Below are positions 1 through 64,000 of a DNA stretch of 64,000 nucleotides, one piece after another. This stretch comes from Spartobacteria bacterium. Its GTDB lineage: Bacteria > Verrucomicrobiota > Verrucomicrobiia > Chthoniobacterales > UBA10450. Numbering within the stretch: position 1 is the first letter of the stretch; each line of letters starts with the position of its first letter. The stretch lies in assembly GCA_003167555.1 (NCBI GenBank), contig PMSN01000011.1, forward strand, positions 248,001 to 312,000. Direction: 5' to 3'. The notes under the pieces were generated by a model. That model ran no database searches. It was not told the origin of the DNA and saw only the letters and a list, made by a program, of their open reading frames with translations. Position numbers and translations under genes: made by a program.

Positions 1-2
1 CT

Positions 3-1115
3 CTTCTCGCCTGGCGCTGGCCGAATTTCCTCTGGCAATACCCACTGAATCCAGACGAAGGACTCTGGGTTGCGGGAGCGCTGAAAGTAAGAACCGATTG
101 GGTCCCCTGGCGTGGATTTGACGGAGCCACGAGCGGACCCCTGACCGCCTACACGCTCGCACTCCCGGCGCTCTTCGGTGCGCGGATCGATTTCTTTTCC
201 GCAAGATTTCTCGGCGTTTGTCTGCTCACCCTCACCTTGGGCGGACTTTATTTTGCGGTGAAATGGCTGAATGGCGGCCGCGTCGCGCGCCTCGTCCTTC
301 TCCCGCCGGTGCTCCTGCTCGCTTTGACCAAGGATTGGAATTTTCTTCATTTTTCGAGCGAGACCGTCCCAATTTTTTTGACGACGACCGCGCTGGTTGC
401 GAGCGCCTACCTCGCGCGTGAAGCGATGCCGAACCGGCGGCGGATCGCGGCCTGCGCGATTGCGGGTATTTGCCTCGGCAGCGCGGGCCTGGCCAAGCTC
501 CAATCGCTCCCGATTGCGCTCGTACTGTTCGGATTTGTCGCGGCGGAAATTTTTTTTGGCGGTCGCCGGCGTTGGAAAAGCGCAATCCACGAAGCGCTCG
601 TGTTTGCGGTGTCACTGATTCTCATTCCCGCGATCGTGACCGCCGTGCTCTGCGCGACCGGAGAGCTGCATTACGCGATCCGCTCGTATCTGCAAAGCTC
701 GGTCGGCTACGTCGGCGAAGGGATCCACATCGGTCCTTCGTTCCTTTTCGAATCGTCGGCATCGTACACGGCGTTCCTCGCCGGTTCGCTGATCGTCGTT
801 GTCTTGAGCGTGGCAATAATTTGTTGGAAACGCGCCGTGCCGTCGCGCAGCTCATTATGGATTGCGATCGCTGCGCTCCTTTTGGTCCTCGCCGCGGGTT
901 TCTCGATTTACACGCCGCGCCGGCCTTTTCAGCATTACCTCCTTTTGTCAGTCGTGCCCGTGAGTTGCTGCGTCGCGGCGGTGCTGCGGCTCGTGCGGGA
1001 GACAAGTTTTTGGAAAAATCGCGAGGCGCTCGTTACCGGATCGTACCTCAGCGTGTTTCTTATTTCGGAGACTCGGGGTTTCTCTCGCGTCCGGTCCGAG
1101 CACGCTCGTGACTGA
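3..1115 (+). CDS. GT39-like membrane glycosyltransferase, N-terminal part (5' truncated by the window edge)
   Basis: The reading frame is open from the first bases, so the true start lies upstream. The product is a polytopic membrane protein with many hydrophobic segments. Near its visible beginning is the motif NPDEGLW, followed by a W-x-x-F-D-G stretch, as in dolichyl-phosphate-mannose/ArnT-type glycosyltransferases, whose acidic pair in the first external loop is catalytic. Such enzymes move a sugar from a polyprenyl-phosphate donor to an acceptor on the outer face of the inner membrane. The frame stops at 1113-1115, soon after the last membrane segment. The soluble C-terminal part expected for this type appears to continue in another frame (1108-1980), so I read the two as one gene broken by a frameshift near 1060-1075. 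The family call is from motif and topology only. Confidence 0.6.
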   Translation, partial: LLAWRWPNFLWQYPLNPDEGLWVAGALKVRTDWVPWRGFDGATSGPLTAYTLALPALFGARIDFFSARFLGVCLLTLTLGGLYFAVKWLNGGRVARLVLLPPVLLLALTKDWNFLHFSSETVPIFLTTTALVASAYLAREAMPNRRRIAACAIAGICLGSAGLAKLQSLPIALVLFGFVAAEIFFGGRRRWKSAIHEALVFAVSLILIPAIVTAVLCATGELHYAIRSYLQSSVGYVGEGIHIGPSFLFESSASYTAFLAGSLIVVVLSVAIICWKRAVPSRSSLWIAIAALLLVLAAGFSIYTPRRPFQHYLLLSVVPVSCCVAAVLRLVRETSFWKNREALVTGSYLSVFLISETRGFSRVRSEHARD

Positions 1116-1980
1116 GATTGCGTCCAATTCCAAATCAGCCGGCAGCAAACAAGCCGTGGCGCTCTCGCGTTATGCGCCTCGCGGCAGCCGCGTCGCGATC
1201 TGGGGTTCGTGTCCGGAACTCTACGTCCAGACAGGCACGATCATGGCGACGCGCTACGGTCAGATGGGGCCGATTCCGGCGGGCCATTTTCGGGAATATT
1301 ATGAGGGGATTCTCATGCGCGATCTGGAGCGAAGCCGGCCGGCGGTCTTCGTGGACGCGGTCCACTCCGGCGCATTCAACTTCAACAATCGCGCGACGCA
1401 AGGCCATGAAACTTTTCCGGCGCTCGCGGCGTTCGTGCGTCGGAATTACCAATTGAAGGAAGAGATTGGCGGCGTTCGCATTTTCGTCGCGAATGGAAAC
1501 ACGAATTTCGCACCGGCGGAAACTGTCGCCAAATCGATGGAGTCCTCCGAAGAGCCGACCGGCTGGACGATCCGTTTCAACGCCGGCAGCGGCGCGGAGA
1601 TTTATCGAGTTTCGGGCTGGAGCGGCGCCGAGCCGGAGTTTACGTGGACTGAGGGAACATCCGCGAAACTGAAGTTGCCAATTCCCGATCACGATGCGGC
1701 CCTCATGCTGCGCATGAAACTCGGCGGATTGATTCATCCGCGGGAACTGCCCGTGCAAAACGTCGCTGTCTACGCGAACGGGCAAAAAATCGCCGACTGG
1801 CAGGTGAGCGAGCCCGCGGATTTCGCGGCGCCGATTCCACTCGAGCTGACCAGGAACGTCGAGGACTTGAACATCGAGCTGCGCATTCCTGATGCCGCTT
1901 CGCCGCAGTCGTTAGGCATGAGCTACGATGGCCGGCTGCTCGGTGTCCGGTGCTACTTCGTCGAATTGCGACGAAGGTAG
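1108..1980 (+). CDS. C-terminal soluble part of the upstream glycosyltransferase (displaced frame)
   Basis: This frame overlaps the preceding one by 8 bases. It encodes about 290 residues with no signal peptide or membrane span at its start. It begins with a stretch containing SKQAVALSRYAPRGSRVAIWG, the kind of extracytoplasmic segment that follows the last membrane helix in this type of transferase, and then a beta-rich tail. The same frame is already open upstream of 1108 and reads plausibly there (LGVSLASGPSTLVTE). This supports a frameshift at about 1060-1075 rather than a genuine new start at ATG 1108. If the overlap is real, the alternative is an independent partner protein translationally coupled to the transferase. 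No catalytic motif was seen. Confidence 0.45.
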   Translation: MTEIASNSKSAGSKQAVALSRYAPRGSRVAIWGSCPELYVQTGTIMATRYGQMGPIPAGHFREYYEGILMRDLERSRPAVFVDAVHSGAFNFNNRATQGHETFPALAAFVRRNYQLKEEIGGVRIFVANGNTNFAPAETVAKSMESSEEPTGWTIRFNAGSGAEIYRVSGWSGAEPEFTWTEGTSAKLKLPIPDHDAALMLRMKLGGLIHPRELPVQNVAVYANGQKIADWQVSEPADFAAPIPLELTRNVEDLNIELRIPDAASPQSLGMSYDGRLLGVRCYFVELRRR

Positions 1981-1984
1981 CCAA

Positions 1985-2752
1985 TCACTTCGGCACCACG
2001 GCCACAAAATCGCGCACGGTCTTCTGCTCGGAAATCGAAAGCGGACCGCGTTCGCCCGCGAACCAAAATGCGCTCGATGATCCGCCGTCGAAATTTAAAG
2101 CCCGTTGCACCTTCCAGTCTGGCGCGATCCCGCGCGTCGCCAGAATTTTTCCGAGTTGCGCCAATGTCACTTCGGAACAGAAACCAATCGCGACCCGGTC
2201 CGATCCATCCGTGAAAATACAAGTGCGCCGAGCAGAGCGCGTGTCGTTCAATCCGGGGACCGGTTGCGCGCGATCGACCAGAAAGGGCCCGCATTGCAGC
2301 GCGGCGATCGCTTTTCGCTTCGGCGAATATTCCGCCGTGCGCAGCAACTGAATGCGCCCGCTTGCGACGACCATCACGCCGCTGAGCAGTTTGGCTTTGC
2401 GCAATGGAGCGATCGATTTTCCATCGCCGATCAACAAGCCCACCGGCGCATTCGCCGGATCGAAGTAGCCGCCATTCACGCCGGCGAGGCAATGCTCGCG
2501 CCGCATCACGCCGGCGAGATCGTCTTCACCTCCCGGATTATCGATCACTCGCACCGTGGCGGAACTCGTCGAAAAAATGGCGGCGTCGAGCGTGGCCTGT
2601 TCGTCCGTGGCGCTGTCGCTCAGAACAAGGCGACGATGTTCGATGGTCGCCGCAGTGCCTCGCTCGATTTGCGAGGAGCTGACCGCCCACTCCGCGCGCG
2701 TTGAGGCAACGACGGCGAACGCGATCGCGATGATGAGGCCGGACCTAACCAC
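1985..2752 (-). CDS. Secreted phosphodiester glycosidase-like protein (NAGPA/DUF2233 domain)
   Basis: I place the start at GTG 2752, which overlaps the stop of the upstream TPR gene and is followed directly by a signal-peptide-like stretch (LIIAIAFAVVAS, cleavage near ARA-EW). The mature part carries the two hallmarks of the NAGPA-like fold: GVNGGYF at about residues 91-97 and NFDGGSSSAFW at about 210-220. In characterised relatives this domain removes alpha-N-acetylglucosamine from phosphodiesters, and in bacteria it often occurs in envelope or exopolysaccharide proteins. The substrate here is unknown. The stop/start overlap with the TPR gene suggests translational coupling. A longer frame running upstream to 2956 lies inside the TPR gene and has no secretion signal at its start, so I rejected it. 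Confidence 0.7.
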   Translation of the reverse strand: MVRSGLIIAIAFAVVASTRAEWAVSSSQIERGTAATIEHRRLVLSDSATDEQATLDAAIFSTSSATVRVIDNPGGEDDLAGVMRREHCLAGVNGGYFDPANAPVGLLIGDGKSIAPLRKAKLLSGVMVVASGRIQLLRTAEYSPKRKAIAALQCGPFLVDRAQPVPGLNDTRSARRTCIFTDGSDRVAIGFCSEVTLAQLGKILATRGIAPDWKVQRALNFDGGSSSAFWFAGERGPLSISEQKTVRDFVAVVPK

Positions 2753-4739
2753 CGTACTTTTTGAGCAGCGCAACGTAACGCGGCGTCTGCCGGATCGGAT
2801 CCAGGATGGGATTGATTTTGACGAGCGCCACCGTGAGCTGGCTTGGCCGTGAGAGCAGACCATCGGCGATGTCGAGCGCCTTATCGTACTCGCCCACGAT
2901 CGCGTAAACTTCCCCGAGGGCCTGCGTAGCCACCGGGCCGTCGAACGCGTCGACACTTTCCGGGAGCAACTCGGTCGCGCGCTTCGCTTCGGCGATGGCC
3001 GCGTCTTTCTCTCCCAGCCAGGCCAGGATTGCGGCCAGGCGCGAGTGCCGCTTCGCTTCGTCAGGCGCCAGGCTCAAATATTTTTCGACATATCCTTTCG
3101 CCTTGAGAAACGCTTCCCGCGCGCCGGCGTCGTCGTGCAACATTTTTTTGGCGACACCGACCACCTCGAATTTCGAGAGGAGACCTTCGGGATCCCGCGA
3201 GAGCAATTGCTCGTTCATGCCCTCCGCCTCCCGCAAGGCTTCGGCATACTTCCGCTGCAGGAGAAGCGTCTGCACAAAAGCCGCCGTGTAATGCGATCTC
3301 ATGTCCTCGGACATTGGCTTGCCCGCCAGGGCTTTCACGCCGCGCTCGATCACCTCGAATGTGCCTTTCTCCGAAATCTCGAGTTGCGCTTTGACCGACC
3401 AAAGGCTGAATGAATTCGGCGTCACCTTCAGAGCGCGATCGATGGTCTTGTTCGCGGCGTCGAAGTTTCGCTGCGTCTGATAATTGAAAGCCAGGTTTTG
3501 CAGGGCCCACGATTCGTTCGGACTCAGCTCGGCTGCTTTTTCAAAATTGGCGCTCGATTCGGTCCATTTTCCCTGGCGGCGCTGGATCGCACCGATTGCG
3601 AGATGCGCTTCCGGGTCGTTAGGCAAGCCCCGTTGGGCCGTGAGGAATTCCTGCATCGCGCGCTCGTAACCGCGGTCGCCATAATAATAACAAAAACCGA
3701 GTGCGATGTGGCCTTCCGGGAGGTCCGGCTGAAGCGTCAGAGCGCGTTCGGCCAGCGTGCGCGCCTTCTCCTTGCGCTGCGCCGTGGGCTCAAAGGTGTG
3801 ATAGATCCAGCTTTCGGTCCGCGAGAAGCCGGCGGCGGCCAGCGCGAAATTTGGATCCATCTGAAGCGCGCGCTCATAAAGCTGCTCGGCCTGCTTCAGT
3901 TTTTCCAAGTCCTCCAGTTGCATCTGGAGAGTGTGCGCCTGCACAAAAGCGAGATACGCCTCGCCGTTTTCCGTCGGCTTGCGCGTCATCCTCACTTTTT
4001 CCATGGGCGAGAGTTTTGCCTGCAGCTCCTTCGCGATCTTCTGCGCGAGATCGGTCTGGATCGCGAAGACATCGGCCAGATCGCGATCATATTCCTCCGC
4101 CCAGATGTGCTCGTCGTTCTCGGCGTTGATCAACTGCACATTCACCCGGACGCGATTGCCGAACTTGCGTACGCTTCCTTCCAGGATGGCGGAAACGCCG
4201 AGCGTTTTCCCGATTTCGCGGACGTTCTTATCCTTGCCTCGGTACGGCATCACCGACGTGCGCGAGATCACCTTCAGGTCCCCGATCTTCGCGAGGTTCG
4301 TCAGGATGTCGTCCTGGATGCCATCGGCAAAAAATGCGTTCTCCTTGTCGTCGCTAAAATTTTCGAAAGGGAGCACGGCGATCGATTTCTCGATCTTTCG
4401 GGCGGAAGCGTGCGGCAGCAGGAAAAATCCCGCCGCGGCTGAGACGATGACGCCGACGGCGAGCAGAGCAACGATGTTGCGTCTGCGCCGCGGCGTGGAG
4501 GGCGGTGTGGGCGTCGTGCGGATGCCGTGCGGAGTGACTTCGAGGGCCCACGCCAGGATGAGCGAAATCGGGAAGCCAACGAGGAGAAGCACGATCACGA
4601 GGCGGAGCGCCCACCCCGGCAATTCCCAGGCCGGAAAAACCGCGGACGCGAGCTGGATCACGCCCCCTGCCACCACGACGTAAGCGACGGCGACGCGATA
4701 AACTTTGCGCCGCTTAATCTCTTCGAAGAAACCGCTCAT
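2745..4739 (-). CDS. Membrane TolB-like/TPR protein (COG5616 type)
   Basis: 664 residues. The N-terminus has the recurrent opening FFEEIKRRKVYRVAVAYVV, then hydrophobic spans at about 16-36, 43-65 and 88-108. A TolB/FlgO-like domain follows at about 118-245 (SIAVLPFENFSDDKENAFFA, then VISRTSVMPYRG and ILEGSVRKFGNRVRVNVQL). The rest, about 260-660, is a run of tetratricopeptide repeats. Proteins of this layout are usually annotated near adenylate cyclases or as TPR regulators. They probably act as inner-membrane scaffolds, and no enzymatic motif is visible. Two paralogues lie in the window: a decayed copy directly upstream and an intact one at 47012-49081. The stop overlaps the start of the DUF2233 gene. 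Confidence 0.75.
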   Translation of the reverse strand: MSGFFEEIKRRKVYRVAVAYVVVAGGVIQLASAVFPAWELPGWALRLVIVLLLVGFPISLILAWALEVTPHGIRTTPTPPSTPRRRRNIVALLAVGVIVSAAAGFFLLPHASARKIEKSIAVLPFENFSDDKENAFFADGIQDDILTNLAKIGDLKVISRTSVMPYRGKDKNVREIGKTLGVSAILEGSVRKFGNRVRVNVQLINAENDEHIWAEEYDRDLADVFAIQTDLAQKIAKELQAKLSPMEKVRMTRKPTENGEAYLAFVQAHTLQMQLEDLEKLKQAEQLYERALQMDPNFALAAAGFSRTESWIYHTFEPTAQRKEKARTLAERALTLQPDLPEGHIALGFCYYYGDRGYERAMQEFLTAQRGLPNDPEAHLAIGAIQRRQGKWTESSANFEKAAELSPNESWALQNLAFNYQTQRNFDAANKTIDRALKVTPNSFSLWSVKAQLEISEKGTFEVIERGVKALAGKPMSEDMRSHYTAAFVQTLLLQRKYAEALREAEGMNEQLLSRDPEGLLSKFEVVGVAKKMLHDDAGAREAFLKAKGYVEKYLSLAPDEAKRHSRLAAILAWLGEKDAAIAEAKRATELLPESVDAFDGPVATQALGEVYAIVGEYDKALDIADGLLSRPSQLTVALVKINPILDPIRQTPRYVALLKKYGG

Positions 4740-4793
4740 TCGCTCCCGATTACAAACCTCCGTGGAAGTTGAGACAAGATTCTTCGGCTGGCG

Positions 4794-6320
4794 TTAGGAT
4801 TTGCCGCCAAATTTCGACAGCATCCGCTGGAAACGTGCGTCGTTGCGGAGCGAATCCCAGATCGGATCGAGCCGCAGCTCGTGAATCGTAACGCCGGACG
4901 GTGTCTGTAACGACCGATCGAGCAGCGCGAGCGCGGTATCCATGTCGCCACACATCATGCTGATGCGGGCGCGGCTGATGACCAGGATCGGGCCGTCGAA
5001 CGCGTCCTTCGCTTCCGGCAGCAATTCCACCGCGCGTTTTCCTTCCGCGACCGCTTCGTCGCAGCGGCCGAGTCCCGCATAAATCAAACCGAGCAACGCG
5101 TGACGCGGCCCGTCGTCCGGACTTTCCCGCACCGCGAAAAACGCCGGCATCGTTCGGCCGGCCGCGGCGCGCGACGGCGAATTCGTTCAGAGCCCGGTCG
5201 TAATCCCGATCCACATAATAATTGACGTAACCGAGCGCGAGATGGGATTCGGGCAGATCGGGCTGAAGCCGGAGCGCTTCATTCGCCGCCGTCCGCGCTT
5301 TCTGGGCGCGGGCAGCGATCGGTTCGATGGCGTAATAACTCCAGCTCTGCAAATGCGACAGACGCGCGTGCGCCAGTGCGAAAGAAGGATCGAGTTGAAC
5401 CGCCTTCTCGTAGAGCGCCTCGACCCGCGCCAGGTCATCGTGATGACGATCCGGCCGGTTGAAAATTTCTTTCGCCTCGAGGTAAACAAGATAGGACTCG
5501 CCGTTTTCCGTCGGCTTCTTCTCGATCCGCTGTTGTTCGTCGGGCGACAGTGTTGCCTTCAGCGCCGAAGCAATTTCCTGTGCCAGCTCGCTCTGGATCG
5601 CGAACACGTCGGTCAATTCGCGATCGTAAACCTGCGCCCACAAATGCCGGTCGTTCGACGCATCGATCAGCTGGACATTGATGCGAACGCGTTTGCCGTC
5701 GCGCCGGACACTCGCCTCCAGGATCGTGGCCACGTTCAGGGCCTTTCCGATTTCGCGCAGGTTGTGCGTTTGCCCGCGATACGGCATCACGGATGTGCGC
5801 GAGATCACTTTGAGGTCGCTGATCCTGGCGAGGTTTGTCAGTACGTCGTCCTGGATGCCGTCGGCGAAGTAGGCGTTCTCCTTATCGACGCTGAAGTTGT
5901 CGAAAGGCAGGACCGCGATCGATTTCTCCAGCTTGCGCGCGGAAGCGCGGGGAATGAGAAAGTAGCCGGCGGCCATCGCGGTGAGCAACCCGAACGCCGC
6001 GAGCGCGAAGATATTTTTTCGCCCCGCGGCAAACGCGGGCGGACAATCAGCCGGAACGGTTTCGGGCGTTGCTGTGATCCCGGCTTCGCTGACATCGAAG
6101 GCCCAGCGAGAATGAGCGCGATCGGAAATCCGGCGAGAACGAGGACGATGACAAGACGCGCCGTCCAAAGCGGAAGCGTCAGCGCCGGAAAAACGGTGAC
6201 GGCGAATTGAATGATCAACCAGCCGACCACGCCGTAGCCGGCGGCGGCGCGATACACCTTGCGGCGCCGCAACTCGCAAAAAAATCCGTAAAGCCGAGAG
6301 GATTGAAATGAATTTGCCAA
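4794..6320 (-). pseudogene. Decayed paralogue of the adjacent TolB-like/TPR membrane protein
   Basis: Read from TTG 6320, the start (FFCELRRRKVYRAAAGYGVV) matches the intact neighbour. At about 6106 the frame breaks: LILA must be followed by WAFDVSEAG in the next frame, consistent with one missing base. The second frame gives the TolB-like domain (IAVLPFDNFSVDKENAYFAD) and the first TPRs down to about 5160. There the match jumps into a third frame, which resumes only near the neighbour's C-terminus (RAVELLPEAKDAFDGP). Compared with the 664-residue neighbour, roughly 150 codons of TPR are missing. Two frame breaks plus an internal deletion argue for decay, although one break could be a sequencing error. 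Confidence 0.75.
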
Positions 6321-6345
6321 GTATGGCCCGCTTTTTAATCGAGCA

Positions 6346-7281
6346 TCACTTTACACCGGTAGCAAAAACTGTCTGAAAATGCGGGCTCTGTTTTTCCCGC
6401 GAGACGACCGTGACCTCGATGTTCTTGAAGCCGTTCGCCTCGAGAAATTGATGGAGCTGCACTTCGCTGAAGCCGAGCCAATGGTCGGCGTAAAGCTCAC
6501 GCGCGCGCTCGAAGCGGTGGCTGAGCAAATCGAGGACCACGATCCGCCCGCCTTTGCGCAATATCCGGTAAGCGCTCGCGATCGCCCGCTCCGGATGAAT
6601 GGCGTGATGGAGCGCCTGGCTCAGGATCGCCAGATCGATCGTGCCTTTTGCGATCGGCGGATCTTCGATGTCGCCGAGGCGATACTCGAGATTCGCGAAG
6701 CCGTGTCGCTTCGCGAGCTTCGATCCGAACTCGACCATCTTCGGCGAATTATCGACCGCGATGACTTTGCGCGCGGTCTTGGCCAGAAGCTGCGCGAGCG
6801 TTCCTTCGCCGGCGCCGAGATCGGCCACGGTTAACGCCGGCAACAAACTGATGACGGTGTGCGCGAGCGCTTGCCAGGAACGGCCCGGCACGTAGCTGCG
6901 GCCGAATTTCCCCGCCAGCTCGTCGAAATATTCTCGCGCTTTGTCGCGGCGCTTGCGTAGCGCGAGTTGCAGCGCGGTGCGGTCGCGCGCCGTTTCAGGC
7001 ATTTCGCGGGCGAGCACGCGGGTCAGTTCGTTCACTTTCGCGCGAGCCGGATTCCGCTCCTTTTTCTCTGTCAGGCCGTAGTAAACATTTTTCCCCGCGC
7101 GGCGATCTTCCACCACGCCGGCGCGTTTCAATTGCGCGAGATGACTCGAAATGCGCGATTGCCCCATTCCGAGAATTTCCTGCAGCTCCGCCACGGAAAG
7201 CTCCTCCTCTTCCAGCAAAAGGAGCAACCGGAGCCGGGTCGGATCGGCGAGCAGGCGCAGAAAATTAATGGTTGACGGCAT
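6346..7281 (-). CDS. ArsR-family regulator fused to a SAM-dependent methyltransferase domain
   Basis: 311 residues. Residues 1-70 are a winged helix of ArsR type, with the recognition region MGQSRISSHLAQLKRAG at about 39-55. From about 115 on there is a class I methyltransferase domain with the SAM-binding motif VADLGAGEGT at 152-161. A strong ribosome-binding sequence (GGAGGTG) precedes ATG 7281. The gene is divergent from metK-ahcY with under 100 bp between the starts. SahR-type ArsR regulators are known to control SAM-cycle genes in other bacteria in response to S-adenosylhomocysteine. From fusion and position I infer that the methyltransferase-like domain senses SAM or SAH and the protein represses metK-ahcY. 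It could instead be an ordinary methyltransferase with an N-terminal DNA-binding domain. Confidence 0.8.
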   Translation of the reverse strand: MPSTINFLRLLADPTRLRLLLLLEEEELSVAELQEILGMGQSRISSHLAQLKRAGVVEDRRAGKNVYYGLTEKKERNPARAKVNELTRVLAREMPETARDRTALQLALRKRRDKAREYFDELAGKFGRSYVPGRSWQALAHTVISLLPALTVADLGAGEGTLAQLLAKTARKVIAVDNSPKMVEFGSKLAKRHGFANLEYRLGDIEDPPIAKGTIDLAILSQALHHAIHPERAIASAYRILRKGGRIVVLDLLSHRFERARELYADHWLGFSEVQLHQFLEANGFKNIEVTVVSREKQSPHFQTVFATGVK

Positions 7282-7282
7282 T

Positions 7283-7322
7283 TTGCACCTCCACGATATA
7301 TCGACGTATCATGATTGGTCAA
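7283..7322. promoter_or_regulatory. Candidate divergent promoter/operator between the ArsR-methyltransferase gene and metK
   Basis: A perfect 10-bp palindrome, CGATATATCG, lies at 7294-7303. On the plus strand it sits in the 18-bp spacer between a plausible -35 (TTGCAC, 7283-7288) and -10 (TATCAT, 7307-7312) directed at metK. On the minus strand TTGACC (7322-7317) could be a -35, with its -10 falling inside the palindrome. This is where a repressor site would be expected, and the divergent gene encodes an ArsR-type regulator. The promoter boxes are by-eye matches only. Confidence 0.4.
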
Positions 7323-7377
7323 TATGATCAGCCATGATGCTTTCGTTTTCCAACTTCAACTCTTAACCGCTTCGCCC

Positions 7378-8577
7378 ATGCTCCGCCGTTTCATTTTTGC
7401 TTCAGAATCCGTTGGCGAAGGTCATCCGGATAAAGTTTGTGACACCATCTCAGACGCCGTCCTCGACGCCTGTCTCCGGCAGGATCGCAAAAGCCGCGTG
7501 GCCTGCGAGACCTACGCCAAAAGCAACGTCGTCATCGTCGGCGGCGAGATCACGATTCCGAATTTGCCGAAGGGAAAACACCTCGAAGACGTCATCCCGA
7601 TTAACCAGATCGTGCGCGAGACCGTGCGCGACATCGGCTACGTCCACGACGACGACGTGTTTCATGCGAAAAAGATTTTCGTCAACACCGTCATCACCGA
7701 TCAATCGCACGACATTTCGCAAGGCGTCGATGCGAAGAAGGCGAAGGGCAAAGAGGGCTCCGAGCAAGGTGCAGGCGACCAGGGTCTCATGTTCGGTTTC
7801 GCCTGCGACGACACACCGGAATTGATGCCGGCGCCGATCATGTTTGCGCATCGGCTCGGCCGCGAGCTGACGCGCATCCGCAAGAGCGGCAGAGCGGAGT
7901 GGCTCCGGCCCGACGCGAAATCGCAGGTCTCCGTCATTTACGAAAACGGCAAGCCGGTCGGTATTTCCAACGTCGTCATCTCGACGCAGCACACCGAAGA
8001 AGTCACCCACGAGGAGATCGAAAAATTCTGCATCGAAAAAATCATCCGCAAAGTGCTGCCGAAATCGATGGTCAACGGGGCCACCCAATTTCTCATTAAT
8101 CCGACCGGGCGTTTCGTCATCGGAGGACCGCAAGGCGACACCGGTCTGACCGGACGCAAGATTATCGTCGACAGTTATGGCGGCTGGGGCCGGCACGGCG
8201 GTGGCGCCTTCTCCGGAAAAGATCCGAGCAAAGTCGATCGCAGCGCCGCTTACATGGGACGCTGGGTGGCGAAGAATGTCGTCGCGTCCGGGCTCGCAAC
8301 GCGGTGCGAAATTCAATTCGCCTACGCCATCGGCTATCCCGATCCCGTCAGCATGAACATCAACACGTTCGGCACGAACACCGTTCCGGAAGAAGCGATC
8401 GAGCGCGCGGTCAACCGCACGTTCTCTTTCAAACCGGCCGAGATCATTCAGCAACTCGACCTGCTTCGCCCGATTTACAGCAAGACCACGAACTACGGCC
8501 ACTTCGGCAAAGACGATCCCGATATTACCTGGGAGAAGACCGACAAAGCTGCCGCTTTAAAAAAAGCGGCTCGTTAA
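7378..8577 (+). CDS. metK: S-adenosylmethionine synthetase
   Basis: About 399 residues, normal for MetK. It converts methionine and ATP to S-adenosylmethionine in the cytoplasm. The start at ATG 7378 gives the usual opening, [16 protein letters not shown], with the GEGHPDK motif at residues 13-19. Further in are [26 protein letters not shown] and GGGAFSGKD, the ATP/phosphate-binding motifs. A longer in-frame extension to 7315 adds residues without family resemblance and runs into the promoter region. ahcY follows after 14 bases, so the two probably form one transcript that makes SAM and recycles its by-product. Confidence 0.97.
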
Positions 8578-8591
8578 CTAGAAGCAATTTT

Positions 8592-10025
8592 ATGAGCACC
8601 CAAACCACGACAAAAACCAAAGCCAATGATTACAAAGTCCGCGACATCACCCTCGCGGATTGGGGACGCAAAGAAATTTCGATCGCGGAAAAGGAGATGC
8701 CAGGGCTGATGGCAATCCGCGAGAAGTTCGCAGTAAGCAAGCCGCTCGCCGGCGTGCGTGTGACGGGTTCGTTGCACATGACGATCCAGACGGCGGTGTT
8801 GATCGAGACGCTGGTTGCGCTGGGCGCCCACGTTCGTTGGGCCAGCTGCAATATTTTCTCAACGCAGGATCACGCCGCCGCGGCGATCGCGAAAGCGGGC
8901 GTGCCGGTCTTCGCGTGGAAGGGTGAAAGCCTCGAGGAATATTGGTGGTGCACCAACCAGGCGATTTCGTTCCCGGACGGCAAAGGTCCGCAGCTGGTCG
9001 TCGATGACGGCGGCGACGTGACCCTCTTCATTCACAAGGGCTACGAGCTGGAAGAAGGCGGGGCCTGGGCGAAATCGGCTTCCGCGAACAAGGAAGAACA
9101 GGTCATCAAAGATCTGCTGCTCGAAGTGCAGCGCGAAAATCCTTATCGCTGGCACGAGCTGGTGAAGGAATGGCGCGGCGTCTCGGAAGAGACCACCACC
9201 GGCGTCCATCGCTTGTACAAGATGCAGCAGCAAAACCAGCTTCTCGTTCCGGCGATCAACGTGAACGATTCCGTCACGAAATCGAAGTTTGATAACTTAT
9301 ATGGCTGCCGCCATTCACTGGTCGACGGACTGAACCGCGCGCTCGATGTCATGATCGCCGGCAAAGTCGCAGTCATCTGCGGCTACGGCGACGTGGGCAA
9401 AGGATGTGCGCAGTCGTTGCGCGGACAGGGTGCGCGTGTCGTTATCACCGAGATCGATCCGATCAACGCGCTCCAGGCCGCGATGGAAGGCTACGAAGTA
9501 ACCGCCATCGAAGACACGCTCGGCCGCGGCGATATTTACATTACTACCACCGGCAACGTGGATGTTATTACGCTGGAACACATGTCGCGCATGAAGGACC
9601 AGGCCGTCGTCGCTAACATCGGTCACTTCGACAATGAGATTCAGGTCGAGCCCTTGAACCAGCGCAAGGACATCAAGCGCACGAATATCAAGCCGCAGGT
9701 GGACAAGTATACCTTCCCGGATGGGCACGAAATCTTCATGCTGGCGGAAGGCCGGCTGGTGAACCTTGGTTGCGCCACGGGCCATCCCAGCTTCGTCATG
9801 TCCAATTCCTTTTCGAATCAGGTCCTGGCGCAGCTCGACCTGTGGAAGAACAAGGACACTTACAAGGTTGGTGTCTACGTCTTGTCGAAACAACTCGATG
9901 AAGAAGTAGCCCGCCTGCACCTGCAAAAAATCGGCGTGAAGCTGACGAAGCTGACCGACAGGCAGGCTGAATACCTCGGCGTGCCGATTGAAGGTCCTTA
10001 CAAGTCAGAGCACTACCGCTACTAG
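8592..10025 (+). CDS. ahcY: Adenosylhomocysteinase (S-adenosylhomocysteine hydrolase)
   Basis: 477 residues from ATG 8592. The enzyme splits S-adenosylhomocysteine to adenosine and homocysteine with bound NAD, relieving product inhibition of methyltransferases. Visible signatures are the substrate-binding CTNQA region near residue 120, [13 protein letters not shown], and the NAD loop [15 protein letters not shown] (GYGDVGKG at about 254-261). The C-terminus KSEHYRY matches the family. Its position directly behind metK fits a SAM-cycle operon. The open frame extends upstream into metK, but the homology and the ATG agree on 8592. Confidence 0.97.
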
Positions 10026-10056
10026 AAGCAACCACCGCTTACCTGGGCGCGTTCGG

Positions 10057-10073
10057 ACGGCCTACAGGGCCGT
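10057..10073. other. Short stem-loop downstream of ahcY
   Basis: ACGGCC and GGCCGT face each other across a 5-base loop in the roughly 100-bp gap between the convergent ahcY and TIR genes. There is no U-run after it, so a terminator role is only possible. The flanking GGCTACAG recalls the ends of other palindromic elements in the window. Confidence 0.3.
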
Positions 10074-10124
10074 GGCTACAGCGTTTGGCATTTATGCGAT
10101 GGTTAACCGTCAATTACGAGACCC

Positions 10125-11642
10125 TTATTTCCGGGGCCGCGAGAAGAAGACCTTAAAGACACGGTTATCCGGCGGTGTGTTTTGCATCGTCCCTTCCCAC
10201 CGGAGGTCGCTGGCGGATTCATCGCGTGTGAGATTAAGATGAGCAGTCAGGCGGTCCTGAGTGTATTCGTCGAGTAGTAGCTTGCCCTTTGGATGACGGC
10301 CTTGAAGGCGGTAGGTAACGCCTTTTTGAATGTAGTCGCCGGTGACGTGCTCAGGCCCTCCAAACTTTAGATGAAAGATGGCATCGCCGGCTCCTATTTT
10401 ACCGGAGTAAGTGTATTCACCAGTCGCTTCATTGCTTTCCTCCTGGTTGCTGGTTATCGGCGGGACGGAGGGGGATGCAGTGGTATTAGCGAAAGGTCGC
10501 TCGAATGAGACATGAAAGGTGCGGTTGTCGGGCGGTGTGTTACGCATCGTTCCGTCCCAGTGGACCATGTTGGTGGTGTTGGAGCGGGTTAGATCGAGGT
10601 GAGCGGTAACTTTGTCCCCCGTGTATTCGTCGAGCGATAACTTGTTTTTTGGATGGTGAGTACCTTCAAGGCGATACGTGGAACCTCCACGGTTATAGTT
10701 GCCGATAACGCGCTCGCCGTTTTCAAACTTCAAGTGAAACACTGCGTCGCTGAAACCGATCTTTCCTGTGAAGGTATATTCCTTGCCGGTGACGTTTACT
10801 TCTTCTTCAACAGGAGCGGGTGAAGGCGAGGGCGATGAAGTAGAAGCTGGCGGTGAAGTTAGAGCCGGTGTTTCTACCGGCTTCGTGCTAGTATAGGTGG
10901 AAGTTACCGCGATCGATGCCGTGGGCGATGGTGTTGGAGCCGAGCTGGGTTGAAGCCTCCTTCTTCTGGTCTGAGTTTGTGCGGCCAAGTCGTTGGCTGG
11001 TGTTGCGGCAGGCTCTTGTCTGCGGGCTGGCTCGGTGGTCTTGCTCGAAGGATGGATGAGGAAATACCAGGCACCTATTCCAGCGAGTAGAGCTGCCAGG
11101 GTTAACGCTCCCATCATCACCGGACTCTTGCGGCTGCTCGGAGTTGGCGTCGGGGCTGCAGGTAGCACTGGAGGTGGAGGAAGGTGTGCGTCCACGACCT
11201 TGTGGATCCCGGCGATCAGCCGGTCCGTGTGGTGATGAAAGTCGATGCCGGTATCGAGCGCGAGGCCATTGCGAAAGGCGAGTCCTTCCAGCTCTAGAGG
11301 AAGACTCTTGGCGTCAGGCATCGGCGTGTTGTTGATAAGAACGGGAATGATGGGAATGCCCGTCTCCAGAGCGCTCGCTATTTCGAGTCTGACAAAATCC
11401 GACGGGTCGTCGATCCGGCGGCCGGACTTATCGTTCGCTCCCGCCCAGTCTGGCCCGATGATGGCCACGATAACCTTCGCGCGCCGCAGAGTGTGTTTGA
11501 TGTGTTCGCGAAAATCGACGCCGTAAGGAATGGAATCAAAATCCATGAAGACGGTATCTTTCCCGAACTCCGCCTGTAACCGATCGTAAAGACGCCCCGC
11601 CACCGGGTTGCTGTCCTGTCGGCGATAGGAAATGGCGATCAT
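10125..11642 (-). CDS. Membrane-anchored TIR-domain protein with duplicated C-terminal domain
   Basis: 505 residues. Residues 1-153 form a TIR domain: it opens with ISYRRQDS and has a box-2-like VFMDFDSIPYG and a conserved acidic helix DFVRLEIASALE with Glu87 at the position of the NADase glutamate. A single hydrophobic span follows at about 175-197, then a Pro/Ser/Thr-rich linker at 200-285. Two copies of a domain of about 95 residues come last (about 288-382 and 409-503), each containing F/Y-x-G-K-I-G, A-x-F-H-L-K-F and N-T-P-P-D-N-R. Bacterial TIR domains can cleave NAD or make cyclic ADP-ribose signals. I infer a cytoplasmic TIR, one membrane helix and a duplicated extracytoplasmic sensor or binding module. 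The repeat domain is not one I recognise, and no known defence genes flank it. Confidence 0.75.
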   Translation of the reverse strand: MIAISYRRQDSNPVAGRLYDRLQAEFGKDTVFMDFDSIPYGVDFREHIKHTLRRAKVIVAIIGPDWAGANDKSGRRIDDPSDFVRLEIASALETGIPIIPVLINNTPMPDAKSLPLELEGLAFRNGLALDTGIDFHHHTDRLIAGIHKVVDAHLPPPPVLPAAPTPTPSSRKSPVMMGALTLAALLAGIGAWYFLIHPSSKTTEPARRQEPAATPANDLAAQTQTRRRRLQPSSAPTPSPTASIAVTSTYTSTKPVETPALTSPPASTSSPSPSPAPVEEEVNVTGKEYTFTGKIGFSDAVFHLKFENGERVIGNYNRGGSTYRLEGTHHPKNKLSLDEYTGDKVTAHLDLTRSNTTNMVHWDGTMRNTPPDNRTFHVSFERPFANTTASPSVPPITSNQEESNEATGEYTYSGKIGAGDAIFHLKFGGPEHVTGDYIQKGVTYRLQGRHPKGKLLLDEYTQDRLTAHLNLTRDESASDLRWEGTMQNTPPDNRVFKVFFSRPRK

Positions 11643-11743
11643 AAGGTGTTGCTACCGATGAAAAGTAGTTTGCATCGGGATAACAGAACTCGTCACCGTT
11701 AATCGCTCCCGAGGATGGTGATAGCCCATCACTCCTCGTTGCG

Positions 11744-12577
11744 TCAACCTTTCCGCGCGATGATTTCGAGAAACAGGGGCGTCGTTAGCAGGGTCATCTC
11801 GTCGGATTCCGCTTCGCGAAATTCTCGACGGACTGCCTCCGTCCATTCGGAATTCACCCGGCCCAGCTCACGCAATCGCTCGAGGGTGATCTCGACAAAG
11901 CTGGCAGGCCATTGCCAGGCGTAATCTTTTGGCGAAGCGATCAGTACCCGCGGATGCGCCTCTATTGTGCGCAAACCCGCGGCGCGAAAGAGCGTCGGGA
12001 AATTCAAGGCGACATCGGGCTCGCCGCCGGAGGCACGCCAGCTGTCCACCACTTCGTTCACGAAGCTTTCGAACGCCGGCCGCCGCGGCGCCAGGCGCAA
12101 GGTGCGGTAGTCGATGTATTCGTGAAAGATCGCGACCCCGCCAGGGCGGAGCGCGCCGGCGATTGTCTGGATCAGTTTCTCCGGCGAGGAAACGAACGAC
12201 GCCACCCAACGGCACCAGGCCGCATCGAACGCGAGCGGTCCGAGCGATTCGTGCATGAGATCGGCTTCGCGAAACTGAACATTCGTTAGGCCGCGCGCGG
12301 CGCACGCGTTCCGCGCAAAGTCTAGGAAACGCGCCGACCGCTCTATCGCTAGGACCTCGCCGGTCCGCCCCACGAGTTCGGCGAGATCGACAGTGGCATA
12401 GCCCGGCCCGGCCCCGACATCGATCACGCGCGAGCCGAAGGTGATGCCGGCGCGGCGCCAGCAATCGAGAACGGTCGGACGCCAGACGCGATGTTGTAAG
12501 CCGAGCCGATCGAGTTCCTCGTCGTTTGTTCCGAGAACGTAATCCGCGTCGTCTTTTTTTGTTTCGGTCACGAACAA
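11744..12577 (-). CDS. Class I SAM-dependent methyltransferase
   Basis: 277 residues with a Rossmann-type methyltransferase core. Motif I is VIDVGAGPGYATVDLAELVG, followed by EVLAIERSARFLDFAR and, further on, LRPGGVAIFHEY. It resembles the broad Methyltransf_11/25/31 group, whose members act on small molecules or lipids. The substrate cannot be told from sequence. It stands alone between the TIR gene and a repeat element with no obvious pathway partner. The start is uncertain by a few codons. Confidence 0.75.
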   Translation of the reverse strand: MFVTETKKDDADYVLGTNDEELDRLGLQHRVWRPTVLDCWRRAGITFGSRVIDVGAGPGYATVDLAELVGRTGEVLAIERSARFLDFARNACAARGLTNVQFREADLMHESLGPLAFDAAWCRWVASFVSSPEKLIQTIAGALRPGGVAIFHEYIDYRTLRLAPRRPAFESFVNEVVDSWRASGGEPDVALNFPTLFRAAGLRTIEAHPRVLIASPKDYAWQWPASFVEITLERLRELGRVNSEWTEAVRREFREAESDEMTLLTTPLFLEIIARKG

Positions 12578-12632
12578 GTCACGCGCGAGCGAATTGGAAA
12601 GACAAGGACGGAATTCCGGCAGCGAATTCGGC

Positions 12633-12794
12633 TGTCATTCCGAGCCGCGCAGACGGCGAGGAACCTCACAGCGGAAGGGCCAACCATCGAGCGAATCGAA
12701 GCGTGTCCCGCCTGAACGACGCGGCTCTGGCGCAAGCAAACCGGTATTGCAATTGCGAGGTCCCTCGGCGCGCTGCGCCAGCCTCGGGATGACA
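12633..12794. repeat. Dispersed palindromic element, copy 1 (about 162 bp)
   Basis: The left end TGTCATTCCGAGCCGCGCAG and the right end CCTCGGGATGACA form imperfect inverted arms of about 37 bp: GTCAT-C-CGAG, then a block ending in CCTCAC, mirrored by GAGGTCCCTCGG. A second copy with the same ends and nearly the same length is at 21681-21841. There is no coding capacity. It looks like a small non-autonomous, MITE-like element. Confidence 0.75.
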
Positions 12795-12813
12795 TGCCGT
12801 TCGCGCTGGCGAG

Positions 12814-13296
12814 CTACTCCTCGCCGTCGAAGTAATGGGTCTCGCTCCCTCTCATGATGATGTTGTCGGGCGGGCGAAAGACCGCCCACTTTTTGCTGTC
12901 GGGGTAGTAGCAGGATTCGCCGATGGGGTTGTCCGCGATCACGTAGTAACTCAGGTTGTCCGGTCCCGGGTTCCGAATCTGGTGCGCTCCGCCGGGCCCA
13001 AAGAAAAACGCGTCGCCCGGCCCAACGTCGGTCATGCCGCCTTGGTCCCGCACCTGGGCGCGGCCGGAGACGACGAGGTAAAGCTCCGATTGCGCCGAGT
13101 GGGCGTGATACGGGCAATGCGAGCCGCCGGGTGGAATACTTAGGAGCGCGAGATCAAACGGATGGCGTTTGGAAAGATCGAGCGAATCGCGATCGCGCCC
13201 GAGGGCGAGCGAAATCTCCTTGTAACGCGCGTGGTATTTTCCCGTGGGCGATTTGCGTTCGTGGTCCGGGATTTCGGAGAGATTGATCTTGCGCAT
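12814..13296 (-). CDS. Cupin-domain protein
   Basis: 160 residues from ATG 13296. It is a single cupin barrel: motif 1 is H-x-H near YHAHSAQSELYLVVSG with the downstream Glu, and motif 2 is GPGDAFFFGPGGAHQIRNPG. These histidines and the glutamate normally bind one metal ion. Stand-alone small cupins include isomerases, dioxygenases and sugar-binding proteins, and no substrate can be assigned. The longer open frame up to 13938 is antisense-like overlap with creD and was rejected. Confidence 0.75.
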   Translation of the reverse strand: MRKINLSEIPDHERKSPTGKYHARYKEISLALGRDRDSLDLSKRHPFDLALLSIPPGGSHCPYHAHSAQSELYLVVSGRAQVRDQGGMTDVGPGDAFFFGPGGAHQIRNPGPDNLSYYVIADNPIGESCYYPDSKKWAVFRPPDNIIMRGSETHYFDGEE

Positions 13297-13373
13297 AAAT
13301 CTTGAGTTTGTGGTCGCCCGCAATGGAAAACAACTGCACGAAATTCGCGTCGCGCATCGGCGAATTTCTTGCC

Positions 13374-14765
13374 TCAACCCAGATCGCGCGCGTACCAGTC
13401 GACCTTGCGCGTCACGTACATCACCAGGGCGAGCACGATGAAGAGCGCGATCGTTCCCATGAGCAGCGCGTAATCCTGCTGGCGCAGCGTGATGTAAAGG
13501 AACGTGTAAACGCCGAGCAATCCGCCGCCGATCATGAGCGTGCGCATTCCGCCGCCGAGGAAATGACTGCAATACCACGTGATCAAACCGGTCGCGGCGA
13601 CCGCGGCGATCAGATACGACAAGCTGAAGCCGATGAACTCCGAGGCGGACAGGAGCGCGAGATAAAAGAGGCAAAGGGCCGCGCCCACCATGAGGTATTG
13701 GAGCGGGTGGATTTTCTGGCGCGCGGTGATTTCGAAAAGAAAAAACGTCGTGAAGACGAGAACGAAAAAGAGGACGCCATATTTGATCGAGCGTTCGACG
13801 TAGCGATAAGCATCGAGGATGCGGAGGAATTGCGCGCCGAAAAGAGATGCGGTTACTGAGTTGGTGTTGAAACGCTCGTTGCCGGACCGGCTCGTCCAGC
13901 GTTGCGGATAATCGCGGCCGTAATAGGAGACTTTCCATTTCGCGTCGAAGCCATCCGGTCGCACGGTTCGATCCGCCGGGAGAAACGCGCCGCGAAATCC
14001 CGGATCGGGCCAGTTCGATTTCAACGTCACCTGATTTTGCATTCCGAAAGGCGCGAAGAAAATTCCGCCGCTGCCATTGATATCAAGCGCGATCGAAAAA
14101 GTCCCCGGCGCGGTGATTGGCTGGTCGCCGCCGATCTGGGCCGTGACGCCCGTCGTGTAACCCGGCAATTGCGAGCCGGGCTGGAGCTGCGTTTTCTTGC
14201 CGTTCCAATCGAGCACGAGCCCTTCGCGGGTGCCGCGCAGATCGCTCACGGCGAGTGTGACTGCGGCATCTTTCCAGAGCACATCTTTCGGATCGATCTT
14301 GAGCGCGGCCATGTCGGGCGCCGCAAACTTTCCGGTGAGCGTGATCTCCCCTCGAAAAACCGCGGCATCATAAATCCCGCGGTGCAGCGTTTGCGTTTGC
14401 ACGTCCCCGCTCACCTCGAGTGAGTCGGGCAGGAAATACGCGGTGGCCACCGTCGTTTCCTCCAGCTCGCGTGACTCGACCCGGCCATCGGGCAACGTCA
14501 CCGCGCGCACGACTTTGCCGTGAAACTGATACGGCACGCAAAGGACCGGCCCGATGATGTTCTGGTCCTTGCCCCACGACGCCGTGATGTCGTTGACCGC
14601 TTCGGTCCGGCGCGCGAGTCGATCGCTGAGGACGCCTTCGATCATGGCCAGCGGAATGAGGAGGAGCAGAATGAGCGCGCCGACGCCGGCCAGCTTCAGA
14701 ATGGTGCTGTGGCGACGCGTGAAGGACGGCTGCGACTTGGGAAGAGGCGGCGGCGCGTCAGGCAT
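13374..14765 (-). CDS. creD: CreD-family inner-membrane protein
   Basis: 463 residues. One N-terminal membrane helix (about 24-44, LILLLLIPLAMIEGVL) is followed by the hallmark region SDRLARRTEAVNDITASWG, a large periplasmic beta-rich part (about 50-310), and several membrane helices at the C-terminus starting around GVLFFVLVFTTFFLFEI. This matches the CreD (cell envelope integrity, inner membrane) family; E. coli CreD belongs to the CreBC regulon and affects envelope stability and colicin tolerance. No creB or creC is nearby. The biochemical function of the family is unknown. Confidence 0.85.
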   Translation of the reverse strand: MPDAPPPLPKSQPSFTRRHSTILKLAGVGALILLLLIPLAMIEGVLSDRLARRTEAVNDITASWGKDQNIIGPVLCVPYQFHGKVVRAVTLPDGRVESRELEETTVATAYFLPDSLEVSGDVQTQTLHRGIYDAAVFRGEITLTGKFAAPDMAALKIDPKDVLWKDAAVTLAVSDLRGTREGLVLDWNGKKTQLQPGSQLPGYTTGVTAQIGGDQPITAPGTFSIALDINGSGGIFFAPFGMQNQVTLKSNWPDPGFRGAFLPADRTVRPDGFDAKWKVSYYGRDYPQRWTSRSGNERFNTNSVTASLFGAQFLRILDAYRYVERSIKYGVLFFVLVFTTFFLFEITARQKIHPLQYLMVGAALCLFYLALLSASEFIGFSLSYLIAAVAATGLITWYCSHFLGGGMRTLMIGGGLLGVYTFLYITLRQQDYALLMGTIALFIVLALVMYVTRKVDWYARDLG

Positions 14766-14870
14766 GCCGCGAGATTGCTAAAAGCAGATGCGCTTCGGCA
14801 ACAAGAATAGCGTGATCAGTCGCTTTCGTTTCACATCATGAATTGATAGCGTTCCGCTTTCCGCGACAAC

Positions 14871-16109
14871 ATGAAGCCACGCCAGGCCGCCGTCATTTTC
14901 ATTCTCGTCACCGTCACGCTCGACATGCTCGCGATCGGGTTGATCGCGCCGGTGTTGCCGAAGCTCGTCCTCGATTTTCTCGGCGGCGACGCGCCGGGCG
15001 CGGCGAAAATGTTCGGCATCTTCGGAACGGTCTTCGCGCTCATGCAGTTTGTTTTCTCGCCGGTGCTCGGCGTGTTGTCGGACCGCTTCGGCCGGCGGCC
15101 GGTGATCCTCCTTTCGAATCTCGGGCTCGGCCTCGATTACATCGTCATGGCGCTGGCGCCGACCGTCGGCTGGCTTTTTCTCGGGCGCATGATTTCGGGA
15201 ATCACGGCCGCGAGTATTTCCACTGGGATGGCGTACATCGCCGACGTTGTGCCGCGGGAGAAACGAGCGGGCGCCTTCGGTCTCATCGGCGCGGCTTTCG
15301 GTATCGGATTCGTGCTGGGGCCGGCGCTCGGTGGAATCCTTGGGAATGCGAATCCGCGGCTGCCGTTCTGGGTCGCGGCTGGGTTGAGCCTGGCGAATTG
15401 GGTCTACGGATTTTTCTTTGTGCCGGAGTCGCTCCCGCTCGAGCGGCGGAAAGCATTCACGTTGCGCCGCGCGAATCCGGTCGGCTCGCTCGTGCTTCTG
15501 CGTTCGCATCCGGAATTATTCCAGCTCGCGACGATCCAATTCATCGGCTACCTCGCGCACGAAGTTTTTAACGTCTGGGCGCTGTATGCGATCTATCGGT
15601 ATGCATGGTCGGCGGGCAGCATCGGCACGTCGCTCGCGCTCGCCGGCATTTGCACCGCGGTGATTTCCGCGGGGCTGGTGCGTCCCATCGTCGCGCGCAT
15701 CGGCGAACGCCGGACGCTTTATCTGGGCCAGTTTTTTGGGGGACTGGGAGTGTTGATGGCCGGGCTGGCGCGGACCGGCGCCGTTTACCTCGGGTCGATC
15801 CCGATCATTTCGATCTGGAATATTTCGAGCCCGGCGGCGAACGGCATGATGACGCATCGCGTGAGCGAATCGGAGCAGGGCGAATTGCAAGGCGCCATCA
15901 GCAGCCTGCGCGCGATCGCGATGATGCTCGGGCCGGGATTGTTTACGTTCACGTTCGCGTTCTTCATCGATCAAGAAAAAGGGTGGAACGTTCCGGGAGC
16001 GCCCTGGTATCTCGGCGCATTTTTGCTCTTCGTCGCGGCGGCAATGTCAACACGCATCCCGCGCGTGAACGCGAAAACGGAGCCAGCCGCCGTGGCGCCG
16101 CCGGAATAA
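14871..16109 (+). CDS. MFS transporter of the TetA/multidrug type
   Basis: 412 residues with about twelve hydrophobic segments. The loop 2-3 motif GVLSDRFGRRPVIL is the MFS signature, and helix 5 has the antiporter-like GPALGG motif (GIGFVLGPALGGILG). The overall pattern is closest to the TetA/TCR drug-proton antiporters, but similarity to that group does not establish tetracycline resistance. It begins divergently from creD, about 105 bp away. No regulator gene is adjacent. Confidence 0.85.
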   Translation: MKPRQAAVIFILVTVTLDMLAIGLIAPVLPKLVLDFLGGDAPGAAKMFGIFGTVFALMQFVFSPVLGVLSDRFGRRPVILLSNLGLGLDYIVMALAPTVGWLFLGRMISGITAASISTGMAYIADVVPREKRAGAFGLIGAAFGIGFVLGPALGGILGNANPRLPFWVAAGLSLANWVYGFFFVPESLPLERRKAFTLRRANPVGSLVLLRSHPELFQLATIQFIGYLAHEVFNVWALYAIYRYAWSAGSIGTSLALAGICTAVISAGLVRPIVARIGERRTLYLGQFFGGLGVLMAGLARTGAVYLGSIPIISIWNISSPAANGMMTHRVSESEQGELQGAISSLRAIAMMLGPGLFTFTFAFFIDQEKGWNVPGAPWYLGAFLLFVAAAMSTRIPRVNAKTEPAAVAPPE

Positions 16110-16196
16110 CGTTCGCCGTCGCAAACCACGGCAGGAGAATTGCTTCGAGAAACGCAGCTTGAATCCGCTCAGGGCTTCAAGTAACGAATTCCCGCC

Positions 16197-17030
16197 GTGT
16201 TCAGACATTCCACGCTCCTTCTTCTCTTGTGCGCGATCGCTTTGGCTCCGATCGCGCGCGGGGACGAACAAACCCGCCAGGTGCAGGAAGAGCTGCGCAA
16301 GCGCCATCTTTTTTTCCGCGACATCGATGGCCGGCCGAGTCTGGACTACGCGCTCGCCATCAAGCGCTATCAGCAACGACAGGGTTTCGCGCAAACTGGT
16401 GTCGCTGATGAGATGACGCTTTATTCGCTTGGAATCGGCGAACCGGCGCCGCCGGCCGAAGGAGCGACGGACTTGCCCGATGTGCCGGTTTTAAAAAGTG
16501 ACGCGGCCTTGCCGGAAACCAAACCCTTGCCGCCGCCCGCGCCGACTAAAGCCTTCAATGCCGGCGACGTGGCGAAAGCGGAGATTGGCAACTTCATTCG
16601 CCGTTATTTTGCCGCTTGCCAATCCGGGAACCCGCAGGATGAACTCGCATTCTACGCGGATCGGGTCGAGTACTTCGATCACGGCGCCGTCGACAAGGCT
16701 TACATCCAGAATGAGCTCGCGGTCTATAATCAGCGATGGCCAAACCGGAAATATTCGACCGGTGATTCGCTGCGGGTGATCAAAGGCGGCAACAACACGA
16801 TCGCAAAATTTCGCGTCGCGTTTACCGTGGCGAATGAGCCGCGCGACCGAAAAGCCAGCGGGAGGACGGATGACACAATCGGCCTGATCAAACGCGGCGA
16901 TTCGTTGCAAATCGTTTCGATCAAAGAAGCGCGAGTGCGCCGCCCATCGCGGCATCGGCGCCGGCCGCCGAATTTTCCCGCGGCTGTCGGGCGGAGCGTT
17001 CATAAAGTATTTCACAGCATCTTTCGGTAA
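16197..17030 (+). CDS. Secreted protein with N-terminal peptidoglycan-binding-like repeat
   Basis: 277 residues from GTG 16197, with a signal peptide ending near IARG-DEQ. Residues 28-85 look like a PG_binding_1 module (VQEELRKRHLFF, ALAIKRYQQRQGF, TLYSLGIG). A Pro/Ala-rich linker follows. Then comes a domain of about 115 residues (AEIGNFIRRYFAACQSGNPQ to SIKEARV) with the look of an NTF2-like fold. The C-terminus is Arg-rich. The same peptidoglycan-binding type of module occurs in the protein at 29764-30519. Likely periplasmic; no enzymatic motif. Confidence 0.6.
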   Translation: MFRHSTLLLLLCAIALAPIARGDEQTRQVQEELRKRHLFFRDIDGRPSLDYALAIKRYQQRQGFAQTGVADEMTLYSLGIGEPAPPAEGATDLPDVPVLKSDAALPETKPLPPPAPTKAFNAGDVAKAEIGNFIRRYFAACQSGNPQDELAFYADRVEYFDHGAVDKAYIQNELAVYNQRWPNRKYSTGDSLRVIKGGNNTIAKFRVAFTVANEPRDRKASGRTDDTIGLIKRGDSLQIVSIKEARVRRPSRHRRRPPNFPAAVGRSVHKVFHSIFR

Positions 17031-17133
17031 GCGGCATGTGCGCTCTGCGGCTCGTGACAAATAAGAATTCAGTGGAAGAGCGCTGACGGATGAGCGAACA
17101 GGAAGCGTGCGAGCCGAGACGGCAATAAAGACG

Positions 17134-17523
17134 ATGAGCCGGAGCGCGACGGTCCTCCTGACGATCGCGGCCTGGGTTTGTCTTTCGAATCACTGCGCTC
17201 TCGGTTTGAGCGCGCCGCCGGCTGATTCTATTGCGGAAGCGGGCCAGTGCCCGATGCATTCGGCACCGGCAAAACAGAAACCGGCAACGCATCTTCCGTG
17301 CTGCAAAGACTTGCGCGCGGTCGCGTCTCCGGTGGTGAAGAGCGTCGCGGCCGTGGCGAAGCAATTGGTGGGTGGCCAGGATTACGCGGCGGAAATTTTT
17401 CTGCCGCCGCCGCACCTGGCCGTCGAAACGTTCGCGCTCGATACGGGGCCGCCGGGTGCGGTCACGTTCGCTGAATCCGTTTTGCAGCGGAGCATTCTCG
17501 CGCACGCGCCTCCCCTCAGTTGA
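17134..17523 (+). CDS. Small secreted Cys/His-containing protein, possibly metal-related
   Basis: 129 residues from ATG 17134 (a GTG at 17107 is possible). A signal-peptide-like start (VLLTIAAWVCLSNHCALG) is followed by QCPMHSAP and LPCCKDLR, short Cys/Met/His groups that could bind copper or a similar soft metal. The next gene carries a heavy-metal-binding domain, which supports this reading. I know no named family for it. Confidence 0.5.
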   Translation: MSRSATVLLTIAAWVCLSNHCALGLSAPPADSIAEAGQCPMHSAPAKQKPATHLPCCKDLRAVASPVVKSVAAVAKQLVGGQDYAAEIFLPPPHLAVETFALDTGPPGAVTFAESVLQRSILAHAPPLS

Positions 17524-17525
17524 AG

Positions 17526-17587
17526 CTGTAGTGGCAGGCGTGTCGCCTGCATCCATCTGACCACGGCCGATAGGGTCGTCACTACAG
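17526..17587. repeat. Nested palindromic element
   Basis: Outer arms CTGTAGTG (17526-17533) and CACTACAG (17580-17587) enclose the hairpin GCAGGCG-TGT-CGCCTGC (17535-17551). It fills most of the gap between two metal-related genes and has the same CTGTAG/CTACAG-type ends as the element at 58951-59030. Confidence 0.65.
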
Positions 17588-17671
17588 GTTTGAGATCCAC
17601 GCGATCAAATCGATCGCGCGTCACCGCGGCAGCGGGTCTACCGCTTCGTCCACAAGAAACCTTTACCAAAT

Positions 17672-19213
17672 ATGAAGAACCAAATTTTGATTTTGATCGC
17701 GCTCGCGATTTTCACCGCGGTCGCGGGGGCGGCATCGCAGAAATATACCTGTGTCATGCATCCGGAAGTCGTGATGGATGCGCCGGGAAAATGCCCGAAG
17801 TGCGGGATGACGCTGGTGCCAATGAAGGAAGAAGGAAAACGTCCAACGTCCAACGTCCAACGTCCAACGTCGAACGAAGAAGAGAGTCATGCCACGCGTG
17901 ACAGCAGTCGAAAGACGGCCACTCATGAGATGCAACCGGTGCATTCGGAGAAGAAGGAAGAGATGCACGATATGCAGCCGCGACAGATGTCGATGCATTC
18001 ATCCGTGAACGTCGCGGAGCCGATGAGCCGCGAGAGTTCCGGAACCAGTTGGGTGCCGGATTCGACGCCGATGTATGGGCGCATGCTGATGTTCGGCGAC
18101 GACATGCTCATGCTGCACGGCGGAATTTTCCCGCGCTACGTCAACGCGAACACCCGCCGCGGCGACGATCGCGTCGACGGGCCGAACTGGTTCATGGCGA
18201 TGTATTCGCATCCGCTGGGGGAAAACACACAGATCGGCTTTCGCGGAATGATGAGCCTCGATCTGTTGACGGAAGGCGGACGCGGTTACCCGCTGCTCTT
18301 TCAAACCGGCGAGACCTGGAACGGCGATCCGCTCCACGACCGCCAGCATCCGCACGATTTGTTCGACGAAATTTCGTTGAGCCTCTCGCAAAAATTCACG
18401 CGTGATCTCTCCGCATATCTGTATCTCGGTTATCCCGGCGAACCGGCGCTCGGGCCGCCGACCTTCATGCATCGGCTTTCCGCGATGGATAATCCGGACG
18501 CGCCGCTCGGTCATCATTGGCAGGATTCAACTCACGTGACCTTCGGGGTCGTGACGCTCGGGGTGGTCTGGCGCGATCTGAAAATCGAGGGGAGCACGTT
18601 CAAGGGGCTTGAGCCCGATGAGGTGCGCTACGATTTTGACGAACCAAAGCTCGATTCGTTCAGCGGCCGCATCTCCTGGAACCCGGCGAAGAATCTCGCG
18701 TTGCAGATTTCGCACGGCTACATCCGCAGCCCGGAAGAACTGGAGCCGGAGGCGAAACGGCATCGCACCACCGCTTCGCTCATATATAATGTACCGTTGG
18801 GTCACGACACGAATTGGTCGAACTCATTTGTCTGGGGACAAAATCACGACACCGGTGACGGCAAGACGCAATCGTTTTTGTTCGAGACAAACTTACAGCG
18901 GGGGCGCGATACGTTTTACGCGCGGTTCGAACACGTGGAGAAGCCGGGCCATGAACTTGTGCTCGATGCGATCGATCGCGAGCGGATTTTCCCGATCAAT
19001 GCGTACACGGTCGGTTACGTGCGCGATCTGACGCACGGGCGCGGGATCAATGTCGGGCTCGGCGGGCAATTCACGATTAACGCTGTGCCGGATGGGCTTG
19101 ATCGATATTACGGCGCCGAGGCGCCGTACTCGTTCCAGGTCTTTCTGCGCATACGGCCGTCGCTCATGAGCGATCATGCGATGACGCATGACGACATGCC
19201 TAACGAGAAGTAG
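17672..19213 (+). CDS. Heavy-metal-binding domain fused to a putative outer-membrane barrel
   Basis: 513 residues. The signal peptide is at about 1-20. Next comes a zinc-ribbon-like heavy-metal-binding domain at about 24-52 (YTCVMHPEVV, then GKCPKCGMTLVPM), as found at the ends of CusB/CzcB proteins. A linker contains a tandem repeat (RPTSNVQ, three times in whole or part) and a Met/His-rich stretch (HEMQPVHSEKKEEMHDMQP). The remaining roughly 380 residues alternate aromatic and polar residues (FPRYVNANTRRGDD, LGYVRDLT-like strands), suggesting an outer-membrane beta-barrel. I infer a role in binding or passing copper-like metals at the outer membrane. The preceding small Cys-rich gene may be its partner. 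The fusion is unusual to me. Confidence 0.6.
   Translation: MKNQILILIALAIFTAVAGAASQKYTCVMHPEVVMDAPGKCPKCGMTLVPMKEEGKRPTSNVQRPTSNEEESHATRDSSRKTATHEMQPVHSEKKEEMHDMQPRQMSMHSSVNVAEPMSRESSGTSWVPDSTPMYGRMLMFGDDMLMLHGGIFPRYVNANTRRGDDRVDGPNWFMAMYSHPLGENTQIGFRGMMSLDLLTEGGRGYPLLFQTGETWNGDPLHDRQHPHDLFDEISLSLSQKFTRDLSAYLYLGYPGEPALGPPTFMHRLSAMDNPDAPLGHHWQDSTHVTFGVVTLGVVWRDLKIEGSTFKGLEPDEVRYDFDEPKLDSFSGRISWNPAKNLALQISHGYIRSPEELEPEAKRHRTTASLIYNVPLGHDTNWSNSFVWGQNHDTGDGKTQSFLFETNLQRGRDTFYARFEHVEKPGHELVLDAIDRERIFPINAYTVGYVRDLTHGRGINVGLGGQFTINAVPDGLDRYYGAEAPYSFQVFLRIRPSLMSDHAMTHDDMPNEK
17839..17876 (+). repeat. In-frame heptanucleotide tandem repeat (ACGTCCA units)
   Basis: Four perfect ACGTCCA units, then a variant unit (ACGTCGA) and a partial one. 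Three units are 21 bases, so the array keeps frame and encodes repeated RPTSNVQ. A related array is at 34271-34311 on the other strand. Confidence 0.85.
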
Positions 19214-19231
19214 GCGGCGCGTTTTTGTTTT

Positions 19232-19299
19232 TGGGGAGCGCAGGCTGGGGCCTGCAGTAGCCGGCGGCTTGCCGGCTACATTGAACCCTGCGCTCCCCA
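19232..19299. repeat. Nested palindromic element, possible bidirectional terminator
   Basis: Outer arms TGGGGAGCGCAGG (19232-19244) and CCTGCGCTCCCCA (19287-19299) are perfect complements. Inside is the hairpin GTAGCCGGCGG-C-TTGCCGGCTAC (19257-19279). It follows the barrel-protein gene and could act as a terminator, but similar structures recur across the window. Confidence 0.7.
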
Positions 19300-19367
19300 G
19301 GCAGAGGCAACCCGCCTAATTGAACAAAGCTTGTGAGCCGAGCGGCTTCGGCTCAGATTCGCACTTC

Positions 19368-21659
19368 ATGAATTTACGATTTTGCCTCTTCGTTTTCTTA
19401 ATCGCTGCCACGGCGTTCACGGCCAATGCGGCTGATAAACGCAACATCACCGAGAAAGATATCTTCGATTTTGTCTGGATCGGGGACACGCAGGTTTCGC
19501 CGGATGGCGCGCGCGTCGCGTTCGTGCGCGTGACCGTTAATGAAAAAAAGGAAGGCTACAACACCTCCATCTGGATGGTCCCGACCGCGGGCGGTGAAGC
19601 GCCGCATCGCCTAACGAGTGGTGAGCGCGACTCGTCGCCGCGTTGGTCGCCCGATGGAAAGTATCTCGTCTTCACGCGCGTAACCGAAAAGGACGGAAAG
19701 CCCGACGCCCCGCAGCTTCACATGCTTTCGATGGCGGGCGGCGACGCGTTTTCTTTCACCACTTTGCCCAAGGGCGCCGGCGACGCGAAGTGGTCGCCTG
19801 ATGGGAAACTGATCGCTTTCACCAGCACGACGAATCCGGAGGATTTGGCGAAGCAAGAGAAGAAAAAGCGCAAAGAGGACGAAGCAAAGCAGGCGGCCAA
19901 TGCCTCGCCATCGGCCTCACCGTCGAAAGAAAAAGAGAAGGGGGCCGATTCAGCCGCGAAACCGGCCGAGACGGAACCGGAGCATGAAAGCGACATTCAC
20001 GTCGTGACGCGCGCGGTCTATCGCTCGAACGATGAAGGTTACCTCGACTTCAAACGTCCCCAGCATCTCTGGATCGTGCAGGCGCCGCGGAACGCCGACG
20101 AGAAAGTGCAGCCGAAACAACTAACGACGGGCCGCTTCGACGAAGGCGACGCGACCTGGTCGAAGGACGGCGCGCAGATTTATTTTATCTCGCTCCATAA
20201 CGACGAGCCGTACTACGAGCGGCCGACGAGTGAGCTCTACTCGATCGCCGCGAGCGGCGGCGAAGCCACGAAGCTCACCACGATCGCGATGGATGTCGGC
20301 GGACTGTCGCTGAGTCCGGATGGGAAACAGGCCGCGTTCATCGCGTCGGCGGAAGAGCCGGTCAATTCCTACACGCAACCGGACCTGTGGGTGCTCGATC
20401 TCGTGAAAGACGCGAAGCCGCGCAATCTCACGGGTAGCTTCGACTGGGACGTGGGCGCGAGCGTGTTCGGAGATAATGCCGCGCCCCGCGCCGGCGGTGG
20501 GAACCGGCCGATCTGGGCGGCCGACGGCAAGAGCATCGTCGAGAATTTTGCGAAGGAAGGGCAAACCAATCTCGGCTCGTTCGATGTCGCGACCGGCGCG
20601 ATAACCGAGATCACGAAAGGCGATCAGGCCATCGTGCGGTTTCGCGCCGCGCCCGACACGTCGCGGCTGGTTTATTATCTCTCCATGCCAACGCGCATCG
20701 GCGATCTGTTCTTCCTCGACCGCGTGAGCGGCGAAGCGCGCCAGTTGACCCACAGCAACGACGAATTATTCGGGCAGCTCAATTTGACCGAGCCGGAGGA
20801 GATCCGCTACAAGAGCTTCGATGGAAAAAACATTCAGGCGTGGCTGCAAAAACCGCCGGGATTCGATCCGCACAAAAAATATCCGCTCATTCTAAATATC
20901 CACGGCGGCCCGCACACGGCTTACGGTTTTGTTTTCGAGCACGAATTCCAGTGGATGGCCGCGAAGGGCTACGTGGTGCTCTATCCGAATCCGCGCGGGA
21001 GCACGAGCTACGGCCAGGAATTTGGGAACGTGATCCAGTTCCATTATCCAGGCGACGACTTCAAGGACCTCATGCTCGGCGTGGATGAAGCAATCAAGCG
21101 CGGTTACATCGACGAAAAAAAACTCGGCGTGACCGGCGGAAGCGGCGGCGGGTTGCTGACGAATTGGGTGGTGGGACACACGGACCGTTTCGCCGCGGCG
21201 GTCTCGCAACGCGACATCGCGAGCTGGACCGATTGGTGGTACACGGCCGATTTCACGCTCTTCCAGCCGACGTGGTTCAAAGCGCCGCCGTTCCAGGACC
21301 CGGAAGATTTCAAAGCGCGTTCGCCGATCACTTACATCAACGATATGAAGACGCCGCTGATGTTGATCCTGGGTGAGACCGATTCGCGCACGCCTCCGGG
21401 CGCGGGCGGCGAGCAGATGTTTCGCGCACTGAAGTTCCGCAAGATCCCGACGGTGATGGTGAAATTTCCGAACGAGACGCATGAGTTGTCGCGCTCCGGT
21501 CAGCCGTGGCATCGCGTGGAAAGGCTCCAGCACATTGTCGGCTGGTTCGATCATTGGCTGATGGGAATGGCGAAGCCGGAATATGAGGTAGCGCCAGGCG
21601 GAGACGTGCCGGTGAAATCAAACTTCGCACCGGGAAAAACGAAGCCGCCGGGGAATTAA
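19368..21659 (+). CDS. S9 family prolyl-oligopeptidase-like serine peptidase
   Basis: 763 residues from ATG 19368, giving a clean signal peptide (LFVFLIAATAFTANA-AD). The N-terminal half is a WD40/beta-propeller-like region with repeated S-P-D-G (VSPDGARVAF, WSPDGKYLVF, WSPDGKLIAF, LSPDGKQAAF) and an inserted charged Lys/Glu-rich loop at about 160-215. The C-terminal alpha/beta-hydrolase domain has the nucleophile in GGSGGG (Ser592), then Asp672 in LGETDSRTPPG and His705 in NETHELSR, the order expected for S9 enzymes (acylaminoacyl/dipeptidyl peptidase group). Probably periplasmic, acting on peptides. It is monocistronic, with palindromic elements on both sides. Confidence 0.9.
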   Translation: MNLRFCLFVFLIAATAFTANAADKRNITEKDIFDFVWIGDTQVSPDGARVAFVRVTVNEKKEGYNTSIWMVPTAGGEAPHRLTSGERDSSPRWSPDGKYLVFTRVTEKDGKPDAPQLHMLSMAGGDAFSFTTLPKGAGDAKWSPDGKLIAFTSTTNPEDLAKQEKKKRKEDEAKQAANASPSASPSKEKEKGADSAAKPAETEPEHESDIHVVTRAVYRSNDEGYLDFKRPQHLWIVQAPRNADEKVQPKQLTTGRFDEGDATWSKDGAQIYFISLHNDEPYYERPTSELYSIAASGGEATKLTTIAMDVGGLSLSPDGKQAAFIASAEEPVNSYTQPDLWVLDLVKDAKPRNLTGSFDWDVGASVFGDNAAPRAGGGNRPIWAADGKSIVENFAKEGQTNLGSFDVATGAITEITKGDQAIVRFRAAPDTSRLVYYLSMPTRIGDLFFLDRVSGEARQLTHSNDELFGQLNLTEPEEIRYKSFDGKNIQAWLQKPPGFDPHKKYPLILNIHGGPHTAYGFVFEHEFQWMAAKGYVVLYPNPRGSTSYGQEFGNVIQFHYPGDDFKDLMLGVDEAIKRGYIDEKKLGVTGGSGGGLLTNWVVGHTDRFAAAVSQRDIASWTDWWYTADFTLFQPTWFKAPPFQDPEDFKARSPITYINDMKTPLMLILGETDSRTPPGAGGEQMFRALKFRKIPTVMVKFPNETHELSRSGQPWHRVERLQHIVGWFDHWLMGMAKPEYEVAPGGDVPVKSNFAPGKTKPPGN

Positions 21660-21680
21660 GGTGAAAGAATCTTAATGTGG

Positions 21681-21841
21681 GTCATCCCGAGCCGCACAAG
21701 ACGGCAGGGACCTCACATCTGCAATGCTGGTTTGCTTACGCCTTCACCGCGTCGAAGACGATGGGCGGTGTGCACTTCGCATAAGCCTGCCGGTGAGCTT
21801 GTGTGAGGTCCCTCGGCGCGCTTCGCCAGCCTCGGGATGAC
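21681..21841. repeat. Dispersed palindromic element, copy 2 (about 161 bp)
   Basis: The ends GTCATCCCGAGCCGCACAAG and CCTCGGGATGAC match the element at 12633-12794, including the internal GGACCTCAC and GTGAGGTCCCTCGG blocks. The middle differs between copies. The right end supplies the ATG used by the longest glpX frame. Confidence 0.75.
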
Positions 21842-22982
21842 AGCATTTCGGATCCGCGCTCAACTGCGCAGCGAGACTTCGCTTGTCGAACTTCCGCAGG
21901 AATGCAGAATAAGCGCGGTGAGGCTTCGACCGCAAAATTATCACGATATCGAACGCATCATTGAGTTCGATTTCGTCCGGGCGACCGAAGCCGCGGCGCT
22001 AAACTCATTGCAATGGCTCGGCCGCGGCGAAAAGGAAAAAGCGGACGCGGCCGCGTGCGATGCGATGCGGGGCATGTTCGATCTCATGAACATCTGCGGT
22101 GAAGTCGTGATCGGCGAAGGGGTCAAGGACGACGCGCCTGGCATATTCAAAGGCGAACAACTCGGCACGTGGGTCCCCGGCTCGCCGCCCTTCGATATTG
22201 CGCTCGATCCCATCGACGGCACGACCAACATCTCGAAAGGCGCGCCGAATTCGATCAGTTGCATCGCGGCGGCCAGCCCGGAAAAAGGCGTCAAAGTCGC
22301 GCTGCGCGATGTGCCTTCATTCTATATGATGAAGTTGTCTTACGGGCCGCAGGTGCTGCAGCACATGCAGATCACCGGCATCGACACGATCAAGATCGAG
22401 AACCCGATCGAGGAGACGCTGCTCCTGATTGCGCAGGCGTTGAACAAGCGCGTCCAGGATGTGGTCGTCATGATGCTCGACCGGCCACGGCATAACGAAA
22501 TCGTGGCGGAAGTGCGGAAAGTCGGCGCGTCGTTGCGGATGATCAGCGATGGGGACATCGCGGCGGCGATGGCGCCGTCGCTTCCCGAGAGCGGCATCGA
22601 TATTTATCTCGGGATCGGCGGATCGCCTGAAGCTGTCCTGGCCGCGGCTGGCATCAAATGTCTCGGCGGCGACATGCAATGCGTGATGTGGCCGCGCGAT
22701 GAAAAGGAACGCAAGAGCCTGATCGCCGAGGGCCACGAAGCTGATGTCGGCCGCGTTTTTTTTGCGGACGATCTGGCCAACGGCAAGAACATTATTTTTT
22801 GCGCGACGGGAATCAGCGACAGTGCGTTGTTGCGCGGAGTAAAATCGCAGGGCCCGAGTGCAACGACGCATTCCATTTTGATGCGGGCAAAGAGCCGGAC
22901 CGTGCGCTTCATCCGCGCGTCGCACGATCTCCAAAACAAGACGATCCGGCTCCGCTCGGATAATCGCGAACACCGGATATAG
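21837..22982 (+). CDS. glpX: Fructose-1,6-bisphosphatase class II
   Basis: 381 residues from the longest start. Conserved family sequence begins only near residue 40 (IEFDFVRATEAAAL), so a later start such as GTG 21918 is likely; the ATG at 21837 lies in a repeat element. GlpX removes the 1-phosphate from fructose-1,6-bisphosphate in gluconeogenesis. The signatures are GEGVKDDAPG, DPIDGTTNISKG (metal-binding D-P-I-D-G-T), ISDGDIAAAM and GIGGSPEAVLAAA. The C-terminus (TVRFIRASHDLQNK) fits the family. No other gluconeogenic gene is adjacent. Confidence 0.92.
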   Translation: MTAFRIRAQLRSETSLVELPQECRISAVRLRPQNYHDIERIIEFDFVRATEAAALNSLQWLGRGEKEKADAAACDAMRGMFDLMNICGEVVIGEGVKDDAPGIFKGEQLGTWVPGSPPFDIALDPIDGTTNISKGAPNSISCIAAASPEKGVKVALRDVPSFYMMKLSYGPQVLQHMQITGIDTIKIENPIEETLLLIAQALNKRVQDVVVMMLDRPRHNEIVAEVRKVGASLRMISDGDIAAAMAPSLPESGIDIYLGIGGSPEAVLAAAGIKCLGGDMQCVMWPRDEKERKSLIAEGHEADVGRVFFADDLANGKNIIFCATGISDSALLRGVKSQGPSATTHSILMRAKSRTVRFIRASHDLQNKTIRLRSDNREHRI

Positions 22983-22990
22983 ATGGGAAA

Positions 22991-23058
22991 GGGCGAGACT
23001 CTGTCGAGCCACGAGGTGGCCCTGATCCCGCGGAAACGGCTCGACTGGAGTCTCGCCC
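22991..23058. repeat. Palindromic element downstream of glpX
   Basis: The arm GGGCGAGACTCTGTCGAGCC (22991-23010) pairs, with small mismatches, with the arm ending TCTCGCCC at 23058. One arm of the same sequence recurs without its partner at 62876-62893, so this is a dispersed family and not just a local terminator. Confidence 0.7.
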
Positions 23059-23136
23059 TACCAATCCAGACTTCTGTCGAACATCTCTCCTCGACAAGCC
23101 GCGGATGGTTTGCTCAAATCGCTGGCACTTGCGCTT

Positions 23137-23532
23137 ATGAGACAAATATCGAAAACCGAGCTGTCGCCAGAGAATGGCTGTATCATCGACACCAAATGGA
23201 AGTGCGGGCCACTGAGTTATCACTCCTGTGCCACCGAGATCGGCGCCCCTCACACCGTCCACAATGCGCCGATGCCGGAGATCGTGGTTTACGATCACGT
23301 CGGCTTCAAAGGCGCCTACGCCCGCACCAACCTGAGCTTCCATTTCCTGGGCGATTTTTGGAACGACCGGATCAGCTGCCTAATCATCGTGAGCGGCGTC
23401 TGGCGTCTTTATCGCGATGAATATTACAAGGGCGATTCCTGGGACCTCGGCCCCGGCTTTTACGAATGCTTCTTCAAGGACAAAGGCCCGGATGACGTAA
23501 TCAGTTCATTCCAGGCGATCAGTCTGACGTAA
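23137..23532 (+). CDS. Beta/gamma-crystallin-fold protein
   Basis: 131 residues from ATG 23137; a TTG at 23110 is an alternative start. The C-terminal 85 residues contain two Greek-key motifs of the crystallin type: EIVVYDHVGFKGAYART with NDRISC, and WRLYRDEYYKGDSWDLGPG with DDVISS. The N/D-N/D-x-x-S/T-S double clamps bind calcium in microbial relatives; in the first clamp here the last Ser is replaced by Cys. No convincing signal peptide is visible. The role is unknown; relatives are thought to be structural or stress-related calcium-binding proteins. Confidence 0.75.
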   Translation: MRQISKTELSPENGCIIDTKWKCGPLSYHSCATEIGAPHTVHNAPMPEIVVYDHVGFKGAYARTNLSFHFLGDFWNDRISCLIIVSGVWRLYRDEYYKGDSWDLGPGFYECFFKDKGPDDVISSFQAISLT

Positions 23533-23544
23533 TTCGACCACTGG

Positions 23545-24486
23545 TTAGGCCGCAAGCCGGAGAACTTCGCGCGCGCAACCCCAGGAGAAAGTGAACCCGG
23601 CGCCGCCATGTCCGTAATTGTGGATGACCGCGCGGCCATCGCGCATTTCTGTGCGCTCGACGCGAACACCTGAACGGCGAAAGGGACGGATGCCGACACG
23701 TTCGGCGAGCACGTCCGGTTTGTTGATCTCGAGAACGCGGCTGCATTCGGCCAGAATGCGCGCGGTCGCGGCCGGATCGATCGCACGATCGTCGCTCAGA
23801 TCGTTGGTGCCGCCGAAGACGCAATCGTTTGTCCGTGGAATGGCGTACATGAGCGGCCCATCGTCGCAAACGATAGCGCATCCGATTTCCATTTTCGGCA
23901 CGAGCGCGACCTGGCCGCGATGCGGTTCCAGATCGGGATCGTGCACGAGTGTCCGGGCGCCAATGCCGGCGCAGTTGATGACGAGATCGAATTTTACTTC
24001 GACGTCTTCGAGCTTTTCGAAGCGCACATCGGCGTTCGTCAGACCGCCGGCGGCAGCGAAGCGGCGCGCGAGATAATCAAGATAGATGGCCGTGTCCATC
24101 AGCGGCACGTCGATCGCAAAACCGGATAAGAACGCGGAAGGAATTTCAGAGCGCGCCTGGAGTTGGCGCGCGCCCAGCGGCTGGGCCCAAGTCGGAATCT
24201 CGATCTCGCCGCTGCGCGAATAGACGCGTTGCTCGATCATCGAAACGCCGCTGCGCGGATCGTGCGTCAGATCCTGCAAGACACGGTAAGTCTCGAGCGC
24301 CCACACGATCGCGCTGGCGGAAGGTCCGGCATCGTACGGATACCAGATCGCGCCGGCCGCGGCGGAGGTCGTGCGTGGGCCGATCTCCTCGGCAAAAATC
24401 GCGGTGCGATGCCCGTGTTCGGCGAGAAGGATCGCACTGGTTAATCCGGAAACGCCCGCGCCAATGACGGCAATTGTTTTCGCCAC
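23545..24486 (-). CDS. FAD-dependent D-amino-acid-oxidase-like enzyme (DAO family)
   Basis: 313 residues from GTG 24486, which places the dinucleotide motif TIAVIGAGVSGLTSAILL at the N-terminus; a TTG at 24525 adds 13 unmatched residues. D-amino-acid-oxidase features are visible: TTSAAAGAIWYPYDAG, VINCAGIGARTL, GIRPFRRSGVRVE (substrate-carboxylate Arg region) and the C-terminal NYGHGGAGFTFSWGCA. The family oxidises D-amino acids to keto acids, with hydrogen peroxide formed. The gene is divergent from mqnC, and nothing ties the two functionally. Confidence 0.88.
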   Translation of the reverse strand: MAKTIAVIGAGVSGLTSAILLAEHGHRTAIFAEEIGPRTTSAAAGAIWYPYDAGPSASAIVWALETYRVLQDLTHDPRSGVSMIEQRVYSRSGEIEIPTWAQPLGARQLQARSEIPSAFLSGFAIDVPLMDTAIYLDYLARRFAAAGGLTNADVRFEKLEDVEVKFDLVINCAGIGARTLVHDPDLEPHRGQVALVPKMEIGCAIVCDDGPLMYAIPRTNDCVFGGTNDLSDDRAIDPAATARILAECSRVLEINKPDVLAERVGIRPFRRSGVRVERTEMRDGRAVIHNYGHGGAGFTFSWGCAREVLRLAA

Positions 24487-24595
24487 GCGGGAAGCTTCGG
24501 AGCCGCTGTTGCGCCTGCCAACCAAAAAGCGACAACTGAAAAAAGGCGTGCGACGAAGCGCGTGCGATGAGGGCGGAGTTCAGCTAGAATGCGGC

Positions 24596-25687
24596 ATGGT
24601 CGCGATTTTAGAAGATGCGCTGAGCGAAAAGGTGCTCGCGGGCGAACGCATTTCCGCGGCGGAAGCGCTCGAGTTGTACGGGCGTCCTCTCGAGGCGCTG
24701 GGCGCGCTGGCCAATGCGCGGCGCGATCTGGCAAAAGCGGCCAGCTACGGCGAGCGGGGCCGCGAGATCGTCACTTACATTGTCGATCGCAACATCAATT
24801 ACACGAACGTCTGCAACGTCTACTGCAAGTTCTGCGCGTTCTATCGGACCGAGAAAGACGAAGACCATTACGTGCTCAGCCGCGACCAGCTCGATGAAAA
24901 ACTCGACGAACTTTCCGCAGCGGGCGGGGTTCAAATTCTAATGCAAGGCGGCCATCACCCGACGCTGTCGTTCGATTGGTATCTCGATTGGCTGCGGCAC
25001 ATCCGCGAAAAATATCCGCATATTAATATCCACGGCTTCAGCCCGCCGGAGCTTCAGCATTTCGCCCATCTCTTCGGGATGCCGTTGCGCGATGTGATCT
25101 CGCAATTCAAAGCGGCCGGGCTCGGCTCGATCCCGGGCGGCGGCGGAGAGATCCTGGTCGATCGCGTCCGGGAGCGGATTTCGCCGCTGAAGTGCAATTC
25201 CGATGCGTGGCTGGAAGTGATGCAAGTGGCGCACGAGCTCGGTTTGAAATCGAGCGCGACCATGATGTTCGGCCACGTCGAAACCATCGGCGATCGAATC
25301 GAGCATCTGCAACGCTTGCGCGATCAACAGGACAAGAGTGGCGGATTCACCGCCTTCATCTGCTGGACGTTTCAACCGCAGCACACAGTGCTGAAAGTGA
25401 CGAGGCCGACCGGCGTGGCCGAGTATCTGCGCACGCAGGCGCTCGCGCGCATTTTTTTAGATAACTTTCCGAACGTCCAAAGCTCCTGGGTGACGCAGGG
25501 TCCGGACATCGGGCAGGTGGCGTTAAAGTACGGCGCGAACGACTTCGGCTCGGTCATGATGGAAGAAAACGTCGTGAGCAGCGCCGGAACGATTTTTCGC
25601 CTCGACGCCGCCCAAATCGAAACCTTAATTCGCGATGCCGGCTACGAACCCCGCCGCAGGAATAATTGGTACGAGCTCTTGAATTAG
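24596..25687 (+). CDS. mqnC: Cyclic dehypoxanthinyl futalosine synthase (radical SAM)
   Basis: 363 residues from ATG 24596. The radical-SAM cluster motif C-x3-C-x2-C is Cys73, Cys77 and Cys80 in NVCNVYCKFCAFYR, preceded by the family-typical VTYIVDRNINYTN. Further signatures are ILMQGGHHP, GFSPPE, GLGSIPGGGGEILVDRVR and TATMMFGH-like SATMMFGHVE. MqnC cyclises dehypoxanthine futalosine in the futalosine route to menaquinone, so the organism probably makes menaquinone that way. No other mqn gene is in the window. A longer open frame upstream overlaps the oxidase gene and was not used. Confidence 0.95.
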   Translation: MVAILEDALSEKVLAGERISAAEALELYGRPLEALGALANARRDLAKAASYGERGREIVTYIVDRNINYTNVCNVYCKFCAFYRTEKDEDHYVLSRDQLDEKLDELSAAGGVQILMQGGHHPTLSFDWYLDWLRHIREKYPHINIHGFSPPELQHFAHLFGMPLRDVISQFKAAGLGSIPGGGGEILVDRVRERISPLKCNSDAWLEVMQVAHELGLKSSATMMFGHVETIGDRIEHLQRLRDQQDKSGGFTAFICWTFQPQHTVLKVTRPTGVAEYLRTQALARIFLDNFPNVQSSWVTQGPDIGQVALKYGANDFGSVMMEENVVSSAGTIFRLDAAQIETLIRDAGYEPRRRNNWYELLN

Positions 25688-25820
25688 CGCCGAGCAGTGC
25701 GTTCTTCCTCAGCCCGCGCCGTGCGCACTAGCCAAATCCGCCTTGACGATGCCCACCTTCTTCACCATCAATACCGCCTGTGCCGCGTCGGATACGAATG
25801 ACGCCCGGGGATTTTAGCTT

Positions 25821-28151
25821 ATGAAATATTTTGTCGGTTCGATTCGTCGCCCAGTCTTTGCCATTTGGCTGGCGCTGATTTTTGCCCTCTGCGACGCCTC
25901 GTCCGCGCACGGGCAGGCCGCCCCGCCGGCGCCACAAGGGCCGCCGATTATCAGCTCGATCGAGGTTGAGTATGTGGGGCCGCAAACGATCTCGAAGGAA
26001 CGCGTGCTGGCGCAGTTGCGAACCAAACCCGGCCAGCCGTATTCGGAGTCGCTCGTCGAACAGGATATTCGCGCCCTCTACGCCACCGGCACCGTCCAGA
26101 ACGTGCGGATTTTTGGCCAGGCGGACGGCGAGCGCGTGAAAGTGATGGTGGTGCTGCAGACGCGTTCGCTCGTGAACCAAATCGAGATCTCGGGCGCCGA
26201 GCGTATTAGCGCCAAGGTATTGCGCAAGCGCATTGCACTTAAGATTAATGGGCGGCTGAGCGAGCAGGACCTGGAGGAAGGCCGGCAGAAAATCATCGAG
26301 ACCTATCAGGCGAAAGGTTTCACGGACGTCGACGTTAAGTTCCACATCGATACCGATGAGGCGCGCGGCACGTCGCGGGTGGTCTACACAATTACCGAAG
26401 GGACGAAGGGCGCCGTGAATGCCGTTCGTTTCGAAGGGAACACCAAGTTCGGCGACCGGATCTTGCGCAAGCAGATGAAGACGAAAGGGAAGACACTCTA
26501 TTCGTTCATCGATAAATCGGGACGGCTCGATGAAACGCAACTCGAGCAGGACATCAATGCGGTGAAGGAATATTACCAGGACCACGGCTACATCGACGTG
26601 GAGGTCAAGGAAGTCCGGCGCGTGCGCGCCAACGGCAAGCTGACCCTGGTGGTCGTCCTCTCGGAAGGGCCGATCTATCACGTCGGCAAACTCTCCATCT
26701 CGGGAGAAAAAGTGGCGTCCGAAAAGAAGATCCGCGCGCTCTTAAAAATGAAGGAAGGCAATATTTATTCGCCCAAGGATGTCCGGGACGATGCCAAAAA
26801 ACTTACCGACGCTTACGGTAGCGGTGGCTACGTCGACCTGAAAATTACGCCCCAAGGCGTTCCCGGCGGGCCGGGAAAAATCGATGTCAGCTATTCGATC
26901 GAAGAAGGCCAGCCCTCTTTTGTCCAGCGCATCAACATCGTGGGCAACACCCGCACGAAGGACAAAGTGATCCGGCGCGAAGTGTTGATCGCGCCCGGCG
27001 ATCTTCTAAACAGCGTCCGGGTCGAAACCACCAAGAAGCGGCTCGATAACCTCGGCTACTTCTCGAAGGTGGAAACGTATCCCGAAGACACGGGAGTAAC
27101 CGGGCGCAAGGATCTCACGATTCAGGTGGAGGAGAAACGCACGGGCTCACTGAATTTCGGCGCGGGCTTCAGCACGATCGATCAGTTGGTTGGGTTCGTC
27201 GAACTTACCCAAGGCAATTTCGATTTGCTAAACTGGCCCGGCTTCACCGGCGCGGGGCAAAAATTCCGGGCGCGGATTCAATTCGGCTCCCAGCGCAAAG
27301 ACGTGGTGATCTCGCTCACCGAGCCGTATTTTCTTGATCGTCGTCTCTCACTCGGCGGCCAGGTGTTTTATAGTGAGGCGGACTTCCTGAGTTCCATTTA
27401 TTCGCAGCGCAATTACGGCTTCGCCATCGATTTGAGGAAGCCAATCACCTCTTTCCTATACGCCAATTTGAGTTACCGGCTCGAAACGACCGAGCTGTTC
27501 AATATCTCAAACACCGCCTCGAGCGCGCTCCTTCTCGAAGCCGGCAAGGCGACGAAAAGCCAGATCACCACCAGCCTAGTTTTCGACACGCGCGACAATC
27601 CAATGCTGACCAGGCGCGGCCAGCGGGTCGTGTTGACGCCCTATGTGGCGGGCGGGCCGTTGGGCGGCAACACCCAGATCTACGGGTTCGATCTGCAGGC
27701 TTCGCAATATTTCCATCTCTGGAAAGATACGATCCTGCTTTTTAATGGGGAGGTCGCAACGGTTGACACTTGGGGCAATGGCAACCTCGTTCACATTTAC
27801 GACAGACTTTTTCTCGGCGGCTCCAATGATTTGCGCGGTTTCAATTTCCGCGATGTTAGTCCCCGGGACATCAACGGCGAGCCGCTAGGTGGCCAGTCCT
27901 CAGCCCGGTTCACGATGGAGTATACAGTTCCGATCATCGAAAAGGCCCGCGCTGCCGTCTTCTACGATACCGGCTTCGTCAATGCGCCCTCGTGGGACTT
28001 CAACACGAATCACATCGTCTCGGATGTCGGCATTGGTCTTCGGCTGGACCTGCCCATCGGCCCCATCCGAATCGATTACGGCTTTCCCATTCAGAAAGAC
28101 ATCAATGGCGGCGGCGGCAAATTCAATTTCAACGTCGGTTATCAATTTTGA
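25821..28151 (+). CDS. bamA: Outer membrane protein assembly factor BamA
   Basis: 776 residues. The signal peptide ends near AHGQA. Five POTRA-like repeats follow at about 42-425, with recurrent patterns such as VEYVGPQTISKERV, VRFEGNTKFGD and INIVGNTRTKDKVI. The C-terminal barrel, about 430-776, includes the loop-6 motif GGSNDLRGF (the VRGF/LRGF element) and ends in an aromatic residue (FNVGYQF), as Omp85 proteins do. It inserts beta-barrel proteins into the outer membrane. skp follows 56 bp downstream, the common bamA-skp order. This gene shows the organism is diderm. Confidence 0.96.
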   Translation: MKYFVGSIRRPVFAIWLALIFALCDASSAHGQAAPPAPQGPPIISSIEVEYVGPQTISKERVLAQLRTKPGQPYSESLVEQDIRALYATGTVQNVRIFGQADGERVKVMVVLQTRSLVNQIEISGAERISAKVLRKRIALKINGRLSEQDLEEGRQKIIETYQAKGFTDVDVKFHIDTDEARGTSRVVYTITEGTKGAVNAVRFEGNTKFGDRILRKQMKTKGKTLYSFIDKSGRLDETQLEQDINAVKEYYQDHGYIDVEVKEVRRVRANGKLTLVVVLSEGPIYHVGKLSISGEKVASEKKIRALLKMKEGNIYSPKDVRDDAKKLTDAYGSGGYVDLKITPQGVPGGPGKIDVSYSIEEGQPSFVQRINIVGNTRTKDKVIRREVLIAPGDLLNSVRVETTKKRLDNLGYFSKVETYPEDTGVTGRKDLTIQVEEKRTGSLNFGAGFSTIDQLVGFVELTQGNFDLLNWPGFTGAGQKFRARIQFGSQRKDVVISLTEPYFLDRRLSLGGQVFYSEADFLSSIYSQRNYGFAIDLRKPITSFLYANLSYRLETTELFNISNTASSALLLEAGKATKSQITTSLVFDTRDNPMLTRRGQRVVLTPYVAGGPLGGNTQIYGFDLQASQYFHLWKDTILLFNGEVATVDTWGNGNLVHIYDRLFLGGSNDLRGFNFRDVSPRDINGEPLGGQSSARFTMEYTVPIIEKARAAVFYDTGFVNAPSWDFNTNHIVSDVGIGLRLDLPIGPIRIDYGFPIQKDINGGGGKFNFNVGYQF

Positions 28152-28207
28152 ACGAATGATCGCACTGGCGGTCTAACCCCTTTCCAACAACCTCTTTTAG
28201 CTTTTTT

Positions 28208-28855
28208 ATGAAAAAATTTCTCCTCCTCGCACTGGCCGCCGGTCTTGCGTTTCCAGTCGCGGGCTTCGCTGAAGTAAAGGTCGGCACGGTCGACATGAAT
28301 CGTGCTTTCAAGGAATACAACAAAACCAAGGACGCCGAGAAAAAGATCAACGAAGCCAGAGACGCCGCGAAAAAAGAATTCGACGACCGTGCTGACGGCT
28401 ACAAAAAGGCGCTCGAGGAGCTCAATAAGCTCCAGCTCCAGTTGGATGCTCCAGCTTTGAGCGCGGACGCGAAAACGCAAAAGGGCAAGGAGCGGGACGA
28501 GAAAGTCGCGAACATCAAAAACATGGAACGCGAGCTGAAGGATTTTCAGACCACGCGCGAGCGCCAGTTGCAGGAGCAAATGAAACGGATGCTCGAAGGT
28601 CTCGTGAAAGAAATCACCGACATCGTGGTCGAACGGGTGAAAACGAACGGAATGGATTTCGTTTTCGATAAGTCCGGGACAAGTTTGAGCGGTGTGAACT
28701 TTATTATTTATTCCAAGGACAGTGTCGACTTCACGGGTGACGTGATCACGGCGCTCAACAAGAAGGCGTCGAGTGAGAAGCCCGCGGCCACCCCGGGCGC
28801 GGCAACCTCGCCCGCCGCTGCGACCACTCCCGCTAAAGCGCCCGCCAAGCCGTAA
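28208..28855 (+). CDS. skp: OmpH/Skp-family periplasmic chaperone
   Basis: 215 residues. The signal peptide is at about 1-21. Then KVGTVDMNRAFKEYNKT and a long charged helix pair (about 40-140, rich in K, E and Q) form the coiled-coil tentacles of Skp. It closes with MDFVFDKSGTS, as usual. A C-terminal Ala/Pro/Thr tail of about 30 residues (TPGAATSPAAATTPAKAP) is an addition to the core. Skp holds unfolded outer-membrane proteins for delivery to BamA, which is encoded just upstream. Confidence 0.92.
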   Translation: MKKFLLLALAAGLAFPVAGFAEVKVGTVDMNRAFKEYNKTKDAEKKINEARDAAKKEFDDRADGYKKALEELNKLQLQLDAPALSADAKTQKGKERDEKVANIKNMERELKDFQTTRERQLQEQMKRMLEGLVKEITDIVVERVKTNGMDFVFDKSGTSLSGVNFIIYSKDSVDFTGDVITALNKKASSEKPAATPGAATSPAAATTPAKAPAKP

Positions 28856-28912
28856 CCGGCTCCCGGCTTTCCGTGGGAAAAGTACGCGCGGGTATTCCCG
28901 TGTGTCGTCGTG

Positions 28913-29743
28913 ATGAAATTATTTCGACACTCGAGAGCGCTGCTCTTTTCGCCGCTCATTCTTTTTGCCTGCACCGCTCTGGCTGCGAACTGGGAATCCA
29001 CTCTCACCTCTTCGTCCCCTCGCACCTTTCCGGCACCCCGGCCGCTGCAGGCAAAGTATCGCTTCGGCTGGAGCGGATTTACCGGCGGCTCTGGGGAAGT
29101 CCGGGTGAGCAAAGCGTCCGGCGGCCGCCTTCAGGTTGACGCGAAGCTGCAAACGATCGGCCTGGCGCGCGCGCTTTGGAAGTACGACGCCAATCACACA
29201 TCGACGGCGGATGCCGGCACCCTTCGCCCTCTCGAAGTACGGATGATCGAAAACGATCGCTCCAAGAAAATCGTGACGAATTGTTCGTACGATTCCACCG
29301 GCGTGACCTCGAAGGAACTCGAAACGCCCGGCAAAGATCCGGCGCCGACCGTGCGCCGCTTCGATGCTCCCAATCTCTTCGATTTGCAAACCGGCTTGTT
29401 CTATCTCCGCAGCCAGCCGCTCGAGGAACGCAGTGTGCAGCGCATTGTCGTTTATCCCGGGAACACGGCCTATCTGGCTACCATCACAGTCCTGGGTCGC
29501 GAGCGTCTGACCGTTCCGGCCGGAACCTACAACGCGATCAAACTCGATTTGCAGTTGAACAAAATCGGAAAGGACCGCGAGCTCAAGCCGTACAAGAAAT
29601 TCCGCCGCGCCACTGCCTGGTTCGCCGACGATGCCGATCGGGTTTTATTGCGGATCGAGGCGCAGGTTTTTGTCGGCACCGTCTTCGGGGAACTGCAATC
29701 CGTTGAGTTCGACAACGCGAAGCCGCGTCTCCGACCGGATTAG
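28913..29743 (+). CDS. DUF3108-type secreted protein
   Basis: 276 residues from ATG 28913; GTG 28910 is directly in front. The signal peptide ends near TALA-AN. The body matches the DUF3108 pattern: YRFGWSGFTGGSGEVRV near the start, then Y-D-A-N-H, a middle FDLQTGLFYLRSQPL, and VLGRERLTVPAGTYNAIKLDL near the end. The family is periplasmic with unknown function, often near lipid or envelope genes. It sits after skp with a gap of about 55 bp and may be co-transcribed with bamA-skp. Confidence 0.75.
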   Translation: MKLFRHSRALLFSPLILFACTALAANWESTLTSSSPRTFPAPRPLQAKYRFGWSGFTGGSGEVRVSKASGGRLQVDAKLQTIGLARALWKYDANHTSTADAGTLRPLEVRMIENDRSKKIVTNCSYDSTGVTSKELETPGKDPAPTVRRFDAPNLFDLQTGLFYLRSQPLEERSVQRIVVYPGNTAYLATITVLGRERLTVPAGTYNAIKLDLQLNKIGKDRELKPYKKFRRATAWFADDADRVLLRIEAQVFVGTVFGELQSVEFDNAKPRLRPD

Positions 29744-29763
29744 TCGGTCGCAACGCTTTCGGC

Positions 29764-30519
29764 TTAGTTGGGAATATAAACGCGTTCGCCGCCCGGCCCG
29801 ATGCGCCAGCGAGGAGGTGAGATGCGCCGCCGCGGCGGACCGAACTCAGGCGTGCGTGGTCGCGGAAGAAGATCAAGCGCCGCCAGCGTTTCCAAGTCGA
29901 GATGCCCGGTCAGCGTGAGACCGAAGCGCGATTGGTATGCTCGCAGCGAGAATTCCATGTTCGGTCCGAAAACGCCGTCAATTTCGCCGCGGAAATATCC
30001 GCCGCGCGCCAGCGTCGTTTGCGCATCGACAATCACGCGGCGTTGCACTTCCGGCGGCGCAACTTCATAGGGCGTCCCGTCAAAGAGCCCGCTCGGCTCC
30101 GGCCGCGGCCCACGCGGTCCACGAACATCAGCGCGCTCATCTGCTCTGTCATCGAACTCTGGGGGCGATGGCCGCGGCGTCCGCTCGGTTTTAGGCGTGG
30201 GCGATTCCGCGCGCAAATCCGAGGTGTCTGGAAACGGCGTGGCGGAGGCGCGAGGTCGTGGCGCGGCCGGCAACGTCGGGGTCACACCGAGAGATCGTTG
30301 CGTTTCGCCGTCGAGTTCGCCGGTGATTTGGAGCCCATTGCGAATTTGATAGCGGCGGAGCGCGGCGCTCGTGTCCGCGTCTTTTTTGCCGTTGATCTCC
30401 CCGTAATAAAAGCCGTCGTCCTTTAATTTTTGCTGCGCCGATTCAATCGCGTGATCGGCGCTTGCGAGAGACAAGGCGGCCAGGAGAAGCAGGGCCGTAA
30501 CGAACAACTTTCCTTTCAT
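29764..30519 (-). CDS. Secreted protein with two peptidoglycan-binding modules
   Basis: 251 residues. The signal peptide is at about 1-21. Module 1 is at about 28-80 (AQQKLKDDGFYYGEINGKKD, ALRRYQIRNGLQITGELD) and module 2 at about 165-215 (AQTTLARGGYFRGEIDGVFG, LRAYQSRFGLTLTGHLD). They are separated by a Pro/Arg-rich acidic linker. The C-terminus is Pro/Arg-rich (RRISPPRWRIGPGGE). It has no catalytic domain and probably anchors to or remodels the cell wall. It is the last gene of the minus-strand run that starts with UBact, 33 bp behind the amidase. Confidence 0.78.
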   Translation of the reverse strand: MKGKLFVTALLLLAALSLASADHAIESAQQKLKDDGFYYGEINGKKDADTSAALRRYQIRNGLQITGELDGETQRSLGVTPTLPAAPRPRASATPFPDTSDLRAESPTPKTERTPRPSPPEFDDRADERADVRGPRGPRPEPSGLFDGTPYEVAPPEVQRRVIVDAQTTLARGGYFRGEIDGVFGPNMEFSLRAYQSRFGLTLTGHLDLETLAALDLLPRPRTPEFGPPRRRISPPRWRIGPGGERVYIPN

Positions 30520-30552
30520 CGTTGGTTTCGTTTTGACGCTCCCCGCCCCACG

Positions 30553-31341
30553 CTATTCATCCACCGGCAGGTTCACGACCAGAGGCGTGCGCTGCTGCTG
30601 CAAGACATCTCGATATCGCCCCACGCCGTCGCTGATCGCCGCGGCGATTTGTTCGCGATAGTTCTCCGTCGCCAGTTTGCTCACGTCCTCTTTGTTCGTC
30701 AGAAAACCGCCTTCCACCAGCACCGCCGGATGCCGCACATTCGCGATGACGAAAAATTGTTGCGGTCTCGTCCCGCGATTCACTGCCTGCGTATGCGCCA
30801 CGAGCTCTTCCTGTATAAAGCTGGCCAGGCTCTGACTCTCCGAGCTGGCCGACTCCAATGACGCTTTCTGAAGAAACGGCAACCACGACATCAAACGCTC
30901 GGGAATCGAGACCTGCCGCGCCGCGTAATAAGTCTCGATGCCAGTCGCGGCGGGCCTTCCCGCTTCGTCAAAATGAATGCTGATGAAAATGCAATTGGGT
31001 TGCTCGTTCGCGATCGCGGCGCGCGCGGAAAGCGAAATGTAGCTGTCGTCCGCGCGGGTGAGCATTGTCACGAGACCCCGCGACTGGATGAGCCGCTCGG
31101 CGCGACGCGCCACATCCAGCGTCAAATCTTTCTCCACCATGCCCGCCTTCATCGTCCCGGAATCCAAACCGCCGTGCCCGGGATCGATCACCACGACCGC
31201 GAACGGTTGTTCGCTCGCGGGCTTCTGGGTCGTGTCTGGAAATGTGGCAAGCCGGGGCAAGAGTTGCAGCCAGACGAAGGACGCCGCCATCAACAGCAAG
31301 CCAAGCCAGGCGAGAATCGACCGTCCGATTTCTCGATGCAT
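30553..31341 (-). CDS. N-acetylmuramoyl-L-alanine amidase (Amidase_3)
   Basis: 262 residues. An N-terminal membrane helix or uncleaved signal (about 8-28) precedes the catalytic domain. Zinc-ligand motifs of Amidase_3 are visible: VVIDPGHGGLDSGT (His), then the Glu in MVEKDLTLDVARR, and ISIHFDEA (His). The catalytic Glu is in PAVLVEGGFLTNKED. It cleaves the amide between muramic acid and the stem peptide in the periplasm. It begins 13 bp after the proteasome alpha gene stop on the same strand, so co-transcription with the proteasome is likely; I know no functional reason for that pairing. Confidence 0.9.
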   Translation of the reverse strand: MHREIGRSILAWLGLLLMAASFVWLQLLPRLATFPDTTQKPASEQPFAVVVIDPGHGGLDSGTMKAGMVEKDLTLDVARRAERLIQSRGLVTMLTRADDSYISLSARAAIANEQPNCIFISIHFDEAGRPAATGIETYYAARQVSIPERLMSWLPFLQKASLESASSESQSLASFIQEELVAHTQAVNRGTRPQQFFVIANVRHPAVLVEGGFLTNKEDVSKLATENYREQIAAAISDGVGRYRDVLQQQRTPLVVNLPVDE

Positions 31342-31354
31342 GGTGGTTTTGAAC

Positions 31355-32134
31355 TCAGTCGCCCAGCGGCGCCCGGATTTCTGCTTCCGTCAAAGCGCGA
31401 TACCGGATCGCGATCTTGTCGCTGCGCTCGAGCAGCGCCGCCTCGATGCCCGCCCCCCGCAGGCGTTCCTTTCGCGCCGCGAGAATTTTGTCGCGCGCGG
31501 GAAGTTCCTTCACGCCGCCGTCGCCGAGCGCGAGATGTCCGACCGTCCAGGCATCCAGCGCGATCTTCAAGGCGCGATCGAAAGTCGCGCCGGTTGAATG
31601 CTCGGCGCGCAGAAAATTTTCCATCAGCTCCGTCGATTGCCGCGTGCCGCTGAGCACGCCGAAATCCTGCCGCGTTTGCCCGAAGCTCGCGCTGTTGGTG
31701 GCGATGGCGCCGTCGTAATCCAGCCGCAGAAATAAATCGCCTTCCTGTTTCGCACCGATCTCGGCGAAAAGAAGACGCGCCAGATAAGGGGCGCCGTAAA
31801 CTTGTTCGAAGGCAGTTTTCAAAAGCGGGCTGAGCGAATAATGCGCCAGGCGCCGCAATGAAACATCGGCAGCCGAGCGCGTGAAGCCCTCGGTGCTGGC
31901 GAGTTCGATCGCCGCCATCCGCAGCCGCTCGATATCGCCCGGATGCCCGATCGCCCCCATCGCAATGCGATCGTAAATTTCGAAAAGTTTCTGCCGCGCC
32001 GGCCCGAGCGTGAGAAACAGAATTCCGTCCCGATACCCGACTGCCACGATCGGGCTGCCCGCCGCGAGCTGCGTCTCGATGTATTCGGCGCGATTCGCGA
32101 TCGCCTCGACCCAGCGGTATGGCTCCTCGATCAT
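31355..32134 (-). CDS. prcA: Proteasome alpha-type subunit
   Basis: 259 residues from ATG 32134, which overlaps the beta-subunit stop (ATGA). The start MIEEPYRWVEAIANRAEYIE and a following GSPIVAVGYRDGILFLTLG match the actinobacterial/UBact-type alpha subunit, where a short N-terminal helix gates the pore and no N-terminal catalytic threonine is exposed. GAIGHPGDIERLR and LFAEIGAKQEGDLFLRLDYDG are typical Ntn-fold segments. It forms outer rings around PrcB. Seen here: order UBact-beta-alpha and start/stop overlaps. Known: such operons occur in Verrucomicrobiota and some other phyla. An ATPase such as Mpa/ARC is not in the window. Confidence 0.88.
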   Translation of the reverse strand: MIEEPYRWVEAIANRAEYIETQLAAGSPIVAVGYRDGILFLTLGPARQKLFEIYDRIAMGAIGHPGDIERLRMAAIELASTEGFTRSAADVSLRRLAHYSLSPLLKTAFEQVYGAPYLARLLFAEIGAKQEGDLFLRLDYDGAIATNSASFGQTRQDFGVLSGTRQSTELMENFLRAEHSTGATFDRALKIALDAWTVGHLALGDGGVKELPARDKILAARKERLRGAGIEAALLERSDKIAIRYRALTEAEIRAPLGD

Positions 32135-32946
32135 GCGACGCTTCGTTTGAAGAGCGCGGCGATCCGCTTCTCCGGCAACGTGGTGATGCCGTCGCGACAA
32201 ACGATCTTGATCACCGGGAAAATTTTCGCGTTGCGATCCACGCCGCCCGTGGCCGTGTCCGATTCCGCCGCGGTGTCGAGCGCGCGCAACGCCACCGTCA
32301 CCGCTTCATCTTCGGTCAACTTTAGCAGCGGCTTCTTGCCCCAGGTGTTTTCGTAAAAAAGAATTCCGCGCACCGCCGGCGATCCCGAACCGGTCGCGGC
32401 GTAGTCGGTCACTTCAAATTGCGCGCCCATCGCGTCGTAAAAATAAAGCCGCGCCGAAGGATCAGCGCCGGAATCGTAAGTCGCGAAGATCGGAACGACC
32501 ACACCGACGCCCTGGAGAACGAATCCAAAATTGTCGCGCAACAATTTCGAAAGTGCGCGCACTTTTCCATCGACGCTCATCTCCTGCAATTGCGTGCGCC
32601 GGAAGAACTGGAAGGAATGCTCGAGGACGCGCGCCATTTCCCACGCCGTCGCCGGCACTCCCGCGATCGCCATGATCGAATGCCGGTCGATTTCGAGCAC
32701 CTTGTCCGCGCGATCGAAAACCACGGTGTTACCCGCCGTGGCGCGCCGATCGCCCGCCACGAGGACGCCGCCTTGAAATTTGAAGGCCAGAATCGTCGTC
32801 GCTTCCGTCGGCACCCACGCGGAGTTCGCGGTGACGGAACCCGCTGTCGGCACAGCGGCAAGAAGGCCACGGCGGCGCAGCAACGCGGGGAAATCGTCAC
32901 TCGCTCCAGAGAAACTCTGGTCGAGCGCCTGAGCGGCCGGGTCCAT
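32131..32946 (-). CDS. prcB: Proteasome beta-type subunit (catalytic)
   Basis: 271 residues from ATG 32946; an overlapping GTG at 32949 is possible. A propeptide of 49 residues precedes the mature N-terminus TTILAFKF. Counting from that threonine (Thr50) as 1, Asp falls at 17 (VAGDRRATAG) and Lys at 33 (DRADKV), the three catalytic residues of active proteasomes. FDRADKVLEIDRHSIMAIAG and YAATGSGSPAVRGIL also fit. It is therefore predicted to be a proteolytically active beta subunit, matured by self-cleavage. The start overlaps the UBact stop (TGATG), so modifier and protease are translationally coupled. Confidence 0.93.
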   Translation of the reverse strand: MDPAAQALDQSFSGASDDFPALLRRRGLLAAVPTAGSVTANSAWVPTEATTILAFKFQGGVLVAGDRRATAGNTVVFDRADKVLEIDRHSIMAIAGVPATAWEMARVLEHSFQFFRRTQLQEMSVDGKVRALSKLLRDNFGFVLQGVGVVVPIFATYDSGADPSARLYFYDAMGAQFEVTDYAATGSGSPAVRGILFYENTWGKKPLLKLTEDEAVTVALRALDTAAESDTATGGVDRNAKIFPVIKIVCRDGITTLPEKRIAALFKRSVA

Positions 32947-33116
32947 CACTCTCCCGTGCGCTGGCGATACCGCTTGGACTGGTTCGGATCCACCTTGCGC
33001 ATTTTTTTTAGAAGGTCCCTCGTGTCGGGCCGCGAAATGTCCGGCGACCGCGGGCCGTCTCCATCGCCTTGCTTTGGTCCCCAGGGAACCGCAGGCTTTT
33101 GAATGCGCTCAGGCAT
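32946..33116 (-). CDS. ubact: UBact, ubiquitin-like protein modifier of the proteasome system
   Basis: A 56-residue frame, easy to miss because of its size. It opens MPERIQKPAVPWGPKQG, has a Gly/Asp/Pro-rich disordered first half, then RPDTRDLL (residues 30-36), KKMRKVDPNQSKRYRQR (37-53) and ends in T-G-E. This is the pattern of UBact, the Pup-like modifier predicted in Nitrospirae, Verrucomicrobia and other non-actinobacterial phyla that carry 20S proteasomes; the C-terminal G-E or G-Q is the expected conjugation end. Ending in Glu, it should not need deamidation. The stop overlaps the prcB start. No Dop/PafA-like ligase is in the window, so it must lie elsewhere. Confidence 0.93.
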   Translation of the reverse strand: MPERIQKPAVPWGPKQGDGDGPRSPDISRPDTRDLLKKMRKVDPNQSKRYRQRTGE

Positions 33117-33145
33117 GCGAAAAAGTTAAAAGATAATTCAGGGAA

Positions 33146-33191
33146 AGGCAAGCTGAGCGCCTGTTCGCGACCCGCGTGCGCGGGCTTGCCT
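33146..33191. other. Inverted repeat between the divergent UBact and LysM genes
   Basis: AGGCAAGC (33146-33153) and GCTTGCCT (33184-33191) are perfect complements around a GC-rich centre. The site lies in the 105-bp divergent promoter region. It could be an operator or transcript hairpin; no regulator is suggested by the sequence. Confidence 0.3.
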
Positions 33192-33221
33192 CCGTTGCAC
33201 CGCGATGCCAAGATGCCACCC

Positions 33222-33686
33222 ATGAAACGCTTCGCCCTTTGCACTTTTTCTCTTCTGCTGGCGGCGACGATTTGCACCACCGCCCCGGCCCAGCCGCCGC
33301 CGGGAGACAAATCAGACAAGGCGCTCCTCGAAGCTCTGATGAAAAAAATCGACGAGCAAAACGCGAAGATCGATGCGCTTTCGCAGCAGATTTTGAAACT
33401 CGAGCAGCAAGTGTCCGCCATCCGTCCCGGCGTCATCATCGGAGAAACACCGTCCGCGCCTTCCACGACCGTGTCCACTCCTGAGGCCCCGAAACCCACC
33501 CAGAGCGGCAACAATCACGTCGTCGCGAAAGGCGAGACGCTGACTTCCATCGCGAAGATGCACAAGGTGAGCGTGGAAGAACTGCAAAAATTCAACCATA
33601 TCGAGAACGATCGGAAGCTCCAGATCGGCCAGACGATCATGATTCCGCCGCCCGCCACCACTCCGACTCCTTCGCCCAACGGGTAA
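33222..33686 (+). CDS. LysM-domain secreted protein
   Basis: 154 residues from ATG 33222. The signal peptide ends near TAPA-QP. A predicted coiled coil follows (about 32-65, LLEALMKKIDEQNAKIDALSQQILKLEQQ), then a Thr/Pro linker, then one LysM domain at about 99-145 (HVVAKGETLTSIAKMHKVS, LQKFNHIENDRKLQIGQTIMIP) that binds N-acetylglucosamine-containing glycans such as peptidoglycan. The stop codon shares its last base with the start of the GYF_2 gene (TAATG), so the two are coupled. Confidence 0.85.
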   Translation: MKRFALCTFSLLLAATICTTAPAQPPPGDKSDKALLEALMKKIDEQNAKIDALSQQILKLEQQVSAIRPGVIIGETPSAPSTTVSTPEAPKPTQSGNNHVVAKGETLTSIAKMHKVSVEELQKFNHIENDRKLQIGQTIMIPPPATTPTPSPNG

Positions 33687-34247
33687 TGGACGCGCCGGTC
33701 GCGCAATCGTGGTTCCTCAGAAAAAATGAGGATGGCCACATTTTCGGGCCGCTCTCCTTCGAGCAACTCGCGCGCTGGGCATCCTCGGCGCAAGTCGCCC
33801 CGCAGGACGTCCTCTCGTCCGATCAGGTGACGTGGATCAAGGCGCCGATGCTGCAGGAGCTCGGCATGGATTGGCTCGTCGAACTGACGAGCGAACGCTA
33901 TTACGGGCCGACCACATTGGGCGCGGTCCAGGAGTTCATGCGCCTCGGCGAGATCAACGAGCAAACTTTTCTGATCAATTCCTGCGAACGGCGCGCGCCG
34001 CCAGATCGGAGAGATGTCGTTGATTCTCCAGACGCAGCCCGCGCCCGCAGATGCTGTGGCGCCGGCGGAGGAAGCTCCTTTCGCCGAACCCGCGGCAACC
34101 GGCATGTCCATCGACGTGCAAGATCGAATCCGCGATCTCGAACAAAGTTTACTCGAAGAACGCCGCGCGCTCCGCGAAGCCGAAGAGCGATATCGCGCCT
34201 TGGAATTGAAATACCAGGAGCTGGCGCGACAGCTCTCGACTCGTTAG
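33686..34247 (+). CDS. GYF_2-domain protein with C-terminal coiled coil (frameshifted)
   Basis: The first frame gives WFLRKNEDGHIFGPLSFEQLARW and WLVELTSERYYGPTTLGAVQEF, two GYF_2-like modules that in other proteins mediate peptide binding. After FLINSCERRA the sense is lost, but a shifted frame resumes RQIGEMSLILQTQPAPAD and runs to 34247 with a charged coiled coil (DRIRDLEQSLLEERRALREAEERY). One extra base in the GCGCGCGCCGCC run near 33990-34000 explains this. It could be a real lesion or a sequencing error. Without the shift the first frame would end at 34300. The last four bases overlap the convergent ABC transporter gene. Confidence 0.6.
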
Positions 34248-36058
34248 GCCGGGACGTCGAGAGTCTCTTCTGGAGTTGGAAATTGGACGTTGGGCGTTAA
34301 GCGTTGGACGTTTTCCCCATCTTCTTCCTGGGCCGGCTTCTCCAAAAAACTCTGCTCCCAGAGCCGCGCGTATTTTCCTCCCAACTCCAGGAGCGACGCA
34401 TGCGTTCCCCGCTCGATGATGCGGCCTCGCTCCAGCACGAGAATCTGATCGGCCCGAAGAATCGTGGAAAGACGGTGCGCGATCACAAAACACGTCCGGT
34501 GCGACATCAGATGTTCGAGCGCTTCCTGGATCAAGCGCTCCGTCGTGGTATCCACGCTCGCCGTCGCTTCATCGAGAATCAAAATCGGCGGATCTTTCAG
34601 GAGCGCGCGCGCGATCGAGAGCCGCTGCTTCTCGCCCACGCTCAATTTGACTCCGCGCTCGCCCACCACGCTGCCCAAGCCTTTCGGCAATAGATCGATG
34701 AAGCCCCGCGCATTCGCCGCTTCCGCCGCGCGCAGAACTTCGTCGTCGGTCGCATCCGGCCGTCCCATGAGAAGATTTTCGCGGATTGATCCGTTGAAGA
34801 GAAAACTCTCTTGCGTCACCACGCCGATCATCTCCCGCAGCCGGCGCGTGCCGAAGTCGCGGATCGGCCTTCCGTCGATCAAGATTTCGCCCGTCTCGTA
34901 CTCGTAGAAGCGCGTCAACAAATTCACGAGAGTCGATTTGCCCGCGCCGGTCGTGCCGACGAGCGCGATCGTCTCGCCGGGCCGGGCGTGAAAACTGATG
35001 TGCTGCAGCGCTGGCGCGCCTTCCTTTCCATAGTTGAAACCGACATCGTTGAACTCGACATCGCCTTTTACCCGCACAGTTTCTTTCGCAACATCCCATC
35101 CCGGCTCGATCGGTTCGTCGATGATTTCGAAGACGCGCTCACCCGAGGCCCGTCCGGCCTGTACCAGTTGATTGAGTTGATGAAGTTTGTTGATCGGCTC
35201 ATACAAAAATCCGGTGAGCATGAGGAACGCGATCAGGTCGCCCACTTGCATGCCGCCGCTCAGCACGACGCGCGCGCCGAACCACACCGTGAAAACAATC
35301 CCGAGCGAGCCGATGAGAATCATCGATGGGTGATACAGCGCCCAGACGCGCATCACCACGAGCGTCGCGTGGCGAAGCTGGTCGCTGACCGAATTGAAGC
35401 GGCTGTGTTGTTCCCGCTCGCGCACGAAGCTCTTGATCTGCCGGATTCCCGCCAGGTTATCGTGCAGGAGCGAGTTCATCGCCGACGCCGCGCGCCTTTG
35501 GAGGCGATAACGCCGATGCGCTGTGAGGGTGTACCAGAGCGCGCCGCCGGCCAGCAAGGGCAACGGCGCCAATCCGACAAACGAAAGCGAAACACTGAAG
35601 TAAAACATCATCCCGAGCACGACCACGAGCTGCAGCACGGCCATGACGCCCTGTTCGATCCCATCGATCAGCATCCGCTCGACCGAGGTCACGTCCTCGA
35701 GGATGCGCGTCATCAAATCGCCCGTCGCGCGATTATCGAACCAGCGCAACGGCAGCATCTGGATGTGCGAATAAAGATCGCTTCGCAGATCGAAGATGAC
35801 TCTTTGCTCGAACGTGTTGTTCAGAATGATCCGGAGCGAATTCAGCCCGTTCTGGATCACGAACGCCACCGCCGCGAACAGGACCAGCGGAGTCAGCCGC
35901 TCCGGGCGGTGCTGATACAAGACTTCATCGACGACGCGCTTGGTCACAATCGGGAACACCATCACCATCAAGGTGCTGAGCACCGCGCAACCGAGCGTCC
36001 CCGCCGCCATCCAGGGATACCGCCTCAAATAAGCAAAAACGCGCCAAACAGTTCTCAT
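34244..36058 (-). CDS. ABC exporter, transmembrane and ATPase domains fused (MsbA/LmrA type)
   Basis: 604 residues from ATG 36058. Six membrane segments (about 15-300) precede a full nucleotide-binding domain: Walker A GTTGAGKST, Q-loop VVTQESF, signature LSVGEKQRLSIARALL (a slight change from LSGGQ), Walker B ILILDEATASVD and switch IAHRLST. It works as a homodimer exporting lipids, drugs or peptides. MsbA-like lipid flipping is possible, but the substrate is open. The last 25 residues come from a heptanucleotide repeat array and are probably dispensable. It is divergent from the peroxidase gene at 36228. Confidence 0.9.
   Translation of the reverse strand: MRTVWRVFAYLRRYPWMAAGTLGCAVLSTLMVMVFPIVTKRVVDEVLYQHRPERLTPLVLFAAVAFVIQNGLNSLRIILNNTFEQRVIFDLRSDLYSHIQMLPLRWFDNRATGDLMTRILEDVTSVERMLIDGIEQGVMAVLQLVVVLGMMFYFSVSLSFVGLAPLPLLAGGALWYTLTAHRRYRLQRRAASAMNSLLHDNLAGIRQIKSFVREREQHSRFNSVSDQLRHATLVVMRVWALYHPSMILIGSLGIVFTVWFGARVVLSGGMQVGDLIAFLMLTGFLYEPINKLHQLNQLVQAGRASGERVFEIIDEPIEPGWDVAKETVRVKGDVEFNDVGFNYGKEGAPALQHISFHARPGETIALVGTTGAGKSTLVNLLTRFYEYETGEILIDGRPIRDFGTRRLREMIGVVTQESFLFNGSIRENLLMGRPDATDDEVLRAAEAANARGFIDLLPKGLGSVVGERGVKLSVGEKQRLSIARALLKDPPILILDEATASVDTTTERLIQEALEHLMSHRTCFVIAHRLSTILRADQILVLERGRIIERGTHASLLELGGKYARLWEQSFLEKPAQEEDGENVQRLTPNVQFPTPEETLDVPA
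34271..34311 (-). repeat. Heptanucleotide repeat array at the 3' end of the ABC exporter gene
   Basis: On the minus strand, units related to ACGTCCA (ACGTCCA, ACGCTTA, ACGCCCA, ACGTCCA, ATTTCCA) run in tandem with period 7. They encode NVQRLTPNVQFPTPEE near the C-terminus. They are more degenerate than the array at 17839-17876 but clearly related. Confidence 0.7.
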
Positions 36059-36227
36059 GCTGTGGTCACACTGTAGAACATCGAATGTCTTCGCGCATGA
36101 TCGAATCGAATAACAACTCTTTAATTTAAGGAGTAGATTTGGAAGCGGGGCAACGGTAGGCGGCGCAACCGCCATCGTGGTTCAAATGAACTCGACAAGA
36201 CCCGCGGGGTTTGGTCACCTGTGATTC

Positions 36228-37595
36228 ATGCGCCTAACGGCACCTCCCAGAGTGACCTATTGCCGGTTGTTTCCGGCTATCGGCACGCCATTCACTTATG
36301 ACGCCATGGAAAGATTGGGGCTGTCCATGCGGAGCAACACAAATCGAATGCCGGATAGACCGGGGCCGCCACCGCCCCCAGCCGCAGCTTATACTTACTT
36401 CGGCCAATTCATTTTTCATGACCTAACGCGCGACGACACGCCGCTTTCGGAAAGCCCGATGCCGGACGCTGGCGAAATAGTTAATCACCGAACGCCATTC
36501 TTAGATCTGGATTCATTATACGGGGGTGGTCCCTTCTCACTTGATTCCACCTTATATCAAGACAGGGATAACGTTTGTTTTAAGCTCGGAGCAGCCAATA
36601 CAAGCGGGCGGCCGTTTGATGTGCCGATGGATACGCTTCGTCGCCGTCCCTTGATAGCCGATAGCCGCAATAACGAGAATATCGTGATACGGCAGATCCA
36701 TGCGTTGTTCCTTGTGCTTCATAACATGGCGGTGAAGGAACTCCGAGGCACAGTTCCCGAGGAAGAGTTATTCGACAAGGCCAGACAGCGAATCCGATGG
36801 CAGTATCAATGGCTCGTCCGGTATGACTACTTGCGCCGCATCTGCAGGAAAGATGTTTATGCGGACGTTATTGAGCAAGGAAACACTCGAATCGTTTGGG
36901 GAGATTGTTTCGCAATCCCTGTCGAGTTTTCGCACGCCGCTGCGCGTTTCGGGCACAGCATGGTGCGTCCCAAATACAATCTTAATCGAGGCAAACTAAA
37001 CTTTCCGGTGGTCGATCTTTTTGCCGAAGCGCACCGAGGCGAAGCCCTTCATCCCGATCTCGCCGTTGATTGGGGCAAGTTTACGCGAGATCCCGCAAAC
37101 TCGATTGATACAACAATCGTGGACGCTCTATTTAATTTATCCGACGAAAGTATCCATCCTTTCGTTGCCCTTTTTACGGACTTTGAAACGAAGGCTCTTC
37201 CGGTCCGAACGCTTTATCGGGCTATCGCGATGAAAATTTGTACCGGGGAAATGGCGCGCGATACCTTGGACCCATGCGGGATTCTTTGCGAGCCGATTGG
37301 TTACGACCCATTTAGAGATCTTCGGGATTTAGGCCTGATCGGTCAAACCCCGCTCTGGTATTACCTCTTACTCGAAGCTGAAGTGTGCGAAAAAGGCGCC
37401 AGGTTGGGCCCGTTCGGCAGTCGCCTGATCGCAGAAGTGATTGACGGCGCGCTTCGTAACGATCCTCATTCGATTCTGCGTGAGATGGAACGTGATCCGG
37501 CGTGGCGTCCTGCCACCTGGAAAGTCGGTAGCATTCAAGTGCCCATCGATAATTTTCAAGAGTTGACCCGCGTTGTCGGGCTTTTGCCAGATTAG
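36228..37595 (+). CDS. Animal-type haem peroxidase
   Basis: 455 residues, without a clear signal peptide. Family motifs are in order: TYFGQFIFHDLT with the distal histidine, NHRTPFLDLDSLYGGGP, a D-x-R-x-N-E-N segment (IADSRNNENIVI), RQIHALFLVLHNMAVKEL, and EFSHAAARFGHSMVRPKYN with the proximal histidine. These enzymes bind haem and oxidise halides or organic substrates with hydrogen peroxide; bacterial members are few and their substrates are mostly unknown. The gene is AT-richer than its neighbours (28 of 60 GC bases in the sample line 36481-36540). The LanM-like gene begins 2 nt after its stop, which strongly suggests one transcript and a joint role. Confidence 0.85.
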   Translation: MRLTAPPRVTYCRLFPAIGTPFTYDAMERLGLSMRSNTNRMPDRPGPPPPPAAAYTYFGQFIFHDLTRDDTPLSESPMPDAGEIVNHRTPFLDLDSLYGGGPFSLDSTLYQDRDNVCFKLGAANTSGRPFDVPMDTLRRRPLIADSRNNENIVIRQIHALFLVLHNMAVKELRGTVPEEELFDKARQRIRWQYQWLVRYDYLRRICRKDVYADVIEQGNTRIVWGDCFAIPVEFSHAAARFGHSMVRPKYNLNRGKLNFPVVDLFAEAHRGEALHPDLAVDWGKFTRDPANSIDTTIVDALFNLSDESIHPFVALFTDFETKALPVRTLYRAIAMKICTGEMARDTLDPCGILCEPIGYDPFRDLRDLGLIGQTPLWYYLLLEAEVCEKGARLGPFGSRLIAEVIDGALRNDPHSILREMERDPAWRPATWKVGSIQVPIDNFQELTRVVGLLPD

Positions 37596-37597
37596 AG

Positions 37598-39004
37598 TTG
37601 ATCCAGTCCGAGAAAACCTTGCGTCGGATCCGCGAGTACTTGCTCGACGATAATCGTCATCCATCGGCGCGGCTAACTCGGTCCGAGAACCTGGCTGCGC
37701 CTGTCGTTCGTTTCGCTTGGGAGGAGCTTCGGCAGGCGAAGCGGCTTGAATTGCTTTCGGGCAACGCAGCTTCAGCGCTGCGTGATTCCCTTCGAAGTCG
37801 TCTGGCATTGATAGCACACGAAGTAACAACGTCGGAGCTGAAGCTCCCCCATTCCGGCAATTGCACAAAACGAAAGGACCGGAACCGTCCAATCCAAGAC
37901 CCTTTCTTCGGAGCGTTTGCGAAAGACACCTTGCAGCTGCTCGAAAATTATCCTGGCCTGGCACGCTTGTGGAGCGTGCAGGTCGAATGGTGGCAACGAT
38001 TCGTTACCGATTTTGTCAATCACGCTCGCAGTTTTGTTAGAAGGAAAAACAACACGTCAGCAACTGTCGCAGCGATCGTTGCCGATCTGTCCGATCCGCA
38101 TTGCGAAGGCCGAACCGTAATGCGGGTCCGGTTTGTCCCGGGGGGCGATTGGTACTATAAACCGAGGACAGGGTGTCAGGAAGTTGCGTGGTTTAAACTG
38201 TTGCGGCGGCTAAACAACGAAGGGTTCTCCTTGCCGTTTCTCATCGTGAGGACGGAGTCAGGCAACCAACATTCTTGGATGGAGGCGGTGCGCGCTAGGA
38301 GTTGCGTGAATCGAACGGAAGAGCGCCGTTTATGGTATAGAAGCGGGGCCTTAAGCTATCTTATTCATTTATTACGAGGGGTCGATTTTCATGAGGCCAA
38401 TCTTATTGTTAGCGGTGACCAACCGGTATTTGTAGACGTCGAAACGCTACTGCATCCAAACACCTCTTTGCCGACCGCTTTTCGTGCTGAGGATACTTCT
38501 ATTCTCCGCACGGGTCTTTTTCCCGTCTCGATCCCAACGGAGGGTTCGCATTACGGATTTGCGAAGTTGCGACGCTCCAGCCGAGGTGCCGCTGGCCTTT
38601 ACTCGGAAAGAACGATGCCGTCCGAACTTGTAGATGAGCTCATAACCGGATTTGAGGCCATGCACGCGTTTGTAACGGCGAAACCGCACCGCAAGCGATA
38701 CATTCGGCGCCTGGCTGTTGGTCTGGCGAAGCTTCCGGGTCGAATTATCCATCGTCCGACGAGACAATATGTGTCGATGCTTGCAGCGTCCCTGGCGCCG
38801 ACACTCATGCGCGACGAGTTCCAAAGGACGGTCTTCCTTTTGACAGCCTGCACAGAGGATGCCGGTTCGCCCGAGCAGACTTTAACCGAGTACCAGGCAC
38901 TAGAGAACGCGGATATACCCGTATTCGTGTCTTTACGTCGCAGAGTTCAGGTGAACTTCCATAGAATGAAAATTCGACCCTCGGTACATTCGGCAGCGAT
39001 GTAA
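37598..39004 (+). CDS. Stand-alone LanM-type lanthipeptide dehydratase domain (DUF4135), cyclase absent
   Basis: 468 residues from TTG 37598. Kinase-like catalytic motifs of LanM dehydratases are present: FVPGGDWYYKPR (KPR at 188-190), GVDFHEANLIVSG (Asp263, His265, Asn268), VFVDVETLLHPN (Asp280, Glu282) and RIIHRPTRQYVSML (about 382-394), then NADIPVF. LanM enzymes phosphorylate Ser/Thr of a precursor peptide and eliminate phosphate to make dehydro residues. Typical LanM proteins are about 1000 residues with a C-terminal zinc cyclase. This one ends soon after the IPVF motif, and the next 36 bases lead to a convergent gene, so no cyclase follows. It may be a reduced dehydratase, a kinase-only enzyme or a truncation. 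It is tightly coupled to the peroxidase gene. Confidence 0.75.
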   Translation: MIQSEKTLRRIREYLLDDNRHPSARLTRSENLAAPVVRFAWEELRQAKRLELLSGNAASALRDSLRSRLALIAHEVTTSELKLPHSGNCTKRKDRNRPIQDPFFGAFAKDTLQLLENYPGLARLWSVQVEWWQRFVTDFVNHARSFVRRKNNTSATVAAIVADLSDPHCEGRTVMRVRFVPGGDWYYKPRTGCQEVAWFKLLRRLNNEGFSLPFLIVRTESGNQHSWMEAVRARSCVNRTEERRLWYRSGALSYLIHLLRGVDFHEANLIVSGDQPVFVDVETLLHPNTSLPTAFRAEDTSILRTGLFPVSIPTEGSHYGFAKLRRSSRGAAGLYSERTMPSELVDELITGFEAMHAFVTAKPHRKRYIRRLAVGLAKLPGRIIHRPTRQYVSMLAASLAPTLMRDEFQRTVFLLTACTEDAGSPEQTLTEYQALENADIPVFVSLRRRVQVNFHRMKIRPSVHSAAM

Positions 39005-39039
39005 CGGTATGACACCCTCGTCTCCTCGATTTCGAACGT

Positions 39040-39414
39040 CTAAGTTTTCGGCCGCGCAGATTCAAGCTTGAGCGTTTTTGACTGTAAGCTTGTCCAATCA
39101 ACCCAAGTGCAACGCCAAACATCGGTTACGTCGACCGCGCCTTGTAGGGTCTGGGGTAAGAGCACTACACCCAGCTCTTCGTCTCTTTCTCGGGTAGTGC
39201 TCTGCTCATAGACACGTAATTCCATATGGGCCGGGATTTTTGTTGGATCTGTCTGGGAGCCTTCTATCTCGAACTCACCAAGACGTGCGAAGAGCTGTTT
39301 TGCAAAACAGCGGTCTCTGCCAGCTCTAAGACGGTCATCGTTATTTGCGAAGACGTGCTTCACAAAAGCTTCTACCGCGCTCTTACGCGCTTCTATATCT
39401 GTCCAGTCTTTCAT
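39040..39414 (-). CDS. Candidate RiPP precursor with nitrile-hydratase-like (NHLP) leader
   Basis: 124 residues from ATG 39414, with AAGGA placed 7-8 nt ahead. The segment FAKQLFARLGEFEIEG, then PTKIPAHMELRVYEQ and ELGVVLLPQT resembles the NHLP/nitrile hydratase alpha pattern (IP-x2-V-E-x-R-V then a short V-L-P end). After LLPQT a 35-residue tail (LQGAVDVTDVWRCTWVDW, then TSLQSKTLK...) contains one Cys and several Thr/Ser, as a modifiable core could. The gene is convergent with the LanM-like gene, 36 bp apart, and lies 17 bp behind the kinase gene on the same strand. The leader resemblance is by eye. A small NHLP-fold protein unrelated to RiPPs is the main alternative. Confidence 0.5.
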   Translation of the reverse strand: MKDWTDIEARKSAVEAFVKHVFANNDDRLRAGRDRCFAKQLFARLGEFEIEGSQTDPTKIPAHMELRVYEQSTTRERDEELGVVLLPQTLQGAVDVTDVWRCTWVDWTSLQSKTLKLESARPKT

Positions 39415-39431
39415 GGGTAATCCTTACAGTG

Positions 39432-42179
39432 TTATTTAAGCCCTTGTTCGGCGGGCGTTGACCGTCGAAGCGACACCACTCGTGTGGCCATCGAATCGTA
39501 AATCTCTTTGTAGCGCGGATGCTCGCGCACCGAATCAAAGCGCGGATCAACGGCCAGCGACCGATAATCGATCCAGCCGGCCTGGGTTGCTTGCGCTAAA
39601 GAGGAGAGAGCCGGTTCTAGTGCGCCGAGCGACGCTTCAATGGCGGCCACTCGATATAGAATTTCCGGGTGCTGCGGTTTGGATTGGAGTGATCTCTTTT
39701 CTTCTTCGAGGGCTTGCTGCAGAATCTCCCTCCCACCTTGCTTATCGCCGACTTCCAATCGCATCCAACCAAGAGCGGATTGGTAGGAGACACCGCCGTA
39801 GAACCCACCGCCGCCTTTCGGATCCTTCGCCACAAGTTCCTCGTAACGCGCTTGCGCAGCAGTAAAATTCCGCGAGAAGAAGTCGACCTGGGCAACCATT
39901 TCCTGGGCGTAAGTGAAGTCGCGGTGTCGCATCCAGTTTTCTGACGCAATCTTTCTCGCCGCAGCGAAATCCTTTCGCAATAGAGCTAGTCGGGAAAGGC
40001 CCATCCATCCTTCTGGTCGCTCGGGAAAAAGGTCCTCCGCCCGGCGATAGGAGGCAGCTGCGGAATCGTCATCAGCCAAATCAGCCCAACAGTCACCTAT
40101 CGTGAACTCGTTAAAGCCAGGACGACTCGCTCTGCGGGCGGCCAATCGGCACCAAGGTATTGCCTGATCCGGGCGGCCAAGTGTTTTTAAGATATTAGCG
40201 GCCCAGACTGTCGGTCGCATTTTGCTATTTGCCATCTCGTGGCCGACGAATACCTCTTCGAGGGCCTCTTTGAACCGGGCCTGCTCTGACAAAACTAACG
40301 ACAATGCGTTATGTGAATCCGCCAAGTCTGGATTCAGTCCGATTGCCTTCCGCGCCGATATTTCGGCTGCAGAAAGATACTTGGGGTCATCAGCTGTATG
40401 ACCACGACCAGCTTGGACTATGGAGAGGTAGCTATAAGCCAACGCGGAGTTTGGTTGAGCAGCAATCGCCTTGTTGAAGCATTCGATTGCGCGGTCCAGA
40501 TCGGGCAGCGTACGACGTTCCTGTACAGCCCGCCCGGCGATGAGAAGTTCGCGCGCGTACTCATCCCGCCAACCAGGGTCATTTTCAAAACCTTCTACGG
40601 CAGAAAATTTATTGTCATTCAGAATCGAGTAAACATCGGCGGCGATTAGCGTTGCGACCTTCTGGGCGGAACCCCCGGAAGCATCAAGCTCGATGATTCG
40701 ACGATAGAGCACGCCGCGATTGGTTGTGTCTTCGAGGCGAAGAGAAAATCGCAGCTTCCCATCACGGATACGTTTCGTTCCGATAAGTGTCGTGCGTGCC
40801 CTAGCCATTTCTGCATCGTACCGTGCAGCGGTTGGCGGGACAGTTTCACCGGTTATCGCGGTCACTAATGCTGGCCCACGCTCAGACAGTTCCTTCTGCA
40901 ACGCTTGGGCGATTGCGACCGACAAGATGGAATCAGTTTGCGCCGTGTCGAGATCAAGAGTTGGCTCAACCGAGACAGAGTGCTGGGCAAGCGCTTCTTC
41001 GAGCACTCTTACTTGCAGATGCCTGCTCTGAGTCTGCCACACAAGAGCAGCGAGGCCCAGTGCGAGACATGCCGCGAAACTGCCAGCAAGCATCTGATTG
41101 CGCTTCGACCAGCGCCAGATGCGAACGGGCGGCGACACTGGCCGAGCAATGATGGGGCGACCTTCGAGCCAACGCTCTAAGTCTTCGGCGAGATCGTGGG
41201 CGGAGCGGTAGCGGGCAGACGGTTCGCGTTCGAGACACCGGGCGCAGATGGTTTCGAGATCGCGGTCGGCGACTTTCGAGAGGGAACGCAGTTTCGGCGC
41301 GGGGTTCTCGGCGGCTTGGCGGATAACGGAGAGCGCATGCGAGCCGAGAAACGGCGGCCGGCCGGCGAGCAGATCGAAGAGGATGGCGCCGAGACTGTAG
41401 ATATCGGCGGTAGGTTTGAGTTGCGCGGCGGGACCGCTGGCTTGCTCGGGCGCGATGTAGCCGGGCGTGCCGAAGATCGTGAGCGTGCGGGTGAGGTCGC
41501 TGGTGGTGTCTAGCCATTTGGCAAGACCGAAATCGCTCACAAGCGGTTCGCCGCGGCCGTCGAGCAGGATGTTTCCGGGCTTGAGATCGCGGTGGAGAAT
41601 TCCTTTGCCGTGCGCGTATTGCACGGCGCGCGCCACCTTGGCGACGAGCGCCACGCAGTGACGCGGCTCGTCCCGCAACGCGCGACTGGCATCCTGCAAA
41701 CTTCCGCCGGGCGCGAATTTCATGCTGAAGAATGGGAGCCCGTCTTCGCTCTCGCTCACTTCGTAGATAGGCAGAATGTTCGGATGATCGAGGCTCGCGG
41801 CGGCTTGCGCTTCGCGCCGGAAACGCGCGAGCGTTTCCTGCGAGTCGGCGTGATAACTCAGCACCCGCTTCACGGCAACGATGCGGCGGGAATGACGCTG
41901 CCGGGCGCGGTAGATCACGCCCATTCCGCCGCGTCCGATTTCCTCGAGGATCTCGTAGTTCCCGAGGCGCCAGTTCTTGTCCGCGATTGTTATTTCGGAG
42001 AGAACGCTGCCAAGTGTTTCGCCGGCGCACGCATCGTCGGGCTCAAGGCCGGTTTGGAGGAGGCAACCCACGCAAAGACCGCCGCTAATGTGCGAGGACG
42101 ATTCGCAATGCGGACACTGTGCGGGATTCGCGATCACGCTTGCGATGGAATCGGAAAATCCTGGGGAGAAATGTTTCAT
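39432..42179 (-). CDS. Ser/Thr protein kinase with TolB-like and TPR C-terminus
   Basis: 915 residues from ATG 42179, which overlaps the sigma factor stop (ATGA). A short Cys-rich zinc-ribbon-like N-terminus (PAQCPHCESSSHISGGLCVGC) precedes a Hanks-type kinase at about 75-340: GRGGMGVIYRAR, catalytic HRDLKPGN, DFGLAKW, GTPGYIAPEQ. One membrane helix follows at about 367-385. The rest is a TolB/FlgO-like stretch and many TPRs. The longer frame up to 42575 lies inside the sigma gene and was rejected. The TPR half is AT-richer than the kinase half, a mosaic look. Sigma-kinase pairing is known in Planctomycetes and Verrucomicrobia, where the kinase is thought to control its sigma factor. Confidence 0.88.
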   Translation of the reverse strand: MKHFSPGFSDSIASVIANPAQCPHCESSSHISGGLCVGCLLQTGLEPDDACAGETLGSVLSEITIADKNWRLGNYEILEEIGRGGMGVIYRARQRHSRRIVAVKRVLSYHADSQETLARFRREAQAAASLDHPNILPIYEVSESEDGLPFFSMKFAPGGSLQDASRALRDEPRHCVALVAKVARAVQYAHGKGILHRDLKPGNILLDGRGEPLVSDFGLAKWLDTTSDLTRTLTIFGTPGYIAPEQASGPAAQLKPTADIYSLGAILFDLLAGRPPFLGSHALSVIRQAAENPAPKLRSLSKVADRDLETICARCLEREPSARYRSAHDLAEDLERWLEGRPIIARPVSPPVRIWRWSKRNQMLAGSFAACLALGLAALVWQTQSRHLQVRVLEEALAQHSVSVEPTLDLDTAQTDSILSVAIAQALQKELSERGPALVTAITGETVPPTAARYDAEMARARTTLIGTKRIRDGKLRFSLRLEDTTNRGVLYRRIIELDASGGSAQKVATLIAADVYSILNDNKFSAVEGFENDPGWRDEYARELLIAGRAVQERRTLPDLDRAIECFNKAIAAQPNSALAYSYLSIVQAGRGHTADDPKYLSAAEISARKAIGLNPDLADSHNALSLVLSEQARFKEALEEVFVGHEMANSKMRPTVWAANILKTLGRPDQAIPWCRLAARRASRPGFNEFTIGDCWADLADDDSAAASYRRAEDLFPERPEGWMGLSRLALLRKDFAAARKIASENWMRHRDFTYAQEMVAQVDFFSRNFTAAQARYEELVAKDPKGGGGFYGGVSYQSALGWMRLEVGDKQGGREILQQALEEEKRSLQSKPQHPEILYRVAAIEASLGALEPALSSLAQATQAGWIDYRSLAVDPRFDSVREHPRYKEIYDSMATRVVSLRRSTPAEQGLK

Positions 42180-42958
42180 GGATTTTCGCTCGAGCCGGCG
42201 GCAAGGACTCCACACAGATGCCGGATTTCTTCGTCGACCTCGGCTGGATCGGCCACCGTTTCGGCGACCTCCTCGCGGAGCAGGCTGCGATAACGTTGCC
42301 GCAGGCGATGGACCAGCCGTTTCACGGTCGCCTCGGGCACTCCCAGTGTGATCGAGAGCGCCGAATAGGAGACGTCTTCGCGCTCGGCGGCCAGGCAACT
42401 GCGCAAAGTTTCGAAAGCGCGCAGGCGTCCCTGGCTTTCGCATTCTTCCCGCAGCCGGCGCAACGCTTGCTCGACCACGGTCGCGGCCCAGCGTAAATCG
42501 AAGAGGCGCTCGGCCGGCCACTGTTCCAAAGCGTGCGCCGAGACTGTGAGTTGCGACGGCGCTTCCGCCATCCATTCATCCCACGAGACAAACTCCGCGC
42601 CGCCGCCGCGTTTGCGCGCATGGCGTTTCTCGAGGGCATCGTTCAGAAAATTCTGGAGCGATTTGAGGAGGAGCGATCGGAACCTGCCGCGGTTAGGATC
42701 GGCGTGCCGGAGCCAGTTACCTTCCAGCATCATAACAAAAAAATCCTGAGTGAGATCCTGCGCGTCTTCCACTGAGTGCCCGCGCCGGCAGACGAACGAA
42801 AAGATGGGGCGCCAGTAAAGCCGGCAGAGCTCGGCCAGGGCCGCGCGCGCCCGGGGATTCTCGCCGTCGCCGCCGGCGGAAGTGAGGATGAGACTCCACC
42901 GCGTCGTGGCGAAGTTGCGCGCTTCGCCGCCATTTTCCGCCGCGATTGGGGAATTCAC
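42176..42958 (-). CDS. ECF-type RNA polymerase sigma factor linked to a Ser/Thr kinase
   Basis: 260 residues from GTG 42958. Region 2 is at about 35-100 (LCRLYWRPIFSFVCRRGHSVEDAQDLTQDFF) and region 4 is near 195-225 (SYSALSITLGVPEATVKRLVHRLRQRYRSLLREEV, helix-turn-helix). The D-A-Q-D-L-T-Q-D-F-F core is typical of the kinase-associated ECF groups of Planctomycetes and Verrucomicrobia. It overlaps the kinase start, so they are translated together. No separate anti-sigma factor is seen. Confidence 0.88.
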   Translation of the reverse strand: MNSPIAAENGGEARNFATTRWSLILTSAGGDGENPRARAALAELCRLYWRPIFSFVCRRGHSVEDAQDLTQDFFVMMLEGNWLRHADPNRGRFRSLLLKSLQNFLNDALEKRHARKRGGGAEFVSWDEWMAEAPSQLTVSAHALEQWPAERLFDLRWAATVVEQALRRLREECESQGRLRAFETLRSCLAAEREDVSYSALSITLGVPEATVKRLVHRLRQRYRSLLREEVAETVADPAEVDEEIRHLCGVLAAGSSENP

Positions 42959-43006
42959 GAGCCGCGATGATGATTACCTCTGGCATGTTACACAAGCCTA
43001 AACCTA

Positions 43007-43018
43007 CGTAAATTTACG
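43007..43018. promoter_or_regulatory. Perfect 12-bp palindrome upstream of the sigma factor gene
   Basis: CGTAAATTTACG stands about 50-60 bp before GTG 42958, in a short AT-rich patch. A self-complementary site at this distance could bind a dimeric regulator of the sigma-kinase operon. It could also be chance, and no partner site was found. Confidence 0.3.
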
Positions 43019-43151
43019 GACTCTCGGCAGAAGGACCGCGCCGGGGTCAGTTTCCGGGCGCTATTGCATCCCATACTTCTTTACGGGAAATGAGAGCCGG
43101 AGTTCCCCCAAAAGATCGTTATTGTTCCGCTCAACGAAGGGACTGCCGCGT

Positions 43152-44408
43152 TTAATTCTTTTGGTATAGGTCCACCGTCGCGGTCTGAATGTGGCCGGCC
43201 AGGTCTTTGTAAGGAATCGCTGTAACACCGATCTTCGTGAAGCCGGCGGGAGCTGCCGTGCCGGTTGGTAGCGATAGATAAGCACCCTTAACGAAGCCGA
43301 CTCCGGTCGGACCCTGCGGACCGGTTGGTCCCGCGAATCCAGTTGCTCCCGTCGCGCCAGTGTCTCCCTTATTACCCTTCAGTCCTTGTGGCCCTGTTGC
43401 ACCGATAGCGCCGGTATCGCCTTGCTGTCCTGTTGCGCCAGTAGGGCCGGTATCGCCTTTGTCTCCCTTCGGGCCTTGCGGGCCGATGCACCCTCCGCAA
43501 TCTGGCGTGAAGGCTTCATTTGTTGCCAGAATAGCGGTGTACCCGCTTGTATGCCCGCCGACTGCATAGAGGACATTGTTTACGACCGCAACGCCAGGCG
43601 GTCTCGCAGTTGGCATTGGGGTTTGGGTGGTCCAAGTGTCTGTTGCTGGATCATACGCGTCCATTTCAGTCGTGGTTTCACCTCCGACGAAGTAGATCTT
43701 CCCGTTGATGACGCCGGCACCGAGGTTGTTACGGGTCACCGGAATGGAGGAAGCTTTTCGGATCCAGGTATCCGTCGCTGGATCGTAGGCATCGACCGAA
43801 CTAATGGAGCCCCCAGCATAATACATGATCCCGTTCATCGCCGCGGCAGCCCCGGCCCCTGGATGTGTCACCGCCGCCTTGGTAGTCCAGGTATCCGTCG
43901 CCGGATCGTAGGCGCGTACCGTCGCCGGAGAAGACCATCCGTCGACAACGTAGATGATCCCGTTAATAACGCTCGCGGAAACAACACGGGTAGCGAAGGG
44001 CAACGACGCCTTTGTCGTCCAAGTATTGGTCACCGGGTTATATGCCTCGACAGCTGCCGAATTACCCGCGTCGCTGCAATAACCACCGCCACCGATCGCG
44101 TAAAGTATTTGGTTTACCGCTACGACCGCTAAGCTGTAACGAGGTGTCGGCATCGGAGCCTTGGTTGTCCAAGTATTCGTCGCTGGGTCGTAGGCCTCGA
44201 CAGTCGAAGAGGGATTGCATGAGTTATCCCCGCCTCCGACCGCATACACAATCCCATTTATCGAAGCGGCCGCTAACCCGTTGCGCGCGGCGGGCATCGG
44301 CGTTTTAGTCGTCCAATTTCCTCCTTGAGCGAGCGCGTCGGAAGCGGACGTGAACGCGACAAGAGAGGTGATAATCGTCGCGAGTATAGTTGCTGATCGT
44401 GTTTTCAT
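43152..44408 (-). CDS. Secreted Kelch-repeat protein with collagen-like tail
   Basis: 418 residues from ATG 44408. The signal peptide ends near ALAQG. Six Kelch blades (about 30-305) repeat the pattern G-x-I-Y-x-V-G-G then [11 protein letters not shown], forming a beta-propeller. A collagen-like stretch of G-x-y triplets follows (about 315-380; [26 protein letters not shown]). A short C-terminal domain ([16 protein letters not shown]) resembles those after phage or spore collagen repeats. Likely surface-exposed, binding or structural. The DNA triplet repeats are prone to length change. Neighbours do not reveal a partner. Confidence 0.85.
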
Positions 44409-44597
44409 ATTCTGACGAGCTTTGGTTAGCGTTGGTTGATTCGGCGGTTTCACTGATGTTCTACGGAAACTGGAAGGCGAAGTTCCAAAATGATTTTCCG
44501 GCAACAGAATCGGTTAACAGCCGGACAGCGCGTCAGGAGCACTGGCTTTTCTGCTTTCGGCTCGCGGCTCCGCAGCTTTCTGCCACATTCCGATTGC

Positions 44598-44703
44598 GTG
44601 GATGACCAAATTCACATCGAGCAGCTCGAAGTCTTCGCGCACATCGGTGTGCCGGATGAAGAACGCTCTACGCCTCAGCGCCTCACGTTCAGAGGGTTCC
44701 CTG
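44598..44703 (+). pseudogene. 5' remnant of a folB-like gene
   Basis: In the 360-bp gap before 44769 one frame reads IHIEQLEVFAHIGVPDEERS, then TPQRLTF, closely matching the start of intact FolB at 49091 (IHINQLELMACIGVPDKERE, then NPQRLTI). The match ends after about 32 codons. DNA identity to folB is only moderate, so it looks like a diverged or foreign copy rather than a fresh duplication. The rest of the gap shows nothing recognisable. Confidence 0.7.
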
Positions 44704-44768
44704 CTCTTTGTGGCATGTTCTAACTTTGTGCTTGCAATCGGAGACGGAGGGGCTCAAACCGGCTTCCT

Positions 44769-45302
44769 ATGAAGCCCCAATTTGTGAACCTGAAGTTTAT
44801 TGCGGTAGCCGCAGTCACACTCGCCTGCCTCGGAACGTTCCCGGCCTTCGCAGCAGAAGGCACGAGTGATCCGGTGACAATCGAGAAAGATCGCATCCTC
44901 ATTCCCGGCACAAACATCTCCGAGAGCGATCAACGCGCGATGAATGCCATCCTCGCCCAATACGATAAGTCACTCTACAAAGTGAAGGGTTATGTGAACG
45001 GAAAAGCTGGCAAGCAGCAAGGCACCTTGAATGATGCTGCGATCGACAAAGCTACCGCTGCGCGCGCGGCCAAGCATGCCAAAGATGCTCATTTCACCGG
45101 CTCAACCTTACAAATCGGCTTCACGGCGAACCAAGACATCTCCGGCCGCACGTCCAACCAGAACAAGCCTGGCACCACTACCAACCAGGAAAAGGTAAAT
45201 AACCCGTCTCCAACGCCTCACGACGCATCGAAGTCTCGGGAATTGGTAAAACGTCTTACGCCGATTTTGCGGAAGTACAGCAAGAGCCAAAGCACCAGAT
45301 AG
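44769..45302 (+). CDS. Hypothetical secreted protein
   Basis: 177 residues. The signal peptide ends near AFA-AEG. A short conserved-looking part, ILIPGTNISESDQRAMNAILAQYDKSLYKV, is followed by a Gly/Lys/Asn/Thr-rich low-complexity region and a basic C-terminus. I do not recognise the family. It stands between the folB remnant and a membrane-protein pair and may have arrived with either. Confidence 0.5.
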   Translation: MKPQFVNLKFIAVAAVTLACLGTFPAFAAEGTSDPVTIEKDRILIPGTNISESDQRAMNAILAQYDKSLYKVKGYVNGKAGKQQGTLNDAAIDKATAARAAKHAKDAHFTGSTLQIGFTANQDISGRTSNQNKPGTTTNQEKVNNPSPTPHDASKSRELVKRLTPILRKYSKSQSTR

Positions 45303-45383
45303 GGCTCACGTTGCCGAACCTTTTGTTCCCGGCCAGGCCGCAGGAAGCGGGCACGAACGTAGCGCCTTTGTAGCTGGAGAGCG

Positions 45384-45992
45384 ATGCGACCGGAGGTGAG
45401 GAGGAAAAGCCATGTTTTCTACCTGGCTTTCTTTGTTGTTCACCTTCTCATCATCCTGATCGTCTGCTGCCGGGATACGTTTTATCTTTTGGGCGAGGGC
45501 TACACGGTTGCGCCCCATTTTTTGGATCCAATGTGGCAGAAGGCTGAAGCGATAATGGCCACTGCTTTGGGAGAGCGACTCGATATTTCCAATCCGCTGC
45601 GCCAGAGCCTGGCTCTCTACACTCATTCCGCCGGGACCCAGGCCGGTTACAGCTTCTTCGCTCCAAACGTTCCGAGCAGCTATAAGGTTGTCTTCGAGTT
45701 CCATAGTTCCGACGGGCGCGTCGAATATGATCTGCCGGAAATCGCGGCGGATGCCACTGGCTTGAGGCTCGGGAACTTGCTGGATTTTATTGGGGAGACC
45801 CATTACGCGGGCTTGCGTGAGGCGATGCTGAGAAGGCTTGCTTACGCCAGCTGGCAGCAACATCGCGATGCCACCCTGGTCCGCACTGTGTTCGGAGTTG
45901 TTAGTGTGCCAGGCGCCGCGGAGTTTAAAAATGGAGAAAGAGAATCCTATGACGTGCTTTATGCCTACGACTTTCGTTTTTCATCTCCGTGA
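45384..45992 (+). CDS. Hypothetical single-span membrane protein paired with the HTTM protein
   Basis: 202 residues. One N-terminal membrane helix (about 11-28, VFYLAFFVVHLLIILIVC) anchors an extracytoplasmic part. A GGAGA sequence precedes the ATG. Its stop overlaps GTG 45989 of the next gene, so the pair is almost certainly co-expressed. Small partners next to HTTM-domain proteins are common, but I cannot name this family. A role as a subunit or substrate-presenting partner is inference. Confidence 0.6.
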   Translation: MRPEVRRKSHVFYLAFFVVHLLIILIVCCRDTFYLLGEGYTVAPHFLDPMWQKAEAIMATALGERLDISNPLRQSLALYTHSAGTQAGYSFFAPNVPSSYKVVFEFHSSDGRVEYDLPEIAADATGLRLGNLLDFIGETHYAGLREAMLRRLAYASWQQHRDATLVRTVFGVVSVPGAAEFKNGERESYDVLYAYDFRFSSP

Positions 45993-46981
45993 CAGCTCTC
46001 CGCCGCTGGAAACGTTGGTTAGTAGAGTTTCTCTTTCCACTGGAATCCGATGCATGGCTCGCCTGCTTGCGACTAGGTCTCGGCCTTCAAGTTATCTTTT
46101 ATGCATTATCATTGCGCGGCGATTGGAAGGAAATGTTCAGCCCGAACGCCAATGGTTTGGTGGGCCGCGAGATTGCGGAGGCGATCCTCGCCACGGATAG
46201 CGCCTTCGCGCCGAGAATCACCTGGTTAACGACCGTGGGGAACCAGGTAAGTCTGCCGGAAGAGGCGATGCTTACGCTGACCTGGTGGCTCCTTCTTATC
46301 GCCGGTAGTTTTTTGTTAATAGGTCTCTTTTGCCGGGGCGCTGCCATTGCCGCCTGGTTTATCCACCTTTGCGCGATCGGCAGCGGCGAGTTGCTTCTTT
46401 ATGGGGCGGATAGCTTCACTACCATAGGGCTGTTTTACCTTATGCTGGCCCCTTTGCCGGACTCTTATACCCTCGACGGGCGTTGGCGGCGGATCCGGCG
46501 GGACGATCCGCGGCTCCTTGGATTATTCCGGCGGGTCTTACAATTGCATCTTTGCCTGGTCTATTTCTTTGGCGGGCTGGCCAAGAGTCTGGGCAGTGGC
46601 TGGTGGAATGGCGCGAGTGTGTGGCGAGCTTTGACGCGCCCGCCTTTTAACGTGATCTCGCCGGATATTCTGGTCTTCTGGAGATACCTCTTCCCGCTCG
46701 CCGGGGTTTTTATCTGCGTGCTCGAAACCAGCTATGTTTTTTTCATCTGGCCAAAGAGAACACGTCTGTTCTGGCTCACCTGTATGCTTGGCGTCCATAT
46801 CGGGATCGCTGTTACGATGGGCATGTACCTCTTCTCCTTTATCATGATTGTCTTGAACGTTGCGGCGTTTGGCGCGGGCCTGATTCGCCTGCCATTCGCG
46901 CCGCATCTTCGGCTGAGCCGATTGTTTAACCTGAGGGCGGCGGCGGAACCGCCTTGCGGTGGCGGCGAGGATTTGAGATAA
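45989..46981 (+). CDS. HTTM-domain membrane protein (vitamin K-dependent carboxylase-related)
   Basis: 330 residues from GTG 45989 with about seven hydrophobic helices. The opening ESDAWLACLRLGLGLQVIFYAL and the central LLLYGADSFTTIGLFYLMLAPL match the HTTM domain found in gamma-carboxylase-like proteins. The long extracytoplasmic C-terminal domain of true carboxylases is missing. Bacterial HTTM proteins are widespread but mostly uncharacterised. It forms a tight unit with the preceding gene, and the TolB/TPR gene follows after about 30 bp. Confidence 0.78.
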   Translation: MTALRRWKRWLVEFLFPLESDAWLACLRLGLGLQVIFYALSLRGDWKEMFSPNANGLVGREIAEAILATDSAFAPRITWLTTVGNQVSLPEEAMLTLTWWLLLIAGSFLLIGLFCRGAAIAAWFIHLCAIGSGELLLYGADSFTTIGLFYLMLAPLPDSYTLDGRWRRIRRDDPRLLGLFRRVLQLHLCLVYFFGGLAKSLGSGWWNGASVWRALTRPPFNVISPDILVFWRYLFPLAGVFICVLETSYVFFIWPKRTRLFWLTCMLGVHIGIAVTMGMYLFSFIMIVLNVAAFGAGLIRLPFAPHLRLSRLFNLRAAAEPPCGGGEDLR

Positions 46982-47011
46982 CGTCGCGGTTGGGTTCGGC
47001 GAGAGAGCGGC

Positions 47012-49081
47012 ATGAGGACTTTCCTCGAAGAATTAAAAAAGCGACGTGTTTATCGCGTGGCTATTGCTTATGCCATCGGCGGCTCGGCTGTGGTCCAACT
47101 CGCTGGAACGGTCTTCCCCATCTTTCATGCACCGGAATGGGCGCAACAGCTCTTTGTCGTTTTGGTCGCGCTAGGTTTTCCGATCGGACTCGTCCTGGCT
47201 TGGGGTTTCGATATTGACAATGGTGCGATCACGCGGACCCCCGGGCCCAGTGGACCTCTCGCCGCCGCCAATAGCCGTCGCGTCTGGGTCGTCGGTTTGG
47301 CGGGTATGTTTATCGCCGTGTTTGCCCTGGCCGCCTACTGGTTTTGGCATCCATGGAAAACGATCAACGCGGCCGCACTTCCTCCCGTTATCGAAGCGCC
47401 GCTCCCAGCCCCGGTCCCGGAAAAGAGTATTGCGGTTCTGCCGTTCGAGAACTTTAGCGACGACAAACAAAACAGTTCCTTTAGCGACGGCGTTCAGGAG
47501 GAAATTCTGACGACGCTGGCCAAGGTCGCCGACCTTAAGGTCATTAGCCGCACCTCCGTGATGCAATACAAGACTGGCACGGCGCGTAACTTGAAGGAGA
47601 TCGCAAAGGTCCTCGGGGTCGCGCATATCTTGGAAGGCAGCGTCCAGCGCGATGGCGGCCGGGTTCGGGTGACGGCCCAGCTAATCGACGCCCGCACCGA
47701 CACTCATACCTGGGCCGAGCATTACGACCGCGAATTGGCGGACGTGTTCGCGATTCAAAGCGAGCTGGCCGAACAAATCGTCTCGCAACTGCAGGTCCGG
47801 CTCTCGCCCGAAGAGAAAGCCGTGATCGAAGAACGGCCGACGACCGATCTCCAGGCCTATGACCGCTATGTGCGAGCGAAAGCTCTCGCCGCCGACACCA
47901 GCTTCAATGCCCGCGCCGAGGCGAATCTCGTGGAAGCAGCGCGCCTCCTCGGCGAAGCGATCGCGCGCGATTCCAAGTTCCTGCTGGCCTACTGCCTCCT
48001 GGCCAGCGTTCATGATCGCCTTTACTTTTTTGGGACCGACCACACACCAGCACGTCTCGCTCTCGCGGACGCAACGGTGCGAACTGCGCTGCAATTGCGG
48101 CCACAGGCCGGCGAAACCCACCTCGCGATGGCCGCGCATCTTTACTACGGATATCTGGACTGCGATGGCGCTCGGCGGGAATTGGATTTAGCCCGTGCTG
48201 CGCTCCCGAACGAAGCATTTGTTTTCGAGCTAGGCGCCTTCATTGCCCGGCGGCAGGGTCGCTGGGAGGAAGCCGCGCACCAGTTCGAACGCGCGCTCGA
48301 GGTCGACCCGCAAAACTTCCATATCCTGGAACAGGTGGCCTTTCTCTATGAGGACCTCCGCCGTTATGCGGACATGTCTTCCGCCCTCGAGCGAGCCTTG
48401 GCACTTAATCCAAAAAGCTTCACCACCCGAGTCCAACTAGGGGAGATGGAACTCGCGTGGCGCGCTGCACCGAAACGGTTGCACGATACCATTCAGGAAG
48501 TTATCGCGGCGAAGCCGGATGCGGCTGGCGAACTCGCCGACGCATGGCTTCTCCTCGCGCTCTGTGAACGCGACTCTGCGCAGGCTGACCGCGCCTTGGC
48601 CGCGATGAGTCCCGATGGATGCCGCGATCAACGGATCGCCTTCCCGCATGCCTGGTGCGAAGGCCAGGTGGCTCGAGTGCGAGGTGACGCCAATGCCGCG
48701 CGCGCGGCTTTCATCTCGGCCAGGAATGAGTTGGAAAAGATCGTGCGCAATCAACCGGCTTACGCCGAAGGCTTATGCGCCCTCGGTGTAATCGATGCGG
48801 CCCTGGGGCGCAAAGAGGAAGCCATTCAAGAAGGCCGGCGCGCTGTCGAGTTGCTGCCGGTGACGAAAGACTCGATCAACGGCGCCCTCGCGATTCAATA
48901 TCTGGCCGTCATTTATGCGTGGACGGGCGAGAAGAAACTCGCGCTCGATGAACTGGAAATCGCCAGCCGTCTCCCTGGTCTGCTCAGTTACGGACACTTG
49001 CGCCTGCATCCCTTGTGGGATCCACTCCGTGGCGACCGCCGCTTCGAAAAGATTGTTGCGTCTCTCGCGCCGAAGCAGTGA
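47012..49081 (+). CDS. Membrane TolB-like/TPR protein, third paralogue
   Basis: 689 residues. The opening FLEELKKRRVYRVAIAYAIGG is followed by helices at about 17-36, 43-66 and 90-112. A TolB/FlgO-like domain (SIAVLPFENFSDDKQNSSFS, VISRTSVMQYKTG, ILEGSVQRDGGRVRV) sits at about 136-265, then TPRs to the end (RRAVELLPVTKDSINGA near 610). The layout matches the protein at 2745-4739 but the sequence is clearly diverged. folB follows only 9 bp downstream. No enzyme motif is visible; probably a scaffold or regulator at the inner membrane. Confidence 0.78.
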   Translation: MRTFLEELKKRRVYRVAIAYAIGGSAVVQLAGTVFPIFHAPEWAQQLFVVLVALGFPIGLVLAWGFDIDNGAITRTPGPSGPLAAANSRRVWVVGLAGMFIAVFALAAYWFWHPWKTINAAALPPVIEAPLPAPVPEKSIAVLPFENFSDDKQNSSFSDGVQEEILTTLAKVADLKVISRTSVMQYKTGTARNLKEIAKVLGVAHILEGSVQRDGGRVRVTAQLIDARTDTHTWAEHYDRELADVFAIQSELAEQIVSQLQVRLSPEEKAVIEERPTTDLQAYDRYVRAKALAADTSFNARAEANLVEAARLLGEAIARDSKFLLAYCLLASVHDRLYFFGTDHTPARLALADATVRTALQLRPQAGETHLAMAAHLYYGYLDCDGARRELDLARAALPNEAFVFELGAFIARRQGRWEEAAHQFERALEVDPQNFHILEQVAFLYEDLRRYADMSSALERALALNPKSFTTRVQLGEMELAWRAAPKRLHDTIQEVIAAKPDAAGELADAWLLLALCERDSAQADRALAAMSPDGCRDQRIAFPHAWCEGQVARVRGDANAARAAFISARNELEKIVRNQPAYAEGLCALGVIDAALGRKEEAIQEGRRAVELLPVTKDSINGALAIQYLAVIYAWTGEKKLALDELEIASRLPGLLSYGHLRLHPLWDPLRGDRRFEKIVASLAPKQ

Positions 49082-49090
49082 GGTTCCGCC

Positions 49091-49471
49091 ATGAGCGACG
49101 CGCTGGATTCCCGCATTCACATCAATCAGCTCGAACTGATGGCGTGCATCGGCGTTCCCGACAAAGAACGAGAAAACCCGCAGCGCTTGACGATCAGTCT
49201 CACCCTTTGGCCCAGGCGGGATGGGGCTGACTTAAACGACGACATCACGCGGACGGTCAACTACGCCGCTGTCTGCGCGGAAACGAAAAAATTCGTGCGG
49301 GACCGGCGCGATCGCTTGATCGAGACTCTGGCCGATGCGCTCGCGAAGCATTTGCTCGAAGTTTTTGAAATCCGACGGATCACGATTGAGCTGCGCAAAT
49401 TTATTTTGCCGGACGTAGAGTTCGTGTCGGTGACAGTGACACGACAACAAAGTAAGCTAGATACTGATTGA
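49091..49471 (+). CDS. folB: Dihydroneopterin aldolase
   Basis: 126 residues, normal for FolB, which makes 6-hydroxymethyl-dihydropterin in folate synthesis. The family core is present: IHINQLELMACIGVPDKERENPQ, NYAAVCAETKKFV and ETLADALAKHLLEVF, ending with a region like KFILPDVEFVSVTVTR. It follows the TPR gene by 9 bp. A truncated folB-like fragment lies 4.5 kb upstream. The alternative in the same family is dihydroneopterin triphosphate epimerase (FolX). Confidence 0.88.
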   Translation: MSDALDSRIHINQLELMACIGVPDKERENPQRLTISLTLWPRRDGADLNDDITRTVNYAAVCAETKKFVRDRRDRLIETLADALAKHLLEVFEIRRITIELRKFILPDVEFVSVTVTRQQSKLDTD

Positions 49472-49610
49472 ACCGCGGATTACGCGGATAACCCGGATGA
49501 AAAAAGATGCAGAGCCCAGTGTAGGGTGTAGCCGGCTGACCGATTTGGTTGCGCCCAGTTTTTTCATACCGATAACTTTCTTATCCGTGGGATCCGCGTA
49601 ATCCGCGGTT
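49471..49610. repeat. Palindromic element with 19-bp perfect ends
   Basis: AACCGCGGATTACGCGGAT (49471-49489) and its exact complement ATCCGCGTAATCCGCGGTT (49592-49610) bound a 140-bp segment with a further short stem inside (CCGGATGAA and TTATCCG). The left end overlaps the folB stop codon region. It fills the gap between folB and argH. Confidence 0.75.
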
Positions 49611-49639
49611 GCAACTGCGGATTCCGTTCCCAAAGGAAA

Positions 49640-51001
49640 ATGCGACAAGGAAGATTCGAAAAACCAGCCAGCGAGACGGCCCAGCTCTACAGCGAATCCG
49701 TCTCAATCGATTGGCGGCTTTACTCGCAGGACATCAAGGGATCGCTCGCGCACGCGGCCGCGCTCGCCGCGGCGGGGATTCTGACAAAGGACGAGCACGA
49801 ACAAATCAAAGCGGGCCTGACCGTGATCGAAGCGGAAATCGCGGCCGGGGAATTTCGCTGGGAGCGCTCGCTCGAGGACGTGCACATGAACATCGAGGCG
49901 GTCCTGACGAAACGGATTGGCGTCGCGGGCGCGAAGCTGCACACGGCCCGGAGCCGCAACGACCAGGTCGCGCTCGATCTGCGCTTGTATGTGAAAGCGG
50001 AAGCTGCGGAAGTCTGCGCGCGTTTGCGCGCGTTACAGCGCGTGGTGCTCAGTCTGGCGGAGCAACACCAGAACGTGCTCATGCCGGGTTACACGCATCT
50101 CCAGCGGGCGCAGCCAGTCTCGCTCGGGCATTATTTTCTCGCGCACATCGAGGCGCTCGAGCGCGATTACAGCCGCGTCTTCGCTTGCGCGGAACGGGCG
50201 GATATTTTGCCATTGGGCGCCGGCGCTCTCGCCGGCTCGACCATCGTGCTCGACCGCGAGTTGATCGCGCGGCAGCTTGGCTTCTCGAAGCTCAGCCAGA
50301 ACAGCCTCGATGCTGTGGGCGATCGCGATTTTGTTTGCGAGTTCCTGTTCGATCTGGCGCTCATCGGCATGCATCTGTCGCGCTTCAGCGAAGATCTCAT
50401 TTTGTGGAGCACGGCCGAGTTTGGGTTCATCACCTTTAGCGATGACTTCGCCACGGGCTCGAGCTTGATGCCGCAGAAGAAAAATCCGGACATGGCCGAG
50501 CTGACCCGGGGCAAAACCGGGCGGCTCTACGGCAACCTCATCGCTCTGCTCACGACGATGAAAGGATTGCCGGCCTCGTACAATCGCGATCTCCAGGAAG
50601 ACAAGCGGCCGCTCTTCGATTCGGTGGACACCGTCAAGGATGCGCTCGGGATTTTCGCCGCGATGTTGCCGGAAGTGAAAGTGAACTCGGCGAAAATGGA
50701 AACGGCCGCGAGCGATCCCAACTTGCTCGCGACCGATCTGGCCGAATATCTGGTGAAAAAAGGGATGCCTTTCCGCGAGGCGCACGAAACGACCGGACGG
50801 CTCGTCGCGCGCGCGATTAAAGCGGGTCACGCGCTGAACAACGTTTCGTTATTGGAAATGCAGGAAGTCTCGCGCCTTTTTGAGGACGACGTGCTGGCGG
50901 TTTTCGATTTGCGCAGTTCGATGGCGAAGCGGACGGCGCTCGGCGCGCCTGCTCCGCAGAATGTCGCCGCCCAAATCGCCCGCTGGGAATCTCTTCTGTA
51001 G
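49640..51001 (+). CDS. argH: Argininosuccinate lyase
   Basis: 453 residues. ArgH splits argininosuccinate to arginine and fumarate, the last step of arginine synthesis. Visible family signatures are VHMNIEAVLTKRIG, TARSRNDQVALDLRL, PGYTHLQRAQPVSLGHY (catalytic His in THLQ) and the fumarase/ASL signature GSSLMPQKKNPD with the catalytic Ser in the preceding flexible loop. Length and start (ATG 49640) fit the family. Neighbours are not arginine genes. Confidence 0.97.
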   Translation: MRQGRFEKPASETAQLYSESVSIDWRLYSQDIKGSLAHAAALAAAGILTKDEHEQIKAGLTVIEAEIAAGEFRWERSLEDVHMNIEAVLTKRIGVAGAKLHTARSRNDQVALDLRLYVKAEAAEVCARLRALQRVVLSLAEQHQNVLMPGYTHLQRAQPVSLGHYFLAHIEALERDYSRVFACAERADILPLGAGALAGSTIVLDRELIARQLGFSKLSQNSLDAVGDRDFVCEFLFDLALIGMHLSRFSEDLILWSTAEFGFITFSDDFATGSSLMPQKKNPDMAELTRGKTGRLYGNLIALLTTMKGLPASYNRDLQEDKRPLFDSVDTVKDALGIFAAMLPEVKVNSAKMETAASDPNLLATDLAEYLVKKGMPFREAHETTGRLVARAIKAGHALNNVSLLEMQEVSRLFEDDVLAVFDLRSSMAKRTALGAPAPQNVAAQIARWESLL

Positions 51002-51010
51002 CGGCCAAGC

Positions 51011-51077
51011 CAAGGAGCGGCGGTTTCCAAACCGCCCGTCTAAGAAAATTCGGCGATTCGGAGATCGCCGCTCCTTG
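51011..51077. repeat. Nested palindromic element downstream of argH
   Basis: The arms CAAGGAGCGGCGGTTTCC and GGAGATCGCCGCTCCTTG pair with a few mismatches. Inside is the near-perfect hairpin GGCGGTTT-CC-AAACCGCC (51019-51036). CTGTAG/TTACAG-like ends extend it slightly. It could terminate argH transcription. Confidence 0.65.
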
Positions 51078-51123
51078 TTACAGAAGCATTCGCTTTTCCG
51101 GACTCTCCTCATAATCTTCCGGC

Positions 51124-51735
51124 GTGACTAGCAGCCACGCGATTTCGGAGAGTGACGGATGGGAAACCGTCTCGAGCGAAACGCATTTCCGAAACGATCA
51201 TCTCGCCGTTGCGACCGAGAAAATCCGCACTCCCGCCCGGCCCGTAGCGCGTCCGTGGACGGTGGTGCACCGGAAACGGGCGGTGGTGATTGGCGCCATG
51301 ACAGCGGAAGGGAAATTCATCTTGATCCGGCAGGAACGACTCCCGATCCGGGCCGCGATTTGGGAAGTACCCGCGGGGCAGATCGATGAGACCACGGAGC
51401 TGGAAAGCAGCGCCATCGAAGCCGTCGCTTTGCGCGAGTTGCGGGAAGAAACCGGCTACGAGCTGGACGAGCGCGGGGAGCTGATCGCGCTGGGAGATTA
51501 TTTTACTTCGCCCGGGTTCACGGATGAGCGCGGATATTTTTTCCTCGCGCGCCCAGTCCGCCTGAGCGCGGAGGGCCACGCGCCCGACGAGTCGGAATCA
51601 ATTCTTGATTGCCAGGCGTTCACGGCGGCGGAATTGCGGGCCATGATCGACCGCAACGAGATCCGCGATGCGAACACACTCGGGCTTTGTGCGCGCTTAC
51701 TCGCCCGCGGCCTTCTCTCGTTCGCCGCGCAATAG
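51124..51735 (+). CDS. NUDIX hydrolase, ADP-ribose pyrophosphatase type
   Basis: 203 residues from GTG 51124. The central part has the order typical of ADP-ribose pyrophosphatases: VVHRKRAVVIGAM, LIRQERLPIRAAIWEVPAGQID and the Nudix helix AVALRELREETGYEL with the metal-binding R-E-x2-E-E core, then YFTSPGFTDERGYFFLA (the downstream proline/glutamate region). Such enzymes hydrolyse ADP-ribose and related sugar nucleotides in the cytoplasm. The start is uncertain. tatC follows after 11 bp. Confidence 0.85.
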   Translation: MTSSHAISESDGWETVSSETHFRNDHLAVATEKIRTPARPVARPWTVVHRKRAVVIGAMTAEGKFILIRQERLPIRAAIWEVPAGQIDETTELESSAIEAVALRELREETGYELDERGELIALGDYFTSPGFTDERGYFFLARPVRLSAEGHAPDESESILDCQAFTAAELRAMIDRNEIRDANTLGLCARLLARGLLSFAAQ

Positions 51736-51746
51736 ATTTTGGCTCC

Positions 51747-52529
51747 ATGGCGCTAGGCAATTTCTTCAAGTTCCGCGACCTGCCGGAAAGCGAAACCTCG
51801 AAGCCGTTTCTCGAACATCTCGAGGACCTGCGCTGGACGATCGTGAAGATGGCGATGACGCTCCTCGTGGCGATGGTGCTCTGCTTCGCCTTTCGCACGA
51901 CGCTCGTGCAAATCATGCAGCAGCCGCTGCACGACATCGATCCGAAGATCGGCGCGCTCCGCGCCATGGGCGTGACCGATTCGTTCACCATCTCGTTCCG
52001 GCTCTCCTTCTATGCCGGCATCGTCATTTCGTTTCCGATCCTCCTCTACTTCATCGCCGAGTTTGTGCTGCCGGCCCTGACCGCGATGGAGAAACGCTAT
52101 CTTTTCCCGGCCATCATTGTGAGCTTCGGTTTGTTTCTCACCGGCGTGCTGACCTGTTATTACTGGCTCCTTCCGAGAACGATTCTGTTTTTCTTCAAAG
52201 ACACTCAATCGCTCGGCTGGACCGCCGCGTGGACGGTGCAGGAATATTATTCCTTCGTGACGCGCTTCACGATCGGGTTCGGCCTGGCTTTCGAGTTGCC
52301 GGTGGTGGTGCTGGCACTCGTGCGTTTCGGCCTCGTCACTTACGCGTTCATGGCGCGCACGCGGCCTTACGCCGTCGTTTTGATTTTCCTGATGGCCACG
52401 ATCATCACGCCGACGCCCGACGCGCTGACGATGATCGCGATGGCGATGCCGATGTGCCTGCTTTACGAGAGCTGCATCTGGATCGCCTGGTTCATGCAAC
52501 GCAAAGCGTTGAAAGCCGCGGGCCGCTAG
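51747..52529 (+). CDS. tatC: Sec-independent translocase subunit TatC
   Basis: 260 residues from ATG 51747, with six membrane spans. The TatC opening PFLEHLEDLRWTIVK contains the conserved Glu and Arg of the first cytoplasmic segment, and the middle has PILLYFIAEFVLPALTAMEKRY and the family segment FGLAFELPVVVLALVRFGLV (conserved Glu in helix 4). TatC is the receptor for twin-arginine signal peptides of folded exported proteins. No tatA is in the window. The prepilin peptidase gene begins 3 bp after the stop. Confidence 0.95.
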   Translation: MALGNFFKFRDLPESETSKPFLEHLEDLRWTIVKMAMTLLVAMVLCFAFRTTLVQIMQQPLHDIDPKIGALRAMGVTDSFTISFRLSFYAGIVISFPILLYFIAEFVLPALTAMEKRYLFPAIIVSFGLFLTGVLTCYYWLLPRTILFFFKDTQSLGWTAAWTVQEYYSFVTRFTIGFGLAFELPVVVLALVRFGLVTYAFMARTRPYAVVLIFLMATIITPTPDALTMIAMAMPMCLLYESCIWIAWFMQRKALKAAGR

Positions 52530-52532
52530 GTC

Positions 52533-53633
52533 ATGGCGAATCCTCTCGCGGTTTACCAATTTCTCTTCGGAGCGTTTGCCTTCATTTTCGGCGCGGCGGT
52601 GGGCTCTTTTCTGAACGTCTGCATTTATCGATTGCCGCGCGATCTTTCGGTGAACGAGCCGCGCCGATCTTTCTGCCCGTCGTGCAAGAAACAAATCCCG
52701 TGGCACCAGAATATCCCTCTCATCAGCTGGCTATTTTTGCGTGGGCGCTGCGCGAATTGCGGCAGCCGAATCGCCTTCCGCTATTTCGCGGTCGAACTGC
52801 TCACCGCTCTGCTTTTCCTCGCCGTCTGGCGTCAGTTTCCCTGGCAGGTCGCGCTCGCCTACTGGGTTTTTGTTTCGCTCCTCATCGCCGGCACGTTCAT
52901 CGACTTCGAGCATTTCATTATCCCGGATGAAATCACGATCGGCGGAACGGTTGCCGGCGTTGTCGCGAGCTTTGTTGTTCCCGCGCTCATGTCCACGGAC
53001 GGGCGATGGACGGCGCTCTTAACATCGGCGCTGTCCGCGCTGCTCGGATACGTTGTCCTTTGGGTCGTTCTCGAAGCGGGCAAGAAAGCTTTCGGAAAAA
53101 AGAAAATCCGGCTCGACGCGCCGACCGCGTTTCAGTGGACGCGCCAGGGCGACGACGCGGATTTCGTCGTGGGCGAAGAGAAGGGATTGTGGAGCGAACA
53201 TTTTTCGCGCGCGAGCGATCTGCTCATTCTCCATTGCGATGACGCGACGATCGAAACGCGCAACGTCGGCAAGACGACGCTGCGATTTCATTACAATCGC
53301 GTCGCGCTCCACGGCGAAGAAATCGCTCTCGACACGCTGGAGCAAATCTCCGGCGTGGTACGCGAACTGGAAATTCCCCGTGAAGCGATGGGGCGCGGCG
53401 ACCTGAAATTCCTCGCGGCCATCGGCGCGTTCCTCGGCTGGCGCGCCGTCTTGTTCAGCATCTTTGCCGGTTCGCTCCTCGGCTCGCTCGTGGGTCTCGC
53501 GACGTTGCTCGTTGGCCGGCGCGTCTGGTCCGCCAAGCTCCCCTTCGGACCTTATCTCGCGTTCGGCGCGCTGGTCTGGATGTTCTGCGGCGCCGCCCTG
53601 CTGCGCTGGTATCTGACCTTGCTCAACCCGTAG
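52533..53633 (+). CDS. Prepilin leader peptidase/N-methyltransferase with a large insert
   Basis: 366 residues. N-terminal part: GSFLNVCIYRLP, then two zinc-binding Cys pairs (CPSC at 48-51, CANC at 73-76) as in PilD. The catalytic aspartates are Asp124 (FIDFEHFIIPDEIT) and Asp290 (GRGDLKF). In usual enzymes these are about 65 residues apart; here they are 166 apart because of an inserted, probably cytoplasmic, domain at about 190-285 with a beta-rich look. The enzyme cleaves and methylates type IV pilin and pseudopilin precursors at the inner membrane. It is tightly linked to tatC. Confidence 0.88.
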   Translation: MANPLAVYQFLFGAFAFIFGAAVGSFLNVCIYRLPRDLSVNEPRRSFCPSCKKQIPWHQNIPLISWLFLRGRCANCGSRIAFRYFAVELLTALLFLAVWRQFPWQVALAYWVFVSLLIAGTFIDFEHFIIPDEITIGGTVAGVVASFVVPALMSTDGRWTALLTSALSALLGYVVLWVVLEAGKKAFGKKKIRLDAPTAFQWTRQGDDADFVVGEEKGLWSEHFSRASDLLILHCDDATIETRNVGKTTLRFHYNRVALHGEEIALDTLEQISGVVRELEIPREAMGRGDLKFLAAIGAFLGWRAVLFSIFAGSLLGSLVGLATLLVGRRVWSAKLPFGPYLAFGALVWMFCGAALLRWYLTLLNP

Positions 53634-54606
53634 CAACGTTGTCCAGCGTGGTCTCCGCACAATAGCTCGAGTGCATCGCGTCGCTGATCTCGACGAGCCT
53701 TTCCTGGATTTGCTCGAGATATTCGTGCAGACCGAACTTAAAAATGTCGCCGATCGTGACGTAATCGAGATCGGAGCGGAGCCGCCCGGATAATCGTTCC
53801 GCTTCATTCGCGTATTTGCTCTCGCTCGAACCCGAGATGTGGTGCAGGGCCGCATCGAAGTAATCGACGCTGAACCGAATCGAGCGCGGAAACGCGGAGT
53901 GCGTGATGATGAATTCCGCGACCTTCCACGGGGCAACCTGGTCCACATAAACTTTTCGGTACGCTTCGAGCGCGCTGCATGATCGCAGGACCGACATCCA
54001 CTGGATCGTGTCCACGTTCCCGCCCACTTTTTCTCCCGAGGGAAGGATGATGTGATATTTAACGTCCAGGATGCGCGACGTGCAATCCGCCCGCTCGAGC
54101 AGTTTTCCGATCCGGATAAAATCCCAGCCTTCCCCGTGCGTCATCGTCGCGTCCGTGATGCCTTGGAAAAGGTGCGAGCCAGTGATGATGCGCTTGAAAA
54201 ATTCGTACGGGCTGGTCCGCACAAGCTTCTTCGCCGCGTCGCTTTTCACGAAGAGATAAAGACGATTGATCTGCTCCCACATTTCGCTGGAGATTTGTTC
54301 CCGCGTAGTTCGCGCGTTTTCGCGCGCATGGCTGAGACAGGAAAAGATGGAGTTTGGATTCTTTTTCTGGAGGCTGACGAAGTCGATCACCGTCTTGCCG
54401 TCGGGGCTGTCGTAGAGCGAGGCAAAAAGTTCGTTTTCCTCGAGCGAACTGATGATTGGATCCCATTGGTGTTTCGGATTGGCCTCGGCTGGATTGGTTA
54501 GGTCGAGGAGCAACTGGAGATTCACGCCCGCGATCCGGGCGTTGTTCTCGGCCCGCTCGATGTAGCGGCTCATCCAATAGAGCGAATCGGCGACGCGGCT
54601 TAGCAT
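53623..54606 (-). CDS. Alpha-E domain protein (DUF403)
   Basis: 327 residues, mainly alpha-helical. It opens with MLSRVADSLYWMSRYIERAENNARI, the family signature, and contains EMWEQINRLYLF and WDFIRIGKLLERADCTSRILDVKYH. It pairs with the ATP-grasp protein directly upstream (9-bp gap), as is usual for this family. Iyer and co-workers predicted such pairs to be part of peptide-ligating systems, with a transglutaminase and an Anbu peptidase in some genomes; neither is next to it here. It overlaps the convergent prepilin peptidase gene by 11 bp. Confidence 0.88.
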   Translation of the reverse strand: MLSRVADSLYWMSRYIERAENNARIAGVNLQLLLDLTNPAEANPKHQWDPIISSLEENELFASLYDSPDGKTVIDFVSLQKKNPNSIFSCLSHARENARTTREQISSEMWEQINRLYLFVKSDAAKKLVRTSPYEFFKRIITGSHLFQGITDATMTHGEGWDFIRIGKLLERADCTSRILDVKYHIILPSGEKVGGNVDTIQWMSVLRSCSALEAYRKVYVDQVAPWKVAEFIITHSAFPRSIRFSVDYFDAALHHISGSSESKYANEAERLSGRLRSDLDYVTIGDIFKFGLHEYLEQIQERLVEISDAMHSSYCAETTLDNVATG

Positions 54607-54615
54607 GACCTTCCG

Positions 54616-56070
54616 TTACGCGGCGTTTTCATCTTCCTCGAGGATCCAGGTGTCCTTGCTTCCACCGCCTTGGGAGGAATTGACGACGAGGGAGCCGGCC
54701 CGCAACGCGACGCGCGTCAATCCGCCCGGCACAATCGTGACCTTCTCTCCGAACAAAACAAATGGGCGCAGGTCAACGTGGCGGCCTTGCATGGTTTCGT
54801 CGCAGAAAGCCGGCGCGCGCGAAAGAGGGACGACGGGTTGCGCGATGTAGTTGCGCGGATGCTTGCGCACCTTTTCCCGGAAACGTTCGCATTCTGCTTT
54901 CGTCGCCTGGGGACCGATGAGCATTCCGTAACCGCCGCTCTCGTTTACTGCTTTGATCACAAGTTCCGGGATGTGTTCCAGGATGTAGGCGAGGTCTTCT
55001 TTTACGGCCGCGAGGTAAGTCGGGACATTCGGCAGGATCGGATCCTCGCTCAGATAATAACGAATCATCTTTGGGACAAAGTGATAGACGGCCTTGTCGT
55101 CCGCGATGCCGGTGCCGATGGAATTCGCCAGGCTCACATTTCCGTCGCGGTACGCTTCCACCAAACCAGGCACGCCCAGGCCGGAATCCTTTCGAAAAAC
55201 CAGCGGATCGAGAAAGTCGTCGTTGATCCGGCGATAGATCACATCGACCGGCTTGAGCCCCATGGTGGTGCGCATGAAAACTTTCCCGCCTTGCGCGACG
55301 AGGTCGCGTCCTTCGACGATCTCGATTCCCATCGAGCGCGCGAGAAACGAGTGCTCGAAGTAGGCCGAGTTATAAACGCCCGGCGTGAGGAGGACGACGG
55401 TCGGCTCGGATTTCCCGCCCGGCGCGATGTAGCGCAACACGTTCAACAGTTCCTGGCTGTAATCCTCGACGGGCCGGACGCGATATTGCGCGAGCAAACT
55501 CGGGAACGTCCGCTTCATCGTCTGCCGGTTCTCGATGACATAGGAGACGCCCGAGGGACAGCGCGCGTTGTCTTCCAGGACCAGGTAAGCGCCCTTTTCG
55601 TCGCGGATGAGATCGGTGCCGCAGATGTGGATGTAGATATTGCGCGGCACATCGAAGTGCATGAACTCGGGCCGGAAATGCGCCGCCTCCCAGACGATTT
55701 GTTTGGGAATGATGCCGTCGCGCAGAATATTTTGGGTGTGATAGATGTCGTGCAGAAACAAATTCAGCGCCGTGATTCGCTGCACGAGTCCGCGCTCGAT
55801 CAGCTCCCATTCTTCCGCCGGAATGATCCGCGGGACGAGATCGAAGGGAAAGATGCGCTCGGTTCCCTGGTCGTCGTTGTAGACCGTGAAGGTGACGCCC
55901 TGGCTGAGAAACGTGGACGCCGCCAGCTCGCGTTTGCGCTCGAATTCGTCCCGCTCCATTTCCTTGAAGCGCGCGAATAATTTGCTGTAATGGGGCCGCA
56001 CCACGCCCGGCGCCGCGAACATTTCATCGAAAAAATCTCCGACCTCGTAGCCGGAGAAGAAGTCGCGCAT
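54616..56070 (-). CDS. Circularly permuted type-2 ATP-grasp protein (DUF404/DUF407)
   Basis: 484 residues. Family features are [64 protein letters not shown] (metal/ATP-binding acidic and Asn residues), [14 protein letters not shown] and the late [13 protein letters not shown] loop. The permuted ATP-grasp fold suggests carboxylate-amine ligation, such as forming a peptide bond on an unknown substrate. It precedes the alpha-E gene on the same strand, forming the well-known pair. The substrate is unknown. Confidence 0.9.
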
Positions 56071-56103
56071 GAATCAGTCTGGCAGTGCGATAATTCGAAG
56101 CAA

Positions 56104-56808
56104 ATGGAAAACCCGCGAGACGAAACGACTGCCCACGAGCCGGCGTGTGCGCGCGTGGCCGCGAGATTTCCGCGAGGGTGGCTGCGTTCCTATGTGAAGA
56201 GCAAACTGCGCCGCGACCCGATTTTTCCGGCGGCCTGCGAACTTCTTCATGACTCTGACGAACCAATCCTCGATGTCGGTTGCGGCGTCGGTTTGCTCGC
56301 GTTTTATCTGCGCGAACGCGGCTGCACCCAATCAATCATCGGTCTCGATGTCGATGCGCGAAAAATCCGGCACGCTAATGACGCCGCGGCCAGTCGCTAT
56401 CACGACGTCAGTTTTCACGAGCAGGATGTCCAGGAACCGATCGCGGAGTTTCACGGCAACGTCGTGCTCTTCGATGTGCTCCATTATTTGCCGCTAACGG
56501 AGCAGACTTCGTTGTTAGTACGGCTCAAAGAATCGATCGCGCCCGGAGGGGTATTAATCATTCGCGATTGCCCGCGCGACGGCAGTCTCCGTTTTTGGAT
56601 GACCTGGCTCGCGGAGAAATTTGCCCAGGCCGTTTCCTGGAACTTGAACACGCCGCTTCATTTCCCCACGCGCGCACAGATCAACGATGTTTTCAGCGAA
56701 AGCGAATTCGCCCGCGAAATCCGTCCGCTCTGGGGCGCGTCACCCTTCAACAATCACATCTTCATTTTCCGGCCGCGCGCGCGCTTAACTGTTCCGGCTG
56801 CGGAATGA
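56104..56808 (+). CDS. Class I SAM-dependent methyltransferase
   Basis: 234 residues from ATG 56104. Motif I is PILDVGCGVGLLAFYLRERG, followed by IIGLDVDARKI, then VVLFDVLHYLPLTEQTSLL and PGGVLIIRDCPRDGSL. The type is frequent in aryl-polyene-like and lipid gene clusters. Its 3' end overlaps the convergent deacetylase gene by 47 bp, so the pair is compact. The substrate is unknown; a role with the neighbouring acyltransferase/halogenase-like group is only suggested by position. Confidence 0.8.
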   Translation: MENPRDETTAHEPACARVAARFPRGWLRSYVKSKLRRDPIFPAACELLHDSDEPILDVGCGVGLLAFYLRERGCTQSIIGLDVDARKIRHANDAAASRYHDVSFHEQDVQEPIAEFHGNVVLFDVLHYLPLTEQTSLLVRLKESIAPGGVLIIRDCPRDGSLRFWMTWLAEKFAQAVSWNLNTPLHFPTRAQINDVFSESEFAREIRPLWGASPFNNHIFIFRPRARLTVPAAE

Positions 56809-57568
56809 CGCACGCATAGCCGCGCTCGGCCAGGCCGGCCAGGGTCAGCTCCAGACAGCGCGGATTGAATTCCGGATCCTTTTCCACGCGGTGTCCTTCA
56901 TGAAGAAGAATGATCGCACCCGCGCGGACGCTGTGTAGAATTTTTTCAGCCACCAACTCCGGATCGCGCCGGACCGTGTCGAGTCCGCGCATCGTCCAGC
57001 CAATCAGGGCCAGGCCACGCCGCGAGAGTTCCGGATGCACGAACAGATTCTTCAAGCCTGCCGGCGCGCGAAAGAAACGCTCCGGCCGATCGGGCGCGCT
57101 GCGGAGCAATTCCGCGCAGAGATCGATTTCCGCCGCGATCCGCCGCGGGCCCGCGCACCAAAAACTCCCGCTGGGATGAGTGTAAGTGTGATTCGCGATC
57201 TCGTGGCCGCGCGTCAGAATTTCGGTGACGAGGTGCGGGTAACTCTCCGCGTTGACGCCGACCAGAAAGAAAGTGGCGCGCGCGTTGAAGCGCTCGAGAA
57301 GGTCGAGAATTTTCGGCGTGTGGCTGGGGGAGGGCCCGTCATCAATCGTAAGCCACACCTCCGCGTCTTTGGTTTCGAAAGATCGCACCACCGGTCCCCA
57401 CCACTGACAATTGGCGACGAGTGTCGCGTAAAGAAGAAGCATGTGAGAGACGAAGATCGGCGCGAGCGCGAGCGCGAGATTAGTGCGGCTGAGATAGAGC
57501 GCGAGGAACGGAGCGACGAAAGCGAACCCGAGGAGCGCGCGCCGCGCCCAACGCCAATTATTTTTCAT
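56762..57568 (-). CDS. Polysaccharide deacetylase-family protein with N-terminal membrane helices
   Basis: 268 residues. Two hydrophobic segments (about 9-26 and 31-52) anchor an NodB-like domain. Visible motifs: motif 1 TIDDGPSPSHT (the first Asp is the likely base, the second binds metal), motif 2 HEIANHTYTHPSG (metal-binding His-x3-His pair), motif 3 FFRAPAG, and late LLHEGH. It should remove N- or O-acetyl groups from a glycan or glycolipid outside the membrane. The start overlaps the stop of the small membrane-protein gene upstream. Confidence 0.87.
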   Translation of the reverse strand: MKNNWRWARRALLGFAFVAPFLALYLSRTNLALALAPIFVSHMLLLYATLVANCQWWGPVVRSFETKDAEVWLTIDDGPSPSHTPKILDLLERFNARATFFLVGVNAESYPHLVTEILTRGHEIANHTYTHPSGSFWCAGPRRIAAEIDLCAELLRSAPDRPERFFRAPAGLKNLFVHPELSRRGLALIGWTMRGLDTVRRDPELVAEKILHSVRAGAIILLHEGHRVEKDPEFNPRCLELTLAGLAERGYACVIPQPEQLSARAAGK

Positions 57569-58037
57569 TGCTCAAAGCCAGGACGAAGGCGGACGCCAGG
57601 TTCACCGCGACCGCCAACAACCAAAACAGACCGATCCCACGGATCCACGGGCCGCGCATGAGAAGCGCGCCCGCCATGGCGGTCGTGGAAATTCCCAACA
57701 AGATGCTCTGCGCGCGACGGGATGGGAGTGTTCGAAAAAGTCCGCAAGGCTGCAGCAATTTTATGATGATTGAATTGATATAGAGAAGGAGCAGCCAAAA
57801 GAGCCACACAAAGAACGCCAGAGCGATGAGTAACAGAACTGTCTGCCAGTGCGCGAACCCGGGTGGAATGAATCGCGTTGCGAAAAAAACGTAACTGATC
57901 AGGTAAAAGATGAGACCGCCGGCCCAGGCTTCCATGGCGTTGGTTTCCGCGCGCCTGGCGTTGCCGCCGCAAACTTTCGCGACGAGGCGCGGAAGCGAAA
58001 AGTAAAACTGAGAAACTCTCTTAGTGCTGTGTTTCAT
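57558..58037 (-). CDS. Small polytopic membrane protein, unknown function
   Basis: 159 residues from ATG 58037, overlapping the end of the acyltransferase gene by 17 bp. Four likely helices: GGLIFYLISYVFFATRF, TVLLLIALAFFVWLFWLLLL, ILLGISTTAMAGALLM and GLFWLLAVAVNLASAFVLAL. It resembles in size and position the COG4648-type membrane proteins in aryl-polyene clusters, but I cannot confirm this from sequence alone. Overlaps on both sides imply tight co-translation with the acyltransferase and deacetylase. Confidence 0.6.
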   Translation of the reverse strand: MKHSTKRVSQFYFSLPRLVAKVCGGNARRAETNAMEAWAGGLIFYLISYVFFATRFIPPGFAHWQTVLLLIALAFFVWLFWLLLLYINSIIIKLLQPCGLFRTLPSRRAQSILLGISTTAMAGALLMRGPWIRGIGLFWLLAVAVNLASAFVLALSNEK

Positions 58038-58944
58038 CCGACAAGACCAGAGGAGTGAAGGCGAACCATTGATCCCAACGTTCCGCGAGCAATTGTTCCA
58101 GGATCGCGCACCAATTTGCGACCGCTTCGGCGATATCGTCTTCCCGCGACTGGCCGCTCCGAACAACGACAATCGGTTCGCGCACAATGACCTCGTAGCT
58201 GCGATAGCCCGAGCGCGCGATGAAAAGCGGATAGATCGGCACCTGCGCGGCCAGCGCCAGAACGAAGGGGCCATTCGGCAGCCGCACCTTTTTTCCGAAA
58301 AGCCGGCCGTCGATTTGGCCCACGTCGCCCTCGGCGCGATCGCCCTGGATCGAGACGATTTCGCCGCGCCGGATGGCGTTGAGTAAATCGAAGGAGAGCA
58401 ACGCGCCCGCTGTGTTGTAGTCGACCTTGACCGCGCCTTCGCCGGTTTGTTCGAGCGATGAGCTAAGGTGTTCCGCAGTCTGCCGATCGGGCTCGGGCGC
58501 GCGAACCATGCGGATTTCGCGATTGAATTTCTGGGCGAACAAGGCCGCGCCCAGGTCGTAATTTCCCATGTGCGCCGTCAAGACGATGGCGCCTTGCGCG
58601 GTTGCGAGTTGATCGAGCCACGGGGCACCGATGATCTGATAGGCGAACTCTTCCCGGGTGAACTTGTAGATCGCGGCCTCGGAGATGGTCCACGCGAAAT
58701 TGTAGAGCGTGCGAAACGCGCGCAGATGATTCATGGCGCGGGAGGAACCCGGCAGGATGACGGAGAGATTGGTCACGATCGCGCGCCTGGCCGGCGCCGC
58801 GAAAAAGAAAAAGAAGAAGGTCCAGAAGATGAGAGGAATCGGATAGAAATAGAAAGGCAGGTTGATGATCGCCCAGTCGAGATATTCTCTCCAAAAAACT
58901 CCGCGCACGGCGAAACGACGGAGCCAGGTGCGCGAGCTATTCAT
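58021..58944 (-). CDS. LpxL/HtrB-like lysophospholipid acyltransferase
   Basis: 307 residues. An N-terminal membrane anchor (about 24-50) is followed by the catalytic H-x4-D motif in VLTAHMGNYDLGAAL, then SIQGDRAEGDVG and a KVRLPNGPFVLALAAQVPIYPLFI segment, as in lauroyl/myristoyl transferases of lipid A synthesis. Given its place beside a halogenase-like flavoprotein and a small membrane protein, it may acylate a pigment or specialised lipid rather than lipid A. It is the second gene of a four-gene minus-strand group. Confidence 0.85.
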   Translation of the reverse strand: MNSSRTWLRRFAVRGVFWREYLDWAIINLPFYFYPIPLIFWTFFFFFFAAPARRAIVTNLSVILPGSSRAMNHLRAFRTLYNFAWTISEAAIYKFTREEFAYQIIGAPWLDQLATAQGAIVLTAHMGNYDLGAALFAQKFNREIRMVRAPEPDRQTAEHLSSSLEQTGEGAVKVDYNTAGALLSFDLLNAIRRGEIVSIQGDRAEGDVGQIDGRLFGKKVRLPNGPFVLALAAQVPIYPLFIARSGYRSYEVIVREPIVVVRSGQSREDDIAEAVANWCAILEQLLAERWDQWFAFTPLVLSDETQH

Positions 58945-58950
58945 GTCTTC

Positions 58951-59030
58951 CTGTAGTCGCCGCTCTGTGAGCGACGCTCGCTCGCATTCTTAGCCGCACT
59001 CTCACGCGCCTCACAGAGGCGCGGCTACAG
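58951..59030. repeat. Palindromic element overlapping a stop codon
   Basis: CTGTAGTCGCCGCTCTGTGAG (58951-58971) pairs with the arm CTCACAGAGGCGCGGCTACAG (59010-59030), with two mismatches. The stop codon and last few residues (TAVAAPL) of the flavoprotein gene lie in the right arm, so the element has set the protein's end. Confidence 0.7.
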
Positions 59031-60567
59031 CGGTTTCTGGCGTCGCGTCGGAACTCGCCGCCACATGACGTTTTGCGCCGGGAGTAAGAATGAGGCGCAG
59101 ATTCGTGAGCTCCGCTCTCCACCACCGGAACAACCCTTTCCGGATCAATTTCCACACACGTCCATCCGGCACGAAACCATCGTAAAGTTCGCGCCAGCCG
59201 GCGTTCCGTTTTCCGTAGCACCCGGTGGCCAACCGCCGTTGCGCGAGCGCGACCAGTCTTCGATTGTAAAACTTCATCAGGCCGCCAACGACTCGTCCCG
59301 CCGCGCCCTCGAAGGGAAACCGCAGAAATTCCTTCTCGGGATCGCGATAAACCGGAATGACCAGGCCGATGAAGTACATCCCGACATCGAGGAGCAACGC
59401 GGCCGACATCAGCTCGGCGTCGCCCATGTAATAATATTTGTCCTTGTACAAGGTCTCGAACCAAAGCCGGTACGTGATTGGATATTGCTCGTTGTAATAC
59501 GTGAGAGACTCCGCCACCTCTTCGCCGGCCAGACTTCGCGCGAGCAAATCCGCGACGTAGTAGCTGGTGTAGGAACAAAAGTCGAGTCCCGGACTGTAGA
59601 GCGGATCGATGAAGCCAGCCGCGTCGCCCACTGTTGCCCAGCCGTCGTCGCAGACTTTTCCGCTCGAATAGGGAAGCGCGGAATAGGCGTGGACATCGCC
59701 TTCGATAATTTGCGCGGCGCCGAAAATTTCCGCGCCGACTGGGTGCGACAGAAGATGCGCGCGCAAGCGTTCGCCGAGGTTCGGTCCGTCGGGCAATTTG
59801 AAAATGCGCGAATCATAAACGATCCCGGCGCTGACATCGCCGCCGTGCAGTGGAATGATCCAGCACCACCAGCCGTGTCCCATGAGATGGTTCGTGGCCC
59901 AGTTGCGGCTCGTGCGACAGGCGTTCGCGTAATCGCGAAATTTCTCCCGCCACTCGTAGCTGTCCCAATCTTTTACGTCGGTGAATCGCGCCCAGACGGC
60001 GTTGATCGGGTGTTCGGTATTCGGTTTGAAGTGCCCAAGTTTTCTCGCGATCACTGAGGCACGCCCGCTCGCGTCCACGAGCCAGCGGGCGCGGAAAGTC
60101 TCCTCGCCGCCTTCCGTGCCGACGGAAATGGATTGGCCTTCTCGTCCGTTTAACTCGAAGCGCGTGACCTTCGCGGGCCGCCGCAAATCGCAGCCGGCTG
60201 CCACGGCGAGATCGAGCAGATGCGAATCCAGCGTGCTCCGGTCCACTTGAAAAGTCGGCAGCCGCGCCTGATAGCGCGCGCCCAGCTCCACGCAATCGTC
60301 GAATGGTTGGTCGGCGCGAGTCGCGAACCACATGCGCAGCCCTTGTTTCGCGAGATGATGATGGCCAAGATAATTCGTCAGGCCGAGCAGGCGCGTCATG
60401 TAACAACTGCTCAGCTCAGTCGTCGATTCGCCGACTTTGCGATCGAACTCCGCCGCTTTTTCGATGATCAGGACGCGCGCGGCCGGATGCATGCGTTTCA
60501 GCATCAAAGCCGTGGCCGCGCCGGAAAATGCGCCGCCGATAATCACGACGTCGTGATCAAATTTCAT
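59011..60567 (-). CDS. Tryptophan-halogenase-like FAD-dependent oxidoreductase
   Basis: 518 residues from ATG 60567. The FAD motif is VVIIGGAFSGAATALML, then KVGESTTELSSCY, WLVDASGRASVIAR and GDAAGFIDPLYSPGLDF. GWWCWIIPLHGG contains the W-x-W-x-I-P motif of flavin-dependent halogenases. Similar proteins appear in aryl-polyene and other polyene pigment clusters, where they need not halogenate. The C-terminal half is longer than in FAD monooxygenases of this shape. It leads the minus-strand group with the acyltransferase, small membrane protein and deacetylase; the last residues come from a repeat element. Confidence 0.82.
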   Translation of the reverse strand: MKFDHDVVIIGGAFSGAATALMLKRMHPAARVLIIEKAAEFDRKVGESTTELSSCYMTRLLGLTNYLGHHHLAKQGLRMWFATRADQPFDDCVELGARYQARLPTFQVDRSTLDSHLLDLAVAAGCDLRRPAKVTRFELNGREGQSISVGTEGGEETFRARWLVDASGRASVIARKLGHFKPNTEHPINAVWARFTDVKDWDSYEWREKFRDYANACRTSRNWATNHLMGHGWWCWIIPLHGGDVSAGIVYDSRIFKLPDGPNLGERLRAHLLSHPVGAEIFGAAQIIEGDVHAYSALPYSSGKVCDDGWATVGDAAGFIDPLYSPGLDFCSYTSYYVADLLARSLAGEEVAESLTYYNEQYPITYRLWFETLYKDKYYYMGDAELMSAALLLDVGMYFIGLVIPVYRDPEKEFLRFPFEGAAGRVVGGLMKFYNRRLVALAQRRLATGCYGKRNAGWRELYDGFVPDGRVWKLIRKGLFRWWRAELTNLRLILTPGAKRHVAASSDATPETAVAAPL

Positions 60568-60619
60568 CGCAGCAAAGATGATGGACTCAGCGCCTCGCAA
60601 ACGCAACGCTTCCCCGTAG

Positions 60620-61618
60620 ATGAACGAGGCCCCGCCCGATCAACGCAGCGCCCCACGAATCGACATGCATGTCCACATGGTGGGGAACGGCGTCGCCGGC
60701 TCCGGCGGCTGGCTGCGCTTGAAAGGCTGGCATCGCTGGCTGGCCGGTTTCATGTTGCGCCAGCTCGGCGTGCCGGCGACCGCGCTCGAAGGCGACCTCG
60801 AAACCATCTACGCCGAGCATCTCGGAAAACTCGTCCGCGAATCTTCGATGGACGCGGTCGTCCTGCTCGCGCACGAGCGTGTTCATGATCCGGACGGGAC
60901 GCCGAGAGAAGATCTCGGTTCCATGTTCGTGCCGAACGACGTCGTGCTCCGGCTGGCGAAACGCTTTCCAGAATTTCTTCCCGGCGTTTCGATTCACCCC
61001 GCGCGGCCGGACGCGCTGGACGAACTGGAACGCTGTCTGGAGGGCGGCGCGGTCTTGATGAAATGCCTGCCGAATTGCCAGAACATCGATTTTAGCGATC
61101 GGCGCTACGAGGCGTTCTGGAAGCGAATGGCGGAGGCGCGGCTTCCCTTGCTCGCGCACACCGGCGGCGAACACACCGTGCCGGTGATCAACGCGGCCCT
61201 GGCCGATCCGCGCTTGCTCCGGTTTCCGCTCGAATGCGGCGTGACAGTGATCGCGGCGCATTGCGCCACCAAGAGCGGCGCTTTCGATCGCGATCACTTC
61301 GAGGCCTGGGTGGCGATGCTGCGCGAATTTCCTAATCTCTACGGCGACATTAGCGCGATGGTTTCGCTCAATCGTTGCGGGCATCTGCGCGACTGTCTGC
61401 GCGAAGAAATTCTTCCTCGCATTTTGCATGGGAGCGATTTTCCCGTGCCAGTGTTCGGACATCGAATGTGGCTGCAAGGCTGGATCGACCGCGCCACTTT
61501 TCACCGCTGCCAGAGCATTCGCAATTCGCTCGAACGCGACTGGCAATTCAAACGCGCTCTCGGTTTCCCTGAGGAGATCGCGACGCGGCCGGGGCGTTTG
61601 TTACGGCTTAGACATTAG
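60620..61618 (+). CDS. Metal-dependent amidohydrolase (TIM-barrel)
   Basis: 332 residues. The metal-binding D-x-H-x-H is at residues 15-19 (IDMHVHM). Later are KCLPNCQNIDF, LLAHTGGEH, VIAAHCATKSG and LHGSDFPVP, the His and Asp positions of the amidohydrolase_2 type. It starts divergently 52 bp from the flavoprotein gene. Substrates of this group range from decarboxylated aromatics to lactones, and the substrate is not predictable. The final residues are basic with no domain. Confidence 0.8.
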   Translation: MNEAPPDQRSAPRIDMHVHMVGNGVAGSGGWLRLKGWHRWLAGFMLRQLGVPATALEGDLETIYAEHLGKLVRESSMDAVVLLAHERVHDPDGTPREDLGSMFVPNDVVLRLAKRFPEFLPGVSIHPARPDALDELERCLEGGAVLMKCLPNCQNIDFSDRRYEAFWKRMAEARLPLLAHTGGEHTVPVINAALADPRLLRFPLECGVTVIAAHCATKSGAFDRDHFEAWVAMLREFPNLYGDISAMVSLNRCGHLRDCLREEILPRILHGSDFPVPVFGHRMWLQGWIDRATFHRCQSIRNSLERDWQFKRALGFPEEIATRPGRLLRLRH

Positions 61619-61622
61619 CCGA

Positions 61623-61714
61623 AGGTGGATCGCGCGCTCCGTCGCGCGATGTTTATTCGGTGCGGCTGCGCCGCCATTATTTTAGCATCGAGCGACGGAG
61701 CGCTCGATCCACCT
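61623..61714. repeat. Palindromic element abutting the nagA start codon
   Basis: Arms of 29 bp, AGGTGGATCGCGCGCTCCGT (continuing to 61651) and its counterpart 61686-61714, pair with two mismatches. The right arm ends at the base before ATG 61715, so the sequence where a ribosome-binding site would lie is part of the element. Confidence 0.75.
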
Positions 61715-62857
61715 ATGATTTTCTCAAACGCACGCCTTGTTCTGCCGGAAGGAATCTGCGAGGGGCTGGAGGTTATCGTCGCCGAGGGAAAAATCGTGGA
61801 GATCTGCGAGCGAACGGATGGGGCGGCAATCGATCTCACGGGAAATTATCTCGCGCCGGGATTCATCGATCTGCACATCCACGGCGCTCTGGGCCGCGAT
61901 ACGATGGAGGCGTCGCTGGAAGCGTTTCGAACGATCTGCGACTATCATGCAAGCGGTGGCACGACATCGCTTTTACTGACAACGGTAACTGCGCCGATCG
62001 CGGAAATCGTGAAAGTGTTACGAGCCGTCCGCGCGTTGGCCGGCAGCATCAGACAAATCGCGGGCGTGCACGTCGAAGGGCCTTTCATCTCACGCTCGCG
62101 AGCCGGCGCCCAACGCGCTGAGTTTATTCGCGATCCTGAGCTGGATTCCGTCGCGGAATTAATGGCCTACGCGGACGTAATCAAAGTCGTAACGCTCGCG
62201 CCGGAATTGCCCGGGGCGCTCGATCTCATCCATCGCTTACGCGAGCGGGAAATCATCGCGAGCGGCGGCCACAGCGATGCGTCCGACGAAGAAGCCCGCG
62301 CGGGATTTGAAAGCGGGATGCGTCACGTCACGCACACGTTTAACGCGATGTCCTCCGCGCGACGCGAGGGCGTCTATCGCGAAGGCGGGCTGCTCGAGTT
62401 CGCCTTGAGCGAGCCCGAGATTATGTGCGAGTTGATCGCGGACGGTCATCACGTCTCGACCACGTTGATGAAAGTGCTGTATCGAGCGAAAGGTCCGCGC
62501 GGGATTTGTCTCGTGACGGATGCGACTGCCGGCGCGGGCCTTCCCGAGGGCGCCCGATTCTCGCTGGCGGGTCTCGATTGTGTCGTGAGCGGAGGTGTTT
62601 GTCTGCTGGCCGATCGTTCGGCGCTGGCGGGCAGTGCCTCGCGGATGATCGACCTTGTGCGCGTGCTGGTGAAGACCGTGAAAATTCCGTTGCACGAAGC
62701 GGTGGCGATGGCGAGCACGAACCCGGCGCATGCGCTTGGAGCGAAAACGAAAGGCGCGATCGAGATTGGCTGCGACGCGGATTTCGTCGTGCTCTCGCCT
62801 GAGTTGGATGTCCTGCGGACGTTCGTCGCTGGAGAAGAAATTTACCGAAAGAGTTGA
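61715..62857 (+). CDS. nagA: N-acetylglucosamine-6-phosphate deacetylase
   Basis: 380 residues from ATG 61715. It removes the acetyl group from GlcNAc-6-phosphate in amino-sugar recycling. Family signatures: APGFIDLHIHGALG (metal His pair), HVEGPFISRSRAGAQ (catalytic-site Glu), GHSDASDEEA, HTFNAMSS (His of the substrate site), LVTDATAGAG (catalytic Asp) and ALGAKTKGAIEIGCDADFVVL at the end. A longer frame upstream lies in the palindrome and was rejected. No nagB is adjacent; the amidase and LysM genes elsewhere make cell-wall recycling a plausible context. Confidence 0.93.
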   Translation: MIFSNARLVLPEGICEGLEVIVAEGKIVEICERTDGAAIDLTGNYLAPGFIDLHIHGALGRDTMEASLEAFRTICDYHASGGTTSLLLTTVTAPIAEIVKVLRAVRALAGSIRQIAGVHVEGPFISRSRAGAQRAEFIRDPELDSVAELMAYADVIKVVTLAPELPGALDLIHRLREREIIASGGHSDASDEEARAGFESGMRHVTHTFNAMSSARREGVYREGGLLEFALSEPEIMCELIADGHHVSTTLMKVLYRAKGPRGICLVTDATAGAGLPEGARFSLAGLDCVVSGGVCLLADRSALAGSASRMIDLVRVLVKTVKIPLHEAVAMASTNPAHALGAKTKGAIEIGCDADFVVLSPELDVLRTFVAGEEIYRKS

Positions 62858-62875
62858 ACGCGAAGGCTCCGCAGA

Positions 62876-62893
62876 GCGAGACTCTGTCGAGCC
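62876..62893. repeat. Single arm of a dispersed palindrome
   Basis: GCGAGACTCTGTCGAGCC repeats the left arm of the element at 22991-23058 without the opposite arm. It looks like a remnant in the gap after nagA. Confidence 0.55.
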
Positions 62894-62904
62894 GAAACGG
62901 TGCA

Positions 62905-64000
62905 TCAGATCGAAAGCAAGAATTTTGCGATCTCGAGCGATGCCGTCGGTCGACCGAGCTGGCTGATGTTCGTCGACCACTCGCGCCACTGCGCGGCATC
63001 GTTCGCGAAAACTTCCTGGACCGCGGCGATCACTTCGTCGTGCGTCCGCGCGATAGTGCCCGATTTCGTTTTCACGATGAACCGTGCGTTGCCTTCCTCT
63101 TGTCCGGGGATGACGTGATTGACGATCATCGGGCACGCGGCCGACATCGCTTCCTGCACGGTCGCGCCGCCGGCCTTGCTGATGACGAGATGATTGGCGC
63201 GGAGCAACCGCGGCAGCTCGTCGCTCCAATCCACCGTTTCGAATTGTTGCGTCACCGCGTCGCGAATTTTGTCGACGGAAACTTTCAATCCGGCATTGCG
63301 ACCCACGGTCACGGTCAATTGAATTTCCGGCAACGCGGCGAGGCGACGGACCAGCTCCGGTGCGGCAGACGTGTTCGCGTTAATAATGTAGAGCACGCGC
63401 CGTCCGGTTTGATCCGAGGGAGGCAAACGTATTTCGCCCGGCTGCGCGAAGACTGTGCTGACCGGAAAGCCGAACGTCTTGATCTTCTCCGGCGGAATGC
63501 CGGCATCGCGGAGGACCTGCGCGCTCTCCTCGTTCGGCAGCAGGAAATAATCGGCGCTGCACCGATACCAGATCGCGTTCACGCTGATGGAATCGGTGAT
63601 GACGACGACGCGTTTGTGCTGAGGCGAACCTTCCCAGCCGAGCAATTCATCGAGCATGTGCGGATACGCAGGGTAGACCGACACGATCACGTCCGGCTGG
63701 AGGCGCGCGAGCATGCGGCGCAGATAATTTTTCAAGGAAAAGAAGACGCGGAAATCGCCGGCGAACTTTTCCTGGCGATCGAGCCAGCGGTAAATGACGC
63801 CCCAGACGCGCGGCAGGCGATTGATCATCCCCATGTAGAGGACGCGCGCCCAATCGTTCCCGAAGCCATAGGTTTCGGCGAAAAGATCGTGGAGCTCGAC
63901 GTGCGCGCCGTCGGGCGAGATTTTGCGCAAGCCGTCGCGGATGCCGCGGGCGGCGCTATTATGTCCCTCGCCAAATCGGGCGGTCAGGATGAGAATTTTT
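62905..64000 (-). CDS. MGDG-synthase-like glycosyltransferase (5' end beyond the window)
   Basis: The frame is open to the right edge, so the start is missing. Visible: ILTARFGEGHNSAARGIRDGL, the Gly-rich N-terminal loop of MGDG synthases (PF06925 type), VIVSVYPAYPHMLDELL, VVVITDSISVNAIWY, a hinge with PVSTVFAQPGE, and the GT28/MurG-like sugar-nucleotide site VISKAGGATVQEAMSAACPMIVNHVIPGQEEGNA. It probably transfers a hexose from a nucleotide sugar to diacylglycerol or a similar lipid at the inner leaflet. The substrate is not decided by sequence. Confidence 0.8.
   Translation of the reverse strand, partial: KILILTARFGEGHNSAARGIRDGLRKISPDGAHVELHDLFAETYGFGNDWARVLYMGMINRLPRVWGVIYRWLDRQEKFAGDFRVFFSLKNYLRRMLARLQPDVIVSVYPAYPHMLDELLGWEGSPQHKRVVVITDSISVNAIWYRCSADYFLLPNEESAQVLRDAGIPPEKIKTFGFPVSTVFAQPGEIRLPPSDQTGRRVLYIINANTSAAPELVRRLAALPEIQLTVTVGRNAGLKVSVDKIRDAVTQQFETVDWSDELPRLLRANHLVISKAGGATVQEAMSAACPMIVNHVIPGQEEGNARFIVKTKSGTIARTHDEVIAAVQEVFANDAAQWREWSTNISQLGRPTASLEIAKFLLSI

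Follow-up and report, generated by a model that had tools for sequence, protein, structure and literature searches.

A short operon of a Spartobacteria bacterium of the Chthoniobacterales encodes a ubiquitin-like modifier and a 20S proteasome core, and the question is whether it stands alone or is one part of a larger system. UBact, a ubiquitin-like system found outside Actinobacteria, has seen little experimental testing. The window, that is the whole stretch of 64,000 nucleotides analysed here (on contig C23 of the draft genome), appeared to a sequence-only reading to lack a ligase, a depupylase-like enzyme and an ATPase, and the operon was called unusually minimal. This description does not hold: genes assigned to the Dop and ARC/Mpa types are found on a second contig (C3) and one of the PafA type on a third (C6), and such dispersal is usual in the family. 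The operon looks minimal because the window excludes the rest of the system, which is on other contigs. We put at roughly 0.85 the probability that the window holds the modifier and the core protease of a complete UBact system for tagging and degradation, the genes of which are distributed over three places in the genome. Judged from its sequences, this is a genuine and complete UBact-proteasome system of known kind, with conjugation predicted. Of the new points, three are the most useful: the dispersal of the genes, the tyrosine-free tail of the ATPase and the drift between Gln and Glu at the end of the modifier.

The UBact modifier

The UBact gene occupies positions 32946..33116 of the minus strand and encodes 56 residues ending in RQRTGE. 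The protein scores 82.1 bits against NF033388 in the NCBIfam profile search (curated cut-off 35) and 79.5 bits against PF20513 in the Pfam search (curated cut-off 27.8). UBact is its sole match at E <= 1 in the two collections, and the Pup profile is not matched. The first identification of this frame as UBact ending in R-T-G-E is thereby borne out. In a comparison of the window's gene with 79 relatives, divergence is 11% at first, 7% at second and 48% at third codon positions, and by this measure UBact is under strong purifying selection at the protein level. The same divergence, together with the presence of UBact in 55 of 61 family genomes, excludes a chance open reading frame and disposes of the suspicion that the small frame might not be conserved in relatives. 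The UBact stop and the ATG of prcB have one base in common at the GAGTGATGG / TGATG junction, as read directly from the sequence.

The C-terminus in the window is RTGE, i.e. Gly-Glu, and not the GGE or GGQ by which Pup is recognised. Both Gly-Glu and Gly-Gln endings are known for Pup (PMC3511204), and in this respect the two modifiers are alike; UBact differs from Pup in lying outside the Pup family and in ending TGE rather than GGE. Iyer et al. 2008 (PMC2588565) named Methylacidiphilum and Chthoniobacter flavus as Verrucomicrobia with Pup and PafA, and the G[EQ] ending given there is also that of the present modifier. When 81 UBact loci are read to the stop, the last residue is Gln in 67 and Glu in 13, the window included, and one locus is broken; 80 of the 81 end in Q or E, and intact frames show nothing else. 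Mapped on an 84-row prcB tree, this residue requires no fewer than 11 changes, compared with 12.3 for shuffled labels, and is hardly clustered, although the tree was built by a fast search, many of its forks are weak and its well-supported branches force only 5 of the 11 changes. Such nearly unclustered switching is the pattern expected if Dop deamidates the terminal Gln of UBact, and it constitutes indirect evidence that this deamidation may work in the group.

The PrcB-PrcA core

The beta subunit gene, prcB, extends over 32131..32946 of the minus strand and encodes 271 residues, 49 of which form the propeptide. Its start is the ATG at 32946; the in-frame GTG at 32949 is a mechanical start of the open reading frame only. 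PrcB scores 171 bits against TIGR03690, under the cut-off of 191.9, and 100.5 bits against PF00227, and among PDB entries it matches bacterial beta subunits best. The alpha subunit gene, prcA (31355..32134, minus strand, 259 residues), is more distant from its models: 88.4 bits against TIGR03691 (cut-off 139), 24.7 bits against PF00227 (cut-off 22.4), and 3.5e-17 for PrcA in the PDB. Its predicted structure is of medium confidence (pLDDT 68) and is taken as support only; among the Foldseek matches listed, the best 50 are without exception proteasome entries of M. tuberculosis. The two proteins are, by these scores, divergent members of the bacterial 20S proteasome families that miss the curated TIGR03690 and TIGR03691 cut-offs.

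In the phmmer alignment residue 50 of PrcB (codon 32797-32799, minus strand) falls on the first residue of mature beta chains and is the predicted Thr1. Asp17 and Lys33 are correctly spaced behind it, and each is kept in all 84 aligned PrcB sequences. Thr1 is kept in 83 of the 84, the exception being a locus (L100) deleted or misassembled at this point. The earlier expectation of an active beta subunit with exactly spaced Thr1, Asp17 and Lys33 is thus in accord with the alignment. In PrcA the lysine of the alpha pocket (K49) is kept in 76 of 76 sequences. The prcB stop and the prcA ATG overlap as ATGA, and the overlap is of 4 bases in 69 of 78 loci; read directly, both this junction and TGATG confirm the overlapping starts that had been reported.

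Some loci depart from this arrangement. In a MAG contig (L100, 700-1525) a deletion or misassembly takes out the UBact C-terminus and the Thr1 region of prcB. About 2.1 kb are inserted between prcB and prcA in L106 (4520-6641). An unrelated membrane-protein-like frame directly follows prcB in L111 and L113 (genomes G211 and G212), where prcA is found elsewhere in the genome. A prcA search of genome G210 (locus L109), which has UBact and prcB, gave none.

Partner genes and the proposed pathway

The genome is a draft of 4.2 Mb in 29 contigs and is 98% complete; separate contigs give no distance between loci. The search that had been proposed for Dop/PafA-like and Mpa/ARC genes finds two Pup-ligase-family (PF03136) genes (549 and 414 bits), one each on C3 and C6, and one proteasomal ATPase, and the absence of a PafA-like ligase, which had been named as a possible refutation, does not apply. 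The ATPase lies on C3, about 4.5 kb and two genes away from the Pup-ligase-family gene of the same contig. Its best model is pup_AAA (446.7 bits, under the cut-off of 504.75), and its OB-fold N domains followed by AAA make up the Mpa/ARC-type architecture. The C3 ligase-family protein matches solved Dop with 418 bits and PafA with 259, and scores 484.8 bits against TIGR03688, just under the cut-off of 492.3, versus 391 against TIGR03686. Since the PDB matches, the NCBIfam models and the Dop-loop, which is present in 19 of 19 Dop-type proteins, all agree, the C3 gene is assigned to the Dop type. UBact alone passes its curated NCBIfam cut-off, whereas prcB, prcA, Dop, PafA and the ATPase are all below theirs.

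The system would thus comprise three loci: ubact-prcB-prcA-amidase-PG-binding in the window (C23), mpa/arc and dop on C3, and pafA on C6. The presence of the genes, the conservation of catalytic residues and of the tail, co-occurrence, dispersal and the Q/E switching are observed, and we infer each enzymatic and binding step from sequence. UBact would be made with a C-terminal Gln or, in the window's genome, Glu. The Dop-type enzyme would deamidate the Gln forms and take UBact off its targets, and the PafA-type ligase would link target lysines to the terminal Glu through its gamma-carboxylate. UBact would be captured by the ATPase ring, whose tyrosine-free [VI][VI]-COOH tail would dock in alpha pockets that retain their lysine; the ring would thread the target into the barrel of PrcA and PrcB, and Thr1 of PrcB would do the cutting. 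With a complete list of parts and their locations, and with Chthoniobacter flavus as an isolated relative, conjugation can be tested directly.

UBact systems are reportedly the subject of a paper by Lehmann, Udasin, Livneh and Ciechanover (2017, BBRC 483:946). The present system resembles them in that the modifier is above the curated cut-offs and adjoins prcB-prcA, and that PafA-, Dop- and ARC/Mpa-type partners are in the genome, and differs in having its genes at three loci and not at one, as those systems are said to have. The actinobacterial Pup-proteasome system (Pup, Dop, PafA, Mpa/ARC and PrcAB) uses the same families of enzymes and core, but its ATPase tail is GQYL rather than [VI][VI], its ligase has a different alpha-loop, and its genes, unlike those described here, are in one locus.

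The C-terminal tail of the ATPase

Fifty ATPase loci yield 33 distinct C-terminal stretches, all 33 of which end in [VI][VI]; some genomes occur twice, under separate locus ids, in the lists of ATPase tails and of UBact loci, and counts are of distinct sets where so described. The linker ahead of the end is 12-17 residues long, the last two included, and is freely variable. The mycobacterial tail, GQYL, docks next to an alpha lysine (PMC12288473, PMC8223512, PMC8755798). The penultimate tyrosine of GQYL/HbYX is found in none of the 33 distinct tails, and Mpa and PafE need GQYL for opening of the proteasome (PMC12288473). These two facts would suit an arrangement in which the tagging enzymes and the ATPase work but the ATPase stays undocked from the 20S core, conjugation and proteasome being uncoupled. 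We consider this unlikely, though it is the strongest of the alternatives. The last two positions of the tail have entropies of only 0.61 and 0.44 bits, versus 1.9-3.5 bits at the preceding eight, the pocket lysine of the alpha subunit is invariant, and the proteasome genes co-occur with the tagging genes. Filling the hydrophobic HbYX pocket is reported to suffice for gate opening in the archaeal proteasome (eLife 2025, PMC12352868), and this result would fit docking by a tail devoid of tyrosine. In the preferred reading of a coupled system the [VI][VI] end would be a docking signal of a different shape, and its conservation would widen ideas on what opens the 20S proteasome.

Extent and surroundings of the operon

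The operon also had to be redrawn at its downstream end, for it runs past position 31355 into two further genes. An N-acetylmuramoyl-L-alanine amidase gene (Amidase_3; 30553..31341, minus strand; PF01520, 170 bits) lies 13 nt behind the prcA stop. It is followed on the same strand by a gene for a peptidoglycan-binding protein with two PG_binding_1 stretches (29764..30519; PF01471, 92.8 bits). Both genes are likely to belong to the same operon as ubact-prcB-prcA. Among the 75 loci in which prcA is complete, the amidase start is at most 38 nt from prcA in 63; the gap is 167 and 371 nt in two others, and there is no value in ten, three of which are the f6 outgroup. These values lean short, since each is measured to whichever in-frame start codon lies closest to the end of prcA. 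The peptidoglycan-binding gene is present in 67 of the 80 named loci. On the other side a LysM-domain gene (33222..33686, plus strand, start chosen by eye; PF01476, 52.9 bits) is transcribed divergently, as it is in 34 of the 37 named loci whose flanks are complete.

The adjacency of amidase, peptidoglycan-binding and divergent LysM genes to ubact-prcBA in most Chthoniobacterales loci could indicate that the proteasome operon serves mainly the upkeep of the envelope, being co-transcribed with the amidase and the peptidoglycan-binding gene and turning over cell-wall enzymes or their regulators. This idea rests on neighbourhood; the amidase is absent from L108 and L109 and was not seen in the three f6 rows, and an extracytoplasmic amidase is no obvious substrate of a proteasome. 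We regard it as improbable and retain the general tagging system as the explanation of the operon.

Upstream of UBact a tentative candidate promoter, TTGCCT-N17-TAACTT (33123..33151, minus strand), is kept among 8 near relatives in the form TTGCCT-N17-TAnCnT. A consensus promoter scan of the region upstream of UBact gave none. The element stops 6 nt short of the UBact ATG and there is no clear Shine-Dalgarno sequence; the UBact mRNA may possibly be leaderless. An inverted GGCAAGC...GCTTGCC pair joins the upstream regions of UBact and the LysM gene. When the regions upstream of ubact, mpa, dop and pafA were compared by eye in near relatives, no operator common to all four was found; sigma-70-like elements were seen ahead of ubact and mpa only.

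The PafA-type ligase

The C6 protein is assigned to the PafA type since TIGR03686 is preferred, the Dop-loop is lacking and the gene has the pafA place in complete rows of the system. The margin is small, 314.8 bits against TIGR03686 (cut-off 551.3) versus 305.3 against TIGR03688. The Dop-loop is missing from 19 of 19 PafA-type proteins. The C6 gene is the counterpart of the gene at the pafA place in the rows of three loci, L163-L165, each gene of the window's genome matching the gene at the expected place. The N-terminus carries GIETE, a form of the GhExE motif described for PafA (PMC2588565).

Could the C6 gene be a second Dop-like hydrolase, the ligase being missing or non-homologous? A slight preference of phmmer for solved Dop (240.6 bits) over solved PafA (225.9) speaks for it, as does the composition of the alpha-loop. 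This region, which is helical in PafA and a loop in Dop, matters for interaction with the target, and a Thr-Thr pair in it is described as conserved in both enzymes (PMC7947786). In the alignment of 19 PafA-type proteins the pair is missing; the region reads YQWVQFNR in the C6 protein and nearly all others, with YEWVQFNR in f6 and YPWVQFNR in L184. Against a second hydrolase stand the features on which the assignment is based, TIGR03686 being the best NCBIfam model, and the full-length Dop that is already present. The proposal is very improbable, and a ligase missing outright was rejected upon finding the PafA-type gene on C6. A more detailed hypothesis may be put forward tentatively, at somewhat less than even odds: the UBact ATPase of Verrucomicrobiota would dock via [VI][VI]-COOH, distinct from HbYX/GQYL, the ligase would choose its targets through a different alpha-loop, and the terminal residue would drift freely between Gln and Glu as Dop erases the difference.

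Co-occurrence and dispersal of the genes

UBact is found in 6 of 145 genomes of the phylum sample, and the same six hold two PF03136 genes each. A prcB-type match is found in 7 of the 145. The seventh genome (G064) is without UBact or Pup-ligase matches, and its prcB-type gene (C303, 3170-3844; 161 bits) has two in-frame TGA codons, indicating recoding or a pseudogene. Within the family PF03136 is present in 60 of 61 genomes, and the six genomes without UBact are 53-91% complete. The ATPase is found at E <= 1e-60 in all 48 genomes searched, which were picked for family membership or UBact presence.

In the family ubact never shares a contig with a PafA-type gene (0 of 43 family genomes with both) or with dop (0 of 49), nor pafA with dop (0 of 40). 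dop and the ATPase are on one contig in 22 of 30 genomes, with gaps of 10 bp to 9.3 kb. The counts refer to draft genomes, with coordinates pasted by hand and with full-length or nearly full-length matches only for the pafA type. In the three f6 genomes, which are more distant but of the same class, all six genes form one row, mpa-dop-ubact-prcB-prcA-pafA. Among the 80 named prcB loci pafA lies upstream of ubact in Chthoniobacter flavus (L103) and L107 only; both belong to the 37 loci whose 6-kb flanks are complete. In the window's family the genes are, as a rule, dispersed. According to Iyer et al. 2008, PafA homologues and Pup adjoin each other in the genomes of all bacterial lineages (PMC2588565), unlike the situation in this family, and a review calls the gene order rigidly conserved (PMC3511204). 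Neither the ATPase tail nor split loci in this group came up in the literature searched, the original UBact paper apart.

A relic, decaying under relaxed selection with its genes scattered and the mpa-dop gap so variable, is the least probable reading of all and was rejected, for all parts are kept in nearly all near-complete genomes, the catalytic residues are invariant and UBact is under strong purifying selection. The UBact system persists, rather, without the gene linkage once used to recognise it, and neighbourhood-based surveys would miss parts of it.

The two genes between the ATPase and dop on C3 we take, by eye, to be flavoprotein-like and DUF885-like. Such a pair lies between mpa and dop in L116 (6400-9548) and likewise in four of five genus-mates, the fifth (L156) having the DUF885-like gene alone. 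In the window's genome two PDZ/trypsin-like protease genes, HtrA-type by eye, are convergent with pafA (L117, 6635-9810).

Follow-up and report, generated by a model that had tools for sequence, protein, structure and literature searches.

A putative proteusin-like RiPP module combining an animal-type haem peroxidase with a cyclase-free LanM in Chthoniobacterales

In the proteusins, PoyF, the polytheonamide dehydratase, is a cyclase-free LanM that acts on a precursor with an NHLP leader (PMC9505594). The phospeptin pathway also has a cyclase-free LanM, EmbM, encoded beside a precursor peptide, EmbA (PMC9259500). EmbM, which no longer has the elimination residues, leaves phospho-Thr in its product; EmbA contains no Cys (PMC9259500, PMC9505594). 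CcaM, the DUF4135 dehydratase of the dehydrazoles and carnazolamide, carries a fused class III-type cyclase and acts on an NHLP precursor in partnership with an enzyme of another type, YcaO (PMC10676384). A haem peroxidase is mentioned in none of the sources on these three systems, the closest known. Aromatic crosslinks in short ribosomal cores are found in the biarylitides (PMC8708641) and darobactin (PMC9055067), members of the group crosslinked by P450s or radical SAM enzymes, which belong to other superfamilies than the peroxidases.

In the 64,000-nucleotide stretch of Spartobacteria DNA analyzed here (the window), a gene for a cyclase-free LanM directly follows that of an animal-type haem peroxidase, which shares its fold family and its distal and proximal haem residues with lactoperoxidase, myeloperoxidase and peroxinectin. 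Some animal haem peroxidases couple tyrosines. The locus resembles the proteusins in its NHLP-type leader and its cyclase-free LanM. It differs from them in the lack of a radical SAM epimerase, a methyltransferase, a protease and a GG/VAGG leader end, and in the presence of a core of about eight conserved residues, a haem peroxidase and a kinase/sigma operon. Unlike phospeptin, it retains both the elimination residues and the Cys, and unlike the LanM of class II lanthipeptides, its enzyme has no C-terminal LANC_like cyclase domain. What is new here, in our view, is the oxidative enzyme, the NHLP-leader RiPP being a known kind; neither a haem peroxidase acting as a RiPP enzyme nor a peroxidase-LanM-NHLP set was found in the open-access literature, subscription journals lying mostly outside the search.

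Organization and inheritance of the module

Table 1. Genes and motif of the module and the adjacent exporter gene in the window
Feature	Position	Strand	Size and basis
MsbA-like ABC exporter	34244..36175	-	syntenic neighbour; domain matches
Animal-type haem peroxidase	36228..37595	+	455 aa; PF03098, E 4e-16
Stand-alone LanM dehydratase (DUF4135)	37598..39004	+	468 aa; PF13575, E 1.5e-58
Precursor peptide, NHLP-like leader and short core	39040..39414	-	124 aa; conserved peptide family profile
Core motif W-R-C-T-W-V-D-W, peptide residues 100-107	39094..39117	-	peptide alignment
Ser/Thr protein kinase with TPR repeats	39432..42575	-	Pfam; putative regulator
Sigma-70-like factor	42176..42958	-	Sigma70_r2, E 3e-4, under Pfam cut-off; putative regulator

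The initial annotation of the window recognized three genes, the peroxidase, a DUF4135 protein 2 nt further on and a convergent gene of 124 residues, and all three are confirmed at the positions given in Table 1. The LanM gene has a TTG start just past the peroxidase stop codon, and the convergent peptide gene lies 35 nt from the LanM stop. As an account of the full locus the trio was incomplete, since a sigma factor and a Ser/Thr kinase with TPR repeats also belong to the module. The five-gene order is sigma factor, kinase and NHLP-leader peptide, convergent with peroxidase and cyclase-free LanM, the sigma gene being the first of the sigma-kinase-peptide unit. The kinase gene is co-directional with the peptide gene and ends 17 nt before it; its 5′ start is uncertain within 42176-42575, where its reading frame overlaps the sigma gene. 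In the module copies with enough contig, a sigma homologue occupies the same place and the kinase adjoins the peptide. The two proteins are probably regulators controlling expression. GC content is 0.52-0.55 over 36-41 kb, lower than in the preceding DNA (about 0.60) and in that immediately beyond (0.62-0.64). The low-GC stretch attributed to the trio is thus real but does not mark the trio alone, as it also takes in the 3′ half of the kinase gene.

DUF4135 occurs in 15 of 83 genomes of the family (Verrucomicrobiota, Chthoniobacterales), in 17 copies. One of these, in genome G042, is part of a full canonical LanM, cyclase included. The remaining 16 stand alone, encode proteins of 468-589 aa, and all sit in the five-gene layout, copies cut by a contig end showing only part of it. 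The window's genome contains one other DUF4135 gene, which adjoins a second peroxidase of the same kind in a module of identical layout and order on contig C3, with a 105-aa peptide; 14 further copies occur elsewhere in the family. A trio not conserved together in any relative had been set beforehand as refuting the proposal, and the trio is conserved in all 16 stand-alone copies. It had likewise been asked whether the LanM-like gene is a decayed full-length LanM. No sister strain has a full-length version at the site, every module copy lacks a cyclase, and the LanM gene ends right next to the convergent peptide gene, so that this explanation was rejected. Chance neighbourhood is ruled out by the 16 conserved copies and their synteny.

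Many copies, the window's included, lie at one inherited site in different genera, flanked by what we take, from reading the sequences, to be folB and a DUF721-like gene, and by the ABC exporter. Purifying selection acts on peroxidase, LanM and peptide alike (dN/dS 0.08-0.39 wherever dS is unsaturated), and the peptide is constrained about as strongly as the peroxidase (dN/dS 0.08-0.20). Judged by these comparisons, the module is passed on as one unit. The ABC exporter was considered as a further component and rejected, since it tracks one chromosomal site (folB - module - ABC) and not the module. It flanks loci L037, L040 (decayed), L187, L192 and L087 and was not seen beside other copies, and it probably does not belong to the module. 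The module copies examined encode neither a protease nor a dedicated exporter and show no GG cleavage motif.

Peroxidase-LanM pairs outside the family were considered and rejected. Among 80 peroxidase loci from GTDB genomes, a LanM or module peptide lies within 8 kb only in those of Verrucomicrobiota. An even sample of the phylum contained no other module and yielded just a single proteusin-type LanM and a marginal match, and the peptide profile found no match outside the window's family in a sample of the class. The third animal-type peroxidase of the window's genome (C23:63299-63664, L152) has no peptide, LanM or kinase nearby and was ruled out as a further module.

The two enzymes and the precursor peptide

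The window's peroxidase scores 59 bits against PF03098 (cut-off 25), and its haem residues Q60, H64, R147, H243 and N253, corresponding to Gln, distal His, Arg, proximal His and Asn, are kept in all 15 aligned copies. In mammalian enzymes a distal Asp esterifies the haem, a trait of the mammalian branch and not of the whole superfamily. The equivalent residue immediately precedes the distal His; the window enzyme has F there and the family F, G, V, A or D, with Asp in only 6 of the 15 copies and missing from the other 9. A further difference from the animal enzymes is that those of LanM-containing modules, the window's among them, have no signal peptide; their length is about 450-520 aa. Module peroxidases, including those from copies without LanM, form one clade (support 100/99) that also holds L091, a single Verrucomicrobiota peroxidase at a contig end.

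The initial annotation described the second enzyme as a DUF4135 protein with all kinase-like LanM motifs and no cyclase, and this description holds. The best match to the 932-position LanM model spans only positions 2-301, without a LANC_like domain, and the TIGR03897 score is 211 bits against a cut-off of 304. Among solved structures only CylM and LicM2 are matched, over their dehydratase halves, and an AlphaFold2 model of the protein matches CylM (5dzt, E 1e-17) and also LicM2 (6st5). In CylM, phosphorylation depends on K274, D347, H349, N352 and D364 and elimination on D252, H254, R506 and T512 (PMC4550811). The window enzyme has equivalents of all nine, namely K188, D263, H265, N268 and D280 for phosphorylation and D166, H168, R382 and T388 for elimination. 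All nine are kept in 11 of the 16 copies, including the window's, and the other five copies have one change each. Because both sets are retained, the LanM should dehydrate and not only phosphorylate; an enzyme of the EmbM type, halting at phosphorylation, is disfavoured by the presence of the four elimination residues. Between the two activities first suggested, dehydration is therefore the better prediction, and the chemistry itself remains inferred.

A nitrile-hydratase-like leader had been proposed for the window's peptide. Taken singly, this peptide has no such match at all, and the proposal stands only for the profile of the 16-member family. Searched against all PDB sequences, the profile matches best the NHLP structures 9cjx (E 0.0016) and 8tb1 (0.087), and nearly all remaining matches are nitrile hydratase alpha chains (E 0.3-1.2). 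An hhalign comparison of the family with other NHLP peptides of the phylum (VAGG-bearing NHLPs and f10 NHLPs) gave a probability of 96.6. Single peptides fall under the threshold of the NCBIfam NHLP models (best 0.005; 6 of 16 members). In the predicted structure of the peptide the leader is helical, with high confidence (pLDDT about 90 for residues 1-60), and the core is disordered. Foldseek found no match for this model, and VIA-align ranked only nitrile hydratases, with Z scores of 3.3 and 3.2 that are too weak to carry any weight. A Gly-Gly/VAGG boundary between leader and core, common in proteusins and not strictly defining, is absent from the alignment of the 16 peptides.

The short Cys/Thr/Ser tail noted initially does exist as a conserved element, but it is not generic. 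All 16 peptides from LanM-containing modules carry the pattern [WY]-x(1-2)-C-[TS]-[YW]-x-x-[WY] at or close to the C-terminus, with the Cys invariant. In the window the core region reads DVWRCTWVDW, and the 17 residues beyond it (after residue 107) are not conserved. Among the seven closest peptides, no position of the final 100 varies more than the two residues that separate the last Tyr from Trp, and the flanking Y, C, Y and W, as well as R, are invariant. A fixed Y/C/Y/W around a variable pair is the pattern of putatively reacting residues held fixed around a free filling.

Natural gene losses and the core residues

Searching the order with the peptide profile revealed module copies without LanM, of which seven were counted. 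Their cores are WIGTWVPY, FKGAWFPY, WVAAWPPY with WIAAWSPY (tandem units), WVATWPPY, YMMCCYQAW, YFVW and FRCTWFPY. The aromatic pair Ar-x-x-Ar is kept in all seven and C-[TS] is lost in six, being replaced by GT, GA, AA, AT, CC or nothing. The core Cys is gone from five of the seven, which ties it to LanM. The one exception, L087, retains C-T (FRCTWFPY), and a second module in its genome includes a LanM. C-[TS] is thus present in 16 of 16 copies with LanM and 1 of 7 without (Fisher p 7e-5, not corrected for descent). On the peroxidase tree the presence of LanM changes four times, and in three supported independent pairs C-[TS] moves with LanM in two to three and the opposite way in none. With only three to four independent changes, significance after phylogenetic correction cannot be reached.

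The reverse arrangement occurs in a sister family of the order. There, loci with LanM but no peroxidase have the LanM gene opposite an NHLP-like peptide gene, next to kinase/sigma-like genes. The three readable cores of this small set, WSLCTDPTG, WSTLCTDYTTT and YCCTGGTQT, contain Cys-Thr and no aromatic pair. Two other LanM-only relatives, L150 and L153, have no readable peptide of the NHLP/Cys-Thr type. Comparison of the copies shows, at the level of gene content, that C-[TS] goes with the LanM gene and Ar-x-x-Ar with the peroxidase gene, a pattern consistent but not significant once descent is considered. From this double dissociation we ascribe C-[TS] to the LanM and Ar-x-x-Ar to the peroxidase; it is the main argument for where each enzyme would act. 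The link between the peptide and the two enzymes, at first only inferred, is strengthened accordingly by a core that varies with the enzyme set; the chemistry is still inferred.

In two of the LanM-less copies, L191 and L192, the peroxidase carries a twin-arginine (Tat)-type signal and the precursor a signal peptide, and a third precursor, L193, also starts with a signal peptide (all assigned by eye). LanM needs ATP, and a version matured outside the cytosol therefore could not use it, which fits the absence of LanM from the exported pattern.

Proposed pathway and alternatives

A RiPP role for the module is well supported by comparison among its copies. In our preferred reading, to which we give a probability of roughly 0.6, this is a proteusin-like RiPP module in which the LanM dehydrates the Thr/Ser beside the Cys and the peroxidase couples aromatic residues into a ring. 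The sigma-kinase-peptide operon, its expression probably controlled by the kinase/sigma pair, would make a precursor whose NHLP leader is folded and whose short core, Ar-x(1-2)-C-[TS]-Ar-x-x-Ar, lies at the C-terminus. LanM would phosphorylate the Thr/Ser and then eliminate (-18 Da), leaving Dhb or Dha beside the Cys, which may then add to the dehydrated residue. With H2O2, the peroxidase would oxidize and couple the aromatic pair (Tyr-Trp or Trp-Trp, -2 Da), closing a small C-terminal ring around the two variable residues. Leader removal and export, not being encoded in the module, would fall to host functions or may not occur. Against this reading weighs that the product has not been seen and that the module is without protease, GG motif or exporter of its own, as do the C-T kept by L087, the few independent LanM changes and the small size of the LanM-only set. 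A Cys next to Dhb is also an unusual geometry for lanthionine, adjacent residues giving a seven-membered ring.

The same genes could make a RiPP by other chemistry, with the peroxidase forming a Cys-Trp/Tyr thioether or oxidizing single residues and the LanM preparing or phosphorylating the neighbouring Thr. The adjacency of Cys, Thr and the aromatic pair in every LanM-containing core would suit such a scheme, and the related cyclase-free EmbM does halt at phosphorylation (PMC9259500, PMC9505594). Yet EmbM is without the elimination residues that the window LanM keeps, and the LanM-less copies hold on to peroxidase and aromatic pair when the core Cys is mostly gone; we consider this chemistry unlikely. 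It is also conceivable, if slightly less likely still, that the product is not released but remains a small modified protein on the NHLP scaffold, perhaps one bearing a peptide-derived redox cofactor, and is sensed by the kinase and sigma factor. The lack of a protease, cleavage motif or conserved exporter, the comparable constraint on peptide and peroxidase, and the proximity of the peptide gene to a co-directional kinase gene would all agree with retention. However, RiPP pathways often have their protease encoded at another locus, there is no direct evidence of a cofactor role, and the only two other sigma genes of that family in the genome, both paired with kinases, lie beside other large proteins and not such peptides.

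Animal-type peroxidases often make oxidants, and the regulators suggest a response system; peroxidase and peptide might therefore serve oxidative defence or a stress response, with the LanM acting elsewhere and the peptide not an enzyme substrate. A RiPP-type leader and a C-terminal motif that changes with the enzyme set speak against this, and we give it very little credence.

Should the preferred reading of dehydration and aromatic coupling be correct, animal-type haem peroxidases would become a further class of peptide crosslinkers, beside P450s, radical SAM enzymes and MNIOs. Whether this is the first ribosomal peptide family crosslinked at aromatics by such a peroxidase together with a cytosolic cyclase-free LanM at Cys-Thr, with an exported Tat/Sec version using the peroxidase alone, we hold to be evenly balanced. 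The module would offer a simple bacterial genetic system in which the target residues of each enzyme can be read from natural gene losses, a small two-enzyme pathway for ring formation that may be portable, and a clue to the use of such peptides by uncultured soil Verrucomicrobiota. Several of the genomes with module copies are Spartobacteria/Chthoniobacterales metagenome-assembled genomes (Verrucomicrobiota) that, by their record names, come mostly from soil or palsa.

Other LanM loci

Four loci from the sister family of the order (L195, L196, L154 and L150) carry a short peptide gene opposite a cyclase-free LanM gene, together with the kinase gene, which in L195 has a sigma factor gene alongside it. 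The peroxidase is absent from all four of these sister-family loci. The LanM and NHLP-peptide part may represent an older form of the module. Other LanM-type loci occur in the phylum and the family (Table). The proteusin-type cluster encodes a 615-aa cyclase-free LanM and two NHLP-VAGG precursors, and the canonical LanM, from the same family as the genome studied here, is adjoined by an MsbA-like exporter.

Sigma-kinase pairs

The module's sigma factor family has only two further members in this genome (L206 and L207), each with a kinase partner and each pair adjoining large, apparently secreted proteins. The sigma-kinase pair looks like a local regulator that can be reused.

Additional and variant copies of the module

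The peptide of the second module copy in this genome (L009) is 105 aa long and ends in DYQTCSYFFWRS. Each unit of the duplicated L188 peptide has a separate core, WVAAWPPY and WIAAWSPY.

Coordinates of the loci compared
Locus	Location	Position	Feature
L009	G000:C3:60000-79000	3787-10708	Second complete five-gene module, same genome
L188		6678-7406	Tandem-duplicated peptide gene, one 242-aa ORF
L194		6702-7549	Decaying module copy, with the kinase gene split, a fragment of the peroxidase and a truncated peptide
L206		7496-14877	Kinase-paired sigma factor
L207		5439-11130	Kinase-paired sigma factor
L149	G547:C6	1085-8750	Proteusin-type cluster, different class of Verrucomicrobiota
L050	G042:C54	1147-4017	Canonical full-length LanM (DUF4135 and LANC_like)

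Module versions without LanM (L191, L192, identical to L076, and L193) look exported. As judged by eye, RR-type signals are found on the L191 and L192 peroxidases and signal peptides on the precursors of this set; the L192 precursor contains two leader units.
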